This document shows positions 1 through 64,000 of a stretch of 64,000 nucleotides of DNA, in pieces. The position numbers and the translations under genes are program-made. Position 1 is the first letter of the stretch. Each line of letters opens with the position of its first letter. Location of the stretch: the NCBI GenBank assembly GCA_017883205.1, contig JADGNZ010000006.1, positions 62,001 through 126,000 on the forward strand. The letters are read 5' to 3'. The notes under the pieces were generated by a model. It was not told the origin of the DNA and searched no databases. It saw only the letters and a program-made list of their open reading frames with translations. The DNA is from Thermoanaerobaculia bacterium. Lineage in GTDB: Bacteria > Acidobacteriota > Thermoanaerobaculia > Gp7-AA8.

Positions 1-53
1 CCCGACACCCGACGTCCTACGAAATTCGCATCAGGTGCTACTCTATCTACAGC

Positions 54-779
54 ATGCCTAAGTTCTTCTTCTACGCTGGCACCGGTTTTTGCCTCTTTCT
101 GGCGCTTTGCGCGGCCGCGGGGCTGATGTCGCAGGCAGAAGGCGGGCCGATGGTTTTCGCGGCGGTGCGCGGTACCTCCGTGTCGGGAACGAATGCGGCG
201 GCGTGGGCAATCATGGTTGCGTTGATCGCCGGCATTGCCACAGCGGCAATCCTCATCCGGATGGCGGCGCTGCTGGCGGCGCGCAATGTCTTCGGCGCGC
301 TTTTCGCGCTGCTGTCGACCACGGCGTCGATCGTCGCTCTTGCCTGGACGCTGTTGCTGCAAGCGCGCATGCTGATGCTCGTCCGGCATGGACTCGGATA
401 CGCGGAGTTGGCGCCGTTTCATTTCGCAGCATTGATGATGCTCGGCTGCTTCGTCTCGCTGGCCTTCCTGGCGCTGCGCCCGTACTTCTCCGTGCAAGCC
501 AGCCGCGTTCTCTCCGCGCTCGTCTTCCTGCCATTCCCGCTCTACTGCCTGATCCTCGAGCAGGAGCTTTTCGTTTCGACGAAGCTCTCGCCGCTGCCTT
601 CGGTCTCGCCCGCATCGAATGTCTTTTTCGGCGTCGTGGCCATTCTCTTTTTCGCCGTGGCCATGCACTGCGTCCGCCATCGTCACATGTTCATCGAGAC
701 GACCAATCTTCGTGAACTGCTTGACACGCGCGTCGATCGCACGACCCGCCCCATCGGCGGAGTGGCGTTCGATTCGTAA
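54..779 (+). CDS. Hypothetical polytopic membrane protein
   Basis: Predicted 241-aa integral membrane protein of unknown function. Hydrophobic segments lie at about residues 5-25, 52-76, 80-104, 119-141, 153-172 and 190-208, so roughly six membrane spans, ending in a polar C-terminal tail (DTRVDRTTRPIGG). I recognise no catalytic motif. The ATG follows a TACTCT box by 9 nt and has no clear Shine-Dalgarno sequence, which fits the leaderless pattern seen at other genes here. It sits upstream of dnaE on the same strand, but a gap of about 180 bp argues against tight coupling. The call as a real gene rests on length, codon use and hydrophobic pattern. Confidence 0.7.
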   Translation: MPKFFFYAGTGFCLFLALCAAAGLMSQAEGGPMVFAAVRGTSVSGTNAAAWAIMVALIAGIATAAILIRMAALLAARNVFGALFALLSTTASIVALAWTLLLQARMLMLVRHGLGYAELAPFHFAALMMLGCFVSLAFLALRPYFSVQASRVLSALVFLPFPLYCLILEQELFVSTKLSPLPSVSPASNVFFGVVAILFFAVAMHCVRHRHMFIETTNLRELLDTRVDRTTRPIGGVAFDS

Positions 780-797
780 CCCCGCCTTCTCGGATTC

Positions 798-863
798 ATG
801 ACCAAGAAGGACTACAAGCCCTTCTTCGACCAGTACTTCTGGGGTCTGGCCATGCCTGAGTAG
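798..863 (+). CDS. Possible 21-aa mini-ORF between the membrane protein and dnaE
   Basis: A short ATG-initiated frame encodes MTKKDYKPFFDQYFWGLAMP plus a terminal E. The composition (aromatic, charged, no stop-codon-like noise) looks protein-like, and it could be a real micropeptide or the remnant of a longer gene. No good ribosome binding site is visible and I recognise no family. Low certainty. Confidence 0.2.
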   Translation: MTKKDYKPFFDQYFWGLAMPE

Positions 864-961
864 GTCTACCAGTTGTAGAAAGATCTCCTTACCTGCGGGA
901 AGTGCACAGATCCGGTTGCCAATTGCATCAGCCGGACGGCTACACTCCACCCGGCGCCCTC

Positions 962-3900
962 ATGTCGTTCGCTCACCTCCACCTCCACACCGAGTACTCC
1001 CTCCTCGACGGTGCCAGCCGGCCCGAAGAGCTGGCGAAGCGTGTAGCTCAGATGGGCATGCCCGCCTGCGCCATCACCGACCACGGCAACATGTTCGGCG
1101 CGGTCGAGTTCTACAACGCCATGAAGAAGGAGAAGGTGAAGCCGATCATCGGCTGCGAGATGTATGTCGCCTACGGCTCACGCTTCGACAAGGCAGGCGT
1201 TGAAGACGGGCAGGCCGACGCCGGCGCGAACAACCACCTCATCGTTCTCGCTGCGAACAACGAGGGCTACAAGAACCTCGTCAAGCTCGTCTCGGCTGGA
1301 TACACCGAGGGGTTCTATTACAAACCGAGGATCGACAAGGAGCTGCTGCGCGAGCATCGCGAAGGGCTGATCGTTCTCTCATCGTGCTTGAAGGGCGAGG
1401 TCTCGCAGAGCCTCGCGGGCGGCAACCTCACCAAGGCCAAAGAGGCCGCACTCCAATACAAAGACATCCTCGGCGCGGACAACTTCTTCCTCGAGATTCA
1501 GGACCACGGCATCCCCGACCAGCAGAAGATCGTGCCGATGATGGCCAGGCTTGGCGAGGAGACCGGCCTTCGTCTCGTCGCCACCAACGACTCGCACTAC
1601 CTCTCGAAGGATGATGCCTTCGCGCACGAAGTTCTTCTCTGCATCGGCACGGGCAAGACGCTCGGCGACGAGAAGCGGATGAAGTTCTACAGCGACGACT
1701 TCTACGTCAAGAGCCCGGACGAGATGCGCCGCATCTTCAGCGGCTACGGCGAAGCGCTCGACAACACGGTGAAGATCGCCGAACGATGCAACGTCTCGCT
1801 CGACGTGAAGGGCTACCACCTGCCGAATTTCCCGGTGCCAGAGGGAAAGGATCTCGCGGGTTACTTCGCCGAGGTTGCACGCGCGGGGCTGGAGCGGCGG
1901 CTGAAGGCTGCGGCGCCGCTCTTCGCTGCGAACAAGAAAAAACACGAGGTGCAGGCGTACCACGACCGCCTCGAAAGCGAGATCGACATCATCCGCACGA
2001 TGGGATTTCCGGGCTACTTCCTCGTCGTGTGGGACTTCATCAAGTACGCGAAGGACAACGGCATTCCGGTCGGCCCGGGCCGCGGCTCCGGCGCCGGATC
2101 GCTCGTCGCCTACTCGATGGGCATCACCGACGTCGATCCGCTCGACTACGACTTGCTCTTCGAGCGCTTCCTCAATCCCGAGCGCTTGTCCATGCCCGAT
2201 ATCGACATCGACTTCTGCATGAACCGGCGCGGCGAGGTGATCGAGTACGTGCGGCGCAAGTACGGAGCGGACAAGGTCGCGCAGATCATCACGTTCGGAA
2301 CGATGGCGGCAAAGTCGGTCGTGCGCGACGTTGGCCGCGTCCTCGGACTGCCGTACGGCCTCGTCGACAAAGTGGCCAAGACCATTCCGACCGGTCCGGA
2401 CGTGACGCTGCCCTCGGCCGCGAAAGACTCGCCAGCGCTCATCGAGGCGATGAAGAACGATCACGAGGTCGAGCGAATCATCGAGATCGGCTCGCGGCTG
2501 GAAGGTCTTTCGCGTCACGCCGGGATGCACGCCGCGGGTGTCGTCATCACACCCGAGCCGGTCACGAACTATGTGCCGCTCTACCGCACGAACCGCGATG
2601 AAATCGTGACGCAGTACGACATGCGCATCGTCGAGAAGATGGGTCTTCTCAAGATGGACTTCCTCGGGCTTCGGACATTGACCGTGATCGACGACGCGAT
2701 CAAGTCAGCGAAGGCCGTCGAGGGCGTGACGATCGACATCGAGACGCTGCCGCTCGACGATCCCGAGGTCTTCCGGCTGTTTCAGGAAGGGCGGACGAAG
2801 GGCGTGTTCCAGTTTGAGTCGGGCGGCATGGTCGATCTCCTGCGCAAGTCGCGGCCGACGCGCTTCGAAGATCTGGCGGCGCTCAATGCGCTTTACAGGC
2901 CCGGCGCGCTCGATGCCGGCATGGTCGACGAGTTTGTCCGCCGCAAGAACGGACTGTCGAAGGCGAAGTATCTCGTGCCGGCGATGAAGGGGATACTGGA
3001 AGAGACGTACGGGGTGATCGTCTACCAGGAGCAGGTCATGCAGATCGCGCAGCAGGTGGCCGGCTACTCGCTCGGCCAGGCGGATCTTCTGCGCAAGGCG
3101 ATGGGCAAGAAGGACGCCGCAGTCATGGCCGCCGAGCGCGACAAGTTCGTCACCGGCGCCGTCGCCAGGGGCATCGACAAGAAGAAAGCGAACGATCTGT
3201 TCGACTACATCGAGCCGTTCGCGCGCTACGGCTTCAACAAGTCGCACTCGGTCGCCTACGCGCTCGTGGCGTGGCAGACAGCGTGGCTCAAGGTTCACTA
3301 CCCGCGGCACTTCATGGCTGCGCTGATGACGTCGGAGATGGACCGCACGGACTTCGTGGTGAAGTTCATCCACGAAGCGTCGCAGATGGGCATTCGCATT
3401 CTGCCGCCCGACATCAACGAATCGAATTACGCATTCACCGTCATCGGTCCGAACATCCGCTTCGGACTTGGCGCTGTGAAAGGGGTGGGCGGGAGCGCGA
3501 TCGAGTCGATTCTCGAAGCACGGCACCGAAAGGGGAGGTTCGCTTCGCTTCTCGACTTCTGCGAGGCCGTCGACCTTCGCGCCTGCAACAAGAAGGTGAT
3601 CGAAGCGTTGATCAAGTCGGGATCGTTCGATTTTCTCGGAACGCCGCGCAAGGTCTTGTTCGAGACGCTGGAGAACACGGCCGACTCGGCGCAGCGTGCT
3701 CGCGAAGAAAAAGAGCGCGGCCAGTCATCGCTCTTCGGCTCGGGCAACGTAGGTCGGACTCTCAGTCCGACTAACTCGTCCAGTCGGACTAGAGAGTCCG
3801 ACCTACGTTTAGCCGAATGGCCCGACGACGAGAAGCTGCGCTTCGAAAAGGAAACGCTCGGCTTCTACATCACCGGACATCCGCTCAACAAGTTTGCGGA

Positions 3901-4828
3901 TGAGTTGAGCATGTTCGCCAACGCCACCACCGACACACTTCATCAACATATTGACGAAATCGTGAACATCGGCGGGATCGTCTCGCAGATCAAGAAATCG
4001 AAGATCAAGAAGGGGCCGAACGAAGGGAAGCTGATGGCTAAGTTCATCCTCGACGATCAGCGCGGCTCGGTCGAGGTGGTCGTCTTCTCGGATCTCTATT
4101 CAAAGTACGCGAAGTGGCTGGACAACGGGATCGCCGTCCTGCTCACCGCCGCGGTCAAGGACACCGGCGGCATGCAGGCAGGCCGCAGCGCCGCGCTGCA
4201 GTCTGCGGAGCAGCACGCACACCGCGCCGACGACGAGTACGCGCACGTCTCCGGCTACGACGTGAGCGAAGACGACATCGTGGACGATCGCGATCCGAAA
4301 GAGATCGAAGCGGAGAAGTACGGAGATCGGGCGAACAATCTGGGATTGTTCGGGGGGGTGGGGAGTGGGGAGTCGGGGGTCGGAGAAGAGGCATCTATTC
4401 TCGATGACGAGCCGATAGACGATTCCGCTCCGACCCCCGACCCCCGACTCACGACCTCCGAGGACGACACCTCCTTCGCCTCCCATGCCGCCACCTTTCA
4501 CGAAGCGCCGATCACGCCCGAGCTCAACGCGCTCGAGATCATTCTGCTCGATGGGATTCGCGACAAGAAGGTGAAGGAGATCGCGCTCGAAGTCGCGTAT
4601 CCGCGTATGAACGAGGAGACGGTGCGCATGATCCGCGAGATCGTGGATGAGCATCCGGGCGAGGTCCCGCTGACGATCACGATCGTCGAATTGCCGCAGT
4701 CGCTCATCGACAACTCGCCGAAGGGCGAAGTGAAGCTGCGCGTCAACCAGCACTTCCGCGTACAGCCCGGCGCGTCGCTCACGGCAAAGCTATTGCAGGT
4801 TCACGCCACTGCGAAGTACGTCTTTTGA
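962..4828 (+). CDS. dnaE: DNA polymerase III alpha subunit
   Basis: Catalytic subunit of the replicative DNA polymerase III holoenzyme, about 1288 aa. The start is set at the ATG giving MSFAHLHLHTEYSLLDGA, because the PHP-domain motif HLHLHTEYSLLDG begins most DnaE proteins; an upstream in-frame codon would add 20 unlike residues. Visible parts in order are the PHP domain (about 1-280), the palm/active site with GPGRGSGAGSLVAYSMG and the metal-binding PDIDIDFC motif (about 410-420), the thumb/fingers and tandem HhH region, and an OB-fold (GIVSQIKKSKIKKGPNEG, about 1003-1020). It is somewhat longer than usual (about 1150-1200 aa). Two stretches, residues about 929-950 and 1130-1165, look foreign: each is encoded by a palindromic repeat inserted in frame. 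The downstream gene starts inside its stop codon region (TGATG). Confidence 0.96.
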   Translation: MSFAHLHLHTEYSLLDGASRPEELAKRVAQMGMPACAITDHGNMFGAVEFYNAMKKEKVKPIIGCEMYVAYGSRFDKAGVEDGQADAGANNHLIVLAANNEGYKNLVKLVSAGYTEGFYYKPRIDKELLREHREGLIVLSSCLKGEVSQSLAGGNLTKAKEAALQYKDILGADNFFLEIQDHGIPDQQKIVPMMARLGEETGLRLVATNDSHYLSKDDAFAHEVLLCIGTGKTLGDEKRMKFYSDDFYVKSPDEMRRIFSGYGEALDNTVKIAERCNVSLDVKGYHLPNFPVPEGKDLAGYFAEVARAGLERRLKAAAPLFAANKKKHEVQAYHDRLESEIDIIRTMGFPGYFLVVWDFIKYAKDNGIPVGPGRGSGAGSLVAYSMGITDVDPLDYDLLFERFLNPERLSMPDIDIDFCMNRRGEVIEYVRRKYGADKVAQIITFGTMAAKSVVRDVGRVLGLPYGLVDKVAKTIPTGPDVTLPSAAKDSPALIEAMKNDHEVERIIEIGSRLEGLSRHAGMHAAGVVITPEPVTNYVPLYRTNRDEIVTQYDMRIVEKMGLLKMDFLGLRTLTVIDDAIKSAKAVEGVTIDIETLPLDDPEVFRLFQEGRTKGVFQFESGGMVDLLRKSRPTRFEDLAALNALYRPGALDAGMVDEFVRRKNGLSKAKYLVPAMKGILEETYGVIVYQEQVMQIAQQVAGYSLGQADLLRKAMGKKDAAVMAAERDKFVTGAVARGIDKKKANDLFDYIEPFARYGFNKSHSVAYALVAWQTAWLKVHYPRHFMAALMTSEMDRTDFVVKFIHEASQMGIRILPPDINESNYAFTVIGPNIRFGLGAVKGVGGSAIESILEARHRKGRFASLLDFCEAVDLRACNKKVIEALIKSGSFDFLGTPRKVLFETLENTADSAQRAREEKERGQSSLFGSGNVGRTLSPTNSSSRTRESDLRLAEWPDDEKLRFEKETLGFYITGHPLNKFADELSMFANATTDTLHQHIDEIVNIGGIVSQIKKSKIKKGPNEGKLMAKFILDDQRGSVEVVVFSDLYSKYAKWLDNGIAVLLTAAVKDTGGMQAGRSAALQSAEQHAHRADDEYAHVSGYDVSEDDIVDDRDPKEIEAEKYGDRANNLGLFGGVGSGESGVGEEASILDDEPIDDSAPTPDPRLTTSEDDTSFASHAATFHEAPITPELNALEIILLDGIRDKKVKEIALEVAYPRMNEETVRMIREIVDEHPGEVPLTITIVELPQSLIDNSPKGEVKLRVNQHFRVQPGASLTAKLLQVHATAKYVF
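3748..3808. repeat. In-frame palindromic element inside dnaE
   Basis: A near-perfect inverted repeat with arms of about 26 bp, 3748-3773 (ACGTAGGTCGGACTCTC...) and 3782-3808, separated by an 8-nt loop; the arms differ by a 1-nt indel. It is translated in dnaE as a serine/threonine/arginine-rich insert (VGRTLSPTNSSSRTRESDLR) that looks unlike the surrounding polymerase sequence. The shape is that of a small mobile palindromic repeat (REP/RPE-like) accepted in a coding region. Confidence 0.8.
4353..4455. repeat. G-rich inverted repeat inserted in frame in dnaE
   Basis: The left part is a G-run tract (GGGGGTGGGGAGTGGGGAG followed by TCGGGGGTCGGA) and the right part is its complement (4429-4449, TCCGACCCCCGACCCCCGAC). 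The translated insert (GGVGSGESGVGEE ... DDSAPTPDPRLTTSEDD) is low complexity and acidic. A related C-rich tract occurs in non-coding DNA at 62228-62277, and a short CCCGACACCCGAC trace occurs at positions 1-13, so this is probably a dispersed element. Confidence 0.7.
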
Positions 4829-6627
4829 TGAACCGCTACGCTTTTCTTCTCGCGCTGATTTCAGCGCTCGTTGCACCTTTCCCCGTGCAGGCGACGATCG
4901 GCTGCTGCAACTTCTGCTCCGATCAGTACCAGCAGGAGGGGCCGTATCCGTACTTCGAAGTGATTCGCACGCAGCGGCAGCTGCTCGACCAGGACGTCAC
5001 GGCGGGTGCCGGATGGAAGCGCATTTTCGAGAGTTGCGCGCAGGTGAATCGCGTAAACGTCACGGCGTCGCAGGACGCAACGGTGGTGGCCCGCGCGTTC
5101 CTGCAGCTCAACAATCAGACGACTCCCGGCGTCGATGTCGAATACCGGTGGGTGCTCGACGATGTTCCGGCCGGCACGGTGTTTCATTTCCGCGTCGGAC
5201 TGGCGGGGTTCCCGCACGGCGACGACATCAACATCGTTATGCCGAGCGTCGCCGCCGGAGCACACCGCCTGGCTGTTGATGCGCGCGTTCTTTCGGAGAG
5301 CGGGACCATCAAGTTCCGCCTGATGTTCGTGACCGCGCAGGGATTTCCGTCGCAGCATTTTCCCGGCGCGTCGCTCGTCAGCGATCATGCGGTCACGATC
5401 GGTACGGATTGGACGACGGTGGGAGCGGGGCTCACGGTTGGGCCAGCCGAGGCGGCGAGGTTGTATCTGCAGAGCTACGTTGCGGCAGATGCACACAGCA
5501 CGATCGACTTCCGTTACGTTGTCGATGATTTCCCGATGGCGCCGTTCACGGTCGTGGTGCCGGAAGGTGGCGGTATCGCGTTGTGGGATCACTACGCGGA
5601 CATTCTCGATCCCGGCCTGCACACCGTGAATCTCGAAGCGCGCGGAGACTCCGCTGCCACGATCTCGATGGCGCAGGTCGAAGCAGCTACCGCGCCGGCA
5701 ACGTATACCAATTATCTCCTTCCCTGGAGCGACGTTGAGGCAGTCGGTTCGCTCGGCGACGCGCATCAGCCTTTGAACTGCCTGATCCTCTCCGCAGCGG
5801 GCGCAGGCGGGACGGGCGGGTTGGGCGGGACGCCGGCGTGTGGCAAATACCAGTTGCTGCTCGATTCGCAGCTCGATGCAGCGCCAGTGTCGGACGACTA
5901 CACGATCTTCGGCGATGGGTACGTCGAGATCGAGAATCGGAGTGCGGCCAGCGGCATCGTGACGCTGACAGTGGAGGCGATCTACGAAGATTCGAGCGCA
6001 GCGTTTTGCAACATCCTCATCGACACACCCAACAGCATTTGTGCCAATCCGCTTCAGTGCTCGACGACCGACTTTACGATCGCCGAGTTCACCGTGCCTC
6101 CGGGGCGCACACAAAAGTTCTTCTACGTCGATCCCGTGCATTGGGGATCGTCGAAGCCGAATCACATCCGCCTCTGGGCGCGCTCGCAGGATGGTTGCGG
6201 CGCCGTCCCCGTCGATCTCGCCTTCGGCCAAAGCCGCCTCGGCATGCAGCTCGTTCCCGCGGGAGTGGGCTCCTGCTTCTCCGCTCGTGCGCAGGGACGC
6301 GCTGCCGCGCCGGCGCTTTCCGTCGCGGCGTCGGCAGGGAAGGCGGTGTTGCAATGGCAGTCGCCGGAATCGATCAACGGCAACTGGGAAGTCCTTCGCG
6401 CGACGGATCAGGGCTCATTCAACGTGATTGCTCGTAACCCGGATGCGTTGCGAACGCTCACCGACACGACCGTGCATGCCGGCGTCGCCTATCGATACGA
6501 GGTGCGCGCGTTCGCTGTGTCGACGGATCCTGTTGTGGGATCCAACTACCTTTGCGGCGCGCTATCGAATGAGATCCGAGTCACCGTTCCTCCCATTGCC
6601 TCGCGAAAGCGGGCCTCCGGGCATTGA
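4828..6627 (+). CDS. Hypothetical secreted protein with C-terminal fibronectin-III-like domain
   Basis: About 599 aa. An N-terminal signal peptide (MNRYAFLLALISALVAPFPVQA) is followed by a cysteine motif (IGCCNFC) and repeated beta-rich segments with two similar blocks near residues 60-190 and 190-290 (for example VEYRWVLDDVPAGT versus IDFRYVVDDFPMAP), suggesting an internal duplication. Residues about 490-590 (LSVAASAGKAVLQWQSP ... VAYRYEVRAFA) look like a fibronectin type III domain. The ATG overlaps the dnaE stop (TGATG), so it could be translationally coupled, although a functional link with replication is unlikely. I recognise no specific family. An upstream TTG is possible but the ATG gives a better signal peptide. 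Confidence 0.75.
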   Translation: MNRYAFLLALISALVAPFPVQATIGCCNFCSDQYQQEGPYPYFEVIRTQRQLLDQDVTAGAGWKRIFESCAQVNRVNVTASQDATVVARAFLQLNNQTTPGVDVEYRWVLDDVPAGTVFHFRVGLAGFPHGDDINIVMPSVAAGAHRLAVDARVLSESGTIKFRLMFVTAQGFPSQHFPGASLVSDHAVTIGTDWTTVGAGLTVGPAEAARLYLQSYVAADAHSTIDFRYVVDDFPMAPFTVVVPEGGGIALWDHYADILDPGLHTVNLEARGDSAATISMAQVEAATAPATYTNYLLPWSDVEAVGSLGDAHQPLNCLILSAAGAGGTGGLGGTPACGKYQLLLDSQLDAAPVSDDYTIFGDGYVEIENRSAASGIVTLTVEAIYEDSSAAFCNILIDTPNSICANPLQCSTTDFTIAEFTVPPGRTQKFFYVDPVHWGSSKPNHIRLWARSQDGCGAVPVDLAFGQSRLGMQLVPAGVGSCFSARAQGRAAAPALSVAASAGKAVLQWQSPESINGNWEVLRATDQGSFNVIARNPDALRTLTDTTVHAGVAYRYEVRAFAVSTDPVVGSNYLCGALSNEIRVTVPPIASRKRASGH

Positions 6628-6661
6628 CGGCCATGCGATCCTGAGCGGCGAGGAGACGCTC

Positions 6662-7105
6662 ATGGCCGACGCAACGCAGTCCTTTGCCAATCATCGCCGG
6701 TTCTTACCGCTGTTTCACTTCGTCACCCTTCCGCTGCTCGGGATCAACCTGATCATCCGAATTGTGTACGCGATCATGCATCGCGGCGCGCGGCTGGTGT
6801 GGTGGGAGATCGTGTTCGCGCTTGCGCTGGTTTTCCTCGCGCTCACGACGCGGCAGATGGTCCTCACCGTTCAGGATCGGTTGATCCGGCTTGAAGAGAC
6901 TCTGCGCCTGCAACGCTGTCTTCCCGAAGATCTGCGCGGCCGCATCGGCGAGCTATCGAGCAGTCAGTTGATCGGCCTTCGTTTCTGCGGCGACGACAGC
7001 GAGCTGGCCGTTCTCGTGCGCTCCGCGGTCAACGGCGAGTTGAAGGGCCGCGAAGACATCAAGAAGCAGATCAAGACCTGGCGGCCCGACACGATGCGGG
7101 CATGA
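6662..7105 (+). CDS. DUF6526-type small membrane protein
   Basis: About 147 aa. The start is the ATG giving MADATQSFANHRRFLPLFHF, preceded by GAGGAG at a good distance; an upstream frame extension overlaps the previous gene and is not needed. The N-terminal FANHRRFLPLFHFVTLPL pattern and two hydrophobic segments (about 17-37 and 46-65), followed by a soluble helix-rich tail with EETLRLQRCLPEDLRGRI, match what I know of the DUF6526 family. No function is established. It lies 34 bp after the secreted protein on the same strand. Confidence 0.75.
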   Translation: MADATQSFANHRRFLPLFHFVTLPLLGINLIIRIVYAIMHRGARLVWWEIVFALALVFLALTTRQMVLTVQDRLIRLEETLRLQRCLPEDLRGRIGELSSSQLIGLRFCGDDSELAVLVRSAVNGELKGREDIKKQIKTWRPDTMRA

Positions 7106-7112
7106 TGGTCTG

Positions 7113-7129
7113 CTGCGGCTGAGCCGCAG
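7113..7129. terminator. Hairpin after the DUF6526 gene
   Basis: CTGCGGC-TGA-GCCGCAG, a perfect 7-bp stem with a 3-nt loop located 8 nt after the stop codon at 7105. No T-run follows, so it may be a weak terminator or an mRNA-stabilising hairpin. Confidence 0.4.
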
Positions 7130-7161
7130 GAATGAAACAGAGAGAGACTGAGGGACGCTGA

Positions 7162-7224
<63 letters not shown>

Positions 7225-7240
7225 TCTGAGGTGTCTCTCT

Positions 7241-9964
7241 CTATCCGCTTGCCTGCTGCTCGAGAAGCCTTGCGGACGACAGAAGTCGCGGCGTCTCTCG
7301 CGAACCGGAATCGCGCAACTCCGTCCGTATGAACGACTCCACTTCGTCCTGCGGCAGCGGCCGGCTGAAGTGGAAGCCCTGCATCTGATCGCACGCGTTG
7401 AGCTTCAGAAACGCCCACTGCTCATCGGTCTCGACGCCCTCGGCGATGACCGAAAGCCCCAGCGTGTGAGCCAGTTTGATTACGTACGACACGATCGCGG
7501 CTGTCGATTCGTCCGTGGTGACGTCGCGTGTGAAGACCCGGTCGATCTTCACCGTGTCGATGGGGAAGCGTTTCAGGTAGACGAGCGAGGACTGGCCGGT
7601 GCCGAAGTCGTCGATGGCGATTCGAATTCCGATATCTTTCAAGTCGCGCATGGCATTCATCGTGGTCTCGATGTTCTGCACGGCCACCGTTTCCGTGATC
7701 TCAAACTCCAGCATGGCCGGATCACAGTCATATTCTTCAATGATGCCGGCTACGACTCGGGCAAAGCTGAGCTGCTGAAACTGCGGTGCGGAGATGTTCA
7801 CGCCGATCCGCACCGGCGGGAGGCCGGCCTGCCGCCAGGCTCGAAGGTCGCGGCAGACACGCTGTAGTACGAATTCGCCGATCGGGATGATCAGCCCGGT
7901 CTCTTCCGCAAGACCGATGAAGTCGCCCGGCTGCACCATGCCTCGCGTCGGATGGTTCCACCGAACCAGCGCTTCCATCGAGACCATCCTGGTCCGTGTT
8001 CGGTTGAAGATCGGTTGATAGTGAACCACCAGCTCGTCGCGCTCCAGGGCGTGATGAAGGCTCTGTTCGAGGGCCAGACGGCGGCCGTAGCGATCGTTCA
8101 TGCTGGCGGTGAACATCTGTGCCTGATTGCGTCCCAACTCCTTGGCCCGGTACATGGCACTGTCGGCGGACTTGAGCAGCATCTCGACGTCATCGCCATC
8201 CGAAGGGAAAACACTGATGCCGATCGAGGCTGTGACGTAGAGCTCATGACCCTGGATGGAGAATGGATGCGCGAGCGACTGGAGGATCTGTCTGGCCATG
8301 CTGGCGATGTCCTCGCCGCTCGTTGTGCCGGTCACCAGGATCGTGAACTCGTCACCGCTGAGACGCGCGATCGTGTCGGAGGCATGCGCACCCGTCTGAA
8401 GGCGCTTTGCCACTTCCGTAAGCAAGGCGTCGCCGAGCGAGTGACCAAGCCCGTCGTTGACCAGCTTGAAGTGATCGAGGTCGAGATACATGACCGCCAT
8501 TCCCCGGTCGTCGCGGCGCGCCTGAGTGATGGCGTGATTGACTCGATCGCGAAACAGCAGGCGGTTCGGAAGTCCGGTCAGCGCGTCGTAGTAAGCCTGA
8601 TACTCCAGCCGCTTCTCCGTCGTCTTTCGCTCGGTGACGTCCTGGTAATTCAGAACGATGGAGCCGACGCTCTGGTCCTGCAGCATGTTCTGCGAGAAGG
8701 CCTCGATCCAGATCCAGGTGCCGTTCTTGTGCAGGAAGCGAAGCTCGGCCTGCGACTCCCGCAACGTGCCGGTGGCGAGGCCCTGCAGCGCCTTCCGCAT
8801 CCGCGTCTGCTCGCTCGGGTGCACGTAGGCGAGAAAGCTCGTGCCCAGCAGATTCTCTTCGTTGTAGCCGAGCAGCCGTTCGGTGCACGCGCCTGCATAG
8901 GTGAAGGCCAGATCGGCGTCGAGGAGTGCCACACCGCTCCAGCTCTTCTCTACCAGCGCGCGGAACAACTGCTCGCGGGTCTCCAGCGCAAACTGCGCCT
9001 GCTTGCGCTCCGAGATGTCGCGCAGGAACGCGGTGAAAGTCTGATCGTTTCCCGTTCCGACCGATTCGATCGCCATCTCGATCGGGAACAACTCACCGTT
9101 GAGACGCCGGCCCGTCGTTTCGATTCGTCCTTCGACACGCGGAGCGGCCGTGTTGAGGAGGATGGCATCGAAGATCTCGCTCATCGGCGGAGCGAGAACT
9201 TCGCGCGGGAGCGGATGTCCGACAACGTCGCGTGCCGCCAATCCGAATATCCACTCCGCTTGCGGATTCCATTCGATCACGATACCGCGGAGGTCGATGC
9301 TGATGACCGCGTCAAGACTCGAAGTGATGAGCTGTTTCAGGCGCGACTCCGATTTGCGCAAAGCCTCTTCGGTATGGGCCCGCTCCACCGCTTCCCCCAG
9401 CAGGCTGGCTGTTGATTTCAGAAAGGCGAGCTCGTAATCGCGAAAGGTTCTCGGCCGGCTGGAGTACGTGACGAGGACGCCGAAGATGCCGGATGCGGCA
9501 GGAATCACGACACCGGCCCCGGCGCGTACACCGTGAAAACTCCGGAGATGGGCTGTTTGAAAACGAGTCTCGTCCTGTGAATCGCCGAACGTCACGGGTG
9601 CGGCGGCAACGGACACGTAACTGGCGATCGATTCGTTCTCCTGGCAATCGTGATCGCATTGAAGAAACGTCGCATTCGACCCGATCGATGAGCGCAGGAC
9701 GACCAAGCCCGCTGCACTGATCTCGAGCACGCGCGCATGCTCGACGCCGAGCGTGATCTCCACGAGCGCACACGCTTGCCCGAGAAGAATCATCGGGTCG
9801 ACACCAGTCAGTGCGGCCTGACCCAGTTCCGCGACCGCCGTCTCCTGACGGTTCCGCGCCTCGATCTCGCCGCGGAGATACTCCAGCTCGTCAGGCGGGG
9901 GAGCGCTGCTGGTGCGCACGAGGAGACGGATCGGAGCGGGAACATCAGACATCGTAGCGTCCAT
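7241..9964 (-). CDS. GAF-PAS-PAS-GGDEF-EAL cyclic-di-GMP signalling protein
   Basis: A 907-aa soluble sensor with both synthase and phosphodiesterase domains for cyclic di-GMP. In order: GAF (about 45-200), PAS (about 210-325), PAS with PAC (about 335-455), GGDEF (about 465-625) and EAL (about 640-895). The diguanylate cyclase signature reads RLSGDEF, a variant that can be active, and the RxxD inhibitory site is replaced by HASD, so product inhibition is probably absent. The EAL domain keeps EALVRW, GVNIS, FEITE, DDFGTG, VKID and AEGVE, so phosphodiesterase activity is expected. No transmembrane helix is visible, implying a cytoplasmic input. Two ATGs lie close together (9964 and 9952). The neighbouring giant surface proteins make a role in attachment plausible, but this is inference. 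Confidence 0.93.
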   Translation of the reverse strand: MDATMSDVPAPIRLLVRTSSAPPPDELEYLRGEIEARNRQETAVAELGQAALTGVDPMILLGQACALVEITLGVEHARVLEISAAGLVVLRSSIGSNATFLQCDHDCQENESIASYVSVAAAPVTFGDSQDETRFQTAHLRSFHGVRAGAGVVIPAASGIFGVLVTYSSRPRTFRDYELAFLKSTASLLGEAVERAHTEEALRKSESRLKQLITSSLDAVISIDLRGIVIEWNPQAEWIFGLAARDVVGHPLPREVLAPPMSEIFDAILLNTAAPRVEGRIETTGRRLNGELFPIEMAIESVGTGNDQTFTAFLRDISERKQAQFALETREQLFRALVEKSWSGVALLDADLAFTYAGACTERLLGYNEENLLGTSFLAYVHPSEQTRMRKALQGLATGTLRESQAELRFLHKNGTWIWIEAFSQNMLQDQSVGSIVLNYQDVTERKTTEKRLEYQAYYDALTGLPNRLLFRDRVNHAITQARRDDRGMAVMYLDLDHFKLVNDGLGHSLGDALLTEVAKRLQTGAHASDTIARLSGDEFTILVTGTTSGEDIASMARQILQSLAHPFSIQGHELYVTASIGISVFPSDGDDVEMLLKSADSAMYRAKELGRNQAQMFTASMNDRYGRRLALEQSLHHALERDELVVHYQPIFNRTRTRMVSMEALVRWNHPTRGMVQPGDFIGLAEETGLIIPIGEFVLQRVCRDLRAWRQAGLPPVRIGVNISAPQFQQLSFARVVAGIIEEYDCDPAMLEFEITETVAVQNIETTMNAMRDLKDIGIRIAIDDFGTGQSSLVYLKRFPIDTVKIDRVFTRDVTTDESTAAIVSYVIKLAHTLGLSVIAEGVETDEQWAFLKLNACDQMQGFHFSRPLPQDEVESFIRTELRDSGSRETPRLLSSARLLEQQASG

Positions 9965-10093
9965 GAACAGGTCAGCGCCCTCCGCGGCCTACGCCGCTTC
10001 CATCGCCGGAGGCTATATTCGATGAAGAAATATGGCGCACGACATACTCAGCTATCTCTGCTACTGCCAATTGCGCGCCAATCAAGAAAAACT

Positions 10094-10180
10094 GATCCGC
10101 AGATTACGCAGATAGACGCAGATGTAAGGTCATTACGATCTGCGTCTCATCTGCGTCTCATCTGCGTCATCTGCGGATCA
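10094..10180. repeat. ATCTGCG-type inverted repeat cluster
   Basis: The left arm (10094-10123, GATCCGCAGATTACGCAGAT then AGACGCAGAT) is complementary to the right arm (10138-10179), which holds four near-copies of ATCTGCGTC and ends in CTGCGGATC. The right end runs into the stop codon of the adjacent minus-strand gene. This large dyad is typical of dispersed intergenic repeats and could also fold as a terminator. Confidence 0.75.
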
Positions 10181-11173
10181 AGTCTGCATCGCCTTACGCA
10201 GCGCTTCCTCGAACGCTTCGAGGTCGTCGGGCAGAAGCGCCACCGCGTCGATCGTCTTTCGAACGCCGGCCAGACCCGTCGCGATCGCGGGGGCATCGAG
10301 GCGGATGAGCAGGCGAGGCTCGGCGAGTAGCGCGACTTTCAGCACGCCTTTGCGTTTCCAATCCGACTCGGAGCGAATGGGCTCGATCGCGGTGATGGCG
10401 CTCAGTGGGATCGAGATGCTCCAACGGAATCCGAAGCGCACGTGCAGCGACTCTTCATCGATGGTGATCGGACGTAACCGCATGGCGTGATAGTCGCCGA
10501 GGAGCCAGATCGCGCCGTAGAGATCGAGGAGAGTCACGACCCAGGCGGTGCGGACCGACCATGTCTGAATCAGCAAGTGAACGCCGATCGACTCGGCGGC
10601 CAGGAGCACGAAGATGCAGATGAGTACCGTGTCCCAGCCGCTGCGTTTGTAGATGCTGAATCCGGGCGCAGCCGGTTTTTTCCAGCAGAAGAGGCCGTAA
10701 TAGAACGAGCTGACTTCGAGCGCGACGAACCCTGCGACGGCGCCGTCACCGAACAACTGGCGCGTGGCCTGCGCGATCCGCGTCGGAACGTCGCCATCTT
10801 CGGCTGCCGCGCTGCGAGCGCGCATCAGCCGGCGCGCCACCATCCACAGAGTCACGAGATCGAGCGGCGCTGCGACGTAGCCGAGTTGCTGGGCGAAATG
10901 ATGTTGCCCGGCCGGCACGATGCGCGAGGCCACGCCGACCGCGATCACGAACAGAGGGATCAGCGTCAACGGCCGCATGATGCCGGTGCGCACGAAAAGG
11001 AACCAATAGATCAGCGGAATCGAAATGCCGAGGTCGAAGGTGAGACCCCAGGCCAGAACGTCGGGATGCGCCGCGTACACCTGCGATCGCACCAGCAGGA
11101 TCGCGATCGCGGCGTACGCAATTGCGCCCACGCCGAAGAGGCGGAGCGGATTTGCGGAGTGAGCGCGATCCAT
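10178..11173 (-). CDS. Hypothetical membrane protein
   Basis: A 331-aa protein with about six or seven hydrophobic segments in residues 10-230 (for example LFGVGAIAYAAIAILL, IPLIYWFLFV, LIPLFVIAVGVAS, TVLICIFVLLAAESIGVHLL), followed by a soluble beta-rich C-terminal part (about 240-325: LRPITIDEESLHVRFGFRWSI ...) resembling a PH-like domain of bacterial membrane proteins. I do not recognise the family. The ATG is the first in frame. Repeat dyads flank both ends of the gene. Confidence 0.7.
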   Translation of the reverse strand: MDRAHSANPLRLFGVGAIAYAAIAILLVRSQVYAAHPDVLAWGLTFDLGISIPLIYWFLFVRTGIMRPLTLIPLFVIAVGVASRIVPAGQHHFAQQLGYVAAPLDLVTLWMVARRLMRARSAAAEDGDVPTRIAQATRQLFGDGAVAGFVALEVSSFYYGLFCWKKPAAPGFSIYKRSGWDTVLICIFVLLAAESIGVHLLIQTWSVRTAWVVTLLDLYGAIWLLGDYHAMRLRPITIDEESLHVRFGFRWSISIPLSAITAIEPIRSESDWKRKGVLKVALLAEPRLLIRLDAPAIATGLAGVRKTIDAVALLPDDLEAFEEALRKAMQT

Positions 11174-11212
11174 GTTGCTTCATTCTACGTTGCGCAGAAG
11201 GTTGGGTTCTGG

Positions 11213-11357
11213 ACAGCAGAGATCAGAGACAGACAGAGATCAGAGATAGACAGAGATCAGAGACAGCTCGAGTCTCTGATCTCTGATCGCTCTCCAATCT
11301 CCGAACGACGCGTCCCTTGCTCCTGATCTCTTGTCTCTGTTGTCTCTGATCTCTGCC
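11213..11357. repeat. CAGAGATC repeat cluster with inverted copies
   Basis: Direct copies of CAGAGATCAGAGA (11217-11264) are followed by inverted copies (TCTCTGATCTCTG at about 11273-11286 and 11342-11355). The cluster lies between the membrane protein start and the end of the S9 peptidase gene, and could form a long stem. Confidence 0.75.
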
Positions 11358-13262
11358 TCACAGATGCTTGTCGAACCATCCAAGCAGCCGCTGCGCGACG
11401 TCGCGCTGATGTTCCTTCTTCGCGAAGCGGTGCCCTTCGTCGGGATAGACGACGAGTTGTGTTTCCACGCCGAGGGTTTTGAGGGCGTGCCAGAACTCGA
11501 ATGATTGCGGCGCGGGACATTCGCCGTCGCGCTCGCCGACCACTACCAGCGTCGGCGTCTTCACATTCTTGATGAAGGTCATCGGTGCGCTGCGTGCGTA
11601 GATTGCCGGATCGTCGTAAACAGACGCGCCGAAGTAGGGGATCATCCAGGCGTCGATGTCGTTCTCGCCGTAGTAGCTTTGCCAGTTGGCGAGGCCGGCG
11701 CCTGCCACGGCTGCTTTGAATCGCTGCGTCTGCGTCACGGTCCACATCGTCATGTAGCCGCCGTAGCTCCAGCCCCAGATGCCGAGGCGTGCGGTGTCGA
11801 TGGGGTTGGATGCAGCGGCGGCGTCGACGCCGGACATGACATCGCGAAGATCGCCGTAGCCGAAGTCTTTCACGTTCGCGCGCGTGAACGCTTCGCCCTG
11901 TCCGTAGCTGCCGCGCGGATTCGGAAAGAAGACGAAGTAGCCGTGGCGCGACAGAAGGGCTGCACGTTGATCGGGCCAGTGCGCGAGCGCTGCGCTGGCC
12001 GGACCGCCGTGGATCCAGACGATCAGCGGATACTTCTTCCCCGCCACAACCTCGGCTGGCGCGAGCAGCCATCCCTGAACGTCGAATTCGTCGCTCTTCC
12101 AGCGGATGGAGCGCGCCTCGCCCCACATTGCGCGCGATGCGATGTTGGTCGACGACACTCGTTTCCATGCGCCGATTGGCCCGGCCCACACGTCGGGAGC
12201 GCTGCGGAAGCCGCTGCGGATGACGGCGAAGGTTACGCCATCGCTGGCCAGCGACGCGCCGATGACATCGTGGCTGGTGACGAGCTCGGGGCCATGCCAG
12301 AGGGTCTCGATCGCTCCGCTGTCGACGTCGAGCCGCGCCAGTGCTGACTCGCCCGCGAGATCTTCACCGAATGTGATCTTGCCCGCTGCCGTCCAGTCGA
12401 TCGATGTGACCGAGGCTTTGAGTCCGGGCGTGACGTTGCGCGCGGCGCCGCCGTTCGCGGGGATCACCATCACGTCGCCGCCGGTCGAGCCTTCATCACT
12501 CATCAGTCCTTCGATGAACGCGATCGACTTGCCGTCAGGCGACCAGCGCGGCTGGGCGATCTGCAGTTGCGGCGTGTAAATCGGCCTCATTGTTGATGAT
12601 GAGACGTCGACGACGTCCAGCGTCGCGGTCCAGTAGTTGTTGTCGCCTGAGCCGGGAGCGGCCATCGTCACGAGGTGGGTGCCGTCGGGAGACCAGTCGA
12701 AGTGGTAGACGTACATATCGGCCGGCGTGACGATGCGCAGCTTCTTCGTCGCCAGCTCGACGATGGCCACGCGTTGTTCGTCGATGTGCTCTTCGATCGG
12801 GCCGACCGCGCGCGACATGGCCACGAGCGGTCCCGCGGCGCGCTTCGCGTTCTCGATAAAGAGGAAGGCGATCGATTTGCCGTCCGGCGAGTATTGCGGC
12901 TCCGCGAGATAGCCCCGCACGCTCGTGACGCGGATTGATGTGCTGCCGACGCGCGTGACGAATATCTGGCGTTGGTTCTTGCCGCCGTCGCTGACGGTGG
13001 TGATCGATCGCGAGTCAGGCGACCATGCTAGGTAATGATCGTCGCCGTCGCCCGGCAGAAGATGAACGTCCATGCCGCCGGTCGTCGCCGTCGTCACACC
13101 GATGCCTTGCACCGACCACGCGACATGGCGTCCGTCCGGTGAGATGGCGACGGCGTTGAACGTCCGGACGCGGTCGAGATCATCGAGGAGTTTGTCATCG
13201 CGCTGCTGTGCGTGCACGAGGGAGGAGGCGAGAAGAACGATGGCAAAGACGATTCGGCGCAT
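11358..13262 (-). CDS. Secreted S9-family (prolyl oligopeptidase-type) serine peptidase
   Basis: About 634 aa. The start at MRRIVFAIVLLASSLVHAQ gives a clean signal peptide; a longer in-frame version would add 56 unlike residues. Residues about 25-390 form WD40-like beta-propeller repeats (SPDGRHVAW, SPDSRSI, SPDGKSIAF, SPDGTHLV), followed by an alpha/beta-hydrolase domain. Catalytic residues visible are Ser in GWSYGGYM (about 498), Asp in GERDGECP (about 579) and His in DEGHRF (about 608). These fit dipeptidyl-aminopeptidase/acylaminoacyl-peptidase enzymes that degrade peptides in the periplasm or outside the cell. A TATCCT box lies 7 nt before the ATG with no Shine-Dalgarno sequence, suggesting a leaderless transcript. 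Confidence 0.93.
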   Translation of the reverse strand: MRRIVFAIVLLASSLVHAQQRDDKLLDDLDRVRTFNAVAISPDGRHVAWSVQGIGVTTATTGGMDVHLLPGDGDDHYLAWSPDSRSITTVSDGGKNQRQIFVTRVGSTSIRVTSVRGYLAEPQYSPDGKSIAFLFIENAKRAAGPLVAMSRAVGPIEEHIDEQRVAIVELATKKLRIVTPADMYVYHFDWSPDGTHLVTMAAPGSGDNNYWTATLDVVDVSSSTMRPIYTPQLQIAQPRWSPDGKSIAFIEGLMSDEGSTGGDVMVIPANGGAARNVTPGLKASVTSIDWTAAGKITFGEDLAGESALARLDVDSGAIETLWHGPELVTSHDVIGASLASDGVTFAVIRSGFRSAPDVWAGPIGAWKRVSSTNIASRAMWGEARSIRWKSDEFDVQGWLLAPAEVVAGKKYPLIVWIHGGPASAALAHWPDQRAALLSRHGYFVFFPNPRGSYGQGEAFTRANVKDFGYGDLRDVMSGVDAAAASNPIDTARLGIWGWSYGGYMTMWTVTQTQRFKAAVAGAGLANWQSYYGENDIDAWMIPYFGASVYDDPAIYARSAPMTFIKNVKTPTLVVVGERDGECPAPQSFEFWHALKTLGVETQLVVYPDEGHRFAKKEHQRDVAQRLLGWFDKHL

Positions 13263-13494
13263 GAGATGAAGGATAGCAATGTTGGAAAGCGTGCCGCTCT
13301 GCGTACTTGAGGACCGGGAGTATCGCGGGAACGTAGACGGGATCCGAGCAGCGTAACGTTGATTCTCCGGATGCGTCCGCCCAACCATCTCCGTGATGAC
13401 GCAGAACAAGTCCCGGCACGCCCTGGTCACCTGACTGTTCGCGTGAACAGACCCCGCTGATGGCCCTGATACGTCGGGTCATGGCGAGGACGAG

Positions 13495-13787
13495 TTGAGT
13501 GTTGACGCTGAGCCGCTGACTGCTGGTGCCGAGCCATTGACTGCTGGCGCTGAACCAATGACTGCTGGCGCTGAACCAATGACTGCTGACGCTGAGCCAA
13601 TGACTGCTGACGCTGAGCAGTTGACTGCTGACGCCGAGCAGTTGACTGCTGGCGCTGAGCAGTTGACTACTGACGTTGAGCAGTTGATGGTAGACGCTGA
13701 CCAGTTGACTGGTGACGTCGAGCAGTTGACTGCTGACGTTGAGCAGTTGATGGTAGACGCTGACCAGTTGACTGGTGACGCCAGCAG
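13495..13787. repeat. 21-bp tandem repeat array (14 units)
   Basis: Fourteen consecutive units of 21 bp (the last is 20 bp) with core TTGACTGCTGACGCTGAG plus CAG or CCA. Two units (TTGATGGTAGACGCTGAC core) recur as a pair, showing higher-order duplication. Because 21 is a multiple of three, open frames run through on both strands and encode 7-residue repeats (AEQLTAD), but none has a convincing start or context. The rest of the gap from 13263 to 13886 shows no gene. Confidence 0.9.
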
Positions 13788-13886
13788 TCGGGTGATGACG
13801 CGCACCGATTAGACAGTTGTCGCCACCGATTCGAGCAATCGTGGAATCAGTGCAACCTTCGCCTCTTCCCACACGAAGGATCGCGA

Positions 13887-13999
13887 CTTTCAAAATGGGG
13901 TCAGGTCTGAAGTTGAAAGTGACGAGAGTTTGAGTGGCTCAGAAACAGCGTTCGTCCGTTGTCACTTTCAACTTCAGACCTGACCCCACTTTGAAAGCG
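13887..13999. repeat. REP-like inverted repeat 1
   Basis: The left arm, 13887-13923 (ACTTTCAAAATGGGGTCAGG...), is complementary to the right arm, 13961-13998 (GTCACTTTCAACTTCAGACC...), with about 38 nt between. It has the same core as the other two blocks of this locus. Confidence 0.85.
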
Positions 14000-14003
14000 A
14001 TGG

Positions 14004-14176
14004 TTAGAGCTCGTCCTCGCTCGGCGTGGATTGGAGCTGATCATCGGTGGCGGCCACGCACGCCGCGAACTCAGGATCGGCGTTTGATCGACAGATGCTC
14101 GCTCTGATGATGTGTCCGGCTCCCTGGCTCGTGATTCCGAGGAGGCGGCCGATCTGAGCGTGGCTGGCGTTCGTAC
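14004..14176 (-). pseudogene. Duplicated 3' fragment of the RAYT gene
   Basis: This segment encodes, in the same frame, the last about 57 residues of the adjacent transposase (TNASHAQIGRLLGITSQGAG ... STPSEDEL) with about a dozen base changes. It stops matching at GCGTTCGTAC, exactly where a REP palindrome begins. It has no start codon of its own from the parent gene and is read as a truncated duplicate. The open frame extending to 14252 runs into the palindrome and is not a natural protein. Confidence 0.85.
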
Positions 14177-14178
14177 CG

Positions 14179-14258
14179 ACTTTCAAAATGGGGTCAGGTC
14201 TGAAGTTGAAAGTGACAACGTTCGTCACTTTCAACTTCAGACCTGACCCCACTCTGAA
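14179..14258. repeat. REP-like inverted repeat 2
   Basis: A compact palindrome with the left arm from GACTTTCAAAATGGGGTCAG and the right arm ending in CTGACCCCACTCTGAAAG, about 8 nt apart. It sits between the truncated and intact transposase tails. Confidence 0.85.
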
Positions 14259-14266
14259 AGCGATGG

Positions 14267-15241
14267 TTAGAGCTCGTCCTCGCTGGGCGTGGATTGGAGC
14301 GGATCATCGGTGGCGGCCACGCGCGCCGCGAACTCAGGATCGGCGTTTGATCGGCAAATGCTTGCTTTGATGACGTGTCCGGCGCCCTGGCTCGTGATTC
14401 CGAGCAGGCGGCCGATCTGAGCGTGGCTGGCGTTCGTACGGCGCTCGGCGAGCAGAGCGAACAGGAATCGAGCGTCGGTGCCGCGCTTCGGAGGCCAATG
14501 CCCCAACCCGAATGCTGCCGTGACGGTCGCCCTCACTGAGTCGATCGTCGTCGTGCGAAACCTCCTTTGGTCGCGCAGATGCTCAGAACTGCATTCCTGC
14601 CGCGCGATTGTCTGCTCGATCCACTGCAGAAACTTGCTTCCGCCAAGGAATGTCTGCGCGCGAAGGTTCTCCCACGGCGAGGCATCACGCCCGATGGCCG
14701 CAGCGACGAACTCCCGATATCCGTGCGTGGCAGCGTTCCAATCGCCGTCGTTGAAGATGTCGAGGATCGGTCCTGGATCGAGCCATATGGGGACCGCGGC
14801 AAGACCAGCGGTCGCGCGATAGCTGCTCCAGCGCCATTCGCCCGGCGTCTCGACGATGCGAGCACGTACCGGATTGAGGACGACGTAGCGCGCCACCTCG
14901 GCGAGATACGTCTCGCTGTCGACGAGATGACTCTTGAACCGTCCCTGAAAGAGATGCCCGACGCGTCGATGACGCGTGTTGAAGGACGACGCATAGTCGC
15001 CGTCGAGATCCTTCATCCCCTGCGAGAGATTCGTCTCGGGGGTACGGAAGAGCAAGTGATAGTGATTCGACATGAGCACATACGCGAGCAACCGCCAGCG
15101 GTACTCCGCGATCGTTTCCCCGAGAAGATGCAGGAAGCGATGGCGGTCGGAATCATCGATGTAGATTGACCGCTGCTCGACACCTCGATTCGTGACGTGC
15201 CACAGCGCACCGGGATATTCCAGTCGGAGAGGACGTGACAT
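14267..15241 (-). CDS. REP-associated tyrosine transposase (RAYT, Y1/IS200-like)
   Basis: About 324 aa, starting at MSRPLRLEYPGALWHVTNRG, the usual RAYT start; a further 6 residues upstream are possible. It has the HUH-type metal motif in MSNHYHLLFRTP (about 62-73), GHLFQGRFKSHLV, and the tyrosine region RYVVLNPVRA (about 117-126). The C-terminal part (about 270-324) carries an HTH-like segment (ASHAQIGRLLGITSQGAGHV) that probably binds DNA. The family moves or maintains REP sequences with a single-strand mechanism. It is flanked by matching palindromes and its 3' end is duplicated next to it. The frame is intact, so the enzyme may be active. Confidence 0.93.
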   Translation of the reverse strand: MSRPLRLEYPGALWHVTNRGVEQRSIYIDDSDRHRFLHLLGETIAEYRWRLLAYVLMSNHYHLLFRTPETNLSQGMKDLDGDYASSFNTRHRRVGHLFQGRFKSHLVDSETYLAEVARYVVLNPVRARIVETPGEWRWSSYRATAGLAAVPIWLDPGPILDIFNDGDWNAATHGYREFVAAAIGRDASPWENLRAQTFLGGSKFLQWIEQTIARQECSSEHLRDQRRFRTTTIDSVRATVTAAFGLGHWPPKRGTDARFLFALLAERRTNASHAQIGRLLGITSQGAGHVIKASICRSNADPEFAARVAATDDPLQSTPSEDEL

Positions 15242-15314
15242 GGTGATAGGGGAGCGCAAGACAGACCGAGGACCGGTCGCGCGTGGGAGAAAGAATCATA
15301 CCGCAATTGCGGCC

Positions 15315-15426
15315 AGCTTTCAAAATGGGGTCAGGTCTGAAGTTGAAAGCGCGACTTTCAACTTCAGACCTGACCCCGTTTTGAAAGCGTCACTTTCAAC
15401 TTCAGACCTGACCCCATTTTGAAAGC
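15315..15426. repeat. REP-like inverted repeat 3 (one and a half copies)
   Basis: One forward arm (AGCTTTCAAAATGGGGTCAG...) is followed by two inverted arms (GACTTTCAACTTCAGACCTG... twice), ending at GAAAGCTGG. The outer ends GCCAGCTTTC and GAAAGCTGGC are perfect complements. It marks the upstream side of the transposase gene. Confidence 0.85.
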
Positions 15427-15436
15427 TGGCACCAGT

Positions 15437-15454
15437 GCGTACCCTCGGGTACGC
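15437..15454. promoter_or_regulatory. Short hairpin in the leader of the first giant gene
   Basis: GCGTACCC-TC-GGGTACGC, a perfect 8-bp dyad about 210 bp before the start codon of the giant surface protein. It could be an operator or an mRNA hairpin. I tested the surrounding 230-bp leader by eye for known riboswitch cores and saw none. Confidence 0.35.
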
Positions 15455-15665
15455 TAGGGTCCACGGGGGTGACAGGTATCACGCTGTGCGGAACGCCTCG
15501 TTTCGGGAGAATCCACCCGAATCAGTCGTAAATAAAAATAGTGAGTCGCCGTGCTAGCTGCTATTATCCGTTTCATTCATGTCGTCCCGGCCATCGGTTG
15601 GGAGCTGCTGCTTCGTCAACTGCTGCGCGATTGATGTCGAGAACTATCTCAAGGAAACTAGCCTT

Positions 15666-18600
15666 ATGAGCAAGTACCGCACCGCGATACGCCTTTTGTT
15701 CATCGCTGTTCTCGCACTGCCGCTCTCCGCGTTCGCTGCGACCTACGACGTGAAAGCGTTGATCGACACCGATAACAGCCGGGCCACCGGTTGTTCGGTG
15801 TCGCTACCGGACGGGACGATCGTGAACGGATTCGACACGATCCTCACGACCTCGGTGACAGTCACAGGGACCACGGGAACGGTGACCGCGGTGACGCGGC
15901 AGACTTGCGTGGGAGGCTCCTTCAGCGGCCCGGTTCCGGTCGATAACGGATGGAACGTCGGTGTCTCACCGACCGGCGATCTACTGATCGAATCGCACCT
16001 CGGCCCGAACATTCTGACGATGCACAACGTCGGCACGCCTCGCTTCGTCTTCACGACGACCTCGGGGCCGCTGTCCGATACCCTTCTCCAGCCGAGCACC
16101 ACCGGCGGGGGAGACATCATCATGCCGCATGCCGCACGCGATCGTGCGGTTGCGATGCGTGCGTTGCGCACGATCGTTCTCGATGGTAATGGAAGCGACT
16201 GGGCGGGCGATGTGCCTCTGGCCCTCGGCACCGCCAACCAGCCCGCACTCCGGTTCATCAGCGTCAACGGCTACGCCGGGGCGAGCGACTTTTACTTCAA
16301 CTTTCAGATCCACACCAATCCGGCCGCGCCCACCGCGCACGATGACGTCTACGATCTGCCCACGCTGGGCGGAACATTGTCGGTGGCGACCCTCGGCGTT
16401 CTGAACAACGACGTACCGAACGGCCAGCCGATCACGGCAGTGCTGGTCGATAACCCCCAGCACGGTGCCTTGACGCTCAACCCGAACGGCGGATTCGTCT
16501 ACTCGAACGACGGAGCGCATGTAACGCAGGATCAGTTCCACTACTTCGCCAGCGGCAATCTCCCTTCGAACATCGCCACGGTCACGATCGACATGCCGGG
16601 CTCGAAGTACGTGTTCACCAGCCCCGATCACGTGTTCTTCACGTCGGGCGTACCGGGCACCTTCACCGTGACGGTTACGGGCAAGCCGACGCCGGCGCTC
16701 TCCGAGGATGGGGCGCTGCCGTCGGGAGTCACGTTTGTGGATAACGGCGACGGAACGGCAACGCTGTCCGGCACCCCCGGCCCGGGCACGACCGGCATCT
16801 ATTCGCTGGTCTTCCATGCCGAGAAGAACAAACCGCACCAGGCCGATCAGGCATTCACGCTGTTTGTCGGCTGCCCGACCGTGACGGTTACCAATCCCGC
16901 GCAGTCGTCCTTCCCGGCCGGCGTCCCCCTGTCGGTCACGTTCACGCAGAGCGGCGGCACCTCCCCGATCACCTGGTCGGAGACCGGCGCGCTGCCGCCG
17001 GGCCTGACCTTCAACCCATCCACGGGCGTTCTGAGCGGCACGCCGGGGCAGCCCGGCACGTTCCCGATCACGGTCAAAGCCACCGACACAAACGGCTGCA
17101 ACGGCACGGGCTCTGCGTACAACCTGACCATCACCTGCCCGAGCATCACCGTGACCAACCCGGCCACGACCACCGGCACGGTGAACATCGCCTTCAGCCA
17201 GACGTTCACACAGTCGGGCGGATTCGGCGCCACGACCTTCTCGCTCAACAGCGGAACGCTGCCCACCGGCTTGACGCTGGCTTCCAACGGCACGCTCTCG
17301 GGTACGCCGACGCAGACGGGATCGTTCCCGATCGTCGTCCGGGCTACCGACTCACACGGCTGCTTCAGTAACGGTCCGACGTATACGCTCGTCATCGGCT
17401 GCCAGGTCATCACCGTGACCAACCCGGCCACCAACACCGGCACGGTGAACATCGCCTTCAGCCAGACGTTCACGGCCGGCAATGCCATCGCCCCGGTGAC
17501 GTTCACGCTCAACAGCGGCACGCTGCCGGCCGGCATCACGCTCTCGAGCGCGGGCGTCCTCTCGGGCACGCCGACGCAGACCGGTTCGTTCCCGATCACC
17601 GTCAAGGCCACCGACAAGAACGGCTGCAGCGGCATCGGCGCGACCTACACGCTGACCATCGGCTGCCAGGTCATTACGGTCAACAACCCGGCCACGAACA
17701 GCGGCACGGTCAACGTCGCCTTCAGCCAGACGTTCACGGCCGGCAATGCCATCGCACCGGTGGCGTTCACTCTCAACAGCGGCACGCTGCCGGCGGGCAT
17801 CACCCTCGCCGCCAACGGCACGCTGTCCGGCACGCCGACGCAGACGGGCTCGTTCCCGATTACCGTCAAGGCTACCGACGCAAACGGCTGCACCGGCATC
17901 GGCGGGACCTACACGCTGACCATCGGCTGCCAGGTGATCACGGTCAACAACCCGGCCACGAACACGGGCACGGTCAACGTCGCCTTCAGCCAGACCTTCA
18001 CCGCGAGCAACGCAATCGGAGCAAAGACCTTCACCACGGCCAGCACGCTGCCGACAGGCATCACGCTGTCGACGGGCGGCGTTCTGTCCGGTACGCCGAC
18101 GCAGAGCGGCTCGTTCCCGATCGTTGTGCACGTCGTCGACGCCAACGGCTGCGCCGGCAACAGCGCGACCTACACGCTGACCATCAACTGTCAGGTGATC
18201 ACGGTCAACAACCCCGTGACCAATACTGGCACGGTCAACGTCGCCTTCAGCCAGACCTTCACCGCCAGCAACACCATCGGCGGGACGACGTTCACGACGG
18301 CCAGCACGCTGCCAACGGGCATCACGCTGTCGACCGGCGGCGTCCTGTCCGGCACGCCGACGCAGAGCGGCTCGTTCCCGATCGTGGTCCATGTGGTCGA
18401 CGCCAACGGCTGCGCCGGCAACGGCGCCACGTACACCCTGACCATCGGTTGCCAGGTCATCACGGTCACCAACCCGGGCACGAACACGGGCACCGTGAAC
18501 ACGGTATTCGGCCAGACCTTCACGGCCGGCAACACCATCGGCGCGGTGACGTTCTCGCTCAACAGCGGAACGCTGCCGGCCGGCCTCACGCTCTCGACGG

Positions 18601-21600
18601 GTGGTGTTCTCTCGGGCACGCCGACACAGACCGGTTCATTCCCGATCACGGTCAAGGCTACCGACGCGAACGGCTGCCCCGGGATCGGCGCGACCTACAC
18701 GCTCACCATCGGCTGCCAGGTCATCTCGGTTACAAACCCGTCGACAACCACCGGTACGGTCAACACGGCCTTCAGCCAGACCTTCACCGCCGGCAACACG
18801 GTGGGGACGGTGACGTTCACGACCGCCAGCACGCTTCCGGCTGGTCTCTCGCTCTCGACTGCCGGTGTTCTCTCGGGCACGCCGACGCAGACCGGCTCGT
18901 TCCCGATCGTAGTGACGGCCACCGACGGCAACGGCTGCTCGGGCTCGGGCTCGACGTACACCCTGGTCATCGGCTGCCAGACCATCACCGTCACCAAGCC
19001 GGCCAACAACACCGGCACCGTCAGCGCACCGTTCAGCGAGACCTTCACCTCGGGCAACACCATCGGCGCGGTGACGTACACGCTCAATAGCGGCACGCTT
19101 CCCGCGGGCCTTTCGCTCTCGACCGGCGGCATCCTCGGCGGCACGCCGACCCAGGCCGGCTCGTTCCCGATCACGGTCAAGGCTACCGACGCCAACGGCT
19201 GCTTCGGGATCAGCGCGACGTACACGATCAACATCGCCTGCCAGGTCATCACCGTGAATAACCCGGCCACCACGAGCAGCCCGGCCGGCACGCCTCTCTC
19301 CATTAACTTCACCCAGAGTGGCGCCATCGGCACAGCGACGTTCACGACATCGAGCACGCTTCCGACCGGTTTGACCCTCGACCCGAATGGAACGCTGCAC
19401 GGCACGCCGACCCAGGGCGGCCCGTTCCCGATCGTGGTCACGGTCACCGACTCGAACGGCTGCACCGGCACGAACCCCTCGTACACCCTGACGCTGACCT
19501 GTCCGACGATCACCGTCACCAACCCGGCCACGACCACCGGCACGGTGAACGTCGCCTTCAGCCAGACGTTCGGTCAATCAGGTGGAGTCGGGGCGACCAC
19601 GTTCTCGATCTTCAGCGGCACGCTGCCCACGGGCCTTTCGCTCTCGTCAGCGGGCCTGCTCTCCGGGACGCCGACCCAGACGGGCTCGTTCCCGCTGGTC
19701 ATCCGGGCCACCGACTCGAACGGCTGCACGGGCGACGGGGCGACCTACACGCTGGTCATCAGTTGCCAGGTCATCTCGGTGACCAACCCGGCCACGACCA
19801 CCGGCACGGTCAACACCCCCTTCAGCCAGACGTTCACCGCCGGCAACGCCATCGTCCCGGTGACGTTCAGCACGGCGTCGACGCTGCCTGCGGGTCTCTC
19901 ACTCTCGACAGGCGGAGTGCTGTCCGGTACGCCAACCCAGATCGGCTCGTTCCCGATCGTCGTCACCGCCACGGACGCCAACAGCTGCTCCGGAACGGGT
20001 GCGACGTACACGCTGGTGATCGGCTGCCAGACCATCTCGGTGACCAACCCGGTCAACAACGCCGGTACGGTGAGCGCGCCGTTCAGCGAGACCTTCACGG
20101 CCGGCAACACCATCGGCACGGTGACGTTCTCGCTCAATAGCGGCACGCTGCCGGCTGGTCTCTTGCTTTCGGCTGGCGGCGTTCTCTCCGGCACGCCGAC
20201 GCAGTCCGGTTCGTTCCCGATCACGGTCAAGGCTACGGACGCCAACGGCTGCTCCGGTGTTGGCGCGACGTATACGATCACCATCGCTTGCCAGACCATC
20301 ACCGTGACGAACCCCGCCAACAACACGGGCACAGTGAACGCGCCGTTCAGCGAGACCTTCACCTCGGGGAACACGATCGGCACGGTGACGTACACACTCA
20401 ATAGCGGTTCGCTCCCCGCGGGCCTCTCGCTCTCGACCGGCGGCCTCCTCGGCGGCACGCCGACCCAGGCCGGCTCGTTCCCGATCACCGTCAGAGCGAC
20501 TGACTCGAACGGTTGCTTCGGCGTGAGCGCGACCTACACGATCAGCATCGCCTGCCAGGTCATCACGGTGACCAACCCGGCCAACGCCACCGGCCCGGCC
20601 GGTACGCCGTTCAGCGAGACCTTCTCGCAGAGCGGCGCGGTCGGCTCCCCCTCGTTCACCCTCGGCAGCGGCACGCTGCCCACCGGCCTGACGCTCCACG
20701 CCGCCACGGGCATCCTCGACGGCACGCCGAGCCAGGGCGGCACGTTCCCGATCACGGTCACAGTTACCGACTCGAACGGCTGCACCGGCACCGGCCCGAC
20801 CTACACCCTCATCATCACCTGCCCGGTCATCACCGTCACGAATCCGGGCGTCAGCACCGGCACCGCCGGCACGGCCTTCAGCCAGACCTTCACGCAGTCG
20901 GGCGGTGTCGGCACGATCACCTGGTCGATCGCCAGCGGCACGCTGCCGACGATGGTCGATCCCAGCACGGCCAGCTCGTCCAACGGCCAGCTCCGTCCGC
21001 GGGCGGAGGTCGCGCCTACCGGACTGACGCTCAACTCCGCGACCGGCGTCCTCTCCGGTACCCCACACCAGGTGGGTACGTTCCCCATCGTCGTCCGCGC
21101 AACCGACGCCAACGGCTGCACCGGCGACGGCACGACCTACAACCTGGTCATCTCGTGCAACTCCATCAGCGTTACGAACCCCGGCGTGAACACCGGCACC
21201 GTCGACGCATCCTTCAGCCAGACCTTCACTGCCAGCGGCAACATCGGCGCGCTCAGCTGGAGCGAGACCGGCGCGCTTCCGTCCGGCATCACGCTCTCCG
21301 CGAGCGGCGTCCTCTCCGGTACGCCTACCGAGCCCGGGTCGTTCCCGATCACCGTCAAAGCTACGGACACGAACGGCTGCTTCGGTACCTCGAGCTACAC
21401 CCTGACGATCAACTGCCAGACCATCACCGTCACCAAACCGGTCGTCACGACGGGCACGGTCGACACGCCGTTCAGCCAGACCTTCACGCAGAGCGGCGTC
21501 GGCACGCACACGCCGGCGACGTTCACGCTCAACACCGGCTCGCTGCCGTCGGGTCTCACGCTCTCGACCGCGGGCGTGCTCTCCGGTACGCCTGGTCAGC

Positions 21601-24600
21601 CGGGCAGCTTCCCGATCACAGTCAAAGTCACGGACGTCAATGGGTGCTTCGGCGTCAGCACGACCTACACCCTCGTCATCGCTTGTCAGACCATCACCGT
21701 CACGAACCCGGCCACGACCACCGGCACCGTTGGCTCAGCGTTCAGCCAGACCTTCACACAGAGTGGGGTAGGCACACACACGCCGGCGACATTCACCACC
21801 GCCAGCACGCTCCCAACCGGCTTCTCGCTGTCGACCGCGGGCGTGTTGTCCGGCACGACCAACCAGCACGGCACATTCCCGATCGTCGTCACCGTAACGG
21901 ACGTGAACGGCTGTACGGGGACCGGCTCGACGTACAACCTGGTCATCAACTGCCAGACCATCACCGTCACCAACCCCGGCGTCAACACGGGCACGGTTGG
22001 CACGGTGTTCAGTCAGAACTTCACTCAGGGCGGATCGATTGGTGGATCGACGTTCTCCACCGCCAGCACGCTGCCGACGGGTCTCTCGCTCAGCGCCGCC
22101 GGCCTGCTCTCGGGCACGCCTCTCCAATCCGGCTCGTTCCCGATCGTCGTCACGGTCACCGACGGCAACGGCTGCACCGGCACGGGCGCGACGTACACGC
22201 TGGTCATCGCCTGCAACGTCATCAACGTGACGAATCCAGCCACGACGACCGGCACGGTCGACGCAGCGTTCAGCCAGACGTTCACGCAGACGGGCGGCAA
22301 CGGCACGATCACCTGGTCCAAGACCGGAGCGATTCCGGCCGGCATGACGTTCCACACCGCCACCGGCGTTCTCGATGGCCCGCCATCGGTTCCCGGAAGC
22401 TTCCCGTTCACGGTCACGGCAACGGACTCGAACGGCTGCCAGGGCACCGGCTCGACGTACACGCTGGTCATCGCCTGCCAGACCATTACGGTCAATCCTC
22501 CGGGCGTGGCCACCGGCACGGTCGACACGCCTTTCAGCCAGAACTTCACGCAGTCGGGCGTCGGCACGCACACGCCGGCCACCTTCACTCTCAACAGCGG
22601 CTCGCTGCCGTCGGGTCTCTCGCTCTCGACAGCCGGCGTTCTCTCCGGCACTCCGAGTGTCCCGGGCAGTTTCCCGATCACCGTTAAGGTCACCGACGCT
22701 AACGGTTGCACCGGCATCAGCGCGACCTACACGCTGGTCATCAACTGCCAGACCATTACCGTCACGAATCCGACGACGAGCACCGTGGTCTTCAACGGCG
22801 GATTCACGCCGGCGGGCAACTTCACCTTCACGCAGACCGGCGTCGGTACGCACACGCCGGCGGTCTTCACTCTCAACAGCGGCACGCTGCCGAATGGTGT
22901 CACGCTCTCTTCGGCGGGTGTGCTTTCCGGCCCGGCTACGCAGACCGGCACCTTCCCGATCACGGTCAAGGTGACGGACGCGAACGGCTGCACCGGCATC
23001 GGCGCGACGTACAACCTCGCCATCACCCCGAGCATCGGCGGCGACTCGTACAGCAACCTGGTCGACAACACCCAGGCGGTCGTCACGGGCGGCGCCACCG
23101 CAAGCCCGGGAACGCCGTTCGTCACGCTCACCGGCTCTGTCCTGGCGAATGACCTCCCGGCAGGCGGCGTCAGCGTTACAGCGGGCACGTTCCCCACGTC
23201 GGCGGGCGGCAGCGTGACCATCCTCTCCGACGGCACGTTTATCTATACGCCGAAGGCCAATCCGGGAGCCGCCGCGACCACCACAGATTCGTTCACCTAC
23301 ACCGGCACCAGCAACACCGGCGCTACGGCCACACCGACGAGCGCAACCGGTACGGTCACCCTGACGCTCGCCGGCCGCGTCTGGTACGTGAAGAACAACG
23401 GCGGCGGAACGAACGGTCAGTCGCAGTCGCCGTTCACCACGCTCGCCGCGGCCGCCGCGGCATCGACCGCCAACGACATCATCTTCGTCTACAACGGCGA
23501 CGGCTCGAACAGCGGCCAGAACGCCGGCATCGCGCTCAAGAACGGGCAGCAGCTCCTCGGCGAGATCAACGGTCTGACGGTCAACGCCCAGACGCTCGTG
23601 ACGGCCGGCGGCAGCAGGCCGACCATCGGCAACGCCGGCGGCGCCGGCGTCACCGTCGCGGCCAGCACGGCCAACGGTGACCGTACCGGCATCTTCATCA
23701 AGGGGCTTTCCATTGCAGGAACCACGAACGCCGTCGATATCAGCTCCGCCAACGCCCAGACGCTCACGGCAACGGTCGACAACGTCAACATCACGGGCGC
23801 GACGGCCAACAACGGCATCAAGATCGCCGCTGCGGGCACTCTGACCTCCACCGTGACCGTGCAGAACAGCACGGTAGTCTCAGCTGGTCAGAACGGCATC
23901 GACGCGCAGCAGACGACGGCCGGCAACCTGGTGCTCAGCATCAACAACAACAACATCACCGCCACGGGGACGGGCATCAACGTGGTTGGCACTGGCAGCA
24001 CCAGCACCACGATCACCAACTTCGCCAGCAACACCGTCACTGGAATCACCGGTGGCAGTGGTATCACCGTCACGGGCGCGACCTTCGACGCGACGCCTGG
24101 CGGCACCTTCCAGACCGTCTCCGGAGGGACCACGGCCATCGGCTCGGCAGGCAATGGTGTCGGCACGAACGGTATGGTGCTGACCAACGTGGCCGGTGAT
24201 CTGAGCTTCACCGACCTCGACATCGTCACCAGCAGCGGCACGGGACTCTTCGCCAGCGGTACGACCCCCTACACCGGTTCGGCCGGCTTCCAGATTACGA
24301 TCACCAGCAGCGGCGCCGGCTCGGTCGACGCTACCAACGGCCCGGCCGTTGACCTGAATACGGTCACCGCGAACCTGCCGTGGGGCACGATCAAGAGCAC
24401 CAACAGCGCCTCGACCGGTGTTTCTCTCGTTACCGTGCCAGGCACCTTCACGACCACCGGCGCATCGAGCTCGATCACGAACGCCACCAGCACGGACTTC
24501 AACATCAGCGGAAGCAATGCCACCGTGACCTATGACGGCACGATTACCGATGCCTCCGGCCGCGCGGTTGCCATCGCCAGCACGACAGGCGGAACGAAGA

Positions 24601-26180
24601 CGTTCAGCGGCGCCATCACGAACAACGGCGGCACTGGTATCTCGCTGACGAGCAACCCCGGCGCGACCATCAACTTCTCCGGCAACCTGACTCTCTCGAC
24701 CGGTTCGAGCACCGCTTTCAATGCGACAGGCGGCGGCACTGTGACGGCTACGAATACCTCCAGCACGGCGGTGAGCACGACCGGAACAACGATCAACATT
24801 GTCAACACCACGATCGGTGCGGGAGGCGTGAAGTTCCTGAGCGTCAGTGCCAATGGCGCGGCCAACGGCATCGTCCTCAACACCACCGGATCGGGTCCGT
24901 TCACCGTCATCGGCGACGGTGGCGGTTCCAACAATGGCTCAGGCGGTACGATTCAAGCCACCACCGCCGAGGGCATCCTGCTGACCAGCGCGTCGAACGT
25001 CAGCCTTGGCTACATGAACATCACCAACCCGGGCACCGACGGTATCGGCGCCACCGGCGTCAACGGATTGACGATCAATCGCTGCAACCTCTCCGACAAC
25101 GCAGGGAACACTACCACCGACGATGGCCTGAGCCTGAGCAACACCAGCGGTGTTCTCGCCATCACGAACACATCGATCACCGCGGCGCGGCATCAGGGCA
25201 TCACGATCGACAACAACAACACGAACATGACCAGCATGACCATCACCGGTTCGTCGGTCACCAATACCCCCGGCGGCGACGGCATCCTGATCCAGATGCG
25301 CGGCACGTCGGTGATGACCACCGGGACCATCGGCGGCGCCGCTGCGCTTACCAATACGATCTCGGGCAACTCAGCGACCGGTTTGCAGGTCAACAACATC
25401 GATACGGGCAGCATCACCGCGCTTACGGTGCTGAACAACACCTTCACCAACAACAACGGCCAGATTGATCTCGATATATCGCCGAGCGGGGCCAGCTTAA
25501 CTGCCACCGTTCAGAGCAATACGCTCACTGGGTCCCATACCAACGCGATCAACGCCGTCACGGCCACTACGTGCAACGGTTGCTCGATGACCCTGACGTT
25601 CCGTAACAACAACATCGGCACCGCCGGTGTGAATGACTCCGGCTCCGCGATCGGCAACGGTATTCGAATCGCCAACGGCGGCGCGACGACCAACCTCACG
25701 ATCGATGGCAACATCATTCGCGAGGTACCCAACGGCCGGGGTATCGATATCGAAGCTCAGGCGTACGCTGTGAACAACAACGAGAAGGTGAAGATCATCA
25801 ACAATCAGATCATCAGGCCGAGCGGCACGAACCAGAACATCGGTTGCGGCGCCAACGTCCCATGCCCGTCGGCCTCGATCTTTATCCTCTCCGACAGCAA
25901 TGGTCTCGGCGGATTCGACAAGATCTGCTCGGCGGTCAGCGGCAACACCGCCTACGACCCGACGAGCTGGCCGGCCGGTGGCGAGGCGGCCTTCTACTTC
26001 GCCCGCCGTACCAGCGTAAACAACACCCTGCAGCTCGAGGGAACGCAGGCGAATGCGAAGGCTCAGATCCTGGCCACGAATACGGTGACGAACTTTACCG
26101 CCGCGGATGTCATCGATGAAGGCACGTCCGGGAATGTGGCGATCGTCGCGGCAGGTACCTGCGGCGGCTTCCCCCCTTGA
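15666..26180 (+). CDS. Giant secreted He_PIG-repeat surface protein (about 3504 aa)
   Basis: The start is the ATG giving MSKYRTAIRLLFIAVLALPL, preceded by AAGGAAA and followed by a Sec signal peptide ending near AFAA. Domains: a unique N-terminal region (about 25-220), a cadherin-like segment (about 222-312, GGTLSVATLGVLNNDVPNGQ), then 24 putative-Ig (He_PIG) repeats of about 87 aa (about 314-2453), a second cadherin-like segment (about 2459-2568), and a serine/threonine/asparagine-rich beta-helix-like C-terminus (about 2570-3504). Repeats 1-23 have one cysteine at the start (CQTITVTNPA) and one near the end (NGC), which suggests disulfide staples outside the cytoplasm. One repeat holds a 23-residue insertion. 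No LPXTG or autotransporter barrel is visible. The likely role is adhesion or cell-surface structure; the substrate is unknown. Followed by a strong terminator and tail-collar genes. Confidence 0.92.
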   Translation: MSKYRTAIRLLFIAVLALPLSAFAATYDVKALIDTDNSRATGCSVSLPDGTIVNGFDTILTTSVTVTGTTGTVTAVTRQTCVGGSFSGPVPVDNGWNVGVSPTGDLLIESHLGPNILTMHNVGTPRFVFTTTSGPLSDTLLQPSTTGGGDIIMPHAARDRAVAMRALRTIVLDGNGSDWAGDVPLALGTANQPALRFISVNGYAGASDFYFNFQIHTNPAAPTAHDDVYDLPTLGGTLSVATLGVLNNDVPNGQPITAVLVDNPQHGALTLNPNGGFVYSNDGAHVTQDQFHYFASGNLPSNIATVTIDMPGSKYVFTSPDHVFFTSGVPGTFTVTVTGKPTPALSEDGALPSGVTFVDNGDGTATLSGTPGPGTTGIYSLVFHAEKNKPHQADQAFTLFVGCPTVTVTNPAQSSFPAGVPLSVTFTQSGGTSPITWSETGALPPGLTFNPSTGVLSGTPGQPGTFPITVKATDTNGCNGTGSAYNLTITCPSITVTNPATTTGTVNIAFSQTFTQSGGFGATTFSLNSGTLPTGLTLASNGTLSGTPTQTGSFPIVVRATDSHGCFSNGPTYTLVIGCQVITVTNPATNTGTVNIAFSQTFTAGNAIAPVTFTLNSGTLPAGITLSSAGVLSGTPTQTGSFPITVKATDKNGCSGIGATYTLTIGCQVITVNNPATNSGTVNVAFSQTFTAGNAIAPVAFTLNSGTLPAGITLAANGTLSGTPTQTGSFPITVKATDANGCTGIGGTYTLTIGCQVITVNNPATNTGTVNVAFSQTFTASNAIGAKTFTTASTLPTGITLSTGGVLSGTPTQSGSFPIVVHVVDANGCAGNSATYTLTINCQVITVNNPVTNTGTVNVAFSQTFTASNTIGGTTFTTASTLPTGITLSTGGVLSGTPTQSGSFPIVVHVVDANGCAGNGATYTLTIGCQVITVTNPGTNTGTVNTVFGQTFTAGNTIGAVTFSLNSGTLPAGLTLSTGGVLSGTPTQTGSFPITVKATDANGCPGIGATYTLTIGCQVISVTNPSTTTGTVNTAFSQTFTAGNTVGTVTFTTASTLPAGLSLSTAGVLSGTPTQTGSFPIVVTATDGNGCSGSGSTYTLVIGCQTITVTKPANNTGTVSAPFSETFTSGNTIGAVTYTLNSGTLPAGLSLSTGGILGGTPTQAGSFPITVKATDANGCFGISATYTINIACQVITVNNPATTSSPAGTPLSINFTQSGAIGTATFTTSSTLPTGLTLDPNGTLHGTPTQGGPFPIVVTVTDSNGCTGTNPSYTLTLTCPTITVTNPATTTGTVNVAFSQTFGQSGGVGATTFSIFSGTLPTGLSLSSAGLLSGTPTQTGSFPLVIRATDSNGCTGDGATYTLVISCQVISVTNPATTTGTVNTPFSQTFTAGNAIVPVTFSTASTLPAGLSLSTGGVLSGTPTQIGSFPIVVTATDANSCSGTGATYTLVIGCQTISVTNPVNNAGTVSAPFSETFTAGNTIGTVTFSLNSGTLPAGLLLSAGGVLSGTPTQSGSFPITVKATDANGCSGVGATYTITIACQTITVTNPANNTGTVNAPFSETFTSGNTIGTVTYTLNSGSLPAGLSLSTGGLLGGTPTQAGSFPITVRATDSNGCFGVSATYTISIACQVITVTNPANATGPAGTPFSETFSQSGAVGSPSFTLGSGTLPTGLTLHAATGILDGTPSQGGTFPITVTVTDSNGCTGTGPTYTLIITCPVITVTNPGVSTGTAGTAFSQTFTQSGGVGTITWSIASGTLPTMVDPSTASSSNGQLRPRAEVAPTGLTLNSATGVLSGTPHQVGTFPIVVRATDANGCTGDGTTYNLVISCNSISVTNPGVNTGTVDASFSQTFTASGNIGALSWSETGALPSGITLSASGVLSGTPTEPGSFPITVKATDTNGCFGTSSYTLTINCQTITVTKPVVTTGTVDTPFSQTFTQSGVGTHTPATFTLNTGSLPSGLTLSTAGVLSGTPGQPGSFPITVKVTDVNGCFGVSTTYTLVIACQTITVTNPATTTGTVGSAFSQTFTQSGVGTHTPATFTTASTLPTGFSLSTAGVLSGTTNQHGTFPIVVTVTDVNGCTGTGSTYNLVINCQTITVTNPGVNTGTVGTVFSQNFTQGGSIGGSTFSTASTLPTGLSLSAAGLLSGTPLQSGSFPIVVTVTDGNGCTGTGATYTLVIACNVINVTNPATTTGTVDAAFSQTFTQTGGNGTITWSKTGAIPAGMTFHTATGVLDGPPSVPGSFPFTVTATDSNGCQGTGSTYTLVIACQTITVNPPGVATGTVDTPFSQNFTQSGVGTHTPATFTLNSGSLPSGLSLSTAGVLSGTPSVPGSFPITVKVTDANGCTGISATYTLVINCQTITVTNPTTSTVVFNGGFTPAGNFTFTQTGVGTHTPAVFTLNSGTLPNGVTLSSAGVLSGPATQTGTFPITVKVTDANGCTGIGATYNLAITPSIGGDSYSNLVDNTQAVVTGGATASPGTPFVTLTGSVLANDLPAGGVSVTAGTFPTSAGGSVTILSDGTFIYTPKANPGAAATTTDSFTYTGTSNTGATATPTSATGTVTLTLAGRVWYVKNNGGGTNGQSQSPFTTLAAAAAASTANDIIFVYNGDGSNSGQNAGIALKNGQQLLGEINGLTVNAQTLVTAGGSRPTIGNAGGAGVTVAASTANGDRTGIFIKGLSIAGTTNAVDISSANAQTLTATVDNVNITGATANNGIKIAAAGTLTSTVTVQNSTVVSAGQNGIDAQQTTAGNLVLSINNNNITATGTGINVVGTGSTSTTITNFASNTVTGITGGSGITVTGATFDATPGGTFQTVSGGTTAIGSAGNGVGTNGMVLTNVAGDLSFTDLDIVTSSGTGLFASGTTPYTGSAGFQITITSSGAGSVDATNGPAVDLNTVTANLPWGTIKSTNSASTGVSLVTVPGTFTTTGASSSITNATSTDFNISGSNATVTYDGTITDASGRAVAIASTTGGTKTFSGAITNNGGTGISLTSNPGATINFSGNLTLSTGSSTAFNATGGGTVTATNTSSTAVSTTGTTINIVNTTIGAGGVKFLSVSANGAANGIVLNTTGSGPFTVIGDGGGSNNGSGGTIQATTAEGILLTSASNVSLGYMNITNPGTDGIGATGVNGLTINRCNLSDNAGNTTTDDGLSLSNTSGVLAITNTSITAARHQGITIDNNNTNMTSMTITGSSVTNTPGGDGILIQMRGTSVMTTGTIGGAAALTNTISGNSATGLQVNNIDTGSITALTVLNNTFTNNNGQIDLDISPSGASLTATVQSNTLTGSHTNAINAVTATTCNGCSMTLTFRNNNIGTAGVNDSGSAIGNGIRIANGGATTNLTIDGNIIREVPNGRGIDIEAQAYAVNNNEKVKIINNQIIRPSGTNQNIGCGANVPCPSASIFILSDSNGLGGFDKICSAVSGNTAYDPTSWPAGGEAAFYFARRTSVNNTLQLEGTQANAKAQILATNTVTNFTAADVIDEGTSGNVAIVAAGTCGGFPP

Positions 26181-26200
26181 TCAGAGATTCTTTCCTTAAT

Positions 26201-26242
26201 GAGGTTCCCGCCCGGCGGCGGGAACCTCAATGAGACATTTTT
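26201..26242 (+). terminator. Rho-independent terminator after the first giant gene
   Basis: A perfect 12-bp stem (GAGGTTCCCGCC / GGCGGGAACCTC) with a CGGC loop, followed by AATGAGACATTTTT. It separates the giant gene from the tail-collar genes, which therefore need their own promoter; TTGACT (26241) and TAGAAT (26268) are candidate boxes, but their 21-nt spacing is long. Confidence 0.85.
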
Positions 26243-26368
26243 GACTCCTAAGAGTCGCTCCGTCTGCTAGAATCCGCCTCCGGTCCAGTCATCCCGTATT
26301 CCAAGTGGCGCGTCACGGCAGCGCGCAGTCTTCGTCCAGTCCAAACGACAACGAGCTAGGAGGTAGAA

Positions 26369-26872
26369 ATGGCGGAACCGTTTTTGAGTGAGATCCGGAT
26401 CATGAGTTTTGGTTTTCCTCCCAAGGGGTGGGCAACCTGCGATGGGCAGCTTCTTCCCATCAACCAGAACCAAGGGCTGTTTTCGCTTCTGGGTACGACG
26501 TACGGGGGAGATGGCCGCGTCAACTTCGGCCTACCCGATCTGCGGTCGAGAACGCCCATTCACATGGGCAGCGGTCATACGCTCGGCGAGCGCGGCGGCG
26601 AGCAGGGGCACACGCTCTCGATCTCCGAGATCCCGACGCACACGCACGTGCTCAACGGTACGTCGTCAACGGGAACGTTGCTCATCGCCGCTGGTAACCT
26701 TCCCGCAGTCTCGCCCACGCAAATGTATCAGGCGCCCACCACCAATTTGATGACGATGAATCCGGCAAGCATCGCCAGCGTTGGCGGCAGCCAGGCACAC
26801 TTGAACATGCAGCCGTTCCTGGTGCTCAACTTCTCGATCGCCCTGCAGGGCATTTTCCCGAGTCAGACCTAG
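26369..26872 (+). CDS. Phage-tail-collar domain protein 1 (microcystin-dependent protein family)
   Basis: A 167-aa protein with a strong ribosome binding site (AGGAGG, 5 nt before the ATG). The N-terminal EIRIMSFGFPPKGWATCDGQLLPI and the LGTTYGGDGRVNFGLPDLRSRTPIH stretch are the conserved Tail_Collar core, and the C-terminus GGSQAHLNMQPFLVLNFSIA is typical of the MdpB-like family. Such proteins resemble the collar domain of short tail fibres and probably trimerise. No signal peptide is visible. It is the first of three tandem paralogs with 15-16 nt gaps, certainly one operon. No capsid, tail-tube or baseplate genes accompany them, so this is not a prophage. Confidence 0.93.
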   Translation: MAEPFLSEIRIMSFGFPPKGWATCDGQLLPINQNQGLFSLLGTTYGGDGRVNFGLPDLRSRTPIHMGSGHTLGERGGEQGHTLSISEIPTHTHVLNGTSSTGTLLIAAGNLPAVSPTQMYQAPTTNLMTMNPASIASVGGSQAHLNMQPFLVLNFSIALQGIFPSQT

Positions 26873-26888
26873 AAAGGAGGACGAAGAC

Positions 26889-27392
26889 ATGGCACAACCT
26901 TACGTTGGAGAAATCCGCATGTTCGCCGGCAACTTCGCTCCCGCGGGATGGATGTTCTGCGAAGGGCAGTTGCTTCCCATCTCCGAATACGAGACGCTGT
27001 TCAACCTGATCGGCACCACCTACGGCGGCGACGGACAGAGCACGTTTGCATTGCCCGATCTGCGCGGCCGCATTCCACTGCACTTCGGCAACGGGTTCAC
27101 GCTGGCTGAAACTGGAGGAGTGGAAACGGTCACGCTGACGGTCTCGCAGATCCCGGCGCACACTCACCCACTGATCGCAACGAACGCGATTGCCACGCAG
27201 CAGAGCCCCTCGCCGAATGTTTTCGCCGAGGCCTCGCAGTTCAATCCGTATATCAACGTCAACCCTACGACGCCCGCGGCGCCGCAGGCTGCCGGCAGCA
27301 CAGGTGGCAGCCAGCCGCACAACAACTTCCAGCCTTACCTCTGCGTCGATTTCATCATTTCGCTGTTCGGGATCTTCCCGAGCCAGACTTAG
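26889..27392 (+). CDS. Phage-tail-collar domain protein 2
   Basis: A 167-aa paralog of its neighbours, with AAAGGAGG upstream of the ATG. Conserved parts are EIRMFAGNFAPAGWMFCEGQ, LIGTTYGGDGQSTFALPDLR and the C-terminal GGSQPHNNFQPYLCVDFIIS. The central region (residues about 100-135) differs from the other two, as expected for the exposed variable tip of a collar or fibre protein. It lies 16 nt after gene 1 and 15 nt before gene 3, so the three are probably co-translated and may form a heteromeric structure. Confidence 0.93.
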   Translation: MAQPYVGEIRMFAGNFAPAGWMFCEGQLLPISEYETLFNLIGTTYGGDGQSTFALPDLRGRIPLHFGNGFTLAETGGVETVTLTVSQIPAHTHPLIATNAIATQQSPSPNVFAEASQFNPYINVNPTTPAAPQAAGSTGGSQPHNNFQPYLCVDFIISLFGIFPSQT

Positions 27393-27407
27393 GGAGGAGA
27401 AAAAGAC

Positions 27408-27932
27408 ATGGATCCATTCGTTGCTGAAATCCGCATCTTCCCGTTCAACTTCGCCCCCAAAGGGTGGGCCTTCTGTGATGGCCAGATCCTCCCGCTTTCG
27501 CAGAATACGGCTCTCTTCTCCCTCCTCGGCACGACCTACGGCGGCGATGGCAAGTCGAACTTCGCCCTCCCCGACATGCAAGGCAACGCGCCGATGCACC
27601 CGGGGCAGGGGCCTGGTCTCAGCCTTCACGACCTCGGTGAAACCGGCGGATCCGAGACCGTGTCCCTGCTAGAGTCGGAGATCCCGTCCCACGCGCATAA
27701 TCTGATGGTCTCCAGCACCAATTCGAGCAAGCCGAACCCCTCCGGCAACGCGTTGACGCGCGTTCAGTCGGGTGCCACGCCCTACCTTGCGCCGGCCGGA
27801 GCACCTTTGGTCCCGTTCTCCGATCAGGCTCTCGCCCCCGCCGGTGGCGACCAGCCCCACAACAACATGCAGCCGTATCTCACCCTCAATTTCTGCATCG
27901 CGCTTCAGGGTGTTTACCCGCCGCGTACCTGA
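27408..27932 (+). CDS. Phage-tail-collar domain protein 3
   Basis: A 174-aa paralog, with AGGGAGGAG upstream of the ATG. The core reads EIRIFPFNFAPKGWAFCDGQ, LGTTYGGDGKSNFALPDMQG, with SEIPSHAH in the middle and GGDQPHNNMQPYLTLNFCIA at the end. A slightly longer central loop separates it from the other two. It is followed by a strong terminator, closing the three-gene operon. Confidence 0.93.
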   Translation: MDPFVAEIRIFPFNFAPKGWAFCDGQILPLSQNTALFSLLGTTYGGDGKSNFALPDMQGNAPMHPGQGPGLSLHDLGETGGSETVSLLESEIPSHAHNLMVSSTNSSKPNPSGNALTRVQSGATPYLAPAGAPLVPFSDQALAPAGGDQPHNNMQPYLTLNFCIALQGVYPPRT

Positions 27933-27956
27933 TTCAGCCAACTCGTTTTAACCGAA

Positions 27957-27990
27957 AGCCGCACGGATTGCCGTGCGGCTTTTTCTTTTT
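27957..27990 (+). terminator. Rho-independent terminator of the tail-collar operon
   Basis: AGCCGCACGG-ATTG-CCGTGCGGCT, a perfect 10-bp stem, followed by TTTTCTTTTT. It lies 24 nt after the third collar gene and isolates it from the second giant gene. Confidence 0.92.
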
Positions 27991-28156
27991 GACACTTATC
28001 CGTGCCTTCATTCAGGAGATAGGGTCGACAGCGTTGAGCTCGTCCGCTATCTTTCTGCCCGTCCCGATATCCGATAGCTTTGTAATCAGTTTCCCGTAGC
28101 TGGTCCTCGAGCGACGCCGCGCCAATGTGGCGGCGCATACAAACAAGGGGAGTGTC

Positions 28157-31100
28157 ATGGGTCGATCTGGTCGCATCGTGCTGTCTCTCTTCGTGGTTAC
28201 TTTGTTCGCGCTCGCATTTCCTGCGCTCGCCGCGAACGTCACCGTCAACGGCACCACGAACTTCAGTTCGCTCGACGGATCCGCTGACGATCAGGACCAT
28301 CTGGTCAACGGAACGTTCACCGTCAACGGAGATCTGATCGTCAACGGCACGATCAACTGCAACGACAACACGCCGGGCAACGGCGCGGCCTGTTCGATGC
28401 GCTTCGCAGTCACCGGTAACGTGACCATGAGCGCCGGCAGCGGAATGTTTGCCGAGAACCGGCAGGGCAGCGGGTCCGGAGCAAATATCACGATCAACGC
28501 CGGCGGCAGCGTTGTCCTCCATGGTCCGGCGTCCACCTTTGCCGGTGCTCGGATCGGTACCTCGGCCACCAGTTCAGCCAGCGGCTCGGGCGGCACTGTG
28601 ACGATCACGAGCGGCGGAGCGACCACGCTCGAATCGGGCACCGTAATCAACACCGCCAGCAAAGGCCGTGATGCCGGAGACATCCTGCTCACATCCGGCG
28701 GAAGCATCACCGTTTCCGGTCTGCTCGCCGCGGGCCCGAGCGACACGGTTCTTTCAACGCGGCAGACGGGTGCCATCCTCGACGGCGGCGTGGCCCACCA
28801 AAACGGCGGCGAGATCCGCGTGCAATCGACTTCCGTGCTCGCGCCGGCAGTCCTGATCACCTCCACCGCGACGATCGCATCGCAGGGCCAGGACGTTGCC
28901 GGACCGGTCACGATCGAAGGTTGCGGCGTCATCATCAAGGGGCTTGTTGCCTCGCTCCTGGAGGGCGATGCAGCCACGCGCGTTGTGGTCCGCTCGGGCA
29001 AAGGCATAACTATCGATGGCAGCGATCTTGGCATTAACGGAGCCGGCACCCGGCTCGGCCACGTGCGCGCGGATGCCATCAGCGGCAGCGCCGGCACCAA
29101 GCGCGCCGACCTCTTCGCTGCCGATGCGATTCAGGTGACCGGTCCTGATTCGTCATTGAGCGCGCTGTATGCGGTCAGCAGTGTTCCCGGCAGCGGCGAC
29201 AAGAGCGTAGCCGGTGGAACGATCCGCGCGATCTCTCTGCGCGATACCGCCACGGTCTCGGGAAGAGCTTTCCTGACCGGCCGTAATGACGACAACAACG
29301 TGGGCGGCACGATCAGCATCGCCACGAAGGGGACTGCCACACTCGACCACGCCTTCCTCGAAGCCGTCGGCGACTTCTCCAAACTGAAAAAGAATGCGGC
29401 CGGCGGAAACATCGCCGTCCGTTCCTACGGCGGCAATGTGAGCTGGACCCTCGGCATGGGCGACGTCCGTCCGGTTGGTTCCGGCGCATCTGGCGTCGCC
29501 GCGCAGGGAACGATCGCGCTGACGGCATGCGGGACCGTGGTCACCTCGGGCACGAGCTTCCCGACCAACGGTCCAGCGGCCGGCGTCTTCCCGACCATCA
29601 CCACAGGCTCGTGTTCGCCATCAGCTCCGGCGCTGCCCGCGGGTGAGCCCGCGCTGCAGATCTGCTGCAACGTCATCACCGTCACCAATCCGGCGGTGAG
29701 CAGCGGCCCGGCCGGTGCCCCCTTCAGCCAGACCTTTACGCAGACCGGTGCCATCGGCACGGCCACGTTCACGATCGCCACTGGCACGCTGCCGGCCGGA
29801 CTGACTCTTGCCACCGGCGTTCTCTCCGGCACACCCACCGTTACCGGCAGCTTCCCGATCACCGTCATGGTCACCGACTCCCAAGGCTGCACCGGCGTCG
29901 GACCGACCTATCCGCTGCAGATCACCTGTCCGACGATTACCGTCACGAATCCTGCGGTGAACAGCGGCGTCGCCGGTTCGCCATTCAGCGTCACCTTCAC
30001 GCAAAGCGGGGGAGTGGGGACGACGACGTTCTCGATCGCAGGCGGCACGTTGCCGGCCGGTCTCACGCTGGCGTCAAATGGCGTGCTGTCCGGTACGCCG
30101 ACGCATACAGGCAGCTTCCCGATCACGGTCAAGGCCACGGATTCGAACGGTTGCAGCGGCATCGGACCGACGTACTCGCTGACGATCACCTGTCAGACCA
30201 TCACCGTCACGAACCCCGCTGTGTCATCCGGCGTCGCGGGCAGCGCGTTCAGCCAGACCTTCACGCAGAGCGGCGGCATCGGCACGACGACGTTCTCGCT
30301 CGCAAGCGGAGCTCTGCCAACCGGACTCACGCTCGCCGCGAACGGCGTGCTCTCGGGGACACCGACACAGACCGGCAGCTTCCCGATCACAGTCAAGGCT
30401 ACCGACGCGAACGGATGCACCGGCACCGGCGCGACCTACACATTAATCATTGCCTGCCAGACCATCACCGTCACCAACCCGGCGGTGCATAGCGGCGTCG
30501 CGGGCACAGCGTTCAGCCAGACCTTTACGCAAAGCGGCGGCATCGGCACGACCACGTTCTCGCTCGCCAGCGGATCCCTGCCGGCCGGCCTCACGCTCGC
30601 CGCGAGCGGAACGCTCTCCGGAACGCCGACGCAGACCGGCTCGTTCACGATCACGGTCAAAGCCACCGACGCGAACGGTTGCACAGGTACCGGTGCGAAC
30701 TACACGCTGACGATCGCATGTCAGACGATCACCGTCAACAACCCGGCCGTCAGCACCGGCGTGGCCGGCAGCCCGTTCAGTCAGACTTTCACGCAAAGCG
30801 GCGGCATCGGCACGACGACGTTCACGCTCGCCAGCGGCACGCTGCCGTCGGGACTGACTCTCGCCACAAACGGAACACTCTCCGGTACGCCGACCGTCGT
30901 CGGCACGTTCCCGATCACCGTAAAGGTCACCGACTCGAACGGATGCACGGGCACCGGCGCAACCTACAACCTCGTCATCAGCTGTCAGACGATCACCGTC
31001 ACCCCGCCGGCAGTGAACACAGGCGTGGCCGGCTCGCCGTTCAGCCAGACGTTCACGCAGAGTGGCGCGATTGGAGCGGCGACCTTCTCGCTTACCGCGG

Positions 31101-34100
31101 GCGCTCTTCCCACCGGACTGACGCTGGCGTCGAACGGCGTCCTCTCCGGCACGCCACTGCAGACCGGTACGTTTGCGATCACAGTCACGGTCACCGACTC
31201 GAATGGCTGCACCGGCTCGGCGAATTACACGCTGACCATCACCTGCCAGACGATCACCGTCACCAACCCGGCGGTGAGCAGCGGTGTAGCCGGTGCCGCA
31301 TTCAGCCAGACCTTCACACAGAGCGGCGCGATCGGCAGCGCCACGTTCTCGCTCGTCAGCGGATCGCTCCCGGCGGGCCTTAGCCTCTCCGCTTCCGGCG
31401 TCCTCTCCGGCACGCCGACGCAGACAGGATCGTTCCCGATCACCGTCGCCGTGACCGACGCGAATGGCTGCAGCGGCGTCGGACCCACGTATAACCTCAC
31501 CATCGCCTGCCAGACCATCAGCGTCACGAATCCGTCGGTAAACGTCGGCGTCGCCGGCCAGGCGTTCAGCCAGTCCTTCACGCAGAGCGGCGCCATCGGC
31601 ACGGCGACCTTCACGCTTGCCAGCGGCACGCTGCCGTCTGGTCTCAGCCTTTCGGCAAGCGGCGTCCTTGCGGGTGTTCCGCTGCAGACGGGAACCTTCC
31701 CGATTACGGTCACCGTCACCGATTCGAACGGCTGCACGGGCACGAGCCCGGTCTACAACCTGATCATTAATTGTCAGACGATCACTGTCACGCCGCCGTC
31801 GAACCTGACGGGCACTGTGGGCGTTGCGTACAGTGAGCAGTTCTCGCAGAGCGGCGGCATAGGCGCGGCGACCTTCACTGAGACCGGCACGCTTCCGACG
31901 GCCATGAGCTTCGCGGCGGATGGCACGCTCTCCGGCACGCCGACGCAGAGCGGCGCGTTTCCGATCACCGTCACCGCCACCGATTCCAACGGTTGCACCG
32001 GCTCGGTCAGCGTGACGCTCACAATCGGTTGCCAGACCATCACGGTTACGAATCCTGCCGTGTCAAGCGGTACCGCCGGCACGCCCTTCAGCCAGACCTT
32101 CACGCAGAGTGGCGCGAACGGCACTGCGACCTTCTCGCTCGCCAGCGGGACGTTGCCATCCGGCCTGACGCTCTCGACATCGGGAGTGCTCTCGGGCACG
32201 CCGATGCAGACGGGCTCGTTCCCGATCACCGTCAAGGTCACCGACGCAAACGGCTGCACAGGCACCGGCCCGACGTACAACCTGGTCATCGCCTGCCAGA
32301 CCATCACGGTCACGAATCCGGCCACGTCGACCGGAACGGTCGGTACGCCATTCAGCCAGACCTTCACGCAGAGCGGCGCGATCGGAACGGCAACGTTCTC
32401 GACCTCGAGCGCGCTGCCGACGGGTCTGACGCTGTCCGCGAGCGGCGTCCTTTCCGGTACTCCCACCCAGACCGGCAGCTTCCCGATCGTCGTCACGGTT
32501 ACCGACAGCAACGGCTGCACGGGTACTGGCGCGACCTACACGCTGGTCATCGCCTGCCAGCCCATCACCGTCAACAATCCGTCTACGAACACGGGCACGG
32601 TCGACGCGCCGTTCAGCGCCGGCTTCACGCAGAGCGGCGCAATCGGCACGGCCACGTTCTCCACATCGAGCACGCTTCCGTCGGGGCTGACCCTATCCTC
32701 CAGCGGTGTTCTCTCCGGCACCCCGCAGGTTCCAGGCACCTTCCCGATCACCGTCACCGTGACCGACTCGAACGGCTGCACCGGAACCAGCGCAACCTAT
32801 ACGCTGACCATCTCGTGCCAGACCATCACGGTCACGAATCCGAGCTCCAACAGCGGCTCGTACAACACGCCGCTCAGCGGCAGCTTCACCTTCACCCAGA
32901 GCGGCGTGGGAACACACACGCCGGCCGTCTTCTCAATCAACAGCGGTTCGCTGCCATCGGGCGTCTCGCTGTCTTCGGGTGGCGTGCTCTCCGGCACCCC
33001 GACCCAGACGGGCGTGTTCTCCATCACCATCAAGGTCACCGACGCCAACGGCTGCTCGGGAATCGGCAGCACCTACACGCTGACGATCGCCCCGAACGCG
33101 ACGAACAAGTCGTACGTCGACGTCGGCAACACGCAGCTCGACGGCGGACTCGCTGCTCCGGCGACTCCGACCGTGATCGCGGCCGCGCTCTCGAGCGGCG
33201 ACTCTTCCGACGTGGCAATCACGTACGCTTTGGTCGTTCCGCCAATCCACGGAACGCTCACGATTTTCAACGCAAGTGGAACCTTCCTCTACACGCCGAA
33301 CGTCGGCAACACGGCAACCGACTCGTTCACCTACACCGCCACATCGAACGGGGTGAGCGTGACGCGCTCCGCGACGATCACGTTCACGAGCAGGGTCTGG
33401 TACGTCGATAACGCCACCGCCTCCGGTACGAACGACGGCCGTTCGAACACGCCGTTCAAGACGATGACCGCCGTCGGTGGCGCGGGCACAGCGTCGGGCG
33501 ACTTCATCTATGTATCGAAGGGCTCGGGTCCGACGACAGGCGCCTACACGATGCTGGCCAGCCAGCAGCTCATCGGTGCGGGTGCGACGCTCAATGTCGG
33601 ATCGGGCGTTCTCGTGGTCGCCGGCAACGCCGCGAACACGCCCACGCTCAGCGGTTCGCTGACGCTGGCGAACAACGTCACGGTCAACGGAATCGACATG
33701 AGCACGGGAACGTCGCCAGCGATCATCGGCACCGCCGTGACCGGCATCAACGTCACCGCGCGAAACATCATCACCACCACAGGCACCGCGATTTCCATCA
33801 GCACCGGCAGCAGCGGAACGATGACGTTCACGAGTATCAGCGCCGGCACTTCGGCGGCCGGGCCGTTGAACGCCATCTCGATCGCCAACTACAACGGATC
33901 ATTCACGGTGACGGGAGACGGCGGCGCGACCTCCAACGGTTCGGGCGGAACGATTCAGAAGACCACCAGCCACTCCGTTAGCCTCAGCGCCATTGTCGGC
34001 ACCGTGAACCTCAACTACATGAACATCACCAACAGCGGCGCGAACGGGATCAACTCGGCGATGATCAGCAACATCACCGTCAATCACTGCAACATCTCCG

Positions 34101-35179
34101 ACACCGCCGGCAACACTTCGGTCGATGACGGCGTGAATCTCAGCAATACCAGCGGAAGCATTGCCATCACCGCCAGTTCGATCACCGGGTCGCGTCATCA
34201 GGGCGTCACCATCGACAACCTCAATACCAACCTGGCCGGCCTGACGGTGACATCGACCACCATCAGCGGCACCGTTGGCGGCGACGGGATGCTGATGCAG
34301 ATGCGTGGAACCTCGGTGCTGGCTTCCGGCACGATCGGCGGCGCGGCGGCGGCTAACGGCAACTCGTTCACGAACAACGCTTCTACCGGTCTGCAGGTCG
34401 TCGGCTCCGACACCAGCAACATGACTCTGACCGTGAAGAACAACACCGTGAGCGACAACAATGCCGGCATGGACCTCGACCTCTCAAATGCTGCCAGCAC
34501 GACCCTCGATGTGGAGTCCAACTCGTTCAACAATCACCAGAGCACCGCGCTCAACTTCTTCAGCAGTACGGCGAGCACGAGCGGAACGATGAGCGCGATC
34601 GTGCGCAACAACAGCATCGGCACCGCGGGCGTCTTCAACTCTGGATCATTCTTCGGCGACGGAATTCGCGTGGCGTTGAACGGCGGCACTCATGGAGTTC
34701 TCACCATTGACGGCAACGCCATTCGTGAGGTACCGAACGCCCGAGGGATCGACATCGACGCGGAAGGCTACACGGCGGCCAACAGCGTCAACCTCAAGAT
34801 CATCAACAATCAGGTCATCCGGCCCACGGGCGCATCCGGCGACATCGGTTGCGGTCCCGGCGTGCCTTGCCCGGCGGGCTCGATCGTCGTGATCGTCGAT
34901 AAGAACGCTGTGGCCAGCGAGAGCGTCTGCTCTGTGATCACCGGCAACTCGGCCTATGACCCGACGAGCTGGCCCCTCGGCAGCGAATCGGCGTTCTACC
35001 TGGCGCGGCGCAGTCTCCAGACGCTGAACCTTGAAGGGAACACGTCGCTCACTCCGCGCCAGAACATTCTGAACAACAACACCGTCACGAATCTCACCAG
35101 CCCGGGCGTCGGCGATTTCACGGACGAAGCAGGTAGTGTCGTCGTTGTGGCGCCGGGTAGTTGCGGGACGTTCCCATGA
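28157..35179 (+). CDS. Second giant secreted He_PIG-repeat surface protein (about 2340 aa)
   Basis: The start is chosen at MGRSGRIVLSLFVVTLFALA because AAGGGGAG lies just upstream and a signal peptide (cleaved near ALAAN) follows; an in-frame ATG 10 codons earlier is weaker. The N-terminal region (about 25-495) is glycine/asparagine/threonine-rich and looks like a beta-helix (VNGTFTVNGDLIVNGTI, GGSVVLHGP). It is followed by 13 He_PIG repeats with the two-cysteine pattern (about 500-1640), a cadherin-like segment (about 1648-1745) and a C-terminal beta-helix-like part (about 1746-2340). That C-terminal part is clearly paralogous to the first giant protein (for example REVPNARGIDID, IRPTGASGDIGCG, AYDPTSWP). 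Both proteins end in a short CGxFP tail. Probably a surface adhesin or structural fibre acting with its neighbours. Confidence 0.92.
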   Translation: MGRSGRIVLSLFVVTLFALAFPALAANVTVNGTTNFSSLDGSADDQDHLVNGTFTVNGDLIVNGTINCNDNTPGNGAACSMRFAVTGNVTMSAGSGMFAENRQGSGSGANITINAGGSVVLHGPASTFAGARIGTSATSSASGSGGTVTITSGGATTLESGTVINTASKGRDAGDILLTSGGSITVSGLLAAGPSDTVLSTRQTGAILDGGVAHQNGGEIRVQSTSVLAPAVLITSTATIASQGQDVAGPVTIEGCGVIIKGLVASLLEGDAATRVVVRSGKGITIDGSDLGINGAGTRLGHVRADAISGSAGTKRADLFAADAIQVTGPDSSLSALYAVSSVPGSGDKSVAGGTIRAISLRDTATVSGRAFLTGRNDDNNVGGTISIATKGTATLDHAFLEAVGDFSKLKKNAAGGNIAVRSYGGNVSWTLGMGDVRPVGSGASGVAAQGTIALTACGTVVTSGTSFPTNGPAAGVFPTITTGSCSPSAPALPAGEPALQICCNVITVTNPAVSSGPAGAPFSQTFTQTGAIGTATFTIATGTLPAGLTLATGVLSGTPTVTGSFPITVMVTDSQGCTGVGPTYPLQITCPTITVTNPAVNSGVAGSPFSVTFTQSGGVGTTTFSIAGGTLPAGLTLASNGVLSGTPTHTGSFPITVKATDSNGCSGIGPTYSLTITCQTITVTNPAVSSGVAGSAFSQTFTQSGGIGTTTFSLASGALPTGLTLAANGVLSGTPTQTGSFPITVKATDANGCTGTGATYTLIIACQTITVTNPAVHSGVAGTAFSQTFTQSGGIGTTTFSLASGSLPAGLTLAASGTLSGTPTQTGSFTITVKATDANGCTGTGANYTLTIACQTITVNNPAVSTGVAGSPFSQTFTQSGGIGTTTFTLASGTLPSGLTLATNGTLSGTPTVVGTFPITVKVTDSNGCTGTGATYNLVISCQTITVTPPAVNTGVAGSPFSQTFTQSGAIGAATFSLTAGALPTGLTLASNGVLSGTPLQTGTFAITVTVTDSNGCTGSANYTLTITCQTITVTNPAVSSGVAGAAFSQTFTQSGAIGSATFSLVSGSLPAGLSLSASGVLSGTPTQTGSFPITVAVTDANGCSGVGPTYNLTIACQTISVTNPSVNVGVAGQAFSQSFTQSGAIGTATFTLASGTLPSGLSLSASGVLAGVPLQTGTFPITVTVTDSNGCTGTSPVYNLIINCQTITVTPPSNLTGTVGVAYSEQFSQSGGIGAATFTETGTLPTAMSFAADGTLSGTPTQSGAFPITVTATDSNGCTGSVSVTLTIGCQTITVTNPAVSSGTAGTPFSQTFTQSGANGTATFSLASGTLPSGLTLSTSGVLSGTPMQTGSFPITVKVTDANGCTGTGPTYNLVIACQTITVTNPATSTGTVGTPFSQTFTQSGAIGTATFSTSSALPTGLTLSASGVLSGTPTQTGSFPIVVTVTDSNGCTGTGATYTLVIACQPITVNNPSTNTGTVDAPFSAGFTQSGAIGTATFSTSSTLPSGLTLSSSGVLSGTPQVPGTFPITVTVTDSNGCTGTSATYTLTISCQTITVTNPSSNSGSYNTPLSGSFTFTQSGVGTHTPAVFSINSGSLPSGVSLSSGGVLSGTPTQTGVFSITIKVTDANGCSGIGSTYTLTIAPNATNKSYVDVGNTQLDGGLAAPATPTVIAAALSSGDSSDVAITYALVVPPIHGTLTIFNASGTFLYTPNVGNTATDSFTYTATSNGVSVTRSATITFTSRVWYVDNATASGTNDGRSNTPFKTMTAVGGAGTASGDFIYVSKGSGPTTGAYTMLASQQLIGAGATLNVGSGVLVVAGNAANTPTLSGSLTLANNVTVNGIDMSTGTSPAIIGTAVTGINVTARNIITTTGTAISISTGSSGTMTFTSISAGTSAAGPLNAISIANYNGSFTVTGDGGATSNGSGGTIQKTTSHSVSLSAIVGTVNLNYMNITNSGANGINSAMISNITVNHCNISDTAGNTSVDDGVNLSNTSGSIAITASSITGSRHQGVTIDNLNTNLAGLTVTSTTISGTVGGDGMLMQMRGTSVLASGTIGGAAAANGNSFTNNASTGLQVVGSDTSNMTLTVKNNTVSDNNAGMDLDLSNAASTTLDVESNSFNNHQSTALNFFSSTASTSGTMSAIVRNNSIGTAGVFNSGSFFGDGIRVALNGGTHGVLTIDGNAIREVPNARGIDIDAEGYTAANSVNLKIINNQVIRPTGASGDIGCGPGVPCPAGSIVVIVDKNAVASESVCSVITGNSAYDPTSWPLGSESAFYLARRSLQTLNLEGNTSLTPRQNILNNNTVTNLTSPGVGDFTDEAGSVVVVAPGSCGTFP

Positions 35180-35232
35180 CGTCCCGCAAGAAGCCCCACG
35201 CGTATCACGCTAGCGAGGATCAGGAGATTGCC

Positions 35233-35991
35233 ATGATTACGAACAGTGAATCGAAGGGAATCCCCCGCCGTGAGTTTCTTCGTATCAGTTCTGCCGCCGC
35301 CATGGGCCTTGCGGTCGTGGCCCTGGGCGAGAAGAAGCTCTTCGCCGCAACTTCATCGGGCATCATCCCGCTGATGGATGTTGGTTACGCGCCCTCGCTG
35401 CCGGCGACGGGCTATTCGGTTCCGCTCGCCAGCGCCAGTTCGATCCTCAGTCCCGATCCGCGATTCATCAGCAGCGGTGCACGCGTCGCCGTCGTTGCCG
35501 CGAAGCGGGCCGCGAGCCATGCCGGTGCCCCCGGCGGCATCGCCGTCGACGCGCTCTTCCCGGTCTTACACCGGCGGCCCGATGATCCGATACGCTTCGG
35601 GTTCTTCTCGATGAACGGACGCGCTGACAGCGACGCAGTGAGTGGCCCACTCTCCTTCACGGTTCAGGTACCTTCGACCTCGGGCGTTTCGCTCGTGGTG
35701 CGACGCCAACGTCCCACCATCGAGGCGGAATTGACCGCACAGCCACCGCTCGAGCCCGAGGTCTCGCCGTTGACGCTCTCCCTCGGCAACGTTGCCGGAC
35801 CGAAGCTCGCGCGCGGCGTCTACGTTCTGGCGTTCCGCGAAGAGGAGGGCGACAGCATGACCGACTGGCGCCGCATGTCCATCGCTCCAACCGAAAACAG
35901 CTACGTCATCTCCGGTGCGACGTTCTCGTACCTGATTCTGAATGTTGACTATGCGGACGCGGCTCCGGATCGGCGGCACGCCGCGCACTAA
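35233..35991 (+). CDS. Tat-exported protein downstream of the giant gene
   Basis: About 252 aa. The start is MITNSESKGIPRREFLRISS, with CAGGAG upstream; an ATG at 35176 that overlaps the giant gene stop (ATGA) would add 19 residues. The RREFLRISS motif followed by a hydrophobic stretch (AAAMGLAVVALG) is a twin-arginine signal, so the protein is exported folded. The rest is beta-rich with no motif I recognise. It lies only about 50 bp after the second giant gene with no terminator between, so it is probably co-transcribed and may serve the same surface structure. Confidence 0.8.
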   Translation: MITNSESKGIPRREFLRISSAAAMGLAVVALGEKKLFAATSSGIIPLMDVGYAPSLPATGYSVPLASASSILSPDPRFISSGARVAVVAAKRAASHAGAPGGIAVDALFPVLHRRPDDPIRFGFFSMNGRADSDAVSGPLSFTVQVPSTSGVSLVVRRQRPTIEAELTAQPPLEPEVSPLTLSLGNVAGPKLARGVYVLAFREEEGDSMTDWRRMSIAPTENSYVISGATFSYLILNVDYADAAPDRRHAAH

Positions 35992-36108
35992 CGATTTGGC
36001 TGCGTTCGCGCGTGGAGCTGTGCGATAAACCTCGACGATCCGTCTGATCGAGCAGACCATCATGCGAAGTTGCCTTGCCAGAAATGTTCACGGTTGATCC
36101 CATTGCCA

Positions 36109-36137
36109 TTGAATGGCTGCATGCGCTGGTCTAGGAT
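36109..36137 (+). promoter_or_regulatory. Likely promoter of the AbiEii-type pair
   Basis: TTGAAT (36109-36114), 17-nt spacer, TAGGAT (36132-36137), then 8 nt to the ATG at 36146. The spacing is ideal for a vegetative sigma factor and the start site would fall on or next to the start codon, giving a leaderless mRNA. Confidence 0.5.
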
Positions 36138-36145
36138 GTTCGATT

Positions 36146-36457
36146 ATGGGTGTCGTAGCCAGTTCGGGGGTCGCACTGACGACCGACCTCTCCTTCGAGG
36201 AGGCGGTGCCGTACTTTCTTTGGGACGAACCGATGACGCTGCGCGAGCTTCGTTCGCGACTCAGCCGTTCTGACGAGGATCGGGTCAGGCTCCTAGGGAA
36301 GATTCTGCGCGAGGCTCGGGAGCCCGACATCTGGCTGTTTACCACCGCCGAGGAAGTGAACAGTCGCTGGGATGCGCTGGAGCGTCATCTCGGACGACGC
36401 CGGGACTTCTGGCATTTCCTCCTCGGTCGCTGGCGAGAGCAGAGGCTGCTGCGCTGA
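36146..36457 (+). CDS. Small partner (possible antitoxin) of the AbiEii-type protein
   Basis: A 103-aa charged protein with helix-rich composition (LRELRSRLSRSDEDRVRLLG; GRRRDFWHFLLGRWREQRLL). The stop codon is directly followed by the ATG of the AbiEii-type gene, so the two are translationally coupled. It does not look like the classical AbiEi antitoxin. By position it may be an antitoxin or a winged-helix partner. The family is not recognised and the function is inferred from context only. Confidence 0.7.
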   Translation: MGVVASSGVALTTDLSFEEAVPYFLWDEPMTLRELRSRLSRSDEDRVRLLGKILREAREPDIWLFTTAEEVNSRWDALERHLGRRRDFWHFLLGRWREQRLLR

Positions 36458-37102
36458 ATGCCAGCTCTGACTGATCTTCAGGAGCACATCCTGCGGCTCT
36501 TCTTCGATCGTCGCGATGAGTTCTTCCTCACAGGAGGCGCGGCCTTGGTGGGTTTCTATCTCCATCATCGCGAGACCCATGATCTCGATCTATTCACGAA
36601 GACCGCGGCGCTCGACGAAGGAGAACGTACTTTACGGGAGATCGGGCAGAATCTCGATCTCGAGATCGAAACGCTACGCCGCTCTCCTGACTTTCGACGA
36701 TTCCTTCTGCGAAGCTCATCCGAAGGGGTGGTGGTTGATCTGGTAAAGGATGTTTCGCCCCAACTGTTGGACAAGATATCCATCGGTCGAGTCGTCATCG
36801 ATTCGGCGCGAGAGATTCTTGCGAACAAATTATGTGCCTTGCTGTCCCGCACGGAGGTGCGTGACCTGGTCGACGTCGCTCGTTTGGAAGAAGCTGGCAA
36901 CGATCCAATGGCTGCGCTCGAGCTCGCCGCTCGAAAGGACGCTGGAATGTCTGCAGGACAACTTGCATGGGTCCTTTCTAGCTTCCCCATCCCTACCGAT
37001 CCTTCGCCGTTGTACGGAATGAGTCAGAAGGATCTCGAGGATTTTCGGGAGTCTCTGGTGAGCAGGCTGACAGCCGCAGCGTTTCCGAGGCCACCGCTAT
37101 GA
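36458..37102 (+). CDS. AbiEii/AbiGii-type nucleotidyltransferase (putative type IV toxin)
   Basis: A 214-aa protein with the nucleotidyltransferase signature FFLTGGAALVGFYLHHRETHDLDLF (split here into FFLTGGAALVGFYL then HHRETHDLDLF; residues about 21-45), where GG and the DLDLF aspartates bind the nucleotide and metal. A conserved KLCALLSRTEVRDLVDV-type segment follows (about 127-143), as in AbiEii/DUF1814 proteins. Family members modify tRNA or other RNA and act in abortive infection or stress. It directly follows its small partner. The downstream 107 bp contains no gene. Whether this copy is a toxin is inference. Confidence 0.85.
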   Translation: MPALTDLQEHILRLFFDRRDEFFLTGGAALVGFYLHHRETHDLDLFTKTAALDEGERTLREIGQNLDLEIETLRRSPDFRRFLLRSSSEGVVVDLVKDVSPQLLDKISIGRVVIDSAREILANKLCALLSRTEVRDLVDVARLEEAGNDPMAALELAARKDAGMSAGQLAWVLSSFPIPTDPSPLYGMSQKDLEDFRESLVSRLTAAAFPRPPL

Positions 37103-37209
37103 CTGATGATCTTCAATCCGCTGGAGCGACGCTCCGACCCGGCACTCGCGGATTACGCATTCAACCAAACGACAGAAAAATGGCGCCAGGACGCGCGACT
37201 GTTTCGCAT

Positions 37210-38271
37210 TCAAGTAAGCGTTTCCAGAAGTCTCAGAGCATGCGCCACGCGGATTCCTTCGCTCGTCTTGTAGTCCTTTGTTCCGGCCGCTGAGACCTGC
37301 CACGCTGCGACATCAGGAAACTTTGTCTTCAGGTAACGAAGGCCCTTGTCGATCGCTGCGTCCGTCCATTTGCACTCGACGAGAAGAATCGGTTTTGTGC
37401 GGTCAGTGACGACGAAGTCGACTTCGCGGCCATCGACATCCCGAAAGTAGCGAAGCTCCAGGTCGCGGCCTTTCGTGTCCTGTTCGAAATGAACCCACTT
37501 GAGAAGGTGCGACGCCACGAGGTTCTCGAACCGCGCGGCATCGTCGGGCACGATGGACCAGTCGAAGTGGTAATGCTTCTGCTCCTTCTTCACGGCGCGA
37601 ATCCGTGGCGCACCAAAGGGAGCGAGCCGGAAGACGGCATAGAGTCTTTCCAGCGCACCAATCCAGGATGACAGCGTCTTGTGGCTGATCTGCAGGTCTT
37701 CGCGCAGGGCGTTGATCGAAAGAGGAGAGCCAACGAGATCCGGAAGCCGCATCATGAGCAGCTCGAGGTGGCCGAGATCCTGGATCCGCTCGAGCGACAC
37801 GACGTCCTCGCGTACGAGCCGCGTGCGGTACTCGCGGGACCAGCGCCGCGCCTGCGTTTCGTTTCCACCGAGAAACGGCTCTGGGAAACCGCCGAGGCGA
37901 AGAAGTTGGTGGAAGTCATCCGTGCTGTGAATTCGTTGCTCAGCGACGGAGAAGGGGTGAAGACGCAAGAGATGGTAGCGGCCCTGGAGTGAATCGCCGC
38001 CGAACCGATAAACGTCGAGCCGGCCGCTCCCCGCGACGAGAATCCGCCGGCCGGCAGGCCGTCCGTCGTAGAGCCCTTTGAGGTAGTTTCTCCATCGGCG
38101 GTACTTGTGCAATTCGTCGAAGATCCAGAGGTCACCGGGCGGCAACTCGCTCTTCAGAATTCTCTCCCGGTGTTCCGCGATGTCCCAATTGAGGTAAGCC
38201 TTGCGCGCGCCCGAAAGGGATAGCGCCAGCGTGGTCTTGCCCACCTGACGAGGCCCTGCCACGAATACCAT
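37210..38271 (-). CDS. AAA ATPase with DUF4143-type C-terminus
   Basis: A 353-aa protein. It opens with a Walker A motif (FVAGPRQVGKTTLA), then Walker B (LWIFDELHKY, about 48-57), and the C-terminal half includes a nuclease-like fold segment (YFRDVDGREVDFVVTDRTKPILLVECKW) typical of the DUF4143 family. The family is common next to toxin-antitoxin and mobile genes; its function is unknown. The first in-frame ATG is right at the Walker A strand; family members usually have 20-30 residues before it. In-frame sense codons run back to about 38330 (LALSLRDDLKRK) but without an ATG/GTG, so a non-standard start or a lost N-terminus is possible. Confidence 0.88.
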   Translation of the reverse strand: MVFVAGPRQVGKTTLALSLSGARKAYLNWDIAEHRERILKSELPPGDLWIFDELHKYRRWRNYLKGLYDGRPAGRRILVAGSGRLDVYRFGGDSLQGRYHLLRLHPFSVAEQRIHSTDDFHQLLRLGGFPEPFLGGNETQARRWSREYRTRLVREDVVSLERIQDLGHLELLMMRLPDLVGSPLSINALREDLQISHKTLSSWIGALERLYAVFRLAPFGAPRIRAVKKEQKHYHFDWSIVPDDAARFENLVASHLLKWVHFEQDTKGRDLELRYFRDVDGREVDFVVTDRTKPILLVECKWTDAAIDKGLRYLKTKFPDVAAWQVSAAGTKDYKTSEGIRVAHALRLLETLT

Positions 38272-38345
38272 CTTGCGCTTGAGATCGTCGCGAAGGGACA
38301 GTGCGAGGTATCCTTTTCCGTTGGCATGACCTGGCTACGAGCGTA

Positions 38346-38377
38346 CGGGTGTTTACGCCATGGGTCAAAAACACCCG
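38346..38377. promoter_or_regulatory. Inverted repeat between divergent genes
   Basis: CGGGTGTTT (38346-38354) and AAACACCCG (38369-38377), perfect 9-bp arms 14 nt apart, in the 215-bp gap between the divergent ATPase and GNAT genes. The position suits an operator; the regulator is unknown. Confidence 0.35.
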
Positions 38378-38486
38378 CGTGTAAATTGGACGTGGGGCAA
38401 AATCCGGTGTGGAGCGAGGCGGTCAGTCTACCCGCGGATTTTGTGCTTTCGGGATGGTGCCTGATCCCCTTATCCTGCAATCCCGC

Positions 38487-38987
38487 ATGAACAGCACGCA
38501 AGTCACCCTCCGCCCCGCCACCGACACTGACTACGCATTCATGCGCGAGCTTTACGGCGCAACGCGCGCCGAGGAGATGGAGCGGTTTCCGTTTGACGAG
38601 GTGCAGAGGCGAGTGTTTCTCGATCAGCAGTTCGCCGCGCAGTTCGAGCACTACAGGATCCATTATCCGACGTGCGAGCGGAACATCATCGAGCGTGATG
38701 GCGTGCCCATCGGGCGGCTGTGGATCGACGAGTGGCGCGATCAGATCCGGCTCGTCGACATTGCCCTGATGCCGGAGTATCGCGGCTCGGGTATCGGCTC
38801 ACAACTTCTGCACGACGTGCTGCGGCGTGGCAGCGCGGCAGGCAAGCCGGTCACGATTCACGTGGAGGCATTCAATCCCGCGCTGCGGCTCTACCAACGC
38901 CTCGGCTTCGAGAAAGTCGACACGAATGGCGTCTACTTTCTGATGCGCTGGACGCCGCCTCAGGTAAATACCGCTTCGACCGTGTAG
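38487..38987 (+). CDS. GNAT-family N-acetyltransferase
   Basis: About 166 aa, starting at MNSTQVTLRPATDTDYAFMR. The acetyl-CoA binding motif is EYRGSGIGSQLLHDVL (about 100-115), and the C-terminal NPALRLYQRLGFEKVDTNGVYFLM is the standard end of the GNAT fold. It transfers an acetyl group to an unidentified amine substrate. TATCCT lies 10 nt before the ATG with no Shine-Dalgarno sequence. The last 28 bp overlap the 3' end of the convergent DUF6916 gene. Confidence 0.92.
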   Translation: MNSTQVTLRPATDTDYAFMRELYGATRAEEMERFPFDEVQRRVFLDQQFAAQFEHYRIHYPTCERNIIERDGVPIGRLWIDEWRDQIRLVDIALMPEYRGSGIGSQLLHDVLRRGSAAGKPVTIHVEAFNPALRLYQRLGFEKVDTNGVYFLMRWTPPQVNTASTV

Positions 38988-39253
38988 GCGTCTCCCTTTT
39001 TCTCGACTGGCACGAGAAAGATGTCGAGCGGGTCCGGGAAGGCATCGTGCGTGAGGTGGTGGATGCCTTGCGGGATAAGCAGGGGAGCCAGGAAGTAAAG
39101 CGAAAAAGCGGTGCGCTTCAGCCGAGCCGCCTCGCTCTCCATCACCCGGGCCGCGCGTGTGAGACGCAATTCCACTTTGTGGCCGCTCCAGTGAAGCCAG
39201 AAGGACGAACCGACGTGCGGCTCGAAGGAATCGATCGTGAGCTGGTCGAGCAT
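38960..39253 (-). CDS. DUF6916-type protein
   Basis: About 97 aa from the ATG (MLDQLTIDSFEPHVGSSFWL); a GTG at 39271 would add 6 residues. The pattern, with FSLYFLAPLLIPQGIHHLTH and a C-terminal IFLVPVEKKGDAYTVEAVFT, fits the DUF6916 family as I know it, a small beta-rich protein often found with tail-collar proteins. The three collar genes lie 11 kb upstream on the other strand, so a link is possible but not shown. It overlaps the GNAT gene by 28 bp at the 3' ends. Confidence 0.7.
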   Translation of the reverse strand: MLDQLTIDSFEPHVGSSFWLHWSGHKVELRLTRAARVMESEAARLKRTAFSLYFLAPLLIPQGIHHLTHDAFPDPLDIFLVPVEKKGDAYTVEAVFT

Positions 39254-39319
39254 GAAATGGATTTGTAGCACATCGCGCTCGTGGATTGGAGCGTCCTTCG
39301 CTGCGCATATTCGAGCTCG

Positions 39320-40243
39320 TCAGACCATCCGCATTACGGCGAACAGCGAAGCGCACGAGATCACGATCCAGAGCACGACGCCGAGGATCAGTGGCCGTGC
39401 GCCGACGGCAGCGATCGATTTGCGTGAGAGGCCTGCGCCAATCAGGAACAGCGTGATGGTGAGGCCGATGCGGGCGAGCATCGTCAGCGTCGACCACACT
39501 TCAGTCGGAGCAGCCAAGTACGTTCGGATCACAGAGGCGACGACGAACCAGAGGATGAACCAGGGGAGAGCGACTTTCGCCGACTTGCGTTTGAAGAAGA
39601 AAGCGGTACCGAGCGTCAGGGGAACAATCCAGAGGGCTCGCGTCAGCTTCACCGTCGTCGCGATCTGCAGTGCCTCGGTGCCATATTTTGCGGCAGCGCC
39701 GACGACGGAGCTCGTATCGTGAATGGCAATCGCAACCCACACGCCGAACTGGGACTGCGTCAGCCCGAGGCGATGGCCGATCATCGGAAAGGCGAAGAGC
39801 GCGATCGAGTTGAGGATGAAGACCGTTCCGAGCGCGACCGACATCTCCTCATCGTTGGCATTGACGACCGGCCCGACCGCCGCGATGGCGCTCCCGCCGC
39901 AGATCGCGGTACCCGAGGAGATGAGATGGGCGGTGGTGCGACTGATGCCCATCGCATGGGCGAGCAGAAATCCGAGGAGGAGCGTGCCGATGATCGTCAC
40001 GATGGTAAAGAGGATTCCGGTGCGGCCCGCCTCGATCACCTTCTGCAGGTTCATGCCGAAGCCGAGCAGGACGACGGAGACTTGCAGGAGCATTTTCGTT
40101 ACTTTCGAATTGCGGGCCGGATACGGGTGTCCCAGCGTCAGCGCCAGGACGAGGCCCAGCGCGAGCGCGATCGGCGGCGAGGCCCACGGCGTGAGGCAGA
40201 AGAGCAGAAATGCGACAAACGCGACGATGCGGAGGGTCTGCAC
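39320..40243 (-). CDS. YeiH-family putative sulfate exporter (UPF0324)
   Basis: A 307-aa protein with about nine or ten membrane segments. The family signature SSGTAICGGSAIAAVGPVV (about 110-128) and the AIHDTSSVVGAAAKYG segment (about 172-187) are present. The start is GTG, overlapping the stop of the dienelactone hydrolase gene by 1 nt (TAGTG), so the two are translationally coupled. Substrate assignment in this family is uncertain. Confidence 0.9.
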   Translation of the reverse strand: MQTLRIVAFVAFLLFCLTPWASPPIALALGLVLALTLGHPYPARNSKVTKMLLQVSVVLLGFGMNLQKVIEAGRTGILFTIVTIIGTLLLGFLLAHAMGISRTTAHLISSGTAICGGSAIAAVGPVVNANDEEMSVALGTVFILNSIALFAFPMIGHRLGLTQSQFGVWVAIAIHDTSSVVGAAAKYGTEALQIATTVKLTRALWIVPLTLGTAFFFKRKSAKVALPWFILWFVVASVIRTYLAAPTEVWSTLTMLARIGLTITLFLIGAGLSRKSIAAVGARPLILGVVLWIVISCASLFAVMRMV

Positions 40244-40905
40244 TACTTCACGTTGGCGCGGAAGAATTCGAGTGTCCGCTTCCAGGCATCGGCGGCAGCC
40301 GTGGCGTTGTAGTTCCTGCCTGTGTCGTTGAAGAAAGCGTGATTGACGTTCGGGTAAACGACGACCTGAACATCCTTGCCCATCTCTTCGAGCTGCTTCG
40401 CGAGCGCGCGGCCCTGCTCGGCCGGTACGCCCTGATCATCTTCCGCATAGATCAGGAGAATCGGAGCGCTCAGATTCTTCCAATCGAATGCGACCTCCTT
40501 GAAGCCGCCATAGAAGCTGACCGTCGCGCCGGCATTGCTTTCCTTCGTCGCCGTGTACTGAGCGAGGGCGCCTCCCATGCAGAAGCCGACGACGCCATAC
40601 GATTTCGACGTGCATTCAGGACGATTGAGCAGGTACTCGCCTGCCCCGGCAATCTCCTTCTCGGCCCGGTCGGCGTCGAGCTCCATCAGCATCCGTCCCG
40701 CCTCGTCGGGCGAGCTTGCGGTCGCGCCGTGGTAGAGGTCAGGGGCAATGGCGGAGAAGCCTTCGCGAGTGAAACGCTCGACGATGTCTTCGATGTGTGG
40801 CACGAGGCCCCACCACTCCTGAATGACGACGATACCCGGACCTTTGCCTGCGAGATACGCGCGGCATGAATGGCCGTTGGATGGAAACTCGACATGCTCG
40901 CCCAT
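40243..40905 (-). CDS. Dienelactone hydrolase family protein
   Basis: A 220-aa alpha/beta hydrolase. Triad residues are visible: Cys in GFCMGGALAQ (about 113), Asp in YAEDDQGVP (about 162) and His in NVNHAFFND (about 194), with the QEWWGL motif near residue 29. The family hydrolyses dienelactone or related esters. AGGAGG precedes the ATG (MGEHVEF) and a TAGAAT box is at 40938-40933. First gene of an operon with the YeiH exporter. Confidence 0.92.
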   Translation of the reverse strand: MGEHVEFPSNGHSCRAYLAGKGPGIVVIQEWWGLVPHIEDIVERFTREGFSAIAPDLYHGATASSPDEAGRMLMELDADRAEKEIAGAGEYLLNRPECTSKSYGVVGFCMGGALAQYTATKESNAGATVSFYGGFKEVAFDWKNLSAPILLIYAEDDQGVPAEQGRALAKQLEEMGKDVQVVVYPNVNHAFFNDTGRNYNATAAADAWKRTLEFFRANVK

Positions 40906-41019
40906 GGATGACCTCCTGAAAAACAGGGGCGGATTCTAATGCACCCGTGACAATCTGGTGACCTGGGATACATCTGTTTCGTATTCATGTGACAATAACG
41001 ATCTAAGAGAGGGGTTTCG

Positions 41020-41274
41020 ATGACGTTTACAAAGGAGCAAGTTTCCGGCCTCGCGAAAACACCGCGCTGTCCGCGATGTGATCTGAACAAGACGATCGGC
41101 AACGCGCTCTGCCGCAGTTGCCGGGCCAAGTTGCCGGAGAACATGCGGATGGCGCTAGAGAAGATCCCGTCGAAGGATGCCTGGATCGTCTCCCGTGCGG
41201 TTCGCGCCGCGGCCCGCTATTTCGACGTCCACTTCCAGTCGGTGCGCAACTTCGGTGGCGGACGGCCGCGCTAA
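41020..41274 (+). CDS. Small zinc-ribbon protein
   Basis: An 84-aa protein with CPRC...CRSC (residues about 17-35), a four-cysteine zinc ribbon, followed by a basic helix (WIVSRAVRAAARYFDVHFQS) and a C-terminal GGGRPR. AGAGAGGGG lies upstream of the ATG. It may bind nucleic acid; I do not recognise the family. It converges with the anti-sigma-like gene 9 bp away. Confidence 0.75.
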   Translation: MTFTKEQVSGLAKTPRCPRCDLNKTIGNALCRSCRAKLPENMRMALEKIPSKDAWIVSRAVRAAARYFDVHFQSVRNFGGGRPR

Positions 41275-41283
41275 CGACGCCGA

Positions 41284-42564
41284 CTACCGGTTCCGCTCGA
41301 CCCGTTCTGCCAGGTCGGCCAGATCATCGATGTGTGCTTCGCGCGCCCGCACCACGATGGCGTCCGCGCGTTTGCGTGACTGCAGCGTGCGCGCCCATGC
41401 GGCGGCCAGCGACGCGCGCTTCATCCGTGTCGAGGCGAAATTCCACGGGTGGAGGTCGCTGCCGCGGAGGGTGCGCGTGACTCCGCCAACCTTCACGCTC
41501 GCGATTGTCTGATCGGGAGTGGCGGTCCGTTTGAATTCGATCTCGTACAACGCGGTCTCATTCGGAGCCAATGCTCCGGTCAAGGTGCGGTGCGATTCGA
41601 TCGCGTCACCGAATGTCAGGGTGATGTCCTCGCCGCTGGATGCCGGCGCATCGACCGACACGCGAAGAAGTCTCTTCGTCGCATCGAGCGGCGCTGACGA
41701 CGCTTCGAGCTCGACGCGAACGCCGGAGGGGACATTCTCCGGAGCGGAGAAGTGGCGGACGATCACATCGAGATCCCCATTGCGCGGTGTTTCTCCTCGG
41801 GCAATGGACTCTTCGATCGCAACGAAGTTTCTTGCCGTCGCCGCATCGCGCGCTTCGCGCCCTGGAAGGAGTGGCGCAGCGGCGGGTGAGGGAGGCGCTG
41901 CGACCGCCGCTGCCTGTGGAGAGGCGATGGATCGCGCAGCCGAAGTCTTGGCGGTGGCGGCGAAGTCGCTGTTCGCACGCTCGGGAGCAAAGCCTTCTGC
42001 CGTTGAGCCTGGCGATGGTGCCGCGCTCGTCACGATAATTGGCTCCGCGGCGGCGGGAGGTGCTTCGACGGTATCGACGTACGCGGGAGCACCCGCTGTC
42101 ATCCCGACCGCTTCTTCGCGTTTCTTCTCGGCGAGTCTTATCGCCGGTTGCGCCGAACCGATGCTGCTCGGAGGAGCGCCCGGCAGCGTTGGCAGATCCG
42201 CCGTCTGCTGCGGATGGATGCTTCCCGGCTGCGGCGGAGTATTGGGCAGCGTGACATTTGCCTGACGGATCGGTGCCGGCGCAGGCGCTCGCTCCTGCAG
42301 CGTCGCAACTGGGCTCGAATTCGATCCGGAGCGCGACAGCAGGTGCAACACAAAATAGAGCGAGGAGACGAGGAACACGATCGATGCTGCGATCCGGAGA
42401 TTGAACATTGCCGACTGCCGCAAGTATTTGCGCTCGCGCTCCGGCGCGAATCGCAGATCGTTCGGGATCTCGTTCTTGATGCGGTCAGCGAGACCATCGG
42501 GCGGCGTTGCCACCCCGGCCATGGCCAGCTTCCGCTGCAAATCTGCTTTCCGGTTGCGTGTCAT
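41284..42564 (-). CDS. Membrane regulator paired with ECF sigma factor (YfbK-C-like end)
   Basis: A 426-aa protein with a cytoplasmic N-terminus of about 55 residues, one membrane span (about 56-75, IAASIVFLVSSLYFVLHLL), a long Pro/Ala/Ser-rich linker (about 80-255) and a C-terminal domain (about 260-426). The C-terminal domain (LDVIVRHFSAPENVPSGVRV ... SLAAAWARTLQSRKRADAIV) resembles the end of YfbK-type von Willebrand proteins, but no VWA domain precedes it. The ATG overlaps the sigma factor stop by 4 bp (ATGA), so it is probably the cognate anti-sigma factor. Membrane topology suggests it senses an outside signal. Confidence 0.75.
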   Translation of the reverse strand: MTRNRKADLQRKLAMAGVATPPDGLADRIKNEIPNDLRFAPERERKYLRQSAMFNLRIAASIVFLVSSLYFVLHLLSRSGSNSSPVATLQERAPAPAPIRQANVTLPNTPPQPGSIHPQQTADLPTLPGAPPSSIGSAQPAIRLAEKKREEAVGMTAGAPAYVDTVEAPPAAAEPIIVTSAAPSPGSTAEGFAPERANSDFAATAKTSAARSIASPQAAAVAAPPSPAAAPLLPGREARDAATARNFVAIEESIARGETPRNGDLDVIVRHFSAPENVPSGVRVELEASSAPLDATKRLLRVSVDAPASSGEDITLTFGDAIESHRTLTGALAPNETALYEIEFKRTATPDQTIASVKVGGVTRTLRGSDLHPWNFASTRMKRASLAAAWARTLQSRKRADAIVVRAREAHIDDLADLAERVERNR

Positions 42565-43175
42565 CGTTCTTCTTCCTCAACATCCGCGCCCAGGACTTCT
42601 TCCAGGAGGGTGAAGGCCTTGTGCAGACGCTTGCGAATGGCAACGGTTGTGATTCCTTCAATGGATGCGATCTCCTTGACCGCCAGCCCACCCCAGAAAT
42701 GGGCGGTGACGGTGAATCGGAGATCCTCGGAGAGCGTCAGGACTGCGTTGCGAAGCCTTTCGCTCTCTTCGGAACTGCTCAGCACGTCTTCAGGCGACGG
42801 AGCGCCATCCGGCATCTCCGGCGCGTCGTCATCATCGAGCGATTTCATCAACCGCGGCCGGCGCACGTGATTGAGAAACGTCGTGTAGCCGATGCGGTAA
42901 AGCCATGTGAAAAACTGTGAGCCGCCGTTGAACCCACTCAGCGCTTCCCAAGCCTTGCGGTAGGTTTCCTGAGTCAGATCGGCGGCAAGCTCACGATCGC
43001 CGCACAGCCGGAAAAGCGAGGCGAAGACCGACGAGTACGTGCGATCGACGAGCTCTTCCGCGGCGCTGCGGTCGCCGCCTCGAATCGCCGCCAGCAAGCG
43101 GCTCTCCTCATTACAGGCGGGGATCACCGAGTCAGGCTCCGGCCGGATGGCGGGAAAAGGCGCAACATTGCTCAC
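42561..43175 (-). CDS. ECF-type RNA polymerase sigma factor
   Basis: A 204-aa protein. Region 2 spans about 40-105 (DRSAAEELVDRTYSSVFASL ... FFTWLYRIGYTTFLNHVRRP) and region 4 about 140-195 (LTLSEDLRFTVTAHFWGGLA ... TTVAIRKRLHKAF), with an acidic linker between. It directs polymerase to a small regulon. It is divergent from the DUF1684 lipoprotein gene (60-bp gap), which may be one of its targets. GGGGTGAG precedes the ATG. Confidence 0.92.
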   Translation of the reverse strand: MSNVAPFPAIRPEPDSVIPACNEESRLLAAIRGGDRSAAEELVDRTYSSVFASLFRLCGDRELAADLTQETYRKAWEALSGFNGGSQFFTWLYRIGYTTFLNHVRRPRLMKSLDDDDAPEMPDGAPSPEDVLSSSEESERLRNAVLTLSEDLRFTVTAHFWGGLAVKEIASIEGITTVAIRKRLHKAFTLLEEVLGADVEEEER

Positions 43176-43235
43176 CCCGATTGGACACGGCTCTGCGACA
43201 TTTCGAAACCACGAGTTGAGTATCCTATCCGACCA

Positions 43236-44123
43236 ATGAAACGTCTCCTCGCCATCCTTCTTCTATTCGCCGCCTGCCGCTACGAGCGTCCCGCCGCCAC
43301 GATCGAGCCCGGATCGCATCAGGACGAGATCGAAGCGTGGCGTGCCAATCGAGCCTCGCGCCTGCGCGCGCCCGACGGCTGGCTGGCGCTGGCTGGCCTC
43401 TATTGGCTCAGCGAAGGCAACAACGACGTATCCCTTCCTTCGAAGCCGCCTGTTCCGTCGCAGTTCGTTCTCCAGAACGGCAAGGTGACTCTGAGCCCGA
43501 ATCCCGTGCTGACGATCGAGGGGAAGGCGGTGACCGTCGCCGTCGAGCTCCAGAGCGATATGGAAGCGAAACCGACCGTCGTTCGCACAGGGACGTTGTC
43601 CCTTGTTGCGATCCGCCGTGAAGACGCCGTGCATGGACCACGATATGGAGTCCGCGTACGCGATACCGCTGCGGACGCGCGAACGCATTTTCTCGGCCTC
43701 GAGTATTTTCCCGCCGATGCAAACTACCGCGTGGAAGCGCGCTTCGAGCCCTACAGCCCGCCCAAGACGATCCCGATCACGAACGTCCTCGGCATGACCA
43801 GCAACGAGATCTCGCCCGGTGCCCTGGTCTTTACGTTGCAGGGAAAGGAATATCGCATCGATCCGATCCTCGAGCAGGGCGAGAAAGACTACTTCCTCAT
43901 CTTCAAGGATGCGACGAGCGGGAAGGAGACCTACGGCGCCGCGCGCTACCTCTACGCGCATCCGCCCGATGCGAGCGGGAAGACGATCGTCGATTTCAAC
44001 AAGGCGTACAACCCGCCTTGCGCATTCACACCTTACGCGACCTGTCCCCTTCCGCCGCCGCAAAACCGGCTACCGATCCGGATCGAAGCAGGGGAGAAGA
44101 AGTACGCGGGCGGGCACGGGTAG
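43236..44123 (+). CDS. DUF1684 lipoprotein
   Basis: A 295-aa protein. The N-terminus MKRLLAILLLFAAC is a lipoprotein signal with Cys at about 14. The family-specific stretches WLALAGLYWLSEGNNDVSL (about 49-67), a central THFLGLEYFPAD, and the C-terminal VDFNKAYNPPCAFTPYATCP with LPPPQNRLPIRIEAGEK are those of DUF1684. Function unknown. TATCCT lies 9 nt before the ATG with no Shine-Dalgarno sequence, another leaderless candidate. Confidence 0.92.
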   Translation: MKRLLAILLLFAACRYERPAATIEPGSHQDEIEAWRANRASRLRAPDGWLALAGLYWLSEGNNDVSLPSKPPVPSQFVLQNGKVTLSPNPVLTIEGKAVTVAVELQSDMEAKPTVVRTGTLSLVAIRREDAVHGPRYGVRVRDTAADARTHFLGLEYFPADANYRVEARFEPYSPPKTIPITNVLGMTSNEISPGALVFTLQGKEYRIDPILEQGEKDYFLIFKDATSGKETYGAARYLYAHPPDASGKTIVDFNKAYNPPCAFTPYATCPLPPPQNRLPIRIEAGEKKYAGGHG

Positions 44124-44239
44124 CAGTCGCGCGGTTACAGGGTCTTTGCGGTTACGCGGTCTCGAAGTCTCGGTCGTCCGCTGCGACTTTGCAACGCCAC
44201 TCGCATGCAGTGGTGCGACCTCGTTACCTCGCTGTCGCG

Positions 44240-45649
44240 CTACTTCGCATTCCGCTCGTCCGCGAGCACCTGTGCCACGCATGCCGTGACATTCTTGCCA
44301 GTGCTGATGTGAAGGAACTCATTGGGCCCGTGTGCATTGCTATGAGGGCCGAGCACACCGGTGATGAGAAACTGTGCGTTTGGGTAACGCTGCCCAAGCA
44401 TCCCCATGAACGGAATCGAGCCGCCTTCACCCCATGTAGTGGCGGGCTTTCCGAAGAACGCCTGGGACGCGGAGTCGACCGACTGCTCGAGCCATGCGGC
44501 GACCTTCGGCGCTTCCCATCCGCCGCCTCCCTTTTCAGGCTCGAAGGTCACGTGCGCGCCGTACGGAGGATTACTTTCGAGTAACTCCTGCAACTTGCGG
44601 TCGAGATTCGAGGCATCGAGCGTGGGAGGGACGCGGAGGGATAGCTTGAGCGAGGTTTTCGGCCGAAGGACGTTGCCGCCCTGAACGAGATCGGGGAGAC
44701 CCGCCTGGCCTGTGTAGGAGAGCATCGGCCGCCACGTCCTGTTCAGCAGGAGATCGAGTGGATCGTTGCCCATCGGCTTCATGCCGGGAAGGAACGGAAA
44801 CTTGTCATGAATCTCGTCGCCCAGGATTCGGGCGGTTTCAGTGGCTTCAGCGAGTCGGTCGGGGGGCACCTCGGCGTGCAGCCATTCCGGGATGATCCGG
44901 CCGGTGGCCGCGTCTTCGATTCGGTCCAGAAGAATGCGCAGGATGCGAAAACTCGAAGGCACGATCCCGCTGGCATCGCCGGAGTGGACCCCCTCCGTGA
45001 GCACTTCAACCGTGAGATTGCCGACGAGCGAGCCGCGTAACGATGTCGTCATCCAGAGCTGGCTGTAGTTGCCACAACCGCTGTCGAGACAGATGACGAG
45101 CCGAGGCGTGCCGATTTTTTCGGAGAGGAGGTCGATGTACGCAGGCAGATCGACCGAGCCGCTTTCTTCACAGCATTCGATGATGATGACGATGCGCGAG
45201 TGCGGCGCGCCCTGCTGTTTGACCGCATTGATCGCCGATACGGCGGCGAAAATGGCGTAGCCGTCATCAGCGCCGCCGCGGCCGAAAAGCTTGCCGTCGC
45301 GGAGCACGGGAGTCCACGGGCCCAGGCCGTCATTCCAGCCGACCATGGCCGGCTGTTTGTCGAGATGCCCGTACATCAGCACGGTCGAGGAATCATCGCC
45401 GTCGACTTCGATGAAGATCAGCGGCGTGCGGCCGTCGAACTCATGGGTCTCGATGCGAAGGCCCGGGATCTGTTGCGCCTCTACCCAGGCTTTGGCCAGC
45501 GCAACCGCCCGGTCCATGTGACCGTTCCGCTTCCACTCCGGATCGAAGAGGGGAGACTGGTTTGGGATGCGGATGTAATGCTGTAGTGTAGGAACGATCG
45601 AGTCGTCCCAGATCTGGCCGACATTCTTCGCGACCTGTTCAGAATTCAT
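44240..45649 (-). CDS. M20-family metallopeptidase (dipeptidase)
   Basis: A 469-aa cytoplasmic protein. Metal ligands are visible in YGHLDKQP (His, about 95), RGGADDGYA (Asp, about 128) and CCEESGSVD (Glu-Glu, about 161) plus CLDSGCGN; the lid/dimerisation domain follows (VEVLTEGVHSGDASG), and the last metal histidine lies in GVLGPHSNAHGPNEFL. These define an M20 carboxypeptidase/dipeptidase with two zinc ions, hydrolysing short peptides. GGAAGG lies 8 nt before the ATG. The 3' gap from 44124 to 44239 shows only short GCGGTTAC repeats. Confidence 0.94.
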   Translation of the reverse strand: MNSEQVAKNVGQIWDDSIVPTLQHYIRIPNQSPLFDPEWKRNGHMDRAVALAKAWVEAQQIPGLRIETHEFDGRTPLIFIEVDGDDSSTVLMYGHLDKQPAMVGWNDGLGPWTPVLRDGKLFGRGGADDGYAIFAAVSAINAVKQQGAPHSRIVIIIECCEESGSVDLPAYIDLLSEKIGTPRLVICLDSGCGNYSQLWMTTSLRGSLVGNLTVEVLTEGVHSGDASGIVPSSFRILRILLDRIEDAATGRIIPEWLHAEVPPDRLAEATETARILGDEIHDKFPFLPGMKPMGNDPLDLLLNRTWRPMLSYTGQAGLPDLVQGGNVLRPKTSLKLSLRVPPTLDASNLDRKLQELLESNPPYGAHVTFEPEKGGGGWEAPKVAAWLEQSVDSASQAFFGKPATTWGEGGSIPFMGMLGQRYPNAQFLITGVLGPHSNAHGPNEFLHISTGKNVTACVAQVLADERNAK

Positions 45650-45866
45650 AGAGTAACCTTCCGTCGGCTCGGCTTGCGACGGCGGAGGATAGCATCACTG
45701 GAACCGACACGAACCGGCTGGGGGCCGGAATCGATGAAAATCGACGTTTCCAAAATTACCGACACCTTTCCGCTACTACATCGGGTATGCTGTACAGACT
45801 CCAAAAAGTCCGAGGGAATTTGATGTCGGGAAGCAACCCCTTTAACGAGGGAAGAGGGACGCGATT

Positions 45867-46454
45867 GTGTTCGATCCCAATATCCTAAAGATGCCAACGG
45901 CCGCGCCGGCCACCCCCGCAGGCGAAGAGACTCCTCTGACCCTGCCGGTGCTGGAACCGCCACAGGAAGACATCGGTGAGCTTTACGTGCGGCACCGGAC
46001 GCTGCTGATGCACATCGGCAGTCGGAAGTTCCGTATCGCGGAGTCGGAAGCGGAAGCTCTCATCCAGGAAGTGTTCCTCTCGTTCATGACCACAACCACG
46101 AAGATCTCGAACGTGAGATCGTGGCTGGTCGCGGCGATGTGCAACGCCAGCAGGCACTACTGGCGCGTGCAGGGGCGCACGGAGAGCCTGCCGGAGAATT
46201 TCGCCGATCACACCGATCCGATCTCCGACGACATCGCCGAGGAGATCGCCAGAGTGATCACGATGCAGCAGGCTCTCGACTATCTGCAGCCTCGCTGCCG
46301 CGACACGCTCTATCTCCACTACTACCAGGGCCTCTCGGCGAATGAGGTGGCGCGGGCGCAGGATACGACGTCGCGCTACGCCGAGAAACTGATTCACAAC
46401 TGTTTGAAGCGAGTCCGCGAGATCTACTTCAGCATCACGGCGGTGAAACGATGA
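45867..46454 (+). CDS. ECF-type sigma factor (second)
   Basis: A 195-aa protein starting at a GTG (FDPNILKMP...); an ATG at 45891 is an alternative. Region 2 is about 40-100 (IGELYVRHRTLLMHIGSRKF ... ISNVRSWLVAAMCNASRHYW) and region 4 about 130-185 (LQPRCRDTLYLHYYQGLSAN ... TTSRYAEKLIHNCLKRV). Its stop codon overlaps the next start (ATGATG), so it is coupled to the zinc-finger/TPR regulator. Divergent from the M20 peptidase across a 217-bp gap. Confidence 0.9.
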   Translation: MFDPNILKMPTAAPATPAGEETPLTLPVLEPPQEDIGELYVRHRTLLMHIGSRKFRIAESEAEALIQEVFLSFMTTTTKISNVRSWLVAAMCNASRHYWRVQGRTESLPENFADHTDPISDDIAEEIARVITMQQALDYLQPRCRDTLYLHYYQGLSANEVARAQDTTSRYAEKLIHNCLKRVREIYFSITAVKR

Positions 46455-47809
46455 TGATCGAGCAACACTACGACGAAGAAGTGCTTGCCGGGTTTCTCGA
46501 CGAACCGATCGATGCCGCGGCGCGTGACAAGCATCTCGACACCTGCGCGCTCTGCAAACGTACGCTCCAGTCGATGCGCGACACGACTGTCCTCTTGAAA
46601 AAACCGGCGATCTGGGACCGGCAGAGATTCTCGACCACGGCAAAACCGGAGACGCTGGCTTTCCTGCGAAACGTGCAGCAGACAATGGCGGACGAGAGCG
46701 CGGCGGCGCAGGTGCATGTCGCCCTCTTGCTCTCGGGCGATCGCGAATCGTGGGCCGCGAAGCTGGGCGCACACCCGGAGTGGCGAACAGCAGGGCTGGT
46801 CAGGAAGCTGATCGCAGAAACGGATCGAGCCATCGACTTGATGCCGCCGGACGCGGTCGAGATCACACGGTTGGCCTGCGATATCGCGGATGGCCTGCCG
46901 CTTTCGGACGGTATTGTCCGCCTTCGCGGGAACGCGTGGTTCGAGCGTGGGTACGCTTTGCAATACACCGGTGCGTTTAAGGAGGCGCTAAAGGCGCTCG
47001 CGAATGCAGAGTCGCAGTTCACCCAACTTGCCGTCGCCGATCACGAAATCGCACGCCTCAATCTCGTGCAGGCGTTGGTCTACCGAGCAATGGATCGCAT
47101 CGAGGACGCTCTGCCGGCCATCACCTCAGCGGCAGCTGTCTTTCAGGATTTTGGGGATGTGGAGCGCTGCCACGCTGCCAAGCTTTTCATGGGCGCCACC
47201 CTCTACCGTGGCTGCCGTTTCCGCGAAGCCCTCACCGTTCATATGGAGCTCGCGAGCGAGGAGGCCGTTGCCCCACGATGGCGCGCCGCCGCACTGCAGA
47301 ACGCTGCGATCTGCTACCGGGAAGTTGGAGAGATTGACGCCGCGATCGAGTGCTTTGTGAAAGCGATCAATGCTTTCGAAGTGGCCGGCATGATGTCGGC
47401 TCGTGCTAAAACGCGCTGGACGCTCGCAAGGATTCTCGTCGAGCGGCAGCAACACGAATCGGCGCTCACAATGTTCGCCGAGCTTCACGATGAATTCGAA
47501 CAGCTCGGCATGTCCAATGAGGTCGCCCTTGTGGCTCTCGACATTGCCGAGTCGCTTCTAGCCATGGGAAAACACGACGGCGTTGCTGCCGCTTGCAGGC
47601 AGGCCATCGCGTATTTCGAGAAGATGCAGCTCACTTCGTCCGAAGCCGCGCTCATCGCCGTTACGTACTTGTGTGAAGCTGCCGTCGCCGGAAACGTAAC
47701 CCGCACCCTCGTTTCGGATCTTCGCGGTGCCTTCCTTTCCGCAACTGATCGCCCCCGTTCGGATACTCAGGCCCGCAAATCTTTGCGGCCACCGACGGAT
47801 CGTGGGTAG
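46451..47809 (+). CDS. Zinc-finger/TPR regulator coupled to the second ECF sigma factor
   Basis: A 452-aa protein. The N-terminus has the anti-sigma zinc motif HLDTCALC (H-x3-C-x2-C, about 29-36). There is no membrane span. Residues about 160-420 are tandem TPR-like helices (WFERGYALQYTGAFKEALKA, AAICYREVGEIDAAIECFVK, ARILVERQQHESALTMFAEL), so it is a soluble protein-binding scaffold. It overlaps the sigma gene by 4 bp. The likely role is to hold the sigma factor and release it on binding a cytoplasmic partner. Confidence 0.85.
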   Translation: MMIEQHYDEEVLAGFLDEPIDAAARDKHLDTCALCKRTLQSMRDTTVLLKKPAIWDRQRFSTTAKPETLAFLRNVQQTMADESAAAQVHVALLLSGDRESWAAKLGAHPEWRTAGLVRKLIAETDRAIDLMPPDAVEITRLACDIADGLPLSDGIVRLRGNAWFERGYALQYTGAFKEALKALANAESQFTQLAVADHEIARLNLVQALVYRAMDRIEDALPAITSAAAVFQDFGDVERCHAAKLFMGATLYRGCRFREALTVHMELASEEAVAPRWRAAALQNAAICYREVGEIDAAIECFVKAINAFEVAGMMSARAKTRWTLARILVERQQHESALTMFAELHDEFEQLGMSNEVALVALDIAESLLAMGKHDGVAAACRQAIAYFEKMQLTSSEAALIAVTYLCEAAVAGNVTRTLVSDLRGAFLSATDRPRSDTQARKSLRPPTDRG

Positions 47810-47885
47810 GGAAAAGTCCCGCCCAGACACTCCTCTGCAGGGCGCCCTCCAAATCAACCGAGCTTTCAAAGCTCACGGAGGGTAT

Positions 47886-48074
47886 ATGTCTACACGATCG
47901 AGGATTCGAGTTGCTACCGTTGTTCTTTTTCTTGCACTGACAACAAGCGTCGCATCGGCTGCGCCCCAGCGCGACGGCGGTTCGGACGGCTTCTTTGGCA
48001 GAATCAGCCGCATCGTCAAGCAGATCGGCAGGATACTGCTTCCGCTCGACGAGCCCGTGTTACCCAAACCCTGA
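47886..48074 (+). CDS. Small secreted peptide (62 aa)
   Basis: The ATG lies 6 nt after GGAGGG, a strong ribosome binding site. A basic start and hydrophobic core (RIRVATVVLFLALTTSVASA) form a signal peptide, leaving a mature peptide of about 37 residues (PQRDGGSDGFFGRISRIVKQ then IGRILLPLDEPVLPKP) with an amphipathic, glycine/isoleucine-rich helix. It follows the sigma/TPR pair by 76 bp on the same strand. It might be an exported signalling or membrane-active peptide controlled by that system; function unknown. Confidence 0.7.
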   Translation: MSTRSRIRVATVVLFLALTTSVASAAPQRDGGSDGFFGRISRIVKQIGRILLPLDEPVLPKP

Positions 48075-48119
48075 CCGAGGTTCTTCTCTCCCGAGCAACC
48101 CGCGTCCCGATGCTCGTGC

Positions 48120-48223
48120 ATGACGGTTGAATTGCCGGGTTGGGACGTAATTAACGTTTCGTGGCCGGACGGCGGAAGTAATCTCGTTCACCGTCCACCC
48201 GGAACGATTGCTCAGTTTGCTCG
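48120..48223 (+). pseudogene. Degenerate copy A of the ABC ATPase 5' end
   Basis: This stretch aligns base by base with the first about 110 bp of the ABC ATPase gene at 48463: ATG plus CGGTTGAATTG against CGGTCGTATTG, shared GGACGGCGGA/GGACGGA, CTCGTTCACCGTCC, ACGATT and CTCGGC. Small indels break the frame. It is a decayed partial duplicate, directly followed by copy B. Confidence 0.75.
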
Positions 48224-48405
48224 GCTGTCGGCGGTCTGTAGGTTCGAGAAATAGCTGAAGCCGGTTGGTGTCGTGCGGGCGGTGAACGGGCTCTCGTTCA
48301 CCGCTCGACACGGCATGACTAACGGTTTCCCTGGCCGCAACGACGCTGCTGGGCGCCTCCAAAGAACGACCGCGCTCCGATGATCCATCATTCCCCAAGC
48401 CCTGA
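48224..48405 (+). pseudogene. Degenerate copy B of the ABC ATPase 5' end
   Basis: This aligns with about the first 170 bp of the ABC ATPase gene: GTAGGTTCG/GTCGGTTCG, CGTGCGGGCGGTG identical, CTCGTTCACCG identical, GGCCGCAACG identical, then AAAG-ACGACC and GATGATC, fading near 48405. Frameshifts and a stop (TAG at 48251) make it non-coding. Together with copy A it fills the gap before the intact gene; nothing else is seen in 48075-48462. Confidence 0.8.
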
Positions 48406-48462
48406 GCGCCCATCCCCCTCCCGCCGTACAATACGCCGGCCTGCAAGCCCGGGAGTGTGCTC

Positions 48463-49374
48463 ATGTCGGTCGTATTGTCGGTTCGGGATGTAGTGAAGAC
48501 TTTTGGCGCCGTGCGGGCGGTGGACGGAGTCTCGTTCACCGTCCGGCGCGGGACGATTACCGGTTTACTCGGCCGCAACGGTGCGGGAAAGACGACCACG
48601 ATCCGGATGATCACCGGCGTCTTTTTCCCCGATGCCGGAACGATCGAGTGGCTCGGCAGCGAGCGCGATGCCCGCGACCGCATCGGCTACCTTCCGGAAG
48701 AGCGCGGTCTCTACCGGCAGATGAAGGTCAAGGAGCACCTGCTCTTTCTCGCTGAGATCAAAGGTTGCCGCGGTGCTGCGGTCGCGCAATCGGCGGAGCG
48801 CTGGCTCAAGCGCTTTGAGCTTTGGGACAAGCGCGACGCCAAGGTCGAGACGCTGTCGAAGGGCAACCAGCAAAAGGTTCAGCTCATCGGGACTCTTCTG
48901 CACGATCCCGATCTCATCATTCTCGACGAGCCTCAATCGGGTCTCGATCCGGTCAACATGCTTCTGGTCCGCAACCTTCTTCGCGAGTTGAAAGACGAGG
49001 GCCGGACGATCCTTCTCTCCACGCACATGATGGCTGAGGCGGAGAGGATGGCGGACGAGATCATCCTGGTTCACAAGGGGAAGGTCGTTCTCTCCGGCGC
49101 GATTGACGCGGTGCGCAATTCCTTCGGGAAGAACACCCTGCACATCGACTACGAAGGGGATGGCACTTTTCTCGAACAGCTTCCTGAGGTCAAACGCGCC
49201 ATGATCGTCAATAACGCGGCGGAGCTGAGTCTCAACGAAGGTGCCGACCCGCAGCGCGTACTCGAAGCCACCGTCGGCCGTCTCCGGGTACGCAAGTTCG
49301 AAATCGCCTCGCCATCGCTTGAAGAGATATTCATCGAACAGGTCGGCGCCGAGACCATGGAGGCCATTCAGTGA
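48463..49374 (+). CDS. ABC transporter ATP-binding protein (NatA-like)
   Basis: About 303 aa. The start is the ATG giving MSVVLSVRDVVKTFGAVRAV, with GGGAG 8 nt upstream; a GTG two codons earlier is less likely. Walker A is GRNGAGKTTT (about 37-46), the signature motif is LSKGNQQKVQ (about 130-139), Walker B is LIILDEPQSGLDP (about 150-162) and the switch histidine is in STHMMAEAERM. The C-terminal part (about 220-303) is the DUF4162-type extension of this subfamily. It drives the adjacent permease; the substrate is not known. Its stop overlaps the permease start (GTGA). Two degenerate copies of its 5' end lie just upstream. Confidence 0.94.
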   Translation: MSVVLSVRDVVKTFGAVRAVDGVSFTVRRGTITGLLGRNGAGKTTTIRMITGVFFPDAGTIEWLGSERDARDRIGYLPEERGLYRQMKVKEHLLFLAEIKGCRGAAVAQSAERWLKRFELWDKRDAKVETLSKGNQQKVQLIGTLLHDPDLIILDEPQSGLDPVNMLLVRNLLRELKDEGRTILLSTHMMAEAERMADEIILVHKGKVVLSGAIDAVRNSFGKNTLHIDYEGDGTFLEQLPEVKRAMIVNNAAELSLNEGADPQRVLEATVGRLRVRKFEIASPSLEEIFIEQVGAETMEAIQ

Positions 49375-50699
49375 ACAAGATGTTCGCGGTCATCAAGCGC
49401 GAGTACCTCCAGGCCGTCCGGCGGAAGATGTTCATGTTCATGACGGTCTTCTTCCCCGTCCTCATCGCCGCGCTTTTCATCCTTCCGGGACTCCTGATCT
49501 CCAGAGGTCTCGGCGACAAGAAAGTCGCCGTCATCGACGGTACGGGCGAGCTTCGTGGTGCGTTCTTGCATCGCCTCACGCCCGAAGTTCCCGACCCGAA
49601 AAAGGCGCTGGCTGGCGGTGGCCGGCGTGCCGAGCTCCCGCAGTCGCTGGACGTCGAGTATGCCGACGCCCGCGGGCAACGTAATCTGGACGCCGCCGCC
49701 AAACCCTATCTCGACCGTCTCAATATCGACAAGAGTTCCGACGGCCGCCTGGACGCAGTCCTCCTCATTCCCGCGAATGCTTTCGCCGGCAACGACGCGA
49801 AGATGACCTTCTACAGCCGCTCCTCGACCGATCTGTTCTCCCAGGAACGACTCGGATCGATCGCCAACCGCGCCATCCAGCGTCAGCGTCTGACCGCGCG
49901 GGGGATCGATCCAACTGTTGTTGACACGCTCACGCGCGAAGTTCCTGTGAGCAGCGTGCAGCTCTCCAAGAGCGGCGAACAAAAGAAGGGAGGCGAGGCC
50001 AATTTCATCATCGGTTTCATCTTCGCGTTTCTTCTGATCATTCCGTCCTTTATCTACGGCCTCGAGACCATGCGCGGCATCGTTCAGGAAAAGAGCGAGC
50101 GCATCGTCGAAGTGCTCGTCTCGTCGATGTCCCCGCGAGAGCTTCTGACCGGCAAGATCCTCGGCGTGGCGGGCGTCGGGCTCACGCAGGTTGGGGTCTG
50201 GCTCCTGGTCATCGCCGCGGCAGGGACGTTCGGCGCGGCCAGCGCGATGGCGGCCGGTTTCAACGTCACGCAGTTCCTCCGGCCGATGGTATTCGTCTAC
50301 TTCGGTCTCTTCTTCATTCTCGGCTACCTCACATTTGTCTGCGTTTACGCCATCGCCGGCGCCGCCTGCAATACCGATAGGGAAGCCCAGCAGCTCGTGG
50401 CGCCCATCCAGATGGTGATGATGCTTCCCTGGTTCGTGATGTTTGCAATCATCACCAACCCCGATTCCACCTTCGCCGTCGCGCTCTCGCTCATGCCGGT
50501 CTACGGCCCGATGACGATGTTCGTGCGGATACTCGTCTCCGAGCCGCCCGTCTGGCACGTGATCTTTTCGATCGCCGTCTCCATCGTTACGATCATGGTC
50601 TTCTTCTACGTGACGGCGAAGATCTTCCGGATCGGCATCCTCTCCTACGGCAAGCGGCCGACGATTCCGGAGCTGTGGCGATGGATGAAAGTAGCTTGA
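49371..50699 (+). CDS. ABC-2 type permease (NatB-like)
   Basis: A 442-aa protein starting at GTG inside the ATPase stop. One membrane helix at about 20-42 (MFMFMTVFFPVLIAALFILP) is followed by a large extracytoplasmic domain (about 45-210), then about five helices (FIIGFIFAFLLIIPSFIYGL, VGLTQVGVWLLVIAAAGTFG, FVYFGLFFILGYLTFVCVYA, VMMLPWFVMFAIITN, IFSIAVSIVTIMVFFYVTA). The motif EKSERIVEVLVSSMSPRELL is characteristic of the family exporting Na+, peptides or lipids. It works with the preceding ATPase. Confidence 0.93.
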   Translation: MNKMFAVIKREYLQAVRRKMFMFMTVFFPVLIAALFILPGLLISRGLGDKKVAVIDGTGELRGAFLHRLTPEVPDPKKALAGGGRRAELPQSLDVEYADARGQRNLDAAAKPYLDRLNIDKSSDGRLDAVLLIPANAFAGNDAKMTFYSRSSTDLFSQERLGSIANRAIQRQRLTARGIDPTVVDTLTREVPVSSVQLSKSGEQKKGGEANFIIGFIFAFLLIIPSFIYGLETMRGIVQEKSERIVEVLVSSMSPRELLTGKILGVAGVGLTQVGVWLLVIAAAGTFGAASAMAAGFNVTQFLRPMVFVYFGLFFILGYLTFVCVYAIAGAACNTDREAQQLVAPIQMVMMLPWFVMFAIITNPDSTFAVALSLMPVYGPMTMFVRILVSEPPVWHVIFSIAVSIVTIMVFFYVTAKIFRIGILSYGKRPTIPELWRWMKVA

Positions 50700-50785
50700 G
50701 GGCAGGTGGCTGAACCCCGGATCACCACCGGCTGCGAGCGGCTGCTATGATCCGCGCCTAGTCCACAAACAGGGGGCCCACGCGG

Positions 50786-52612
50786 ATGGAGATCCAGACT
50801 CTCAACGACATTTACACCGTCACCTGCTCGATGCCCCGGCCGGCTGCGATGAAGTTCAAACGCGACGGCAAATGGGTCGACACCAGCGTGGACGAGTTCC
50901 GCGACACGGTTCGCTATTTCGCCACCGGATTGCATCTGCTGGGGCTCAAGGAAGGTGATCGCGTGGCCATCCTCTCCGAGAATCGTCCGGAGTGGGCCAT
51001 GGCGGACTTCGCGATCCTCGGCAGCGCCGCAGTCTGCGTCCCCATCTATCCGACGCTGCTGGGCTGGCAGGTCGAGTACATCCTCAACGACTCCGGCGCG
51101 GTCACCGTCATCTGCTCGACCGAAGAGCAGATGAAGAAAGTCGCGGGCGTTCGCGATCATTGCCCCCACGTCCACAACGTGATTGTCTGCGACCCGCCGC
51201 CCACTCTTCCGGCGGGGATCCTTAGTTTTGCGCAAGTCGTCGACAGCGGTCGTAAAGCTGACGACACTGCCGCCCGTGCCCGTTTCGACGACGTTCGCGG
51301 ACGAGCCAAGAGCAGCGACGTGGCCACCCTCGTCTACACCTCGGGTACCACCGGCAATCCGAAAGGAGCCATGCTCACGCACGGCAACATCGCCAGCAAC
51401 GTCCGGGCGACATGCACCGTGCTCCCGGTCGCGCTCGGCACGGTCGGCCTGTCCATTCTGCCCCTTTCACACATACTTGAGCGCGCTGCCGATTACACAT
51501 TCTTCTATCGCGGCGGCACGGTTGCCTATGCCGAGAACGTCCTCAAAGTGAGCGACAACCTGCGCGAAATACGGCCGACCGTCTTTGCCGCCGTGCCGCG
51601 CCTTTTCGAAAAAATGCGCGCCGCGATCCTGGACAACGTGGCCACGCAACCGGCATCGAAGCAGAAGATTTTCAAATGGGCACTCGGAGTCGGGGAGCAG
51701 CGATTGCCGTATCGCATCAGCGGCAAGCCGATGCCGTTCGGTCTCAAATTCAAATCGGCAATCGCCGACAAGCTCGTCTTCCGCAAGATTCTCGACCGGC
51801 TCGGGGGACGGGTCGTGTTCGTCCTCTCCGGCGGCGCGCCGCTCTCGGCAGAACTGGCGGCATTTTTTATCGGCGCTGGCCTGGAGATTTTCGAAGGCTA
51901 CGGGCTCACCGAGACCTCTCCCGTCATCGCCATCAACACGCCCACGCATCGCCGCGTCGGCACCGTCGGCCGCGCCATTCCCGGCGTCGAGATCAAGATC
52001 GCCGAGGATGGCGAGATTTTGAGTCGGGGACCGCACATCATGAAGGGCTACTGGAACAACGATGACGCCACGCGGCAGGCCATCGATCCCGACGGCTGGT
52101 TCCACACGGGCGACATCGGCGAGATCGATGCGGACGGATTCCTCAAGATCACCGACCGGAAGAAGGACATCATCATTAACGCCTACGGCAAGAACATCGC
52201 TCCGCAGCCGCTCGAAGGGCTGCTGAAGAGCTCTCCGTACATTGGAACTCCTGTGCTGATCGGCGATCGCCGCAAGTACCTCGTGGCCCTCCTCGTCCCG
52301 AATTTCGACAAGCTCGAGCGGGACGCCAAGGCCATGGGGGTGCAATTTGCCACACGCCCCGAGTTGCTCGCCAACGACAAAGTGCTGAAGATTTATCAGG
52401 GCGAGATCGACCACTTCAATCAGAACCTCGACCGTCAGGAGAAGATCCGCCGCTTCGCTCTCCTTCCGCGCGACTTCACCATCGATGCCGACGAGATCAC
52501 GCCATCGATGAAAGTGAAACGGAAGATGATCGACAAGAACTACAAGGACATTATCGATGGGCTCTACGTCGATGAAAATGCTGATGAAGAACGTGACATG
52601 AGACGGGTCTGA
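50786..52612 (+). CDS. fadD: Long-chain acyl-CoA synthetase (AMP-forming)
   Basis: A 608-aa protein. The AMP-binding P-loop is LVYTSGTTGNPKGAMLTH (about 182-199), then GYGLTETSPV (about 371-380), the adenylate-binding GWFHTGDIGEIDADGFLKIT (about 434-453) and the C-terminal catalytic-lysine domain starting DRKKDIIINAYGKNIAPQPL. It activates fatty acids to acyl-CoA for degradation or lipid synthesis. It is followed 3 bp later by the beta-oxidation enzyme, so the pair is one operon. The fadD name is by function; bacterial genomes often hold several such ligases. Confidence 0.93.
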   Translation: MEIQTLNDIYTVTCSMPRPAAMKFKRDGKWVDTSVDEFRDTVRYFATGLHLLGLKEGDRVAILSENRPEWAMADFAILGSAAVCVPIYPTLLGWQVEYILNDSGAVTVICSTEEQMKKVAGVRDHCPHVHNVIVCDPPPTLPAGILSFAQVVDSGRKADDTAARARFDDVRGRAKSSDVATLVYTSGTTGNPKGAMLTHGNIASNVRATCTVLPVALGTVGLSILPLSHILERAADYTFFYRGGTVAYAENVLKVSDNLREIRPTVFAAVPRLFEKMRAAILDNVATQPASKQKIFKWALGVGEQRLPYRISGKPMPFGLKFKSAIADKLVFRKILDRLGGRVVFVLSGGAPLSAELAAFFIGAGLEIFEGYGLTETSPVIAINTPTHRRVGTVGRAIPGVEIKIAEDGEILSRGPHIMKGYWNNDDATRQAIDPDGWFHTGDIGEIDADGFLKITDRKKDIIINAYGKNIAPQPLEGLLKSSPYIGTPVLIGDRRKYLVALLVPNFDKLERDAKAMGVQFATRPELLANDKVLKIYQGEIDHFNQNLDRQEKIRRFALLPRDFTIDADEITPSMKVKRKMIDKNYKDIIDGLYVDENADEERDMRRV

Positions 52613-52615
52613 TCG

Positions 52616-54805
52616 ATGACATCCCTTGCTGAAGCGACACCACGCAGTGCCTCCGCGTTTCGGATCGAGCGCGACGGCGATCTGGCCATCCTCTGGTTCG
52701 ATCTGCCAGGCGAGAAGGTCAACAAGTTTTCCAGCGCTGTCATGACCGAGTTCGCCGGGGTGGTCGACGAACTGGAGCGGGATGGCGACATCAAGCGCAT
52801 CATCGTCGCATCGGGCAAGCCGTCGATCTTCATTGCCGGCGCCGACGTCACCGAGTTCTCGAAAGCGACATCAGCCGAACAGGCACGCGAGTACACCCGC
52901 TTCGGCCAGCAGACCATCCATCGATTCTCGAAGCTTCCTCAAGTCACGGTAGCCGCCATCAATGGCGCTGCGCTCGGTGGCGGCTGCGAGCTGGCTCTCG
53001 CTTGCGATTATCGCGTCATGTCCGACAGTCCGAAGGCGCAGATCGGGCTCCCGGAAACGAAGCTCGGCATTTATCCGGCGTGGGGTGGCGTGACGCGTCT
53101 TCCGCGGCTCATCGGGTTGCCGGCGGCGCTCGACATCATCCTCAATGGCAAGACGCTCGACGGCAAGAGGGCAAAGAAGATCGGCCTCGTCGATGAAGTC
53201 GTTCCCGCGGCAATTCTGCTCGACATCGCCCGCCAATTCGCTGCGAAACCCAAGCGCAAAGGAAGCGGTCGGACCAAGTTCTACATCGAAGGCAACCCTC
53301 TGGCACGTAGCATCATTTTCAGCAAGGCCCGCAAGGCGGTTCTGTCGCAAACGCATGGTCACTATCCTGCACCGCTCAAAGCGATCGACGTGATGGAGTA
53401 CGGCATGTCCGCCGGCATCGAGCGCGGGTTAGCTCGCGAGGTCGATGAGGTCGTGCCTCTCATCGTAGGTTCGACAAGTGGATCAACAAGTGGATCAACA
53501 AGTGGATCAACAAACGGCGCGGCCGGAGGTTCCGACGTTGCGCAGAATCTGATCCGTCTCTTCTTCCTCATGGAAGATTCGAAGAAGGAACGGATCGCCG
53601 CGGCTCCGATCGAAGTCCGCGATGCCGGCGTCCTTGGCGCGGGCATCATGGGAGGCGGCATCGCCCAGCTCATCGCCGACAAGACCGACGCCTCCGTCCG
53701 GATGCGCGACATCAACTGGAAAGCGATCGCCGGCGGGATGAAGGCGGCCGCGAAGATCTGGAAGAAGAAGGTCGATCGCCGCCGCATGACGCGCGTGGAA
53801 ATGCAGCGCAAGCTGGCCCGCATCACGTCGACGATCGACTGGAGCGGCTTCGAGCGCTGCGACCTCGTCATCGAAGCGGTCGTCGAGAATGTCGAGATCA
53901 AGCGGCAGGTCCTCCGCGAGTTCGAGGCGATCGCCAAACCGGGCGCCATCTTCGCCACGAACACATCGACGATTCCGATCACGGACATCGCCGCTCAGGC
54001 CGCGAAGCCCGAGAACGTTGCCGGGATGCATTTTTTCAACCCGGTGGACCGCATGCCGCTGGTCGAGGTCATTCGCGGCGCGAAAACGTCGGACGTGGCC
54101 ATGGCCACGGTCGCCAACTTCGCCCGCAAGCTCGGCAAGACCGTCGTCTATTGCAACGATGGACCCGGTTTCGTCGTCAATCGCATCCTCGGGCCCTACA
54201 TGAATGAGGCCGGCTTTCTCCTCGAGGAAGGGAACACGATCGAGTCGCTCGACAAGGCGATGGTCGACTTCGGCATGCCGATGGGACCGATGGCGCTGCT
54301 GGATGAGGTCGGAATCGACGTCGCCGCAAAGGTGGCGAAGATCCTGAGTGCGGCCTTTGGCGAACGCATGGAGCCATCGCACGTCGTCGACGCGCTTTAC
54401 ACGGACGGACGATTCGGCAAGAAAAACGGCAAAGGTCTTTATCTCTATGAAGCCGGCAAGAGGCTCGGCCCCGACGCGTCGGTCTACAAGCTGCTTGGCA
54501 TCCGGAGTACGCATCCCGCCGATGCGACTGCGGTCGTCGAGCGAATGATCTTCGCGATGGTCAACGAAGCGGCGATGATTCTCGACGAGAAGATCGTGGC
54601 CTCGCCGGCCGAGCTCGACCTGGCCATGATCATGGGCACCGGCTTCCCGCCCTTCCGCGGAGGTTTGCTGCGCTACGCCGACAAACTTGGTTTGCCATAC
54701 ATCCTGGCGCGCCTCGACGACCTTGCCCAGAAACATGGCAAGCGATTCCTGGCCACTGCTGCGTTGCGGAAGCTGGCCGAGCGCGATGGGAAGTTCTATC
54801 GGTGA
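52616..54805 (+). CDS. fadJ: Bifunctional enoyl-CoA hydratase / 3-hydroxyacyl-CoA dehydrogenase
   Basis: A 729-aa fatty-acid oxidation alpha subunit. The N-terminal crotonase domain (about 10-260) has both catalytic glutamates, in NGAALGGGCELALACDYRV and GLPETKLGIYPAWGG. A Rossmann fold begins at VLGAGIMGGGIAQLIADK (about 342-359), followed by TSTIPITDIA and GMHFFNPVDRMPLVEVI with the catalytic His, and the C-terminal domain containing YCNDGPGFVVNRIL. Between the halves is a linker (about 284-305) made of four GSTS-like units coded by a 12-bp tandem repeat (GGATCAACAAGT). It belongs to the FadB/FadJ type; which of the two cannot be settled. A thiolase partner is not in the window. Confidence 0.93.
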   Translation: MTSLAEATPRSASAFRIERDGDLAILWFDLPGEKVNKFSSAVMTEFAGVVDELERDGDIKRIIVASGKPSIFIAGADVTEFSKATSAEQAREYTRFGQQTIHRFSKLPQVTVAAINGAALGGGCELALACDYRVMSDSPKAQIGLPETKLGIYPAWGGVTRLPRLIGLPAALDIILNGKTLDGKRAKKIGLVDEVVPAAILLDIARQFAAKPKRKGSGRTKFYIEGNPLARSIIFSKARKAVLSQTHGHYPAPLKAIDVMEYGMSAGIERGLAREVDEVVPLIVGSTSGSTSGSTSGSTNGAAGGSDVAQNLIRLFFLMEDSKKERIAAAPIEVRDAGVLGAGIMGGGIAQLIADKTDASVRMRDINWKAIAGGMKAAAKIWKKKVDRRRMTRVEMQRKLARITSTIDWSGFERCDLVIEAVVENVEIKRQVLREFEAIAKPGAIFATNTSTIPITDIAAQAAKPENVAGMHFFNPVDRMPLVEVIRGAKTSDVAMATVANFARKLGKTVVYCNDGPGFVVNRILGPYMNEAGFLLEEGNTIESLDKAMVDFGMPMGPMALLDEVGIDVAAKVAKILSAAFGERMEPSHVVDALYTDGRFGKKNGKGLYLYEAGKRLGPDASVYKLLGIRSTHPADATAVVERMIFAMVNEAAMILDEKIVASPAELDLAMIMGTGFPPFRGGLLRYADKLGLPYILARLDDLAQKHGKRFLATAALRKLAERDGKFYR
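53470..53518. repeat. 12-bp tandem repeat encoding a GSTS linker
   Basis: Copies of GGATCAACAAGT (the first and last are slightly changed) within the fadJ-like gene, at the junction of its hydratase and dehydrogenase halves. The translated stretch is (SGST)-type. It is a length-variable linker candidate. Confidence 0.85.
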
Positions 54806-54836
54806 CCATGTGGCCTGTTGATCTGGAGGTGAGGAC

Positions 54837-54968
54837 ATGATTTCGCTCTTAGCGCCTGTGGTGGGAAGCCTGATCGCCGCTCTTCTGGCCGTTGCGGCGT
54901 TCAACTACATGGGCAATCGTCTTGCTCGGCGCGAGCAGGACTCGTCAGTTGATCTCAAGACAGCGTAG
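54837..54968 (+). CDS. 43-aa single-span membrane peptide
   Basis: Too short for most gene finders. GGAGGTGAGG lies just before the ATG. Residues about 3-23 (SLLAPVVGSLIAALLAVAAF) form one membrane helix, followed by a positively charged tail (NRLARREQDSSVDLKTA). It starts 31 bp after the fadJ-like stop and probably belongs to the same transcript. Function unknown. Confidence 0.6.
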   Translation: MISLLAPVVGSLIAALLAVAAFNYMGNRLARREQDSSVDLKTA

Positions 54969-55066
54969 TCTTGCTCGCGTCCGAAGCCAAGTCCCGTAAG
55001 ATCGCGGCTCCCTCGGGCCCTCAGCAGCACGGAACCATCTATGAGATCCTTTTCGCCGCTCCGGCG

Positions 55067-56836
55067 ATGGATCTCACCCAACCACTTCCCGCATTGACGC
55101 AGCGCCAGCGCCTCGCGTTCTGGTGCATTGCGATCGTGTGCGCGGCGACGCGGTTTCAGGCCATGGCCCGTTCGCTCTGGGATTGGGACGAGGCGCTCTT
55201 CTGTCTCGGCATGCGCTCGTTCGACATCACCGCCCATCATCCGCACCCGCCCGGGTTTCCGGTTTACATTGCGCTCGGGCGGATCGTTCGAACGATCATT
55301 CCGAATGACTTCCGCGCGCTGCAGGCAGTGAATCTCATCGCCGGGATGCTTGTGTTTCCGGCGATCTTCTTTCTGGCTCGTGAGCTGCGATTGCGTTTCG
55401 TCACAGCGGCCGTCGCGGCGGCGCTCTGTGCCTCTTTCCCGAACGTCTGGTTCTACGGCGGCGGAGCATTCAGCGACATTCCATCGCTCGTGCTGGTCGT
55501 CTTCGCCGTTGCCTTTCTCTTTCGTGGTTGCCGCGATGCCAATGCCTATCTCGTCGGTGCCGCGCTTCTTGCGCTGGCGGCCGGCATCCGCCCGCAGAAC
55601 TTCGTGATCGGACTCGCGCCCGGTTTGCTGGCCACTTGGTATCGGGCGCGCGTGGCTTGGCGCGATGTCGTCTTCGCCGCGCTCGTCGGCGCCATCACGC
55701 TGGGAGTGGCCTTCGGAGGAGCGATCGCCGCAACGGGCGGGTACAAGCCCTACTTCGACGCGGCGAAGGAGCACGGCCAGTACATCACGCGAGTCGACTC
55801 GTTCCGGAGCCCGGCGCGGCCTGCGCTCTGGCGTCTCTTCGACCGTTTCTTCATCAAGCAATACCAGTCGCTGGCGCTCAGCTTTCTCACGTCGATCTTC
55901 GTTGCTATCTCCATCGCCGGAGCCCTCGGCGCTCGCGACCGCGCGATTGGCTGGCTGATACTGACGTTCGGTCCCTTCGCCCTGCTCGCGTGGCTGATGC
56001 TCGATCGCTACAGCATCAATCGATTCTCGATCGGCTACTGCCCGCTTTTCGCGATTCTCGCAGCCGACGGCATCGCGCGCGTGACGCGGCGTTGGCCGCG
56101 GACAGAAGCGTGGGTTGGAGTGGTTCTCATTGCGCCGTTCTTTGGCTGGACGCTGCCCGCGCTCGCTGCCGTGCGGAGCACTGTCGCGCCCTCCGTGCTC
56201 GCGGTGGAAGCCGTCAGGGATCACTTCGACAGCCGCTCGCAGCAGCTATTCGTGGCGCGGGACATGGATCCGTTCTTCCAGTACCTGCTGCCAAATCAAC
56301 CCTACGTCCACGTACTCGACAGGCGGGCGATGCCGCTATCGCTCGATGGCCGTCAGCCATGGATCCTTGCGGAGACTGACGAGCTGGATCACGACGGTTT
56401 CGTTTTTCACCGCGAACGGGACCGTCTCTGGAACATTGCGCGCCGTCACTACTTCGACGTTGGATTGATTCCCGTGCGCACCTCGCTGCAATTTCTTTCC
56501 GGCTGGTCTGCGCCGGAACAACATGCTTCTTTGCAGCTTCGGTCGATGTCGTCGCGCGCCGCGATCAGGCTCCCGGGGTCGAGCGGAGAGTCGCTGTTGA
56601 GGATTCAGTTTCACGTCCCTGCCTCGATACTTGTGAGCCACGGGATGGTGACGATTTCCCTCAACGGACACGTCCTCGATCGCTTCGCGGCGCAGCCGAA
56701 CGATGACGATCGTGAGTATCGCGTGACGCCGGCGCCGAACGGCGCACCGAACATGCTCGATCTCACGGTTGATGGACCGCTCGACGCGCGCGGCATCGGC
56801 TTGTCGGTGACATGCCTTTCGTTCGGTCCGGAGTGA
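55067..56836 (+). CDS. Membrane glycosyltransferase-like protein (GT39/ArnT type)
   Basis: About 589 aa from the ATG giving MDLTQPLPALTQRQRLAFWC; upstream in-frame ATG adds 32 non-hydrophobic residues and is less likely. After a short N-terminus come about ten membrane helices (for example LAFWCIAIVCAATRFQAM, ALQAVNLIAGMLVFPAIFFL, VVFAALVGAITLGVAFGG). The first loop carries WDWDEALFCLGMRSFD, matching the acidic motif (DE) at the active site of dolichyl-phosphate-mannose/ArnT-type transferases, and HPHPPGFPVYIAL. The C-terminal 130 residues form a soluble beta-rich domain. It probably transfers a sugar from a lipid carrier at the membrane; substrate unknown. Confidence 0.8.
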   Translation: MDLTQPLPALTQRQRLAFWCIAIVCAATRFQAMARSLWDWDEALFCLGMRSFDITAHHPHPPGFPVYIALGRIVRTIIPNDFRALQAVNLIAGMLVFPAIFFLARELRLRFVTAAVAAALCASFPNVWFYGGGAFSDIPSLVLVVFAVAFLFRGCRDANAYLVGAALLALAAGIRPQNFVIGLAPGLLATWYRARVAWRDVVFAALVGAITLGVAFGGAIAATGGYKPYFDAAKEHGQYITRVDSFRSPARPALWRLFDRFFIKQYQSLALSFLTSIFVAISIAGALGARDRAIGWLILTFGPFALLAWLMLDRYSINRFSIGYCPLFAILAADGIARVTRRWPRTEAWVGVVLIAPFFGWTLPALAAVRSTVAPSVLAVEAVRDHFDSRSQQLFVARDMDPFFQYLLPNQPYVHVLDRRAMPLSLDGRQPWILAETDELDHDGFVFHRERDRLWNIARRHYFDVGLIPVRTSLQFLSGWSAPEQHASLQLRSMSSRAAIRLPGSSGESLLRIQFHVPASILVSHGMVTISLNGHVLDRFAAQPNDDDREYRVTPAPNGAPNMLDLTVDGPLDARGIGLSVTCLSFGPE

Positions 56837-56845
56837 GCCACGATA

Positions 56846-56871
56846 AACGCGCCGGCTCGCACCGGCGCGTT
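56846..56871. terminator. Bidirectional terminator between convergent genes
   Basis: AACGCGCCGG-CTCGCA-CCGGCGCGTT, a perfect 10-bp stem with a 6-nt loop, 10 nt after the glycosyltransferase stop and 30 nt after the end of the DUF4142 gene on the other strand. T-runs are weak on both sides. Confidence 0.7.
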
Positions 56872-56900
56872 CGTCATCAGACACAAGCGATGGACGGTAG

Positions 56901-57539
56901 TTACTTCAACTTCGCCTTCGCCTCTTTCGCCATCTTCAGGTGATCCTGCAACGTCGGCAGGGATTTGGTCACCCATGCTTTCAGATCAGGGTCTTTAGCG
57001 TCTTTTGACTGCTTCTCGAACTCCTTCACATCCTTTTCGTGGTCCTTGACCATGTCGCCGATGTAGGACTTGTCGAAGTCTTTGCCGCTTGCTTTGGAGA
57101 GCTTGTCGGCGGCGTCCTTGCTTGCCTGGTCGACGTCGGCCGGAAGCGTGACGCCTTTGCTCTGCGCGAGCTGCTTCAGTTCGTCATTTAATCTCGTGTG
57201 ATCGGTAACCATGCGGTCGCCGAACGCTTTCACATCGGGATTGGTGGCTTTCGACGATGCCATCTGTCCCAGCGAGACTTCGGCCATGCCGCCCACGGCC
57301 GCGGCGTTCACGAAGGTGGTGTCGTCGCTGCTGAGCGAGCTGGCCGCCGTACTCGTGGCTGTGGCGGTTGTCGCCGACGTGTCAGTGGCTGTCGTCGACG
57401 TCGTCGAAGCGTAGGTGTCTGTGGCGGTGGTCGCCGTCGCCGACGTGTCGGTGGCGGTGTTATAAGTGGCCTCTTTGTGGCAAGCGACACTCACGAACGC
57501 CATTGCGACGCAAAGCAGTACAAGAGTCAGTTTCTTCAT
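56901..57539 (-). CDS. DUF4142 lipoprotein
   Basis: A 212-aa protein with a lipoprotein signal MKKLTLVLLCVAMAFVSVAC (Cys at about 20), a threonine/alanine/serine-rich linker (about 25-75, TDTSATATTATD repeats) and a helical DUF4142 domain (about 75-212: VNAAAVGGMAEVSLGQMAS ... DRMVTDHTRLNDEL ... MVKDHEKDVKEFEKQ). DUF4142 proteins form ferritin-like four-helix bundles in the periplasm; they are often linked to stress. GGAGATAACG precedes the ATG. The same low-complexity linker style occurs in the small lipoprotein at 58570. Confidence 0.92.
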   Translation of the reverse strand: MKKLTLVLLCVAMAFVSVACHKEATYNTATDTSATATTATDTYASTTSTTATDTSATTATATSTAASSLSSDDTTFVNAAAVGGMAEVSLGQMASSKATNPDVKAFGDRMVTDHTRLNDELKQLAQSKGVTLPADVDQASKDAADKLSKASGKDFDKSYIGDMVKDHEKDVKEFEKQSKDAKDPDLKAWVTKSLPTLQDHLKMAKEAKAKLK

Positions 57540-57586
57540 CGCGTTATCTCCTCATGGCGCGTTCGTGCACGAAGCGCTCCAGAAAA

Positions 57587-58555
57587 CTAATGGCGTGCTG
57601 GAGCTTTGGATGATGGTTTCTTCGCGGTCTTGCGTGCGACGGCCTTCTTCGTCGTCTTCGCCGGATACTGCTTCGCAGCCACGCGGTTGACGAAGCGGAC
57701 GAACTTCTTGAACAACTGCTCGCTTCGGTCGACCGGCGCCGTGTCGCGTGACAACTCGTCGACGTACATCCCGGAGTCGAGGCGGAGTTGCGGATCGCGC
57801 GTGAGCATCGCCACCATCATGTCGGACACGGCGAACTCCTTTGGCGGAACGATGCCGAGGCTTCGGGCAGACTCCGTGATGGCACGGCGGCAGGCGGGCG
57901 AGAGCTCCCTCACCTTGCCGACGACCGTCGTCTCGATGTGGCTCGACTGCGGCGTAATGATCGTGACCGCGCTGCGCGAGGCCACGAAGTCTGGGGAGGC
58001 GTTGACGATCCCTTTCGTCGCTGGCAGGAAGAGCTTGTCGCCGTTGTTGGGATCGAGTTGGTTGTAGATCGACGGACGCAGCAGCCGGCCCGAATTACAC
58101 GCGCTGATGATGACGTAGTAGATCCCCTCGGGCTCGAGCTTCTGTTGCAGAGCGCCCGCCGAGACGTAGGAGCGCTCTGCATCGGGATCGTAGCTCCCCT
58201 GCAGTTTGAGGCCGTTGCCGTTGGTGCCATGAGTCTCGAGTACGAGCGTGAAGATGCGGCGCTCGGGATAGAGCACGTTGTAGCGATGGACTTCGTCGAG
58301 GACTCTCTCCCAGTCGGCACCCTGGAAGCAGGCGAATCCGAGGGACTGATAGAAGCGGCAGTTGTCAGCGACGGAAAGATCGGGGCTGAAAACGACGCCG
58401 ATGCCTCGTCCGATATCGCTCACGCGCGTCGAGGCCACATTCGGCCAGGCATGATTGAGAAGCCCGGCGCTCGCTACATCGAGAGCAGACGCGGGGCGAG
58501 CGAGACCAAGGAACAGCAACAGGAGCGGGAGAAGTCGTCGATAGTTCGCAGCCAT
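57587..58555 (-). CDS. Secreted caspase-like (clan CD) cysteine protease-like protein
   Basis: About 322 aa, starting at MAANYRRLLPLLLLFLGLAR, a good signal peptide (cleaved near ASA); a longer frame would prepend 100 unlike residues. The segments FTLVLETHGTNGNGLKL (His, about residue 111) and YYVIISACNSGRLLRPS (Cys, about residue 151), each after a hydrophobic strand, match the His-Gly and Cys-x-Ser-Gly dyad of the caspase/legumain/metacaspase fold. The C-terminal 30 residues are Lys/Ala-rich (TTKKAVARKTAKKPSSKAPA). Specificity and activity are unknown. It lies just after the small lipoprotein gene on the minus strand. Confidence 0.75.
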   Translation of the reverse strand: MAANYRRLLPLLLLFLGLARPASALDVASAGLLNHAWPNVASTRVSDIGRGIGVVFSPDLSVADNCRFYQSLGFACFQGADWERVLDEVHRYNVLYPERRIFTLVLETHGTNGNGLKLQGSYDPDAERSYVSAGALQQKLEPEGIYYVIISACNSGRLLRPSIYNQLDPNNGDKLFLPATKGIVNASPDFVASRSAVTIITPQSSHIETTVVGKVRELSPACRRAITESARSLGIVPPKEFAVSDMMVAMLTRDPQLRLDSGMYVDELSRDTAPVDRSEQLFKKFVRFVNRVAAKQYPAKTTKKAVARKTAKKPSSKAPARH

Positions 58556-58569
58556 GGCGAAGTGAGTGA

Positions 58570-58827
58570 TCAGCGGGTCGTAGTCGATTCGGATGTCGTC
58601 GATGCGGTGGTTGAGGACGTGGTCGTCGATGTCGTCGTCACGCGCGGCTGCGTGTCGCCCCGGGTAGTCGCGATCGGCGTTCCGGCGCCTGTTTCCGTTG
58701 CTGTCGTTCCGGTCGCCTCGGTTTTTGTCGTATCGGTCGCAGCGCGGGTGCGGTCGGATGGCGTACCGCCGCACGCGGCAACGATGGCCAATGCGGCAAC
58801 GGCGGTCAGGACTCGTTTGATCTGCAT
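58570..58827 (-). CDS. Small Thr-rich lipoprotein (85 aa)
   Basis: The start is the ATG at 58827 (MQIKRVLTAVAALAIVAACG), 6 nt after AAGGAG; the ATG two codons earlier touches the ribosome binding site. A lipobox AIVAAC (Cys at about 19) is followed only by a threonine/serine-rich tail (TTKTEATGTTATET ... STTASTTSESTTTR). The gene stops 14 bp before the caspase-like gene, with which it probably forms an operon. No domain recognised; perhaps a surface anchor or spacer. Confidence 0.7.
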   Translation of the reverse strand: MQIKRVLTAVAALAIVAACGGTPSDRTRAATDTTKTEATGTTATETGAGTPIATTRGDTQPRVTTTSTTTSSTTASTTSESTTTR

Positions 58828-58908
58828 GAACATCTCCTTGTCCGATACTGAGCAATCGTCGCGCCCGGTTGGCGCGAACCGTGAAAACAATTGTCTTCGA
58901 GGTGACGT

Positions 58909-59328
58909 ATGGCTGAGCTTATCGGACGATTCAGTGCCCAGGTCTTCGCGATCCTTCGCATCGTGACCGGCCTCATGTTCGCGATGCACGGATCGCAGAA
59001 ACTCTTGCAATTTCCGCCGCAAAGCGGGGCGGGTGGAGGCGGTGGGTTGCCGCCGATGATGATCGTGGCCGGCGTCATCGAGCTCGTCTGTGGTCTCTTG
59101 ATCGCAGTCGGTTTCTTCACCGGCATTGTCGCGCTTCTGGCCAGCGGCGAGATGGCCGTTGCCTACTTCACGGTTCACGCGCACAACGCCTTCTGGCCGA
59201 TTCAAAACCAGGGCGAGCTGGCGGTCGTCTACTGTTTCCTCTGGCTCTTCGTCGCCGCGCACGGCGCCGGAATCTGGAGCCTCGACAACGCACTGGGCCG
59301 GCGCACCCCTGTCGTCACGACCGTGTGA
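58909..59328 (+). CDS. DoxX family membrane protein
   Basis: A 139-aa protein with four membrane helices; the start AQVFAILRIVTGLMFAMHGS followed by QKLL is the DoxX signature, then VIELVCGLLIAVGFFTGIVAL and a final helix VVYCFLWLFVAAHGAGIWSL. The family is linked to redox or detoxification functions in the membrane. It is divergent from the small lipoprotein and its last 14 bp overlap ruvA on the other strand. Confidence 0.92.
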   Translation: MAELIGRFSAQVFAILRIVTGLMFAMHGSQKLLQFPPQSGAGGGGGLPPMMIVAGVIELVCGLLIAVGFFTGIVALLASGEMAVAYFTVHAHNAFWPIQNQGELAVVYCFLWLFVAAHGAGIWSLDNALGRRTPVVTTV

Positions 59329-59911
59329 GTTGCCGCAGGGCGGCCTTGAGCAACGCGGACAGCTCGGCTTCGTTGCCGAGCTGTTTGCGCGCGACGTCCA
59401 GCGCACCCTCGGCGTCCTTCGGTTTGTAGCCGAGGTTGATGAGCGCGGAGTGGACATCGTCGTCGACGGAAAGGCGCGCCGACGATGGCAAATCCTCACG
59501 TTTCGATTCGGGGAGGAGGAACTTGTCGCGCAGCTCGAGGACGATGCGGTCGGCGGTCTTCTTGCCCACGCCGGGAATCGACGACAGTTTGCGCACGTCA
59601 CCCCGGGCCACGGCCTCGGCGAGATCGGGAGGATCGATGCCGGAGAGAATCTTCTGCGCCAGCGTCGGGCCGATTCCTGAGATCGAGATCAGCTTCTCGA
59701 ACGCAAACTTCTCCTCGCCGCTCGAAAAGCCGTAGAGCGAGAGGGCGTCTTCGCGGACATGCGTGAAGATCTCCAGCGCCACCGACTTCTGCCCTTCGAG
59801 TTTGTAGTACGTCTGCAGAGAGATGTGAATCTCGTATCCGACGCCGCCCGCGAGCACGAGCGCGCGCGTGGCGTCGAGCTGTTTGAGGGTGCCTTCGAGG
59901 TAACCGATCAT
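59315..59911 (-). CDS. ruvA: Holliday junction branch migration protein RuvA
   Basis: A 198-aa protein. The N-terminal OB-fold is MIGYLEGTLKQLDATRALVL (about 1-62). The two HhH motifs follow: ISISGIGPTLAQKILSGI (about 74-91) and SSIPGVGKKTADRIVLEL (about 109-126). The C-terminal RuvB-binding domain is about 150-198 (DVHSALINLGYKPKDAEGAL). RuvA binds four-way junctions and loads RuvB. No ruvB or ruvC lies next to it. TAGACT sits 7 nt before the ATG with no Shine-Dalgarno sequence, another leaderless candidate. Confidence 0.96.
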   Translation of the reverse strand: MIGYLEGTLKQLDATRALVLAGGVGYEIHISLQTYYKLEGQKSVALEIFTHVREDALSLYGFSSGEEKFAFEKLISISGIGPTLAQKILSGIDPPDLAEAVARGDVRKLSSIPGVGKKTADRIVLELRDKFLLPESKREDLPSSARLSVDDDVHSALINLGYKPKDAEGALDVARKQLGNEAELSALLKAALRQLTRS

Positions 59912-59935
59912 GTAACGGAGTCTATCCGAAGGAGT

Positions 59936-59972
59936 GCAGGCGTCTCGCCTGCGGCCGACGGGCGGCTCGCCC
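59936..59972. repeat. GC-rich hairpins upstream of ruvA
   Basis: Two adjacent dyads, GCAGGCG-TCT-CGCCTGC (59936-59952) and GGGCG-GCT-CGCCC (59960-59972), in the 168-bp gap between divergent ruvA and the spermidine-synthase-like gene. They look like a dispersed intergenic repeat rather than a terminator. Confidence 0.6.
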
Positions 59973-60079
59973 GGCGGTAATCCCGGGCCAGCCGTAGAAA
60001 AGGCCCAGCATCACGATGGGGCGGCACGTCTCGCGCCGAACGCGCCGAGCGCACTCCATCGCCGCGAGATAATAGGGCG

Positions 60080-62176
60080 ATGGGAGAGATGCCGCCGCCA
60101 ACAGAACAGCGCAGCGAACGAGGCTCGCGGCTCCGGCTGGGATGGGAGATCGCGGCTGCCTCCTTCATCGTTCTCTTCCAGGAGTTGGCGCTCATCCGAT
60201 GGCTGCCGGGCCAGGTCCGTGTGCTGGCGTACTTTCCGAACCTCGTCCTGATCAGCGCCTTTCTCGGTCTCGGACTCGGCGCTCTGCGCAGCCGCGGGCG
60301 TCCTTTTCTCTGGATGTGGCCGGCCAGCCTGACGTTGCTCACGGCGGCGGCGTGGAGCATGAGCGGGATCGCCTTCACGCAGAGCGGCGTGAGCGAGCAT
60401 CTGTGGCTGCTCTATTTTGACTTGCCGAGGACGGCGCCCGTTGTCGACGGAATCCGCCTTCCGATCATTCTCTGTTTCGCACTCACGGCTGTCTCGTTCA
60501 TCCCGCTTGGGCAGTTCGTTGCCCGGCGATTGAAGATCCTTGGAGACGGCGGTGACTCTCTCTATGGCTACGGCTGCGACCTCGGCGGCTCCCTACTCGG
60601 AGTCATCCTCTTTGCCGCGACCTGTTTTCTTCAGTGGTTTCCCATCGCCTGGTTCGCGACGATCCTCGCCGCTGGTGTGATCCTCTGTCTCGGTCATCGC
60701 AGAGTGATGCTCATTCACATCCTCTGCGGGCTGGCTGTGATCGTGGTGGTGTGGCGTGCGGAGAACGCGACGTGGTACAGCCCCTACTATGCGCTGCGAT
60801 TGGGAAGCGATCCGGTCGACAGCTCGCTCTCCATACTCACCAACGGGTCGCTGCATCAGAGCATGCTGCCGCTGCGCAAGGCGGACCGCCCGCCGAACTG
60901 GCAGCAAGCTGGAATCCGCGAGGGCTATCACATCCCGTATCGCCTGCTGGGCAGCGTGCCGAAGCGAGTGCTGGTCCTCGGAGCCGGAAGCGGCAACGAC
61001 GTCGCAGTGGCGTTGGATGAAGGCGCCGAACAAGTCGATGCCGTGGAGATCGATCCGGTGATCATCGAGATCGGGAGGCGTCTCCATCCCGATCATCCTT
61101 ATTCTTCGCCGCGGGTGCGCGTTTTCAATACGGATGCGCGGGCTTTTCTGAATCACACAGAGGGCAAGTACGACCTCATCGTGTTCGGAACCCTCGATTC
61201 GATGACACGCCTTTCCGCGCTGTCGAATGTCCGCCTGGACAATTTCGTCTACACCAGCGACTGTCTGCGGGCGGCCGCCAGGCACCTCGGCGAAAATGGC
61301 GTCATCGCGATGTACTACATGGTCAGCGTGCGGTACATCGAAGATCGCCTGGCCGGAATGCTCATGCAGGCGGTGGGAAATCAGCCGCTGGTGGTCGCTC
61401 GCGGGTATCGTAAATTCAACCGGATCTATTTGGCCGGTCCGCACTTTCCTCCTGCCGCGCAACTCGCAACCGCGGAGCAACCGGCATCGCAATCCCTCGA
61501 CCTACCCACCGACGATTGGCCGTATCTGTACCTCGAGCGGCGGGGAGTGAGCGGCTTCTATCTTTCATTGATCGGAATCTTCGCCGTCCTTTCGATTGCA
61601 AGCCTGCTGGTCGTTTCTCCCGAGCTTCGCGCCAGCGTGCTGCACGGCAGAGTCGACAAGGAGATGATCTTCTTCGGGATGGCATTTCTGCTTCTCGAAG
61701 CGAAACTGACAACCGAGATGAATCTGGTGTGGGGGAGTACCTGGCTCACCAGCGCGGTCGTCTTTGCCTCGGTGCTCATCATGATCCTCGCGGGAACGCT
61801 GCTGACTCGCGTCCATCCGTTGGCGTGGCGTACCGCGGCGGTTGCCCTGATCCTTGCGCTCGTCCTCTGTTATCTCTTTCCCATCGGACAGGTGGCCGGC
61901 TTTTCAGTCGCGATTCGACTATTGGCCTCGCTTCTCTATGTCGGCCTTCCAGTGTTCTTTGCGTCGATTTGCTTTGCGCTTCTCTTCGCGCAGAGAAGCG
62001 ATCCGAATCTCGCTTTCGGTTGGAACCTTCTCGGAGCCGTCTTCGGCGGACTACTCGAGTTTCTCTCGATGGCCCTCGGTCTGAAGGCCATGATCCTCCT
62101 GGCGATCCTCGCGTACCTGGCGGCGATCTTCTTCGAAAGCACCAGCCGGAGACGGCTGAACGCCTCCGTGGCGTGA
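60080..62176 (+). CDS. Membrane-embedded spermidine synthase-like protein
   Basis: A 698-aa protein with about seven N-terminal helices (about 22-235), a soluble methyltransferase/spermidine-synthase-like domain (about 260-470) with the nucleotide-binding motif RVLVLGAGSGNDVAVALDEG (about 294-313) and VDAVEIDPVIIEIG, then about seven C-terminal helices (about 490-685). The DARAFLNHTEGKYDLIVFGT segment fits the family. Whether it makes a polyamine or is a methyltransferase is unknown. GATAAT lies 6 nt before the ATG (MGEMPPPTEQ), a leaderless candidate. Confidence 0.85.
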   Translation: MGEMPPPTEQRSERGSRLRLGWEIAAASFIVLFQELALIRWLPGQVRVLAYFPNLVLISAFLGLGLGALRSRGRPFLWMWPASLTLLTAAAWSMSGIAFTQSGVSEHLWLLYFDLPRTAPVVDGIRLPIILCFALTAVSFIPLGQFVARRLKILGDGGDSLYGYGCDLGGSLLGVILFAATCFLQWFPIAWFATILAAGVILCLGHRRVMLIHILCGLAVIVVVWRAENATWYSPYYALRLGSDPVDSSLSILTNGSLHQSMLPLRKADRPPNWQQAGIREGYHIPYRLLGSVPKRVLVLGAGSGNDVAVALDEGAEQVDAVEIDPVIIEIGRRLHPDHPYSSPRVRVFNTDARAFLNHTEGKYDLIVFGTLDSMTRLSALSNVRLDNFVYTSDCLRAAARHLGENGVIAMYYMVSVRYIEDRLAGMLMQAVGNQPLVVARGYRKFNRIYLAGPHFPPAAQLATAEQPASQSLDLPTDDWPYLYLERRGVSGFYLSLIGIFAVLSIASLLVVSPELRASVLHGRVDKEMIFFGMAFLLLEAKLTTEMNLVWGSTWLTSAVVFASVLIMILAGTLLTRVHPLAWRTAAVALILALVLCYLFPIGQVAGFSVAIRLLASLLYVGLPVFFASICFALLFAQRSDPNLAFGWNLLGAVFGGLLEFLSMALGLKAMILLAILAYLAAIFFESTSRRRLNASVA

Positions 62177-62227
62177 AGGAAAGCGTTCGTTGCAACGCCG
62201 AAGCGGCAGCGAAGAGTCGTTTTTTCT

Positions 62228-62277
62228 CCCACCCCCCACCCCCCACTCCCCACCCCCTCCCCACCCCCCACCCCCCA
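62228..62277. repeat. C-rich low-complexity tract (G-quadruplex candidate on minus strand)
   Basis: About 50 nt of CCCACCCCCC-type repeats in the 183-bp gap before the LCCL gene. The minus strand has many GGGG runs. It resembles the G-rich arm of the element inserted in dnaE (4353-4384). Confidence 0.8.
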
Positions 62278-62359
62278 TTGACTCGCCGAAGGTTGCCGGA
62301 TAGCGTTCACCGACCCGCGGTCCAGCAATCAAGGGTGCAGCAGCAATGGAGGCTTCAAC

Positions 62360-63058
62360 ATGGTTTCTCGGCACTCGTCAATGACATGGCGCACCCTCGG
62401 CTTTCAGGCTTTCCTTTTGATCGCGCTCGCGCCGGCATTGCTGGCCGATTCGGCCGGCTGGGCAGCGAAGGCGGATCACCATCGAGGTCAGAATGGCCAG
62501 CGATTCCGGTACAACTGTGGTGCCGGCGGTGTGCTGTACAAGGCCTGGGGAACAGACGTTTACACGGACGATTCTTCCGTCTGCACGGCCGCCGTGCATG
62601 CGGGATTGATCACGCTGAACACCGGGGGAAGCGTCGTGATCGAGATCCGGCCCGGCCGGGAATCCTACGTGGGATATCTTCGTAACGGCGTCCGCACCGG
62701 ATCGTACGATCGCTGGTCGGGAAGCTTCGTCTTCACCGGCGAGCGAGCGGTGAACAACGTGCCGTCAACCACGAACTGGGGCACGACGGCGAGCAATCAT
62801 CGTGGACAGAACGGACAGCGGTTCACCTACAACTGTCCGGGAAATGGCTCGCCGCATAATGTCTGGGGGACGGGGATCTATACCGACGATTCCTCCGTCT
62901 GCACGGCGGCGGTTCATCACGGCCTGATCGGGTTCAACGGTGGCAGTGTGGCGATCGAGATCCGGCCGGGGCAGTCGTCGTATCGCGGCTCGAATCATCG
63001 CGACGTGCAGAGCCTGAACTTCGGTGCGTTCTCGGGAAGTTTCATGTTCCTGCAATAG
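62360..63058 (+). CDS. Secreted protein with two LCCL-like domains
   Basis: A 232-aa protein. GGAGG lies 7 nt before the first ATG; a second ATG seven codons on is possible. The signal peptide (FQAFLLIALAPALLADSAG) is followed by two copies of an about 95-residue domain, each with a pattern HHRGQNGQRF(R/T)YNC ... VWGTGIYTDDSSVCTAAVHH-GLI ... VAIEIRPGQSSY-G, i.e. about 40-130 and 140-232. WGT-IYTDDSSVCTAAVHAG is the hallmark of the LCCL fold, each with two conserved cysteines. The domain is best known from animal extracellular proteins; its bacterial role is unclear, perhaps carbohydrate or lipid binding. Confidence 0.85.
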   Translation: MVSRHSSMTWRTLGFQAFLLIALAPALLADSAGWAAKADHHRGQNGQRFRYNCGAGGVLYKAWGTDVYTDDSSVCTAAVHAGLITLNTGGSVVIEIRPGRESYVGYLRNGVRTGSYDRWSGSFVFTGERAVNNVPSTTNWGTTASNHRGQNGQRFTYNCPGNGSPHNVWGTGIYTDDSSVCTAAVHHGLIGFNGGSVAIEIRPGQSSYRGSNHRDVQSLNFGAFSGSFMFLQ

Positions 63059-63242
63059 GAAGACTCGCACCGAGGGGTTCTTCTCGCCGGCTTGAGTGTC
63101 TAGCTCTCGCGATTGCGGGGTCTCGCGGTGTCGCCACGCGATCCCTTCTCCCGGGATTGCTACCCGTCCTTGCCGCATGACGGCTGCCTTCGTGGGGATC
63201 GTCGCGGACTGGCAACCGAGCCTGGAATCGACGACGCGCGTC

Positions 63243-63745
63243 GAAGGATCTGGGATGCGTGGCGAACGACCTTCGAGGCGTTGCGAAGGACGTTCTACGC
63301 GATGCGAAGCATGTTCTACGCGTTGCAAAGGATGTTCTAGCCGTTGCGTAGGATGTTCTAGGCGTAGCAGAGGATGTTCTAGGCGTAGCGAACGATCTTC
63401 GATGCGCATCGTCAATCATGGCTGCGTATCGTCAGATCGACGGTGCGCATCGTCGGATCCACGATCGGCATCGTCATATCGATGATACCTAGCGTTGATT
63501 CATCGCTCCGCATCGTCAGATTGACGATGCGCATCGTTGATTCATCACTCCGCATCGTCAGATTGACGATACACATCGTTGATTCATCGCTCCGCATCGT
63601 CAGATTGACGATACGCATCGTTGATTCATCGCTCCGCATCGTCAAATTGACGATGCGCATCGTTGATTCATCGCTCCGCATCGTCAGATTGACGATGCGC
63701 ATTGTCGATTCATCGCTCCGCATCGTCGAATCGACAATACGCATA
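63243..63745. repeat. 21-bp tandem repeat array (24 units)
   Basis: Twenty-four consecutive 21-bp units (one of 20 bp). Units 1-8 share a core GGATGTTCTAGGCG; units 13-23 alternate between two types (GTTGATTCATCGCTCCGC and GTCAGATTGACGATGCGC, each then ATC), giving a 42-bp higher-order repeat. Frames on the minus strand read as 7-residue repeats (RLEHPLQ; MRSDEST/MRIVNLT), but with no credible start. The array follows the LCCL gene; 63059-63242 and 63746-63960 show no gene. Confidence 0.92.
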
Positions 63746-63956
63746 GAAGGATCGTCAGTCCGAACGCAAAGAAACGAGCAAATGAGCCTCGAAATCACCC
63801 TAAAACAACCAGAAATGCTGACTATTTCAGCGGGGGCCGATGTTCCGGATTGCACACCGAAGGCTGGGAAGAGGGGGGAGGGGACTCTCGCAACAACGTT
63901 GCCGGATAGCGAACATCGTTGCCTCTTCCGACTGCCTCCCGTTGCCGAACCTCTCG

Positions 63957-64000
63957 TAGAATTCGTCGATGAGCCCGACCAGCAGCCCGCAGGCGAAAGA
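63957..64000 (+). CDS. Possible start of a gene cut by the window end
   Basis: TAGAAT (63957-63962) lies 6 nt before an ATG at 63969, matching the leaderless start pattern of other genes here. The frame reads MSPTSSPQAK to the end of the window. Ten codons cannot identify it. Confidence 0.3.

Follow-up and report, generated by a model that had tools for sequence, protein, structure and literature searches.

Partial tandem duplication, with later decay of the copies as pseudogenes, is a general process in bacteria. A literature search returned nothing specific to a locus like the one described here, where such fragments precede the ATPase gene of an exporter operon. The operon itself is of a familiar type, the ABC-2 exporters composed of a DrrA-like ATPase and an ABC2_membrane_3 permease. 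By Pfam, the intact ATPase gene and its partner both belong to this type, and nothing about them is unusual. Upstream of the ATPase gene lie two degenerate partial copies of its start, copy A and copy B (Table 1). In comparisons with these copies, the start of the intact gene is labeled C. Both copies are ordinary pseudogene fragments, the leftovers of local duplication. They very probably go back to nested tandem partial duplications at the junction between a small ORF and the ATPase gene, the inner pieces of which have been decaying without visible constraint. All coordinates refer to the window, that is, the whole stretch of 64,000 nucleotides that was analyzed, unless another locus is named.

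Table 1. Features of the junction between the small ORF and the ATPase gene, with positions in the window.
Feature	Position	Strand	Remarks
Small ORF, 62 aa, signal-peptide-like start	47886-48074	+	Intact; relatives have an orthologue in this place
First copy of the duplicated small-ORF tail	48043-48074	+	End of the intact 62-aa small ORF
Copy A	48043-48236	+	Runs from the small-ORF tail through the intergenic stretch into the ATPase gene (its first ~119 bp); decayed, frameshifted
Decayed counterpart (AGCAAC) of the TACAAT motif	48094-48099	+	In copy A, from the alignment
Copy B	48237 to ~48392	+	Decayed copy of the ATPase gene from about base +14 to +155; its end merges with the second small-ORF tail
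Hairpin, 22 pairs, one bulge	48268-48316	+	Lies in copy B; derives from the coding sequence of the ATPase
Second small-ORF tail and intergenic stretch serving the intact ATPase gene	48373-48462	+	Alignable to the intergenic regions of G001 and G002
Promoter-like (-10-like) motif of the intact ATPase gene, TACAATACGCC	48427-48437	+	Conserved in the family
Intact ABC ATPase gene	48463-49374	+	Pfam PF00005 (ABC_tran), E 4.5e-30; PF13732 (DrrA1-3_C), E 1.4e-16
ABC-2 type permease, partner of the ATPase	49371-50699	+	Pfam PF12698, E 1.6e-49

Genomic Context and Promoter-Like Motif

The small ORF, for which a Pfam search gave no match, is grouped as a secreted-peptide ORF with a sigma-70-like gene and a TPR protein gene (45867-48074). 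It is conserved in the family, together with a leader 5' of the ORF (GGGTAGGGA ... CACTCC ... GGGCGCCCT). This leader is perhaps a promoter read by the adjacent sigma-70-like factor.

Before the ATPase gene, CGTACAAT is found in 11 of the 16 loci examined, and the version in G001 is TTTACAATACGCC. In most family members the motif precedes the ATG by about 30 bp or more, and GTACAAT is conserved in relatives. The form just 5' of the ATPase gene in the window, CGTACAATACGCC (48427-48437), is conserved in most of the family and has a single occurrence in the window. Within it, the TACAAT motif is intact (48427-48432), beside the functional gene and downstream of both copies, and the version in copy A has been lost. 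A scan of 47780-48520 for sigma-70 promoters and terminators found no full promoter, and its single terminator-like site was no better than chance.

Extent and Homology of the Copies

The short matches by which the first-pass annotation had recognized the repeats are all present, with CTCGTTCACCG at 48183, 48293, and 48531, CGTGCGGGCGGTG at 48272 and 48510, and GGCCGCAACG at 48333 and 48571. Moreover, both copies score far above shuffled sequence in the alignment check that it had proposed, and the two degenerate partial copies are real. In local alignments, copy A (48043-48235) is identical to 48373-48582 at 141 of 189 positions (74.6%), with a score of 109 vs. a maximum of 49 among 2000 dinucleotide-preserving shuffles. 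For copy B (48237-48408), the match to 48476-48642 comprises 126 identities in 159 positions (79.2%), and its score of 133 compares with a maximum of 44 among the same number of shuffles. The ungapped core of copy B, at 48256-48342, has 78% identity.

The repeat had been described as limited to the first 110-170 bp of the ATPase gene. While the gene start is indeed copied, copy A extends further to the left. Its left end consists of the last codons of the 62-aa ORF, and it includes the whole intergenic stretch before the ATG. Because copy A also carries the small-ORF tail and the intergenic stretch, the copied unit spanned the gene junction, and in the alignment of copy A this unit is contiguous and crosses functional boundaries beyond the coding part. 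Copy B starts inside the gene start, exactly at the end of copy A, and its join with the second small-ORF tail is blurred near 48373-48392. The spacing is 110 bp from A to B and 238 bp from B to C, and the sum is the spacing of 348 bp from A to C. Suggestive short matches occur at both joins (e.g., CGGT near 48228-48232), in junction sequence that is heavily decayed.

The intact ATPase gene at 48463-49374 is the source of both copies. Besides the locus itself, the rest of the genome contains only one match, of 58 bp, to the ATPase part. A mobile or dispersed repeat element was considered and rejected, as further copies are absent elsewhere in the genome.

Proposed Duplication History

Gene order is shared with the same-genus relatives G001 and G002, in both of which the small ORF leads to the ATPase gene via a short intergenic stretch. 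Relative to them, the locus contains about 300-330 bp of extra DNA. In G001, the matches to 47800-48074 and to 48378-49359 overlap by 28 bp, and there is therefore no room for extra DNA. When the insert alone was searched in 18 family genomes, the only matches outside the source genome were to the part derived from the ATPase start. Copies A and B were found in none of the family genomes searched, including at other family loci. The nearest named matches are from uncultured Acidobacteria, with 68 and 66% protein identity, and they place the genome in the Acidobacteriota. Of the two explanations offered by the first-pass annotation, repeated partial duplication is borne out, since neither same-genus relative has the extra DNA at the syntenic locus and the alignments place the copies end to end, in the pattern of nested tandem duplicates.

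The proposed history would begin with a tandem duplication of ~238 bp. The duplicated segment would have reached from the end of the small ORF across the intergenic stretch and ~155 bp into the ATPase gene. The inner copy of the gene start was useless, and a tandem duplication of ~110 bp would then have been nested within it. Both outer copies stayed whole, with the small ORF on the left and the full ATPase gene and its promoter-like motif on the right, while the inner pieces have been decaying under no visible constraint. The 238-bp event is placed first because a 110-bp insertion into the sole copy of the gene would have broken it. This order is presumably correct, and slippage or microhomology may have been the cause of both events. 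Read in this way, the locus preserves the clear fossil traces of two local duplications, one nested in the other, and offers a small example of the growth of intergenic DNA in bacteria.

Decay, Constraint, and Age

The reading frame has been lost through frameshifts in both copies. Differences from C are spread evenly over the three codon positions, with 10/6/8 in copy A and 7/9/10 in copy B. The differences of the orthologues from C are almost all at third positions, 1/1/14 for G002 and 1/1/18 for G001. As the frameshifts and the even spread over codon positions demonstrate, coding constraint after duplication is absent in both copies. For these counts and for the tree described below, the copies were placed by pairwise projections; the MAFFT placement of copy A was partly misaligned. 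Two overlapping ORFs, one that starts at the former ATG of copy A (48120) and stops near 48254 and one on the minus strand (48060-48683), were dismissed, neither having gene-like signs.

The raw differences from C amount to 24 of 112 positions for A and 26 of 136 for B, or 19-25% depending on the aligned stretch. At four-fold sites of the ATPase gene, G000 and G002 differ by 0.53 per site after correction, or ~0.27 per lineage. The raw divergence would suit unconstrained DNA of about the age of the G000-G002 split or slightly less. Neutral decay that has been ongoing since about the diversification of the genus would fit as well, although this dating is loose.

Copy A is roughly equidistant from G002 and C. 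A maximum likelihood tree was built for the gene-start block. Its cluster of A, B, and C is separate from all orthologues (bootstrap 87), and within it the branches to A and B are long and that to C is almost absent. A tree that instead joins C to G002 and leaves A and B outside the pair is worse by 8.2 log units (AU p 0.059). A somewhat older origin of the copies, in which C and G002 would group to the exclusion of A and B, is disfavored, with no tree formally rejected.

Alternative Explanations

It is improbable that the copies were retained as regulatory DNA or RNA, for instance with the hairpin in copy B acting as a cis-acting element or as the end of the small-ORF mRNA. The same low likelihood attaches to the proposal that copy B, while its frame decayed, kept and slightly perfected this hairpin because it acts upstream of the operon as an element in RNA or DNA. 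The hairpin is very stable, at -37.8 kcal/mol (z -7.0), and the form in the parent gene is weaker, at -34.7 (z -4.1). Moreover, when neutral change from the parent gene was simulated, the energy of copy B was reached in just 0.6-1.2% of runs, and in 7 of the 11 genomes tested the parent coding hairpin (48504-48555, about codons 14-31 of the ATPase) is more stable than almost every synonymous recoding (P below 0.03). This coding hairpin is not conserved throughout the family. The helix also shows no clear covariation across the family, the number of pairs changed on both sides being near that of shuffles (287 of 500 were as high). Pair retention in copy B gave small P values only when the structure of copy B itself was used, and it was not significant with the parental structures of C (P 0.064), G002 (0.24), or G001 (0.051). 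Because the tests with parental structures were not significant and the family-wide pair counts were near those of shuffles, retention of the hairpin is not claimed. Chance suffices to account for it, as does template-switch correction of a quasi-palindrome. Other features of the locus also argue against regulation. The stem is not followed by a T run, the intact promoter-like motif stands downstream of both copies while the version in copy A is lost, substitutions are even over codon positions, and the copies are absent from all relatives searched. Retention as regulatory DNA, the second explanation in the first-pass annotation, is thus unsupported, and the copies presumably have no function. 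Were the hairpin reading correct, it would suggest a route from coding segment to regulatory element, although this reading is not favored by the evidence.

Two further origins have to be weighed against nested partial duplication. The copied region is one that many ABC ATPases have conserved. Weak similarity by itself could therefore reflect paralogy, and the copies could in principle be the remains of separate older ABC ATPase genes, from an ancient tandem array or acquired. This is highly improbable. Copy A also matches the intergenic stretch of the ATPase gene itself and the small-ORF tail, which refutes this origin in the main. In addition, A and B show a closer relationship to C and its orthologues within the genus than to the rest of the family, and the relatives have no such array. 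The chance that the copies are an assembly artefact or a coincidental similarity is negligible. The genome is a multi-contig draft, but no support for an artefact was found, and a divergence of 20-25% between copies is not a product of misassembly. Similarity by chance is contradicted by the alignment scores, which far exceed those of shuffles.

Other Repeats

Repeats of other kinds were also observed. Direct and inverted repeats that contain TTTCAAAATGGGGTCAGGTCTGAAGTTGAAAG, and that resemble transposase-associated palindromes, occur at 13884-14439 and 15314-15426 and in L138 at 6820-7881, and a different repeat in L205 is carried by a Y1-transposase-like gene. Two long arrays of a ~264-bp repeat, at 16856-23106 and 29650-32842, have a spacing that is a multiple of three and likely represent repeat-rich surface proteins. 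Within an enoyl-CoA hydratase/dehydrogenase-like gene, a perfect 12-bp repeat (ACAAGTGGATCA, 53474-53513) encodes a GSTS-type linker, and its copy number may be variable.

Comparison with Known Duplications

The first-pass annotation had called the arrangement unusual. This is true to a mild degree, as one comparable decayed gene-end fragment is present in a partly inspected 1.8 Mb of the same genome. It came to light in a census of local duplicates, defined as nearby direct repeats that join a gene end to non-coding DNA, which covered 1.81 Mb (about 28% of the genome) and 1495 ORF models. The census flagged 24 pairs, including the A/B locus. Among the nine other pairs that were inspected, eight were low-complexity, non-coding, or mobile-element repeats and one, in L210, was a gene-end remnant. 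Because only these nine were inspected, two decayed gene-end duplicates per 1.8 Mb is a lower bound.

The L210 remnant (6195-6303 / 7424-7529) is a decayed copy, ~74% identical, of the final ~106 bp of a gene and ends at the same stop codon. Like copies A and B, it is a truncated, decayed copy of the end of a neighboring gene. Unlike them, it copies the 3' end, in this case of a Pfam RGP gene, and it lies one gene away instead of in tandem.

Overall, the A/B locus resembles other cases of partial tandem duplication and pseudogene decay in that the copies are direct and tandem, the outer copies are intact, the inner ones are truncated and decaying, and the duplicated DNA is absent from orthologous loci. 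It differs from them in that two apparently nested events took place at one gene junction and in that their products are old and much decayed.
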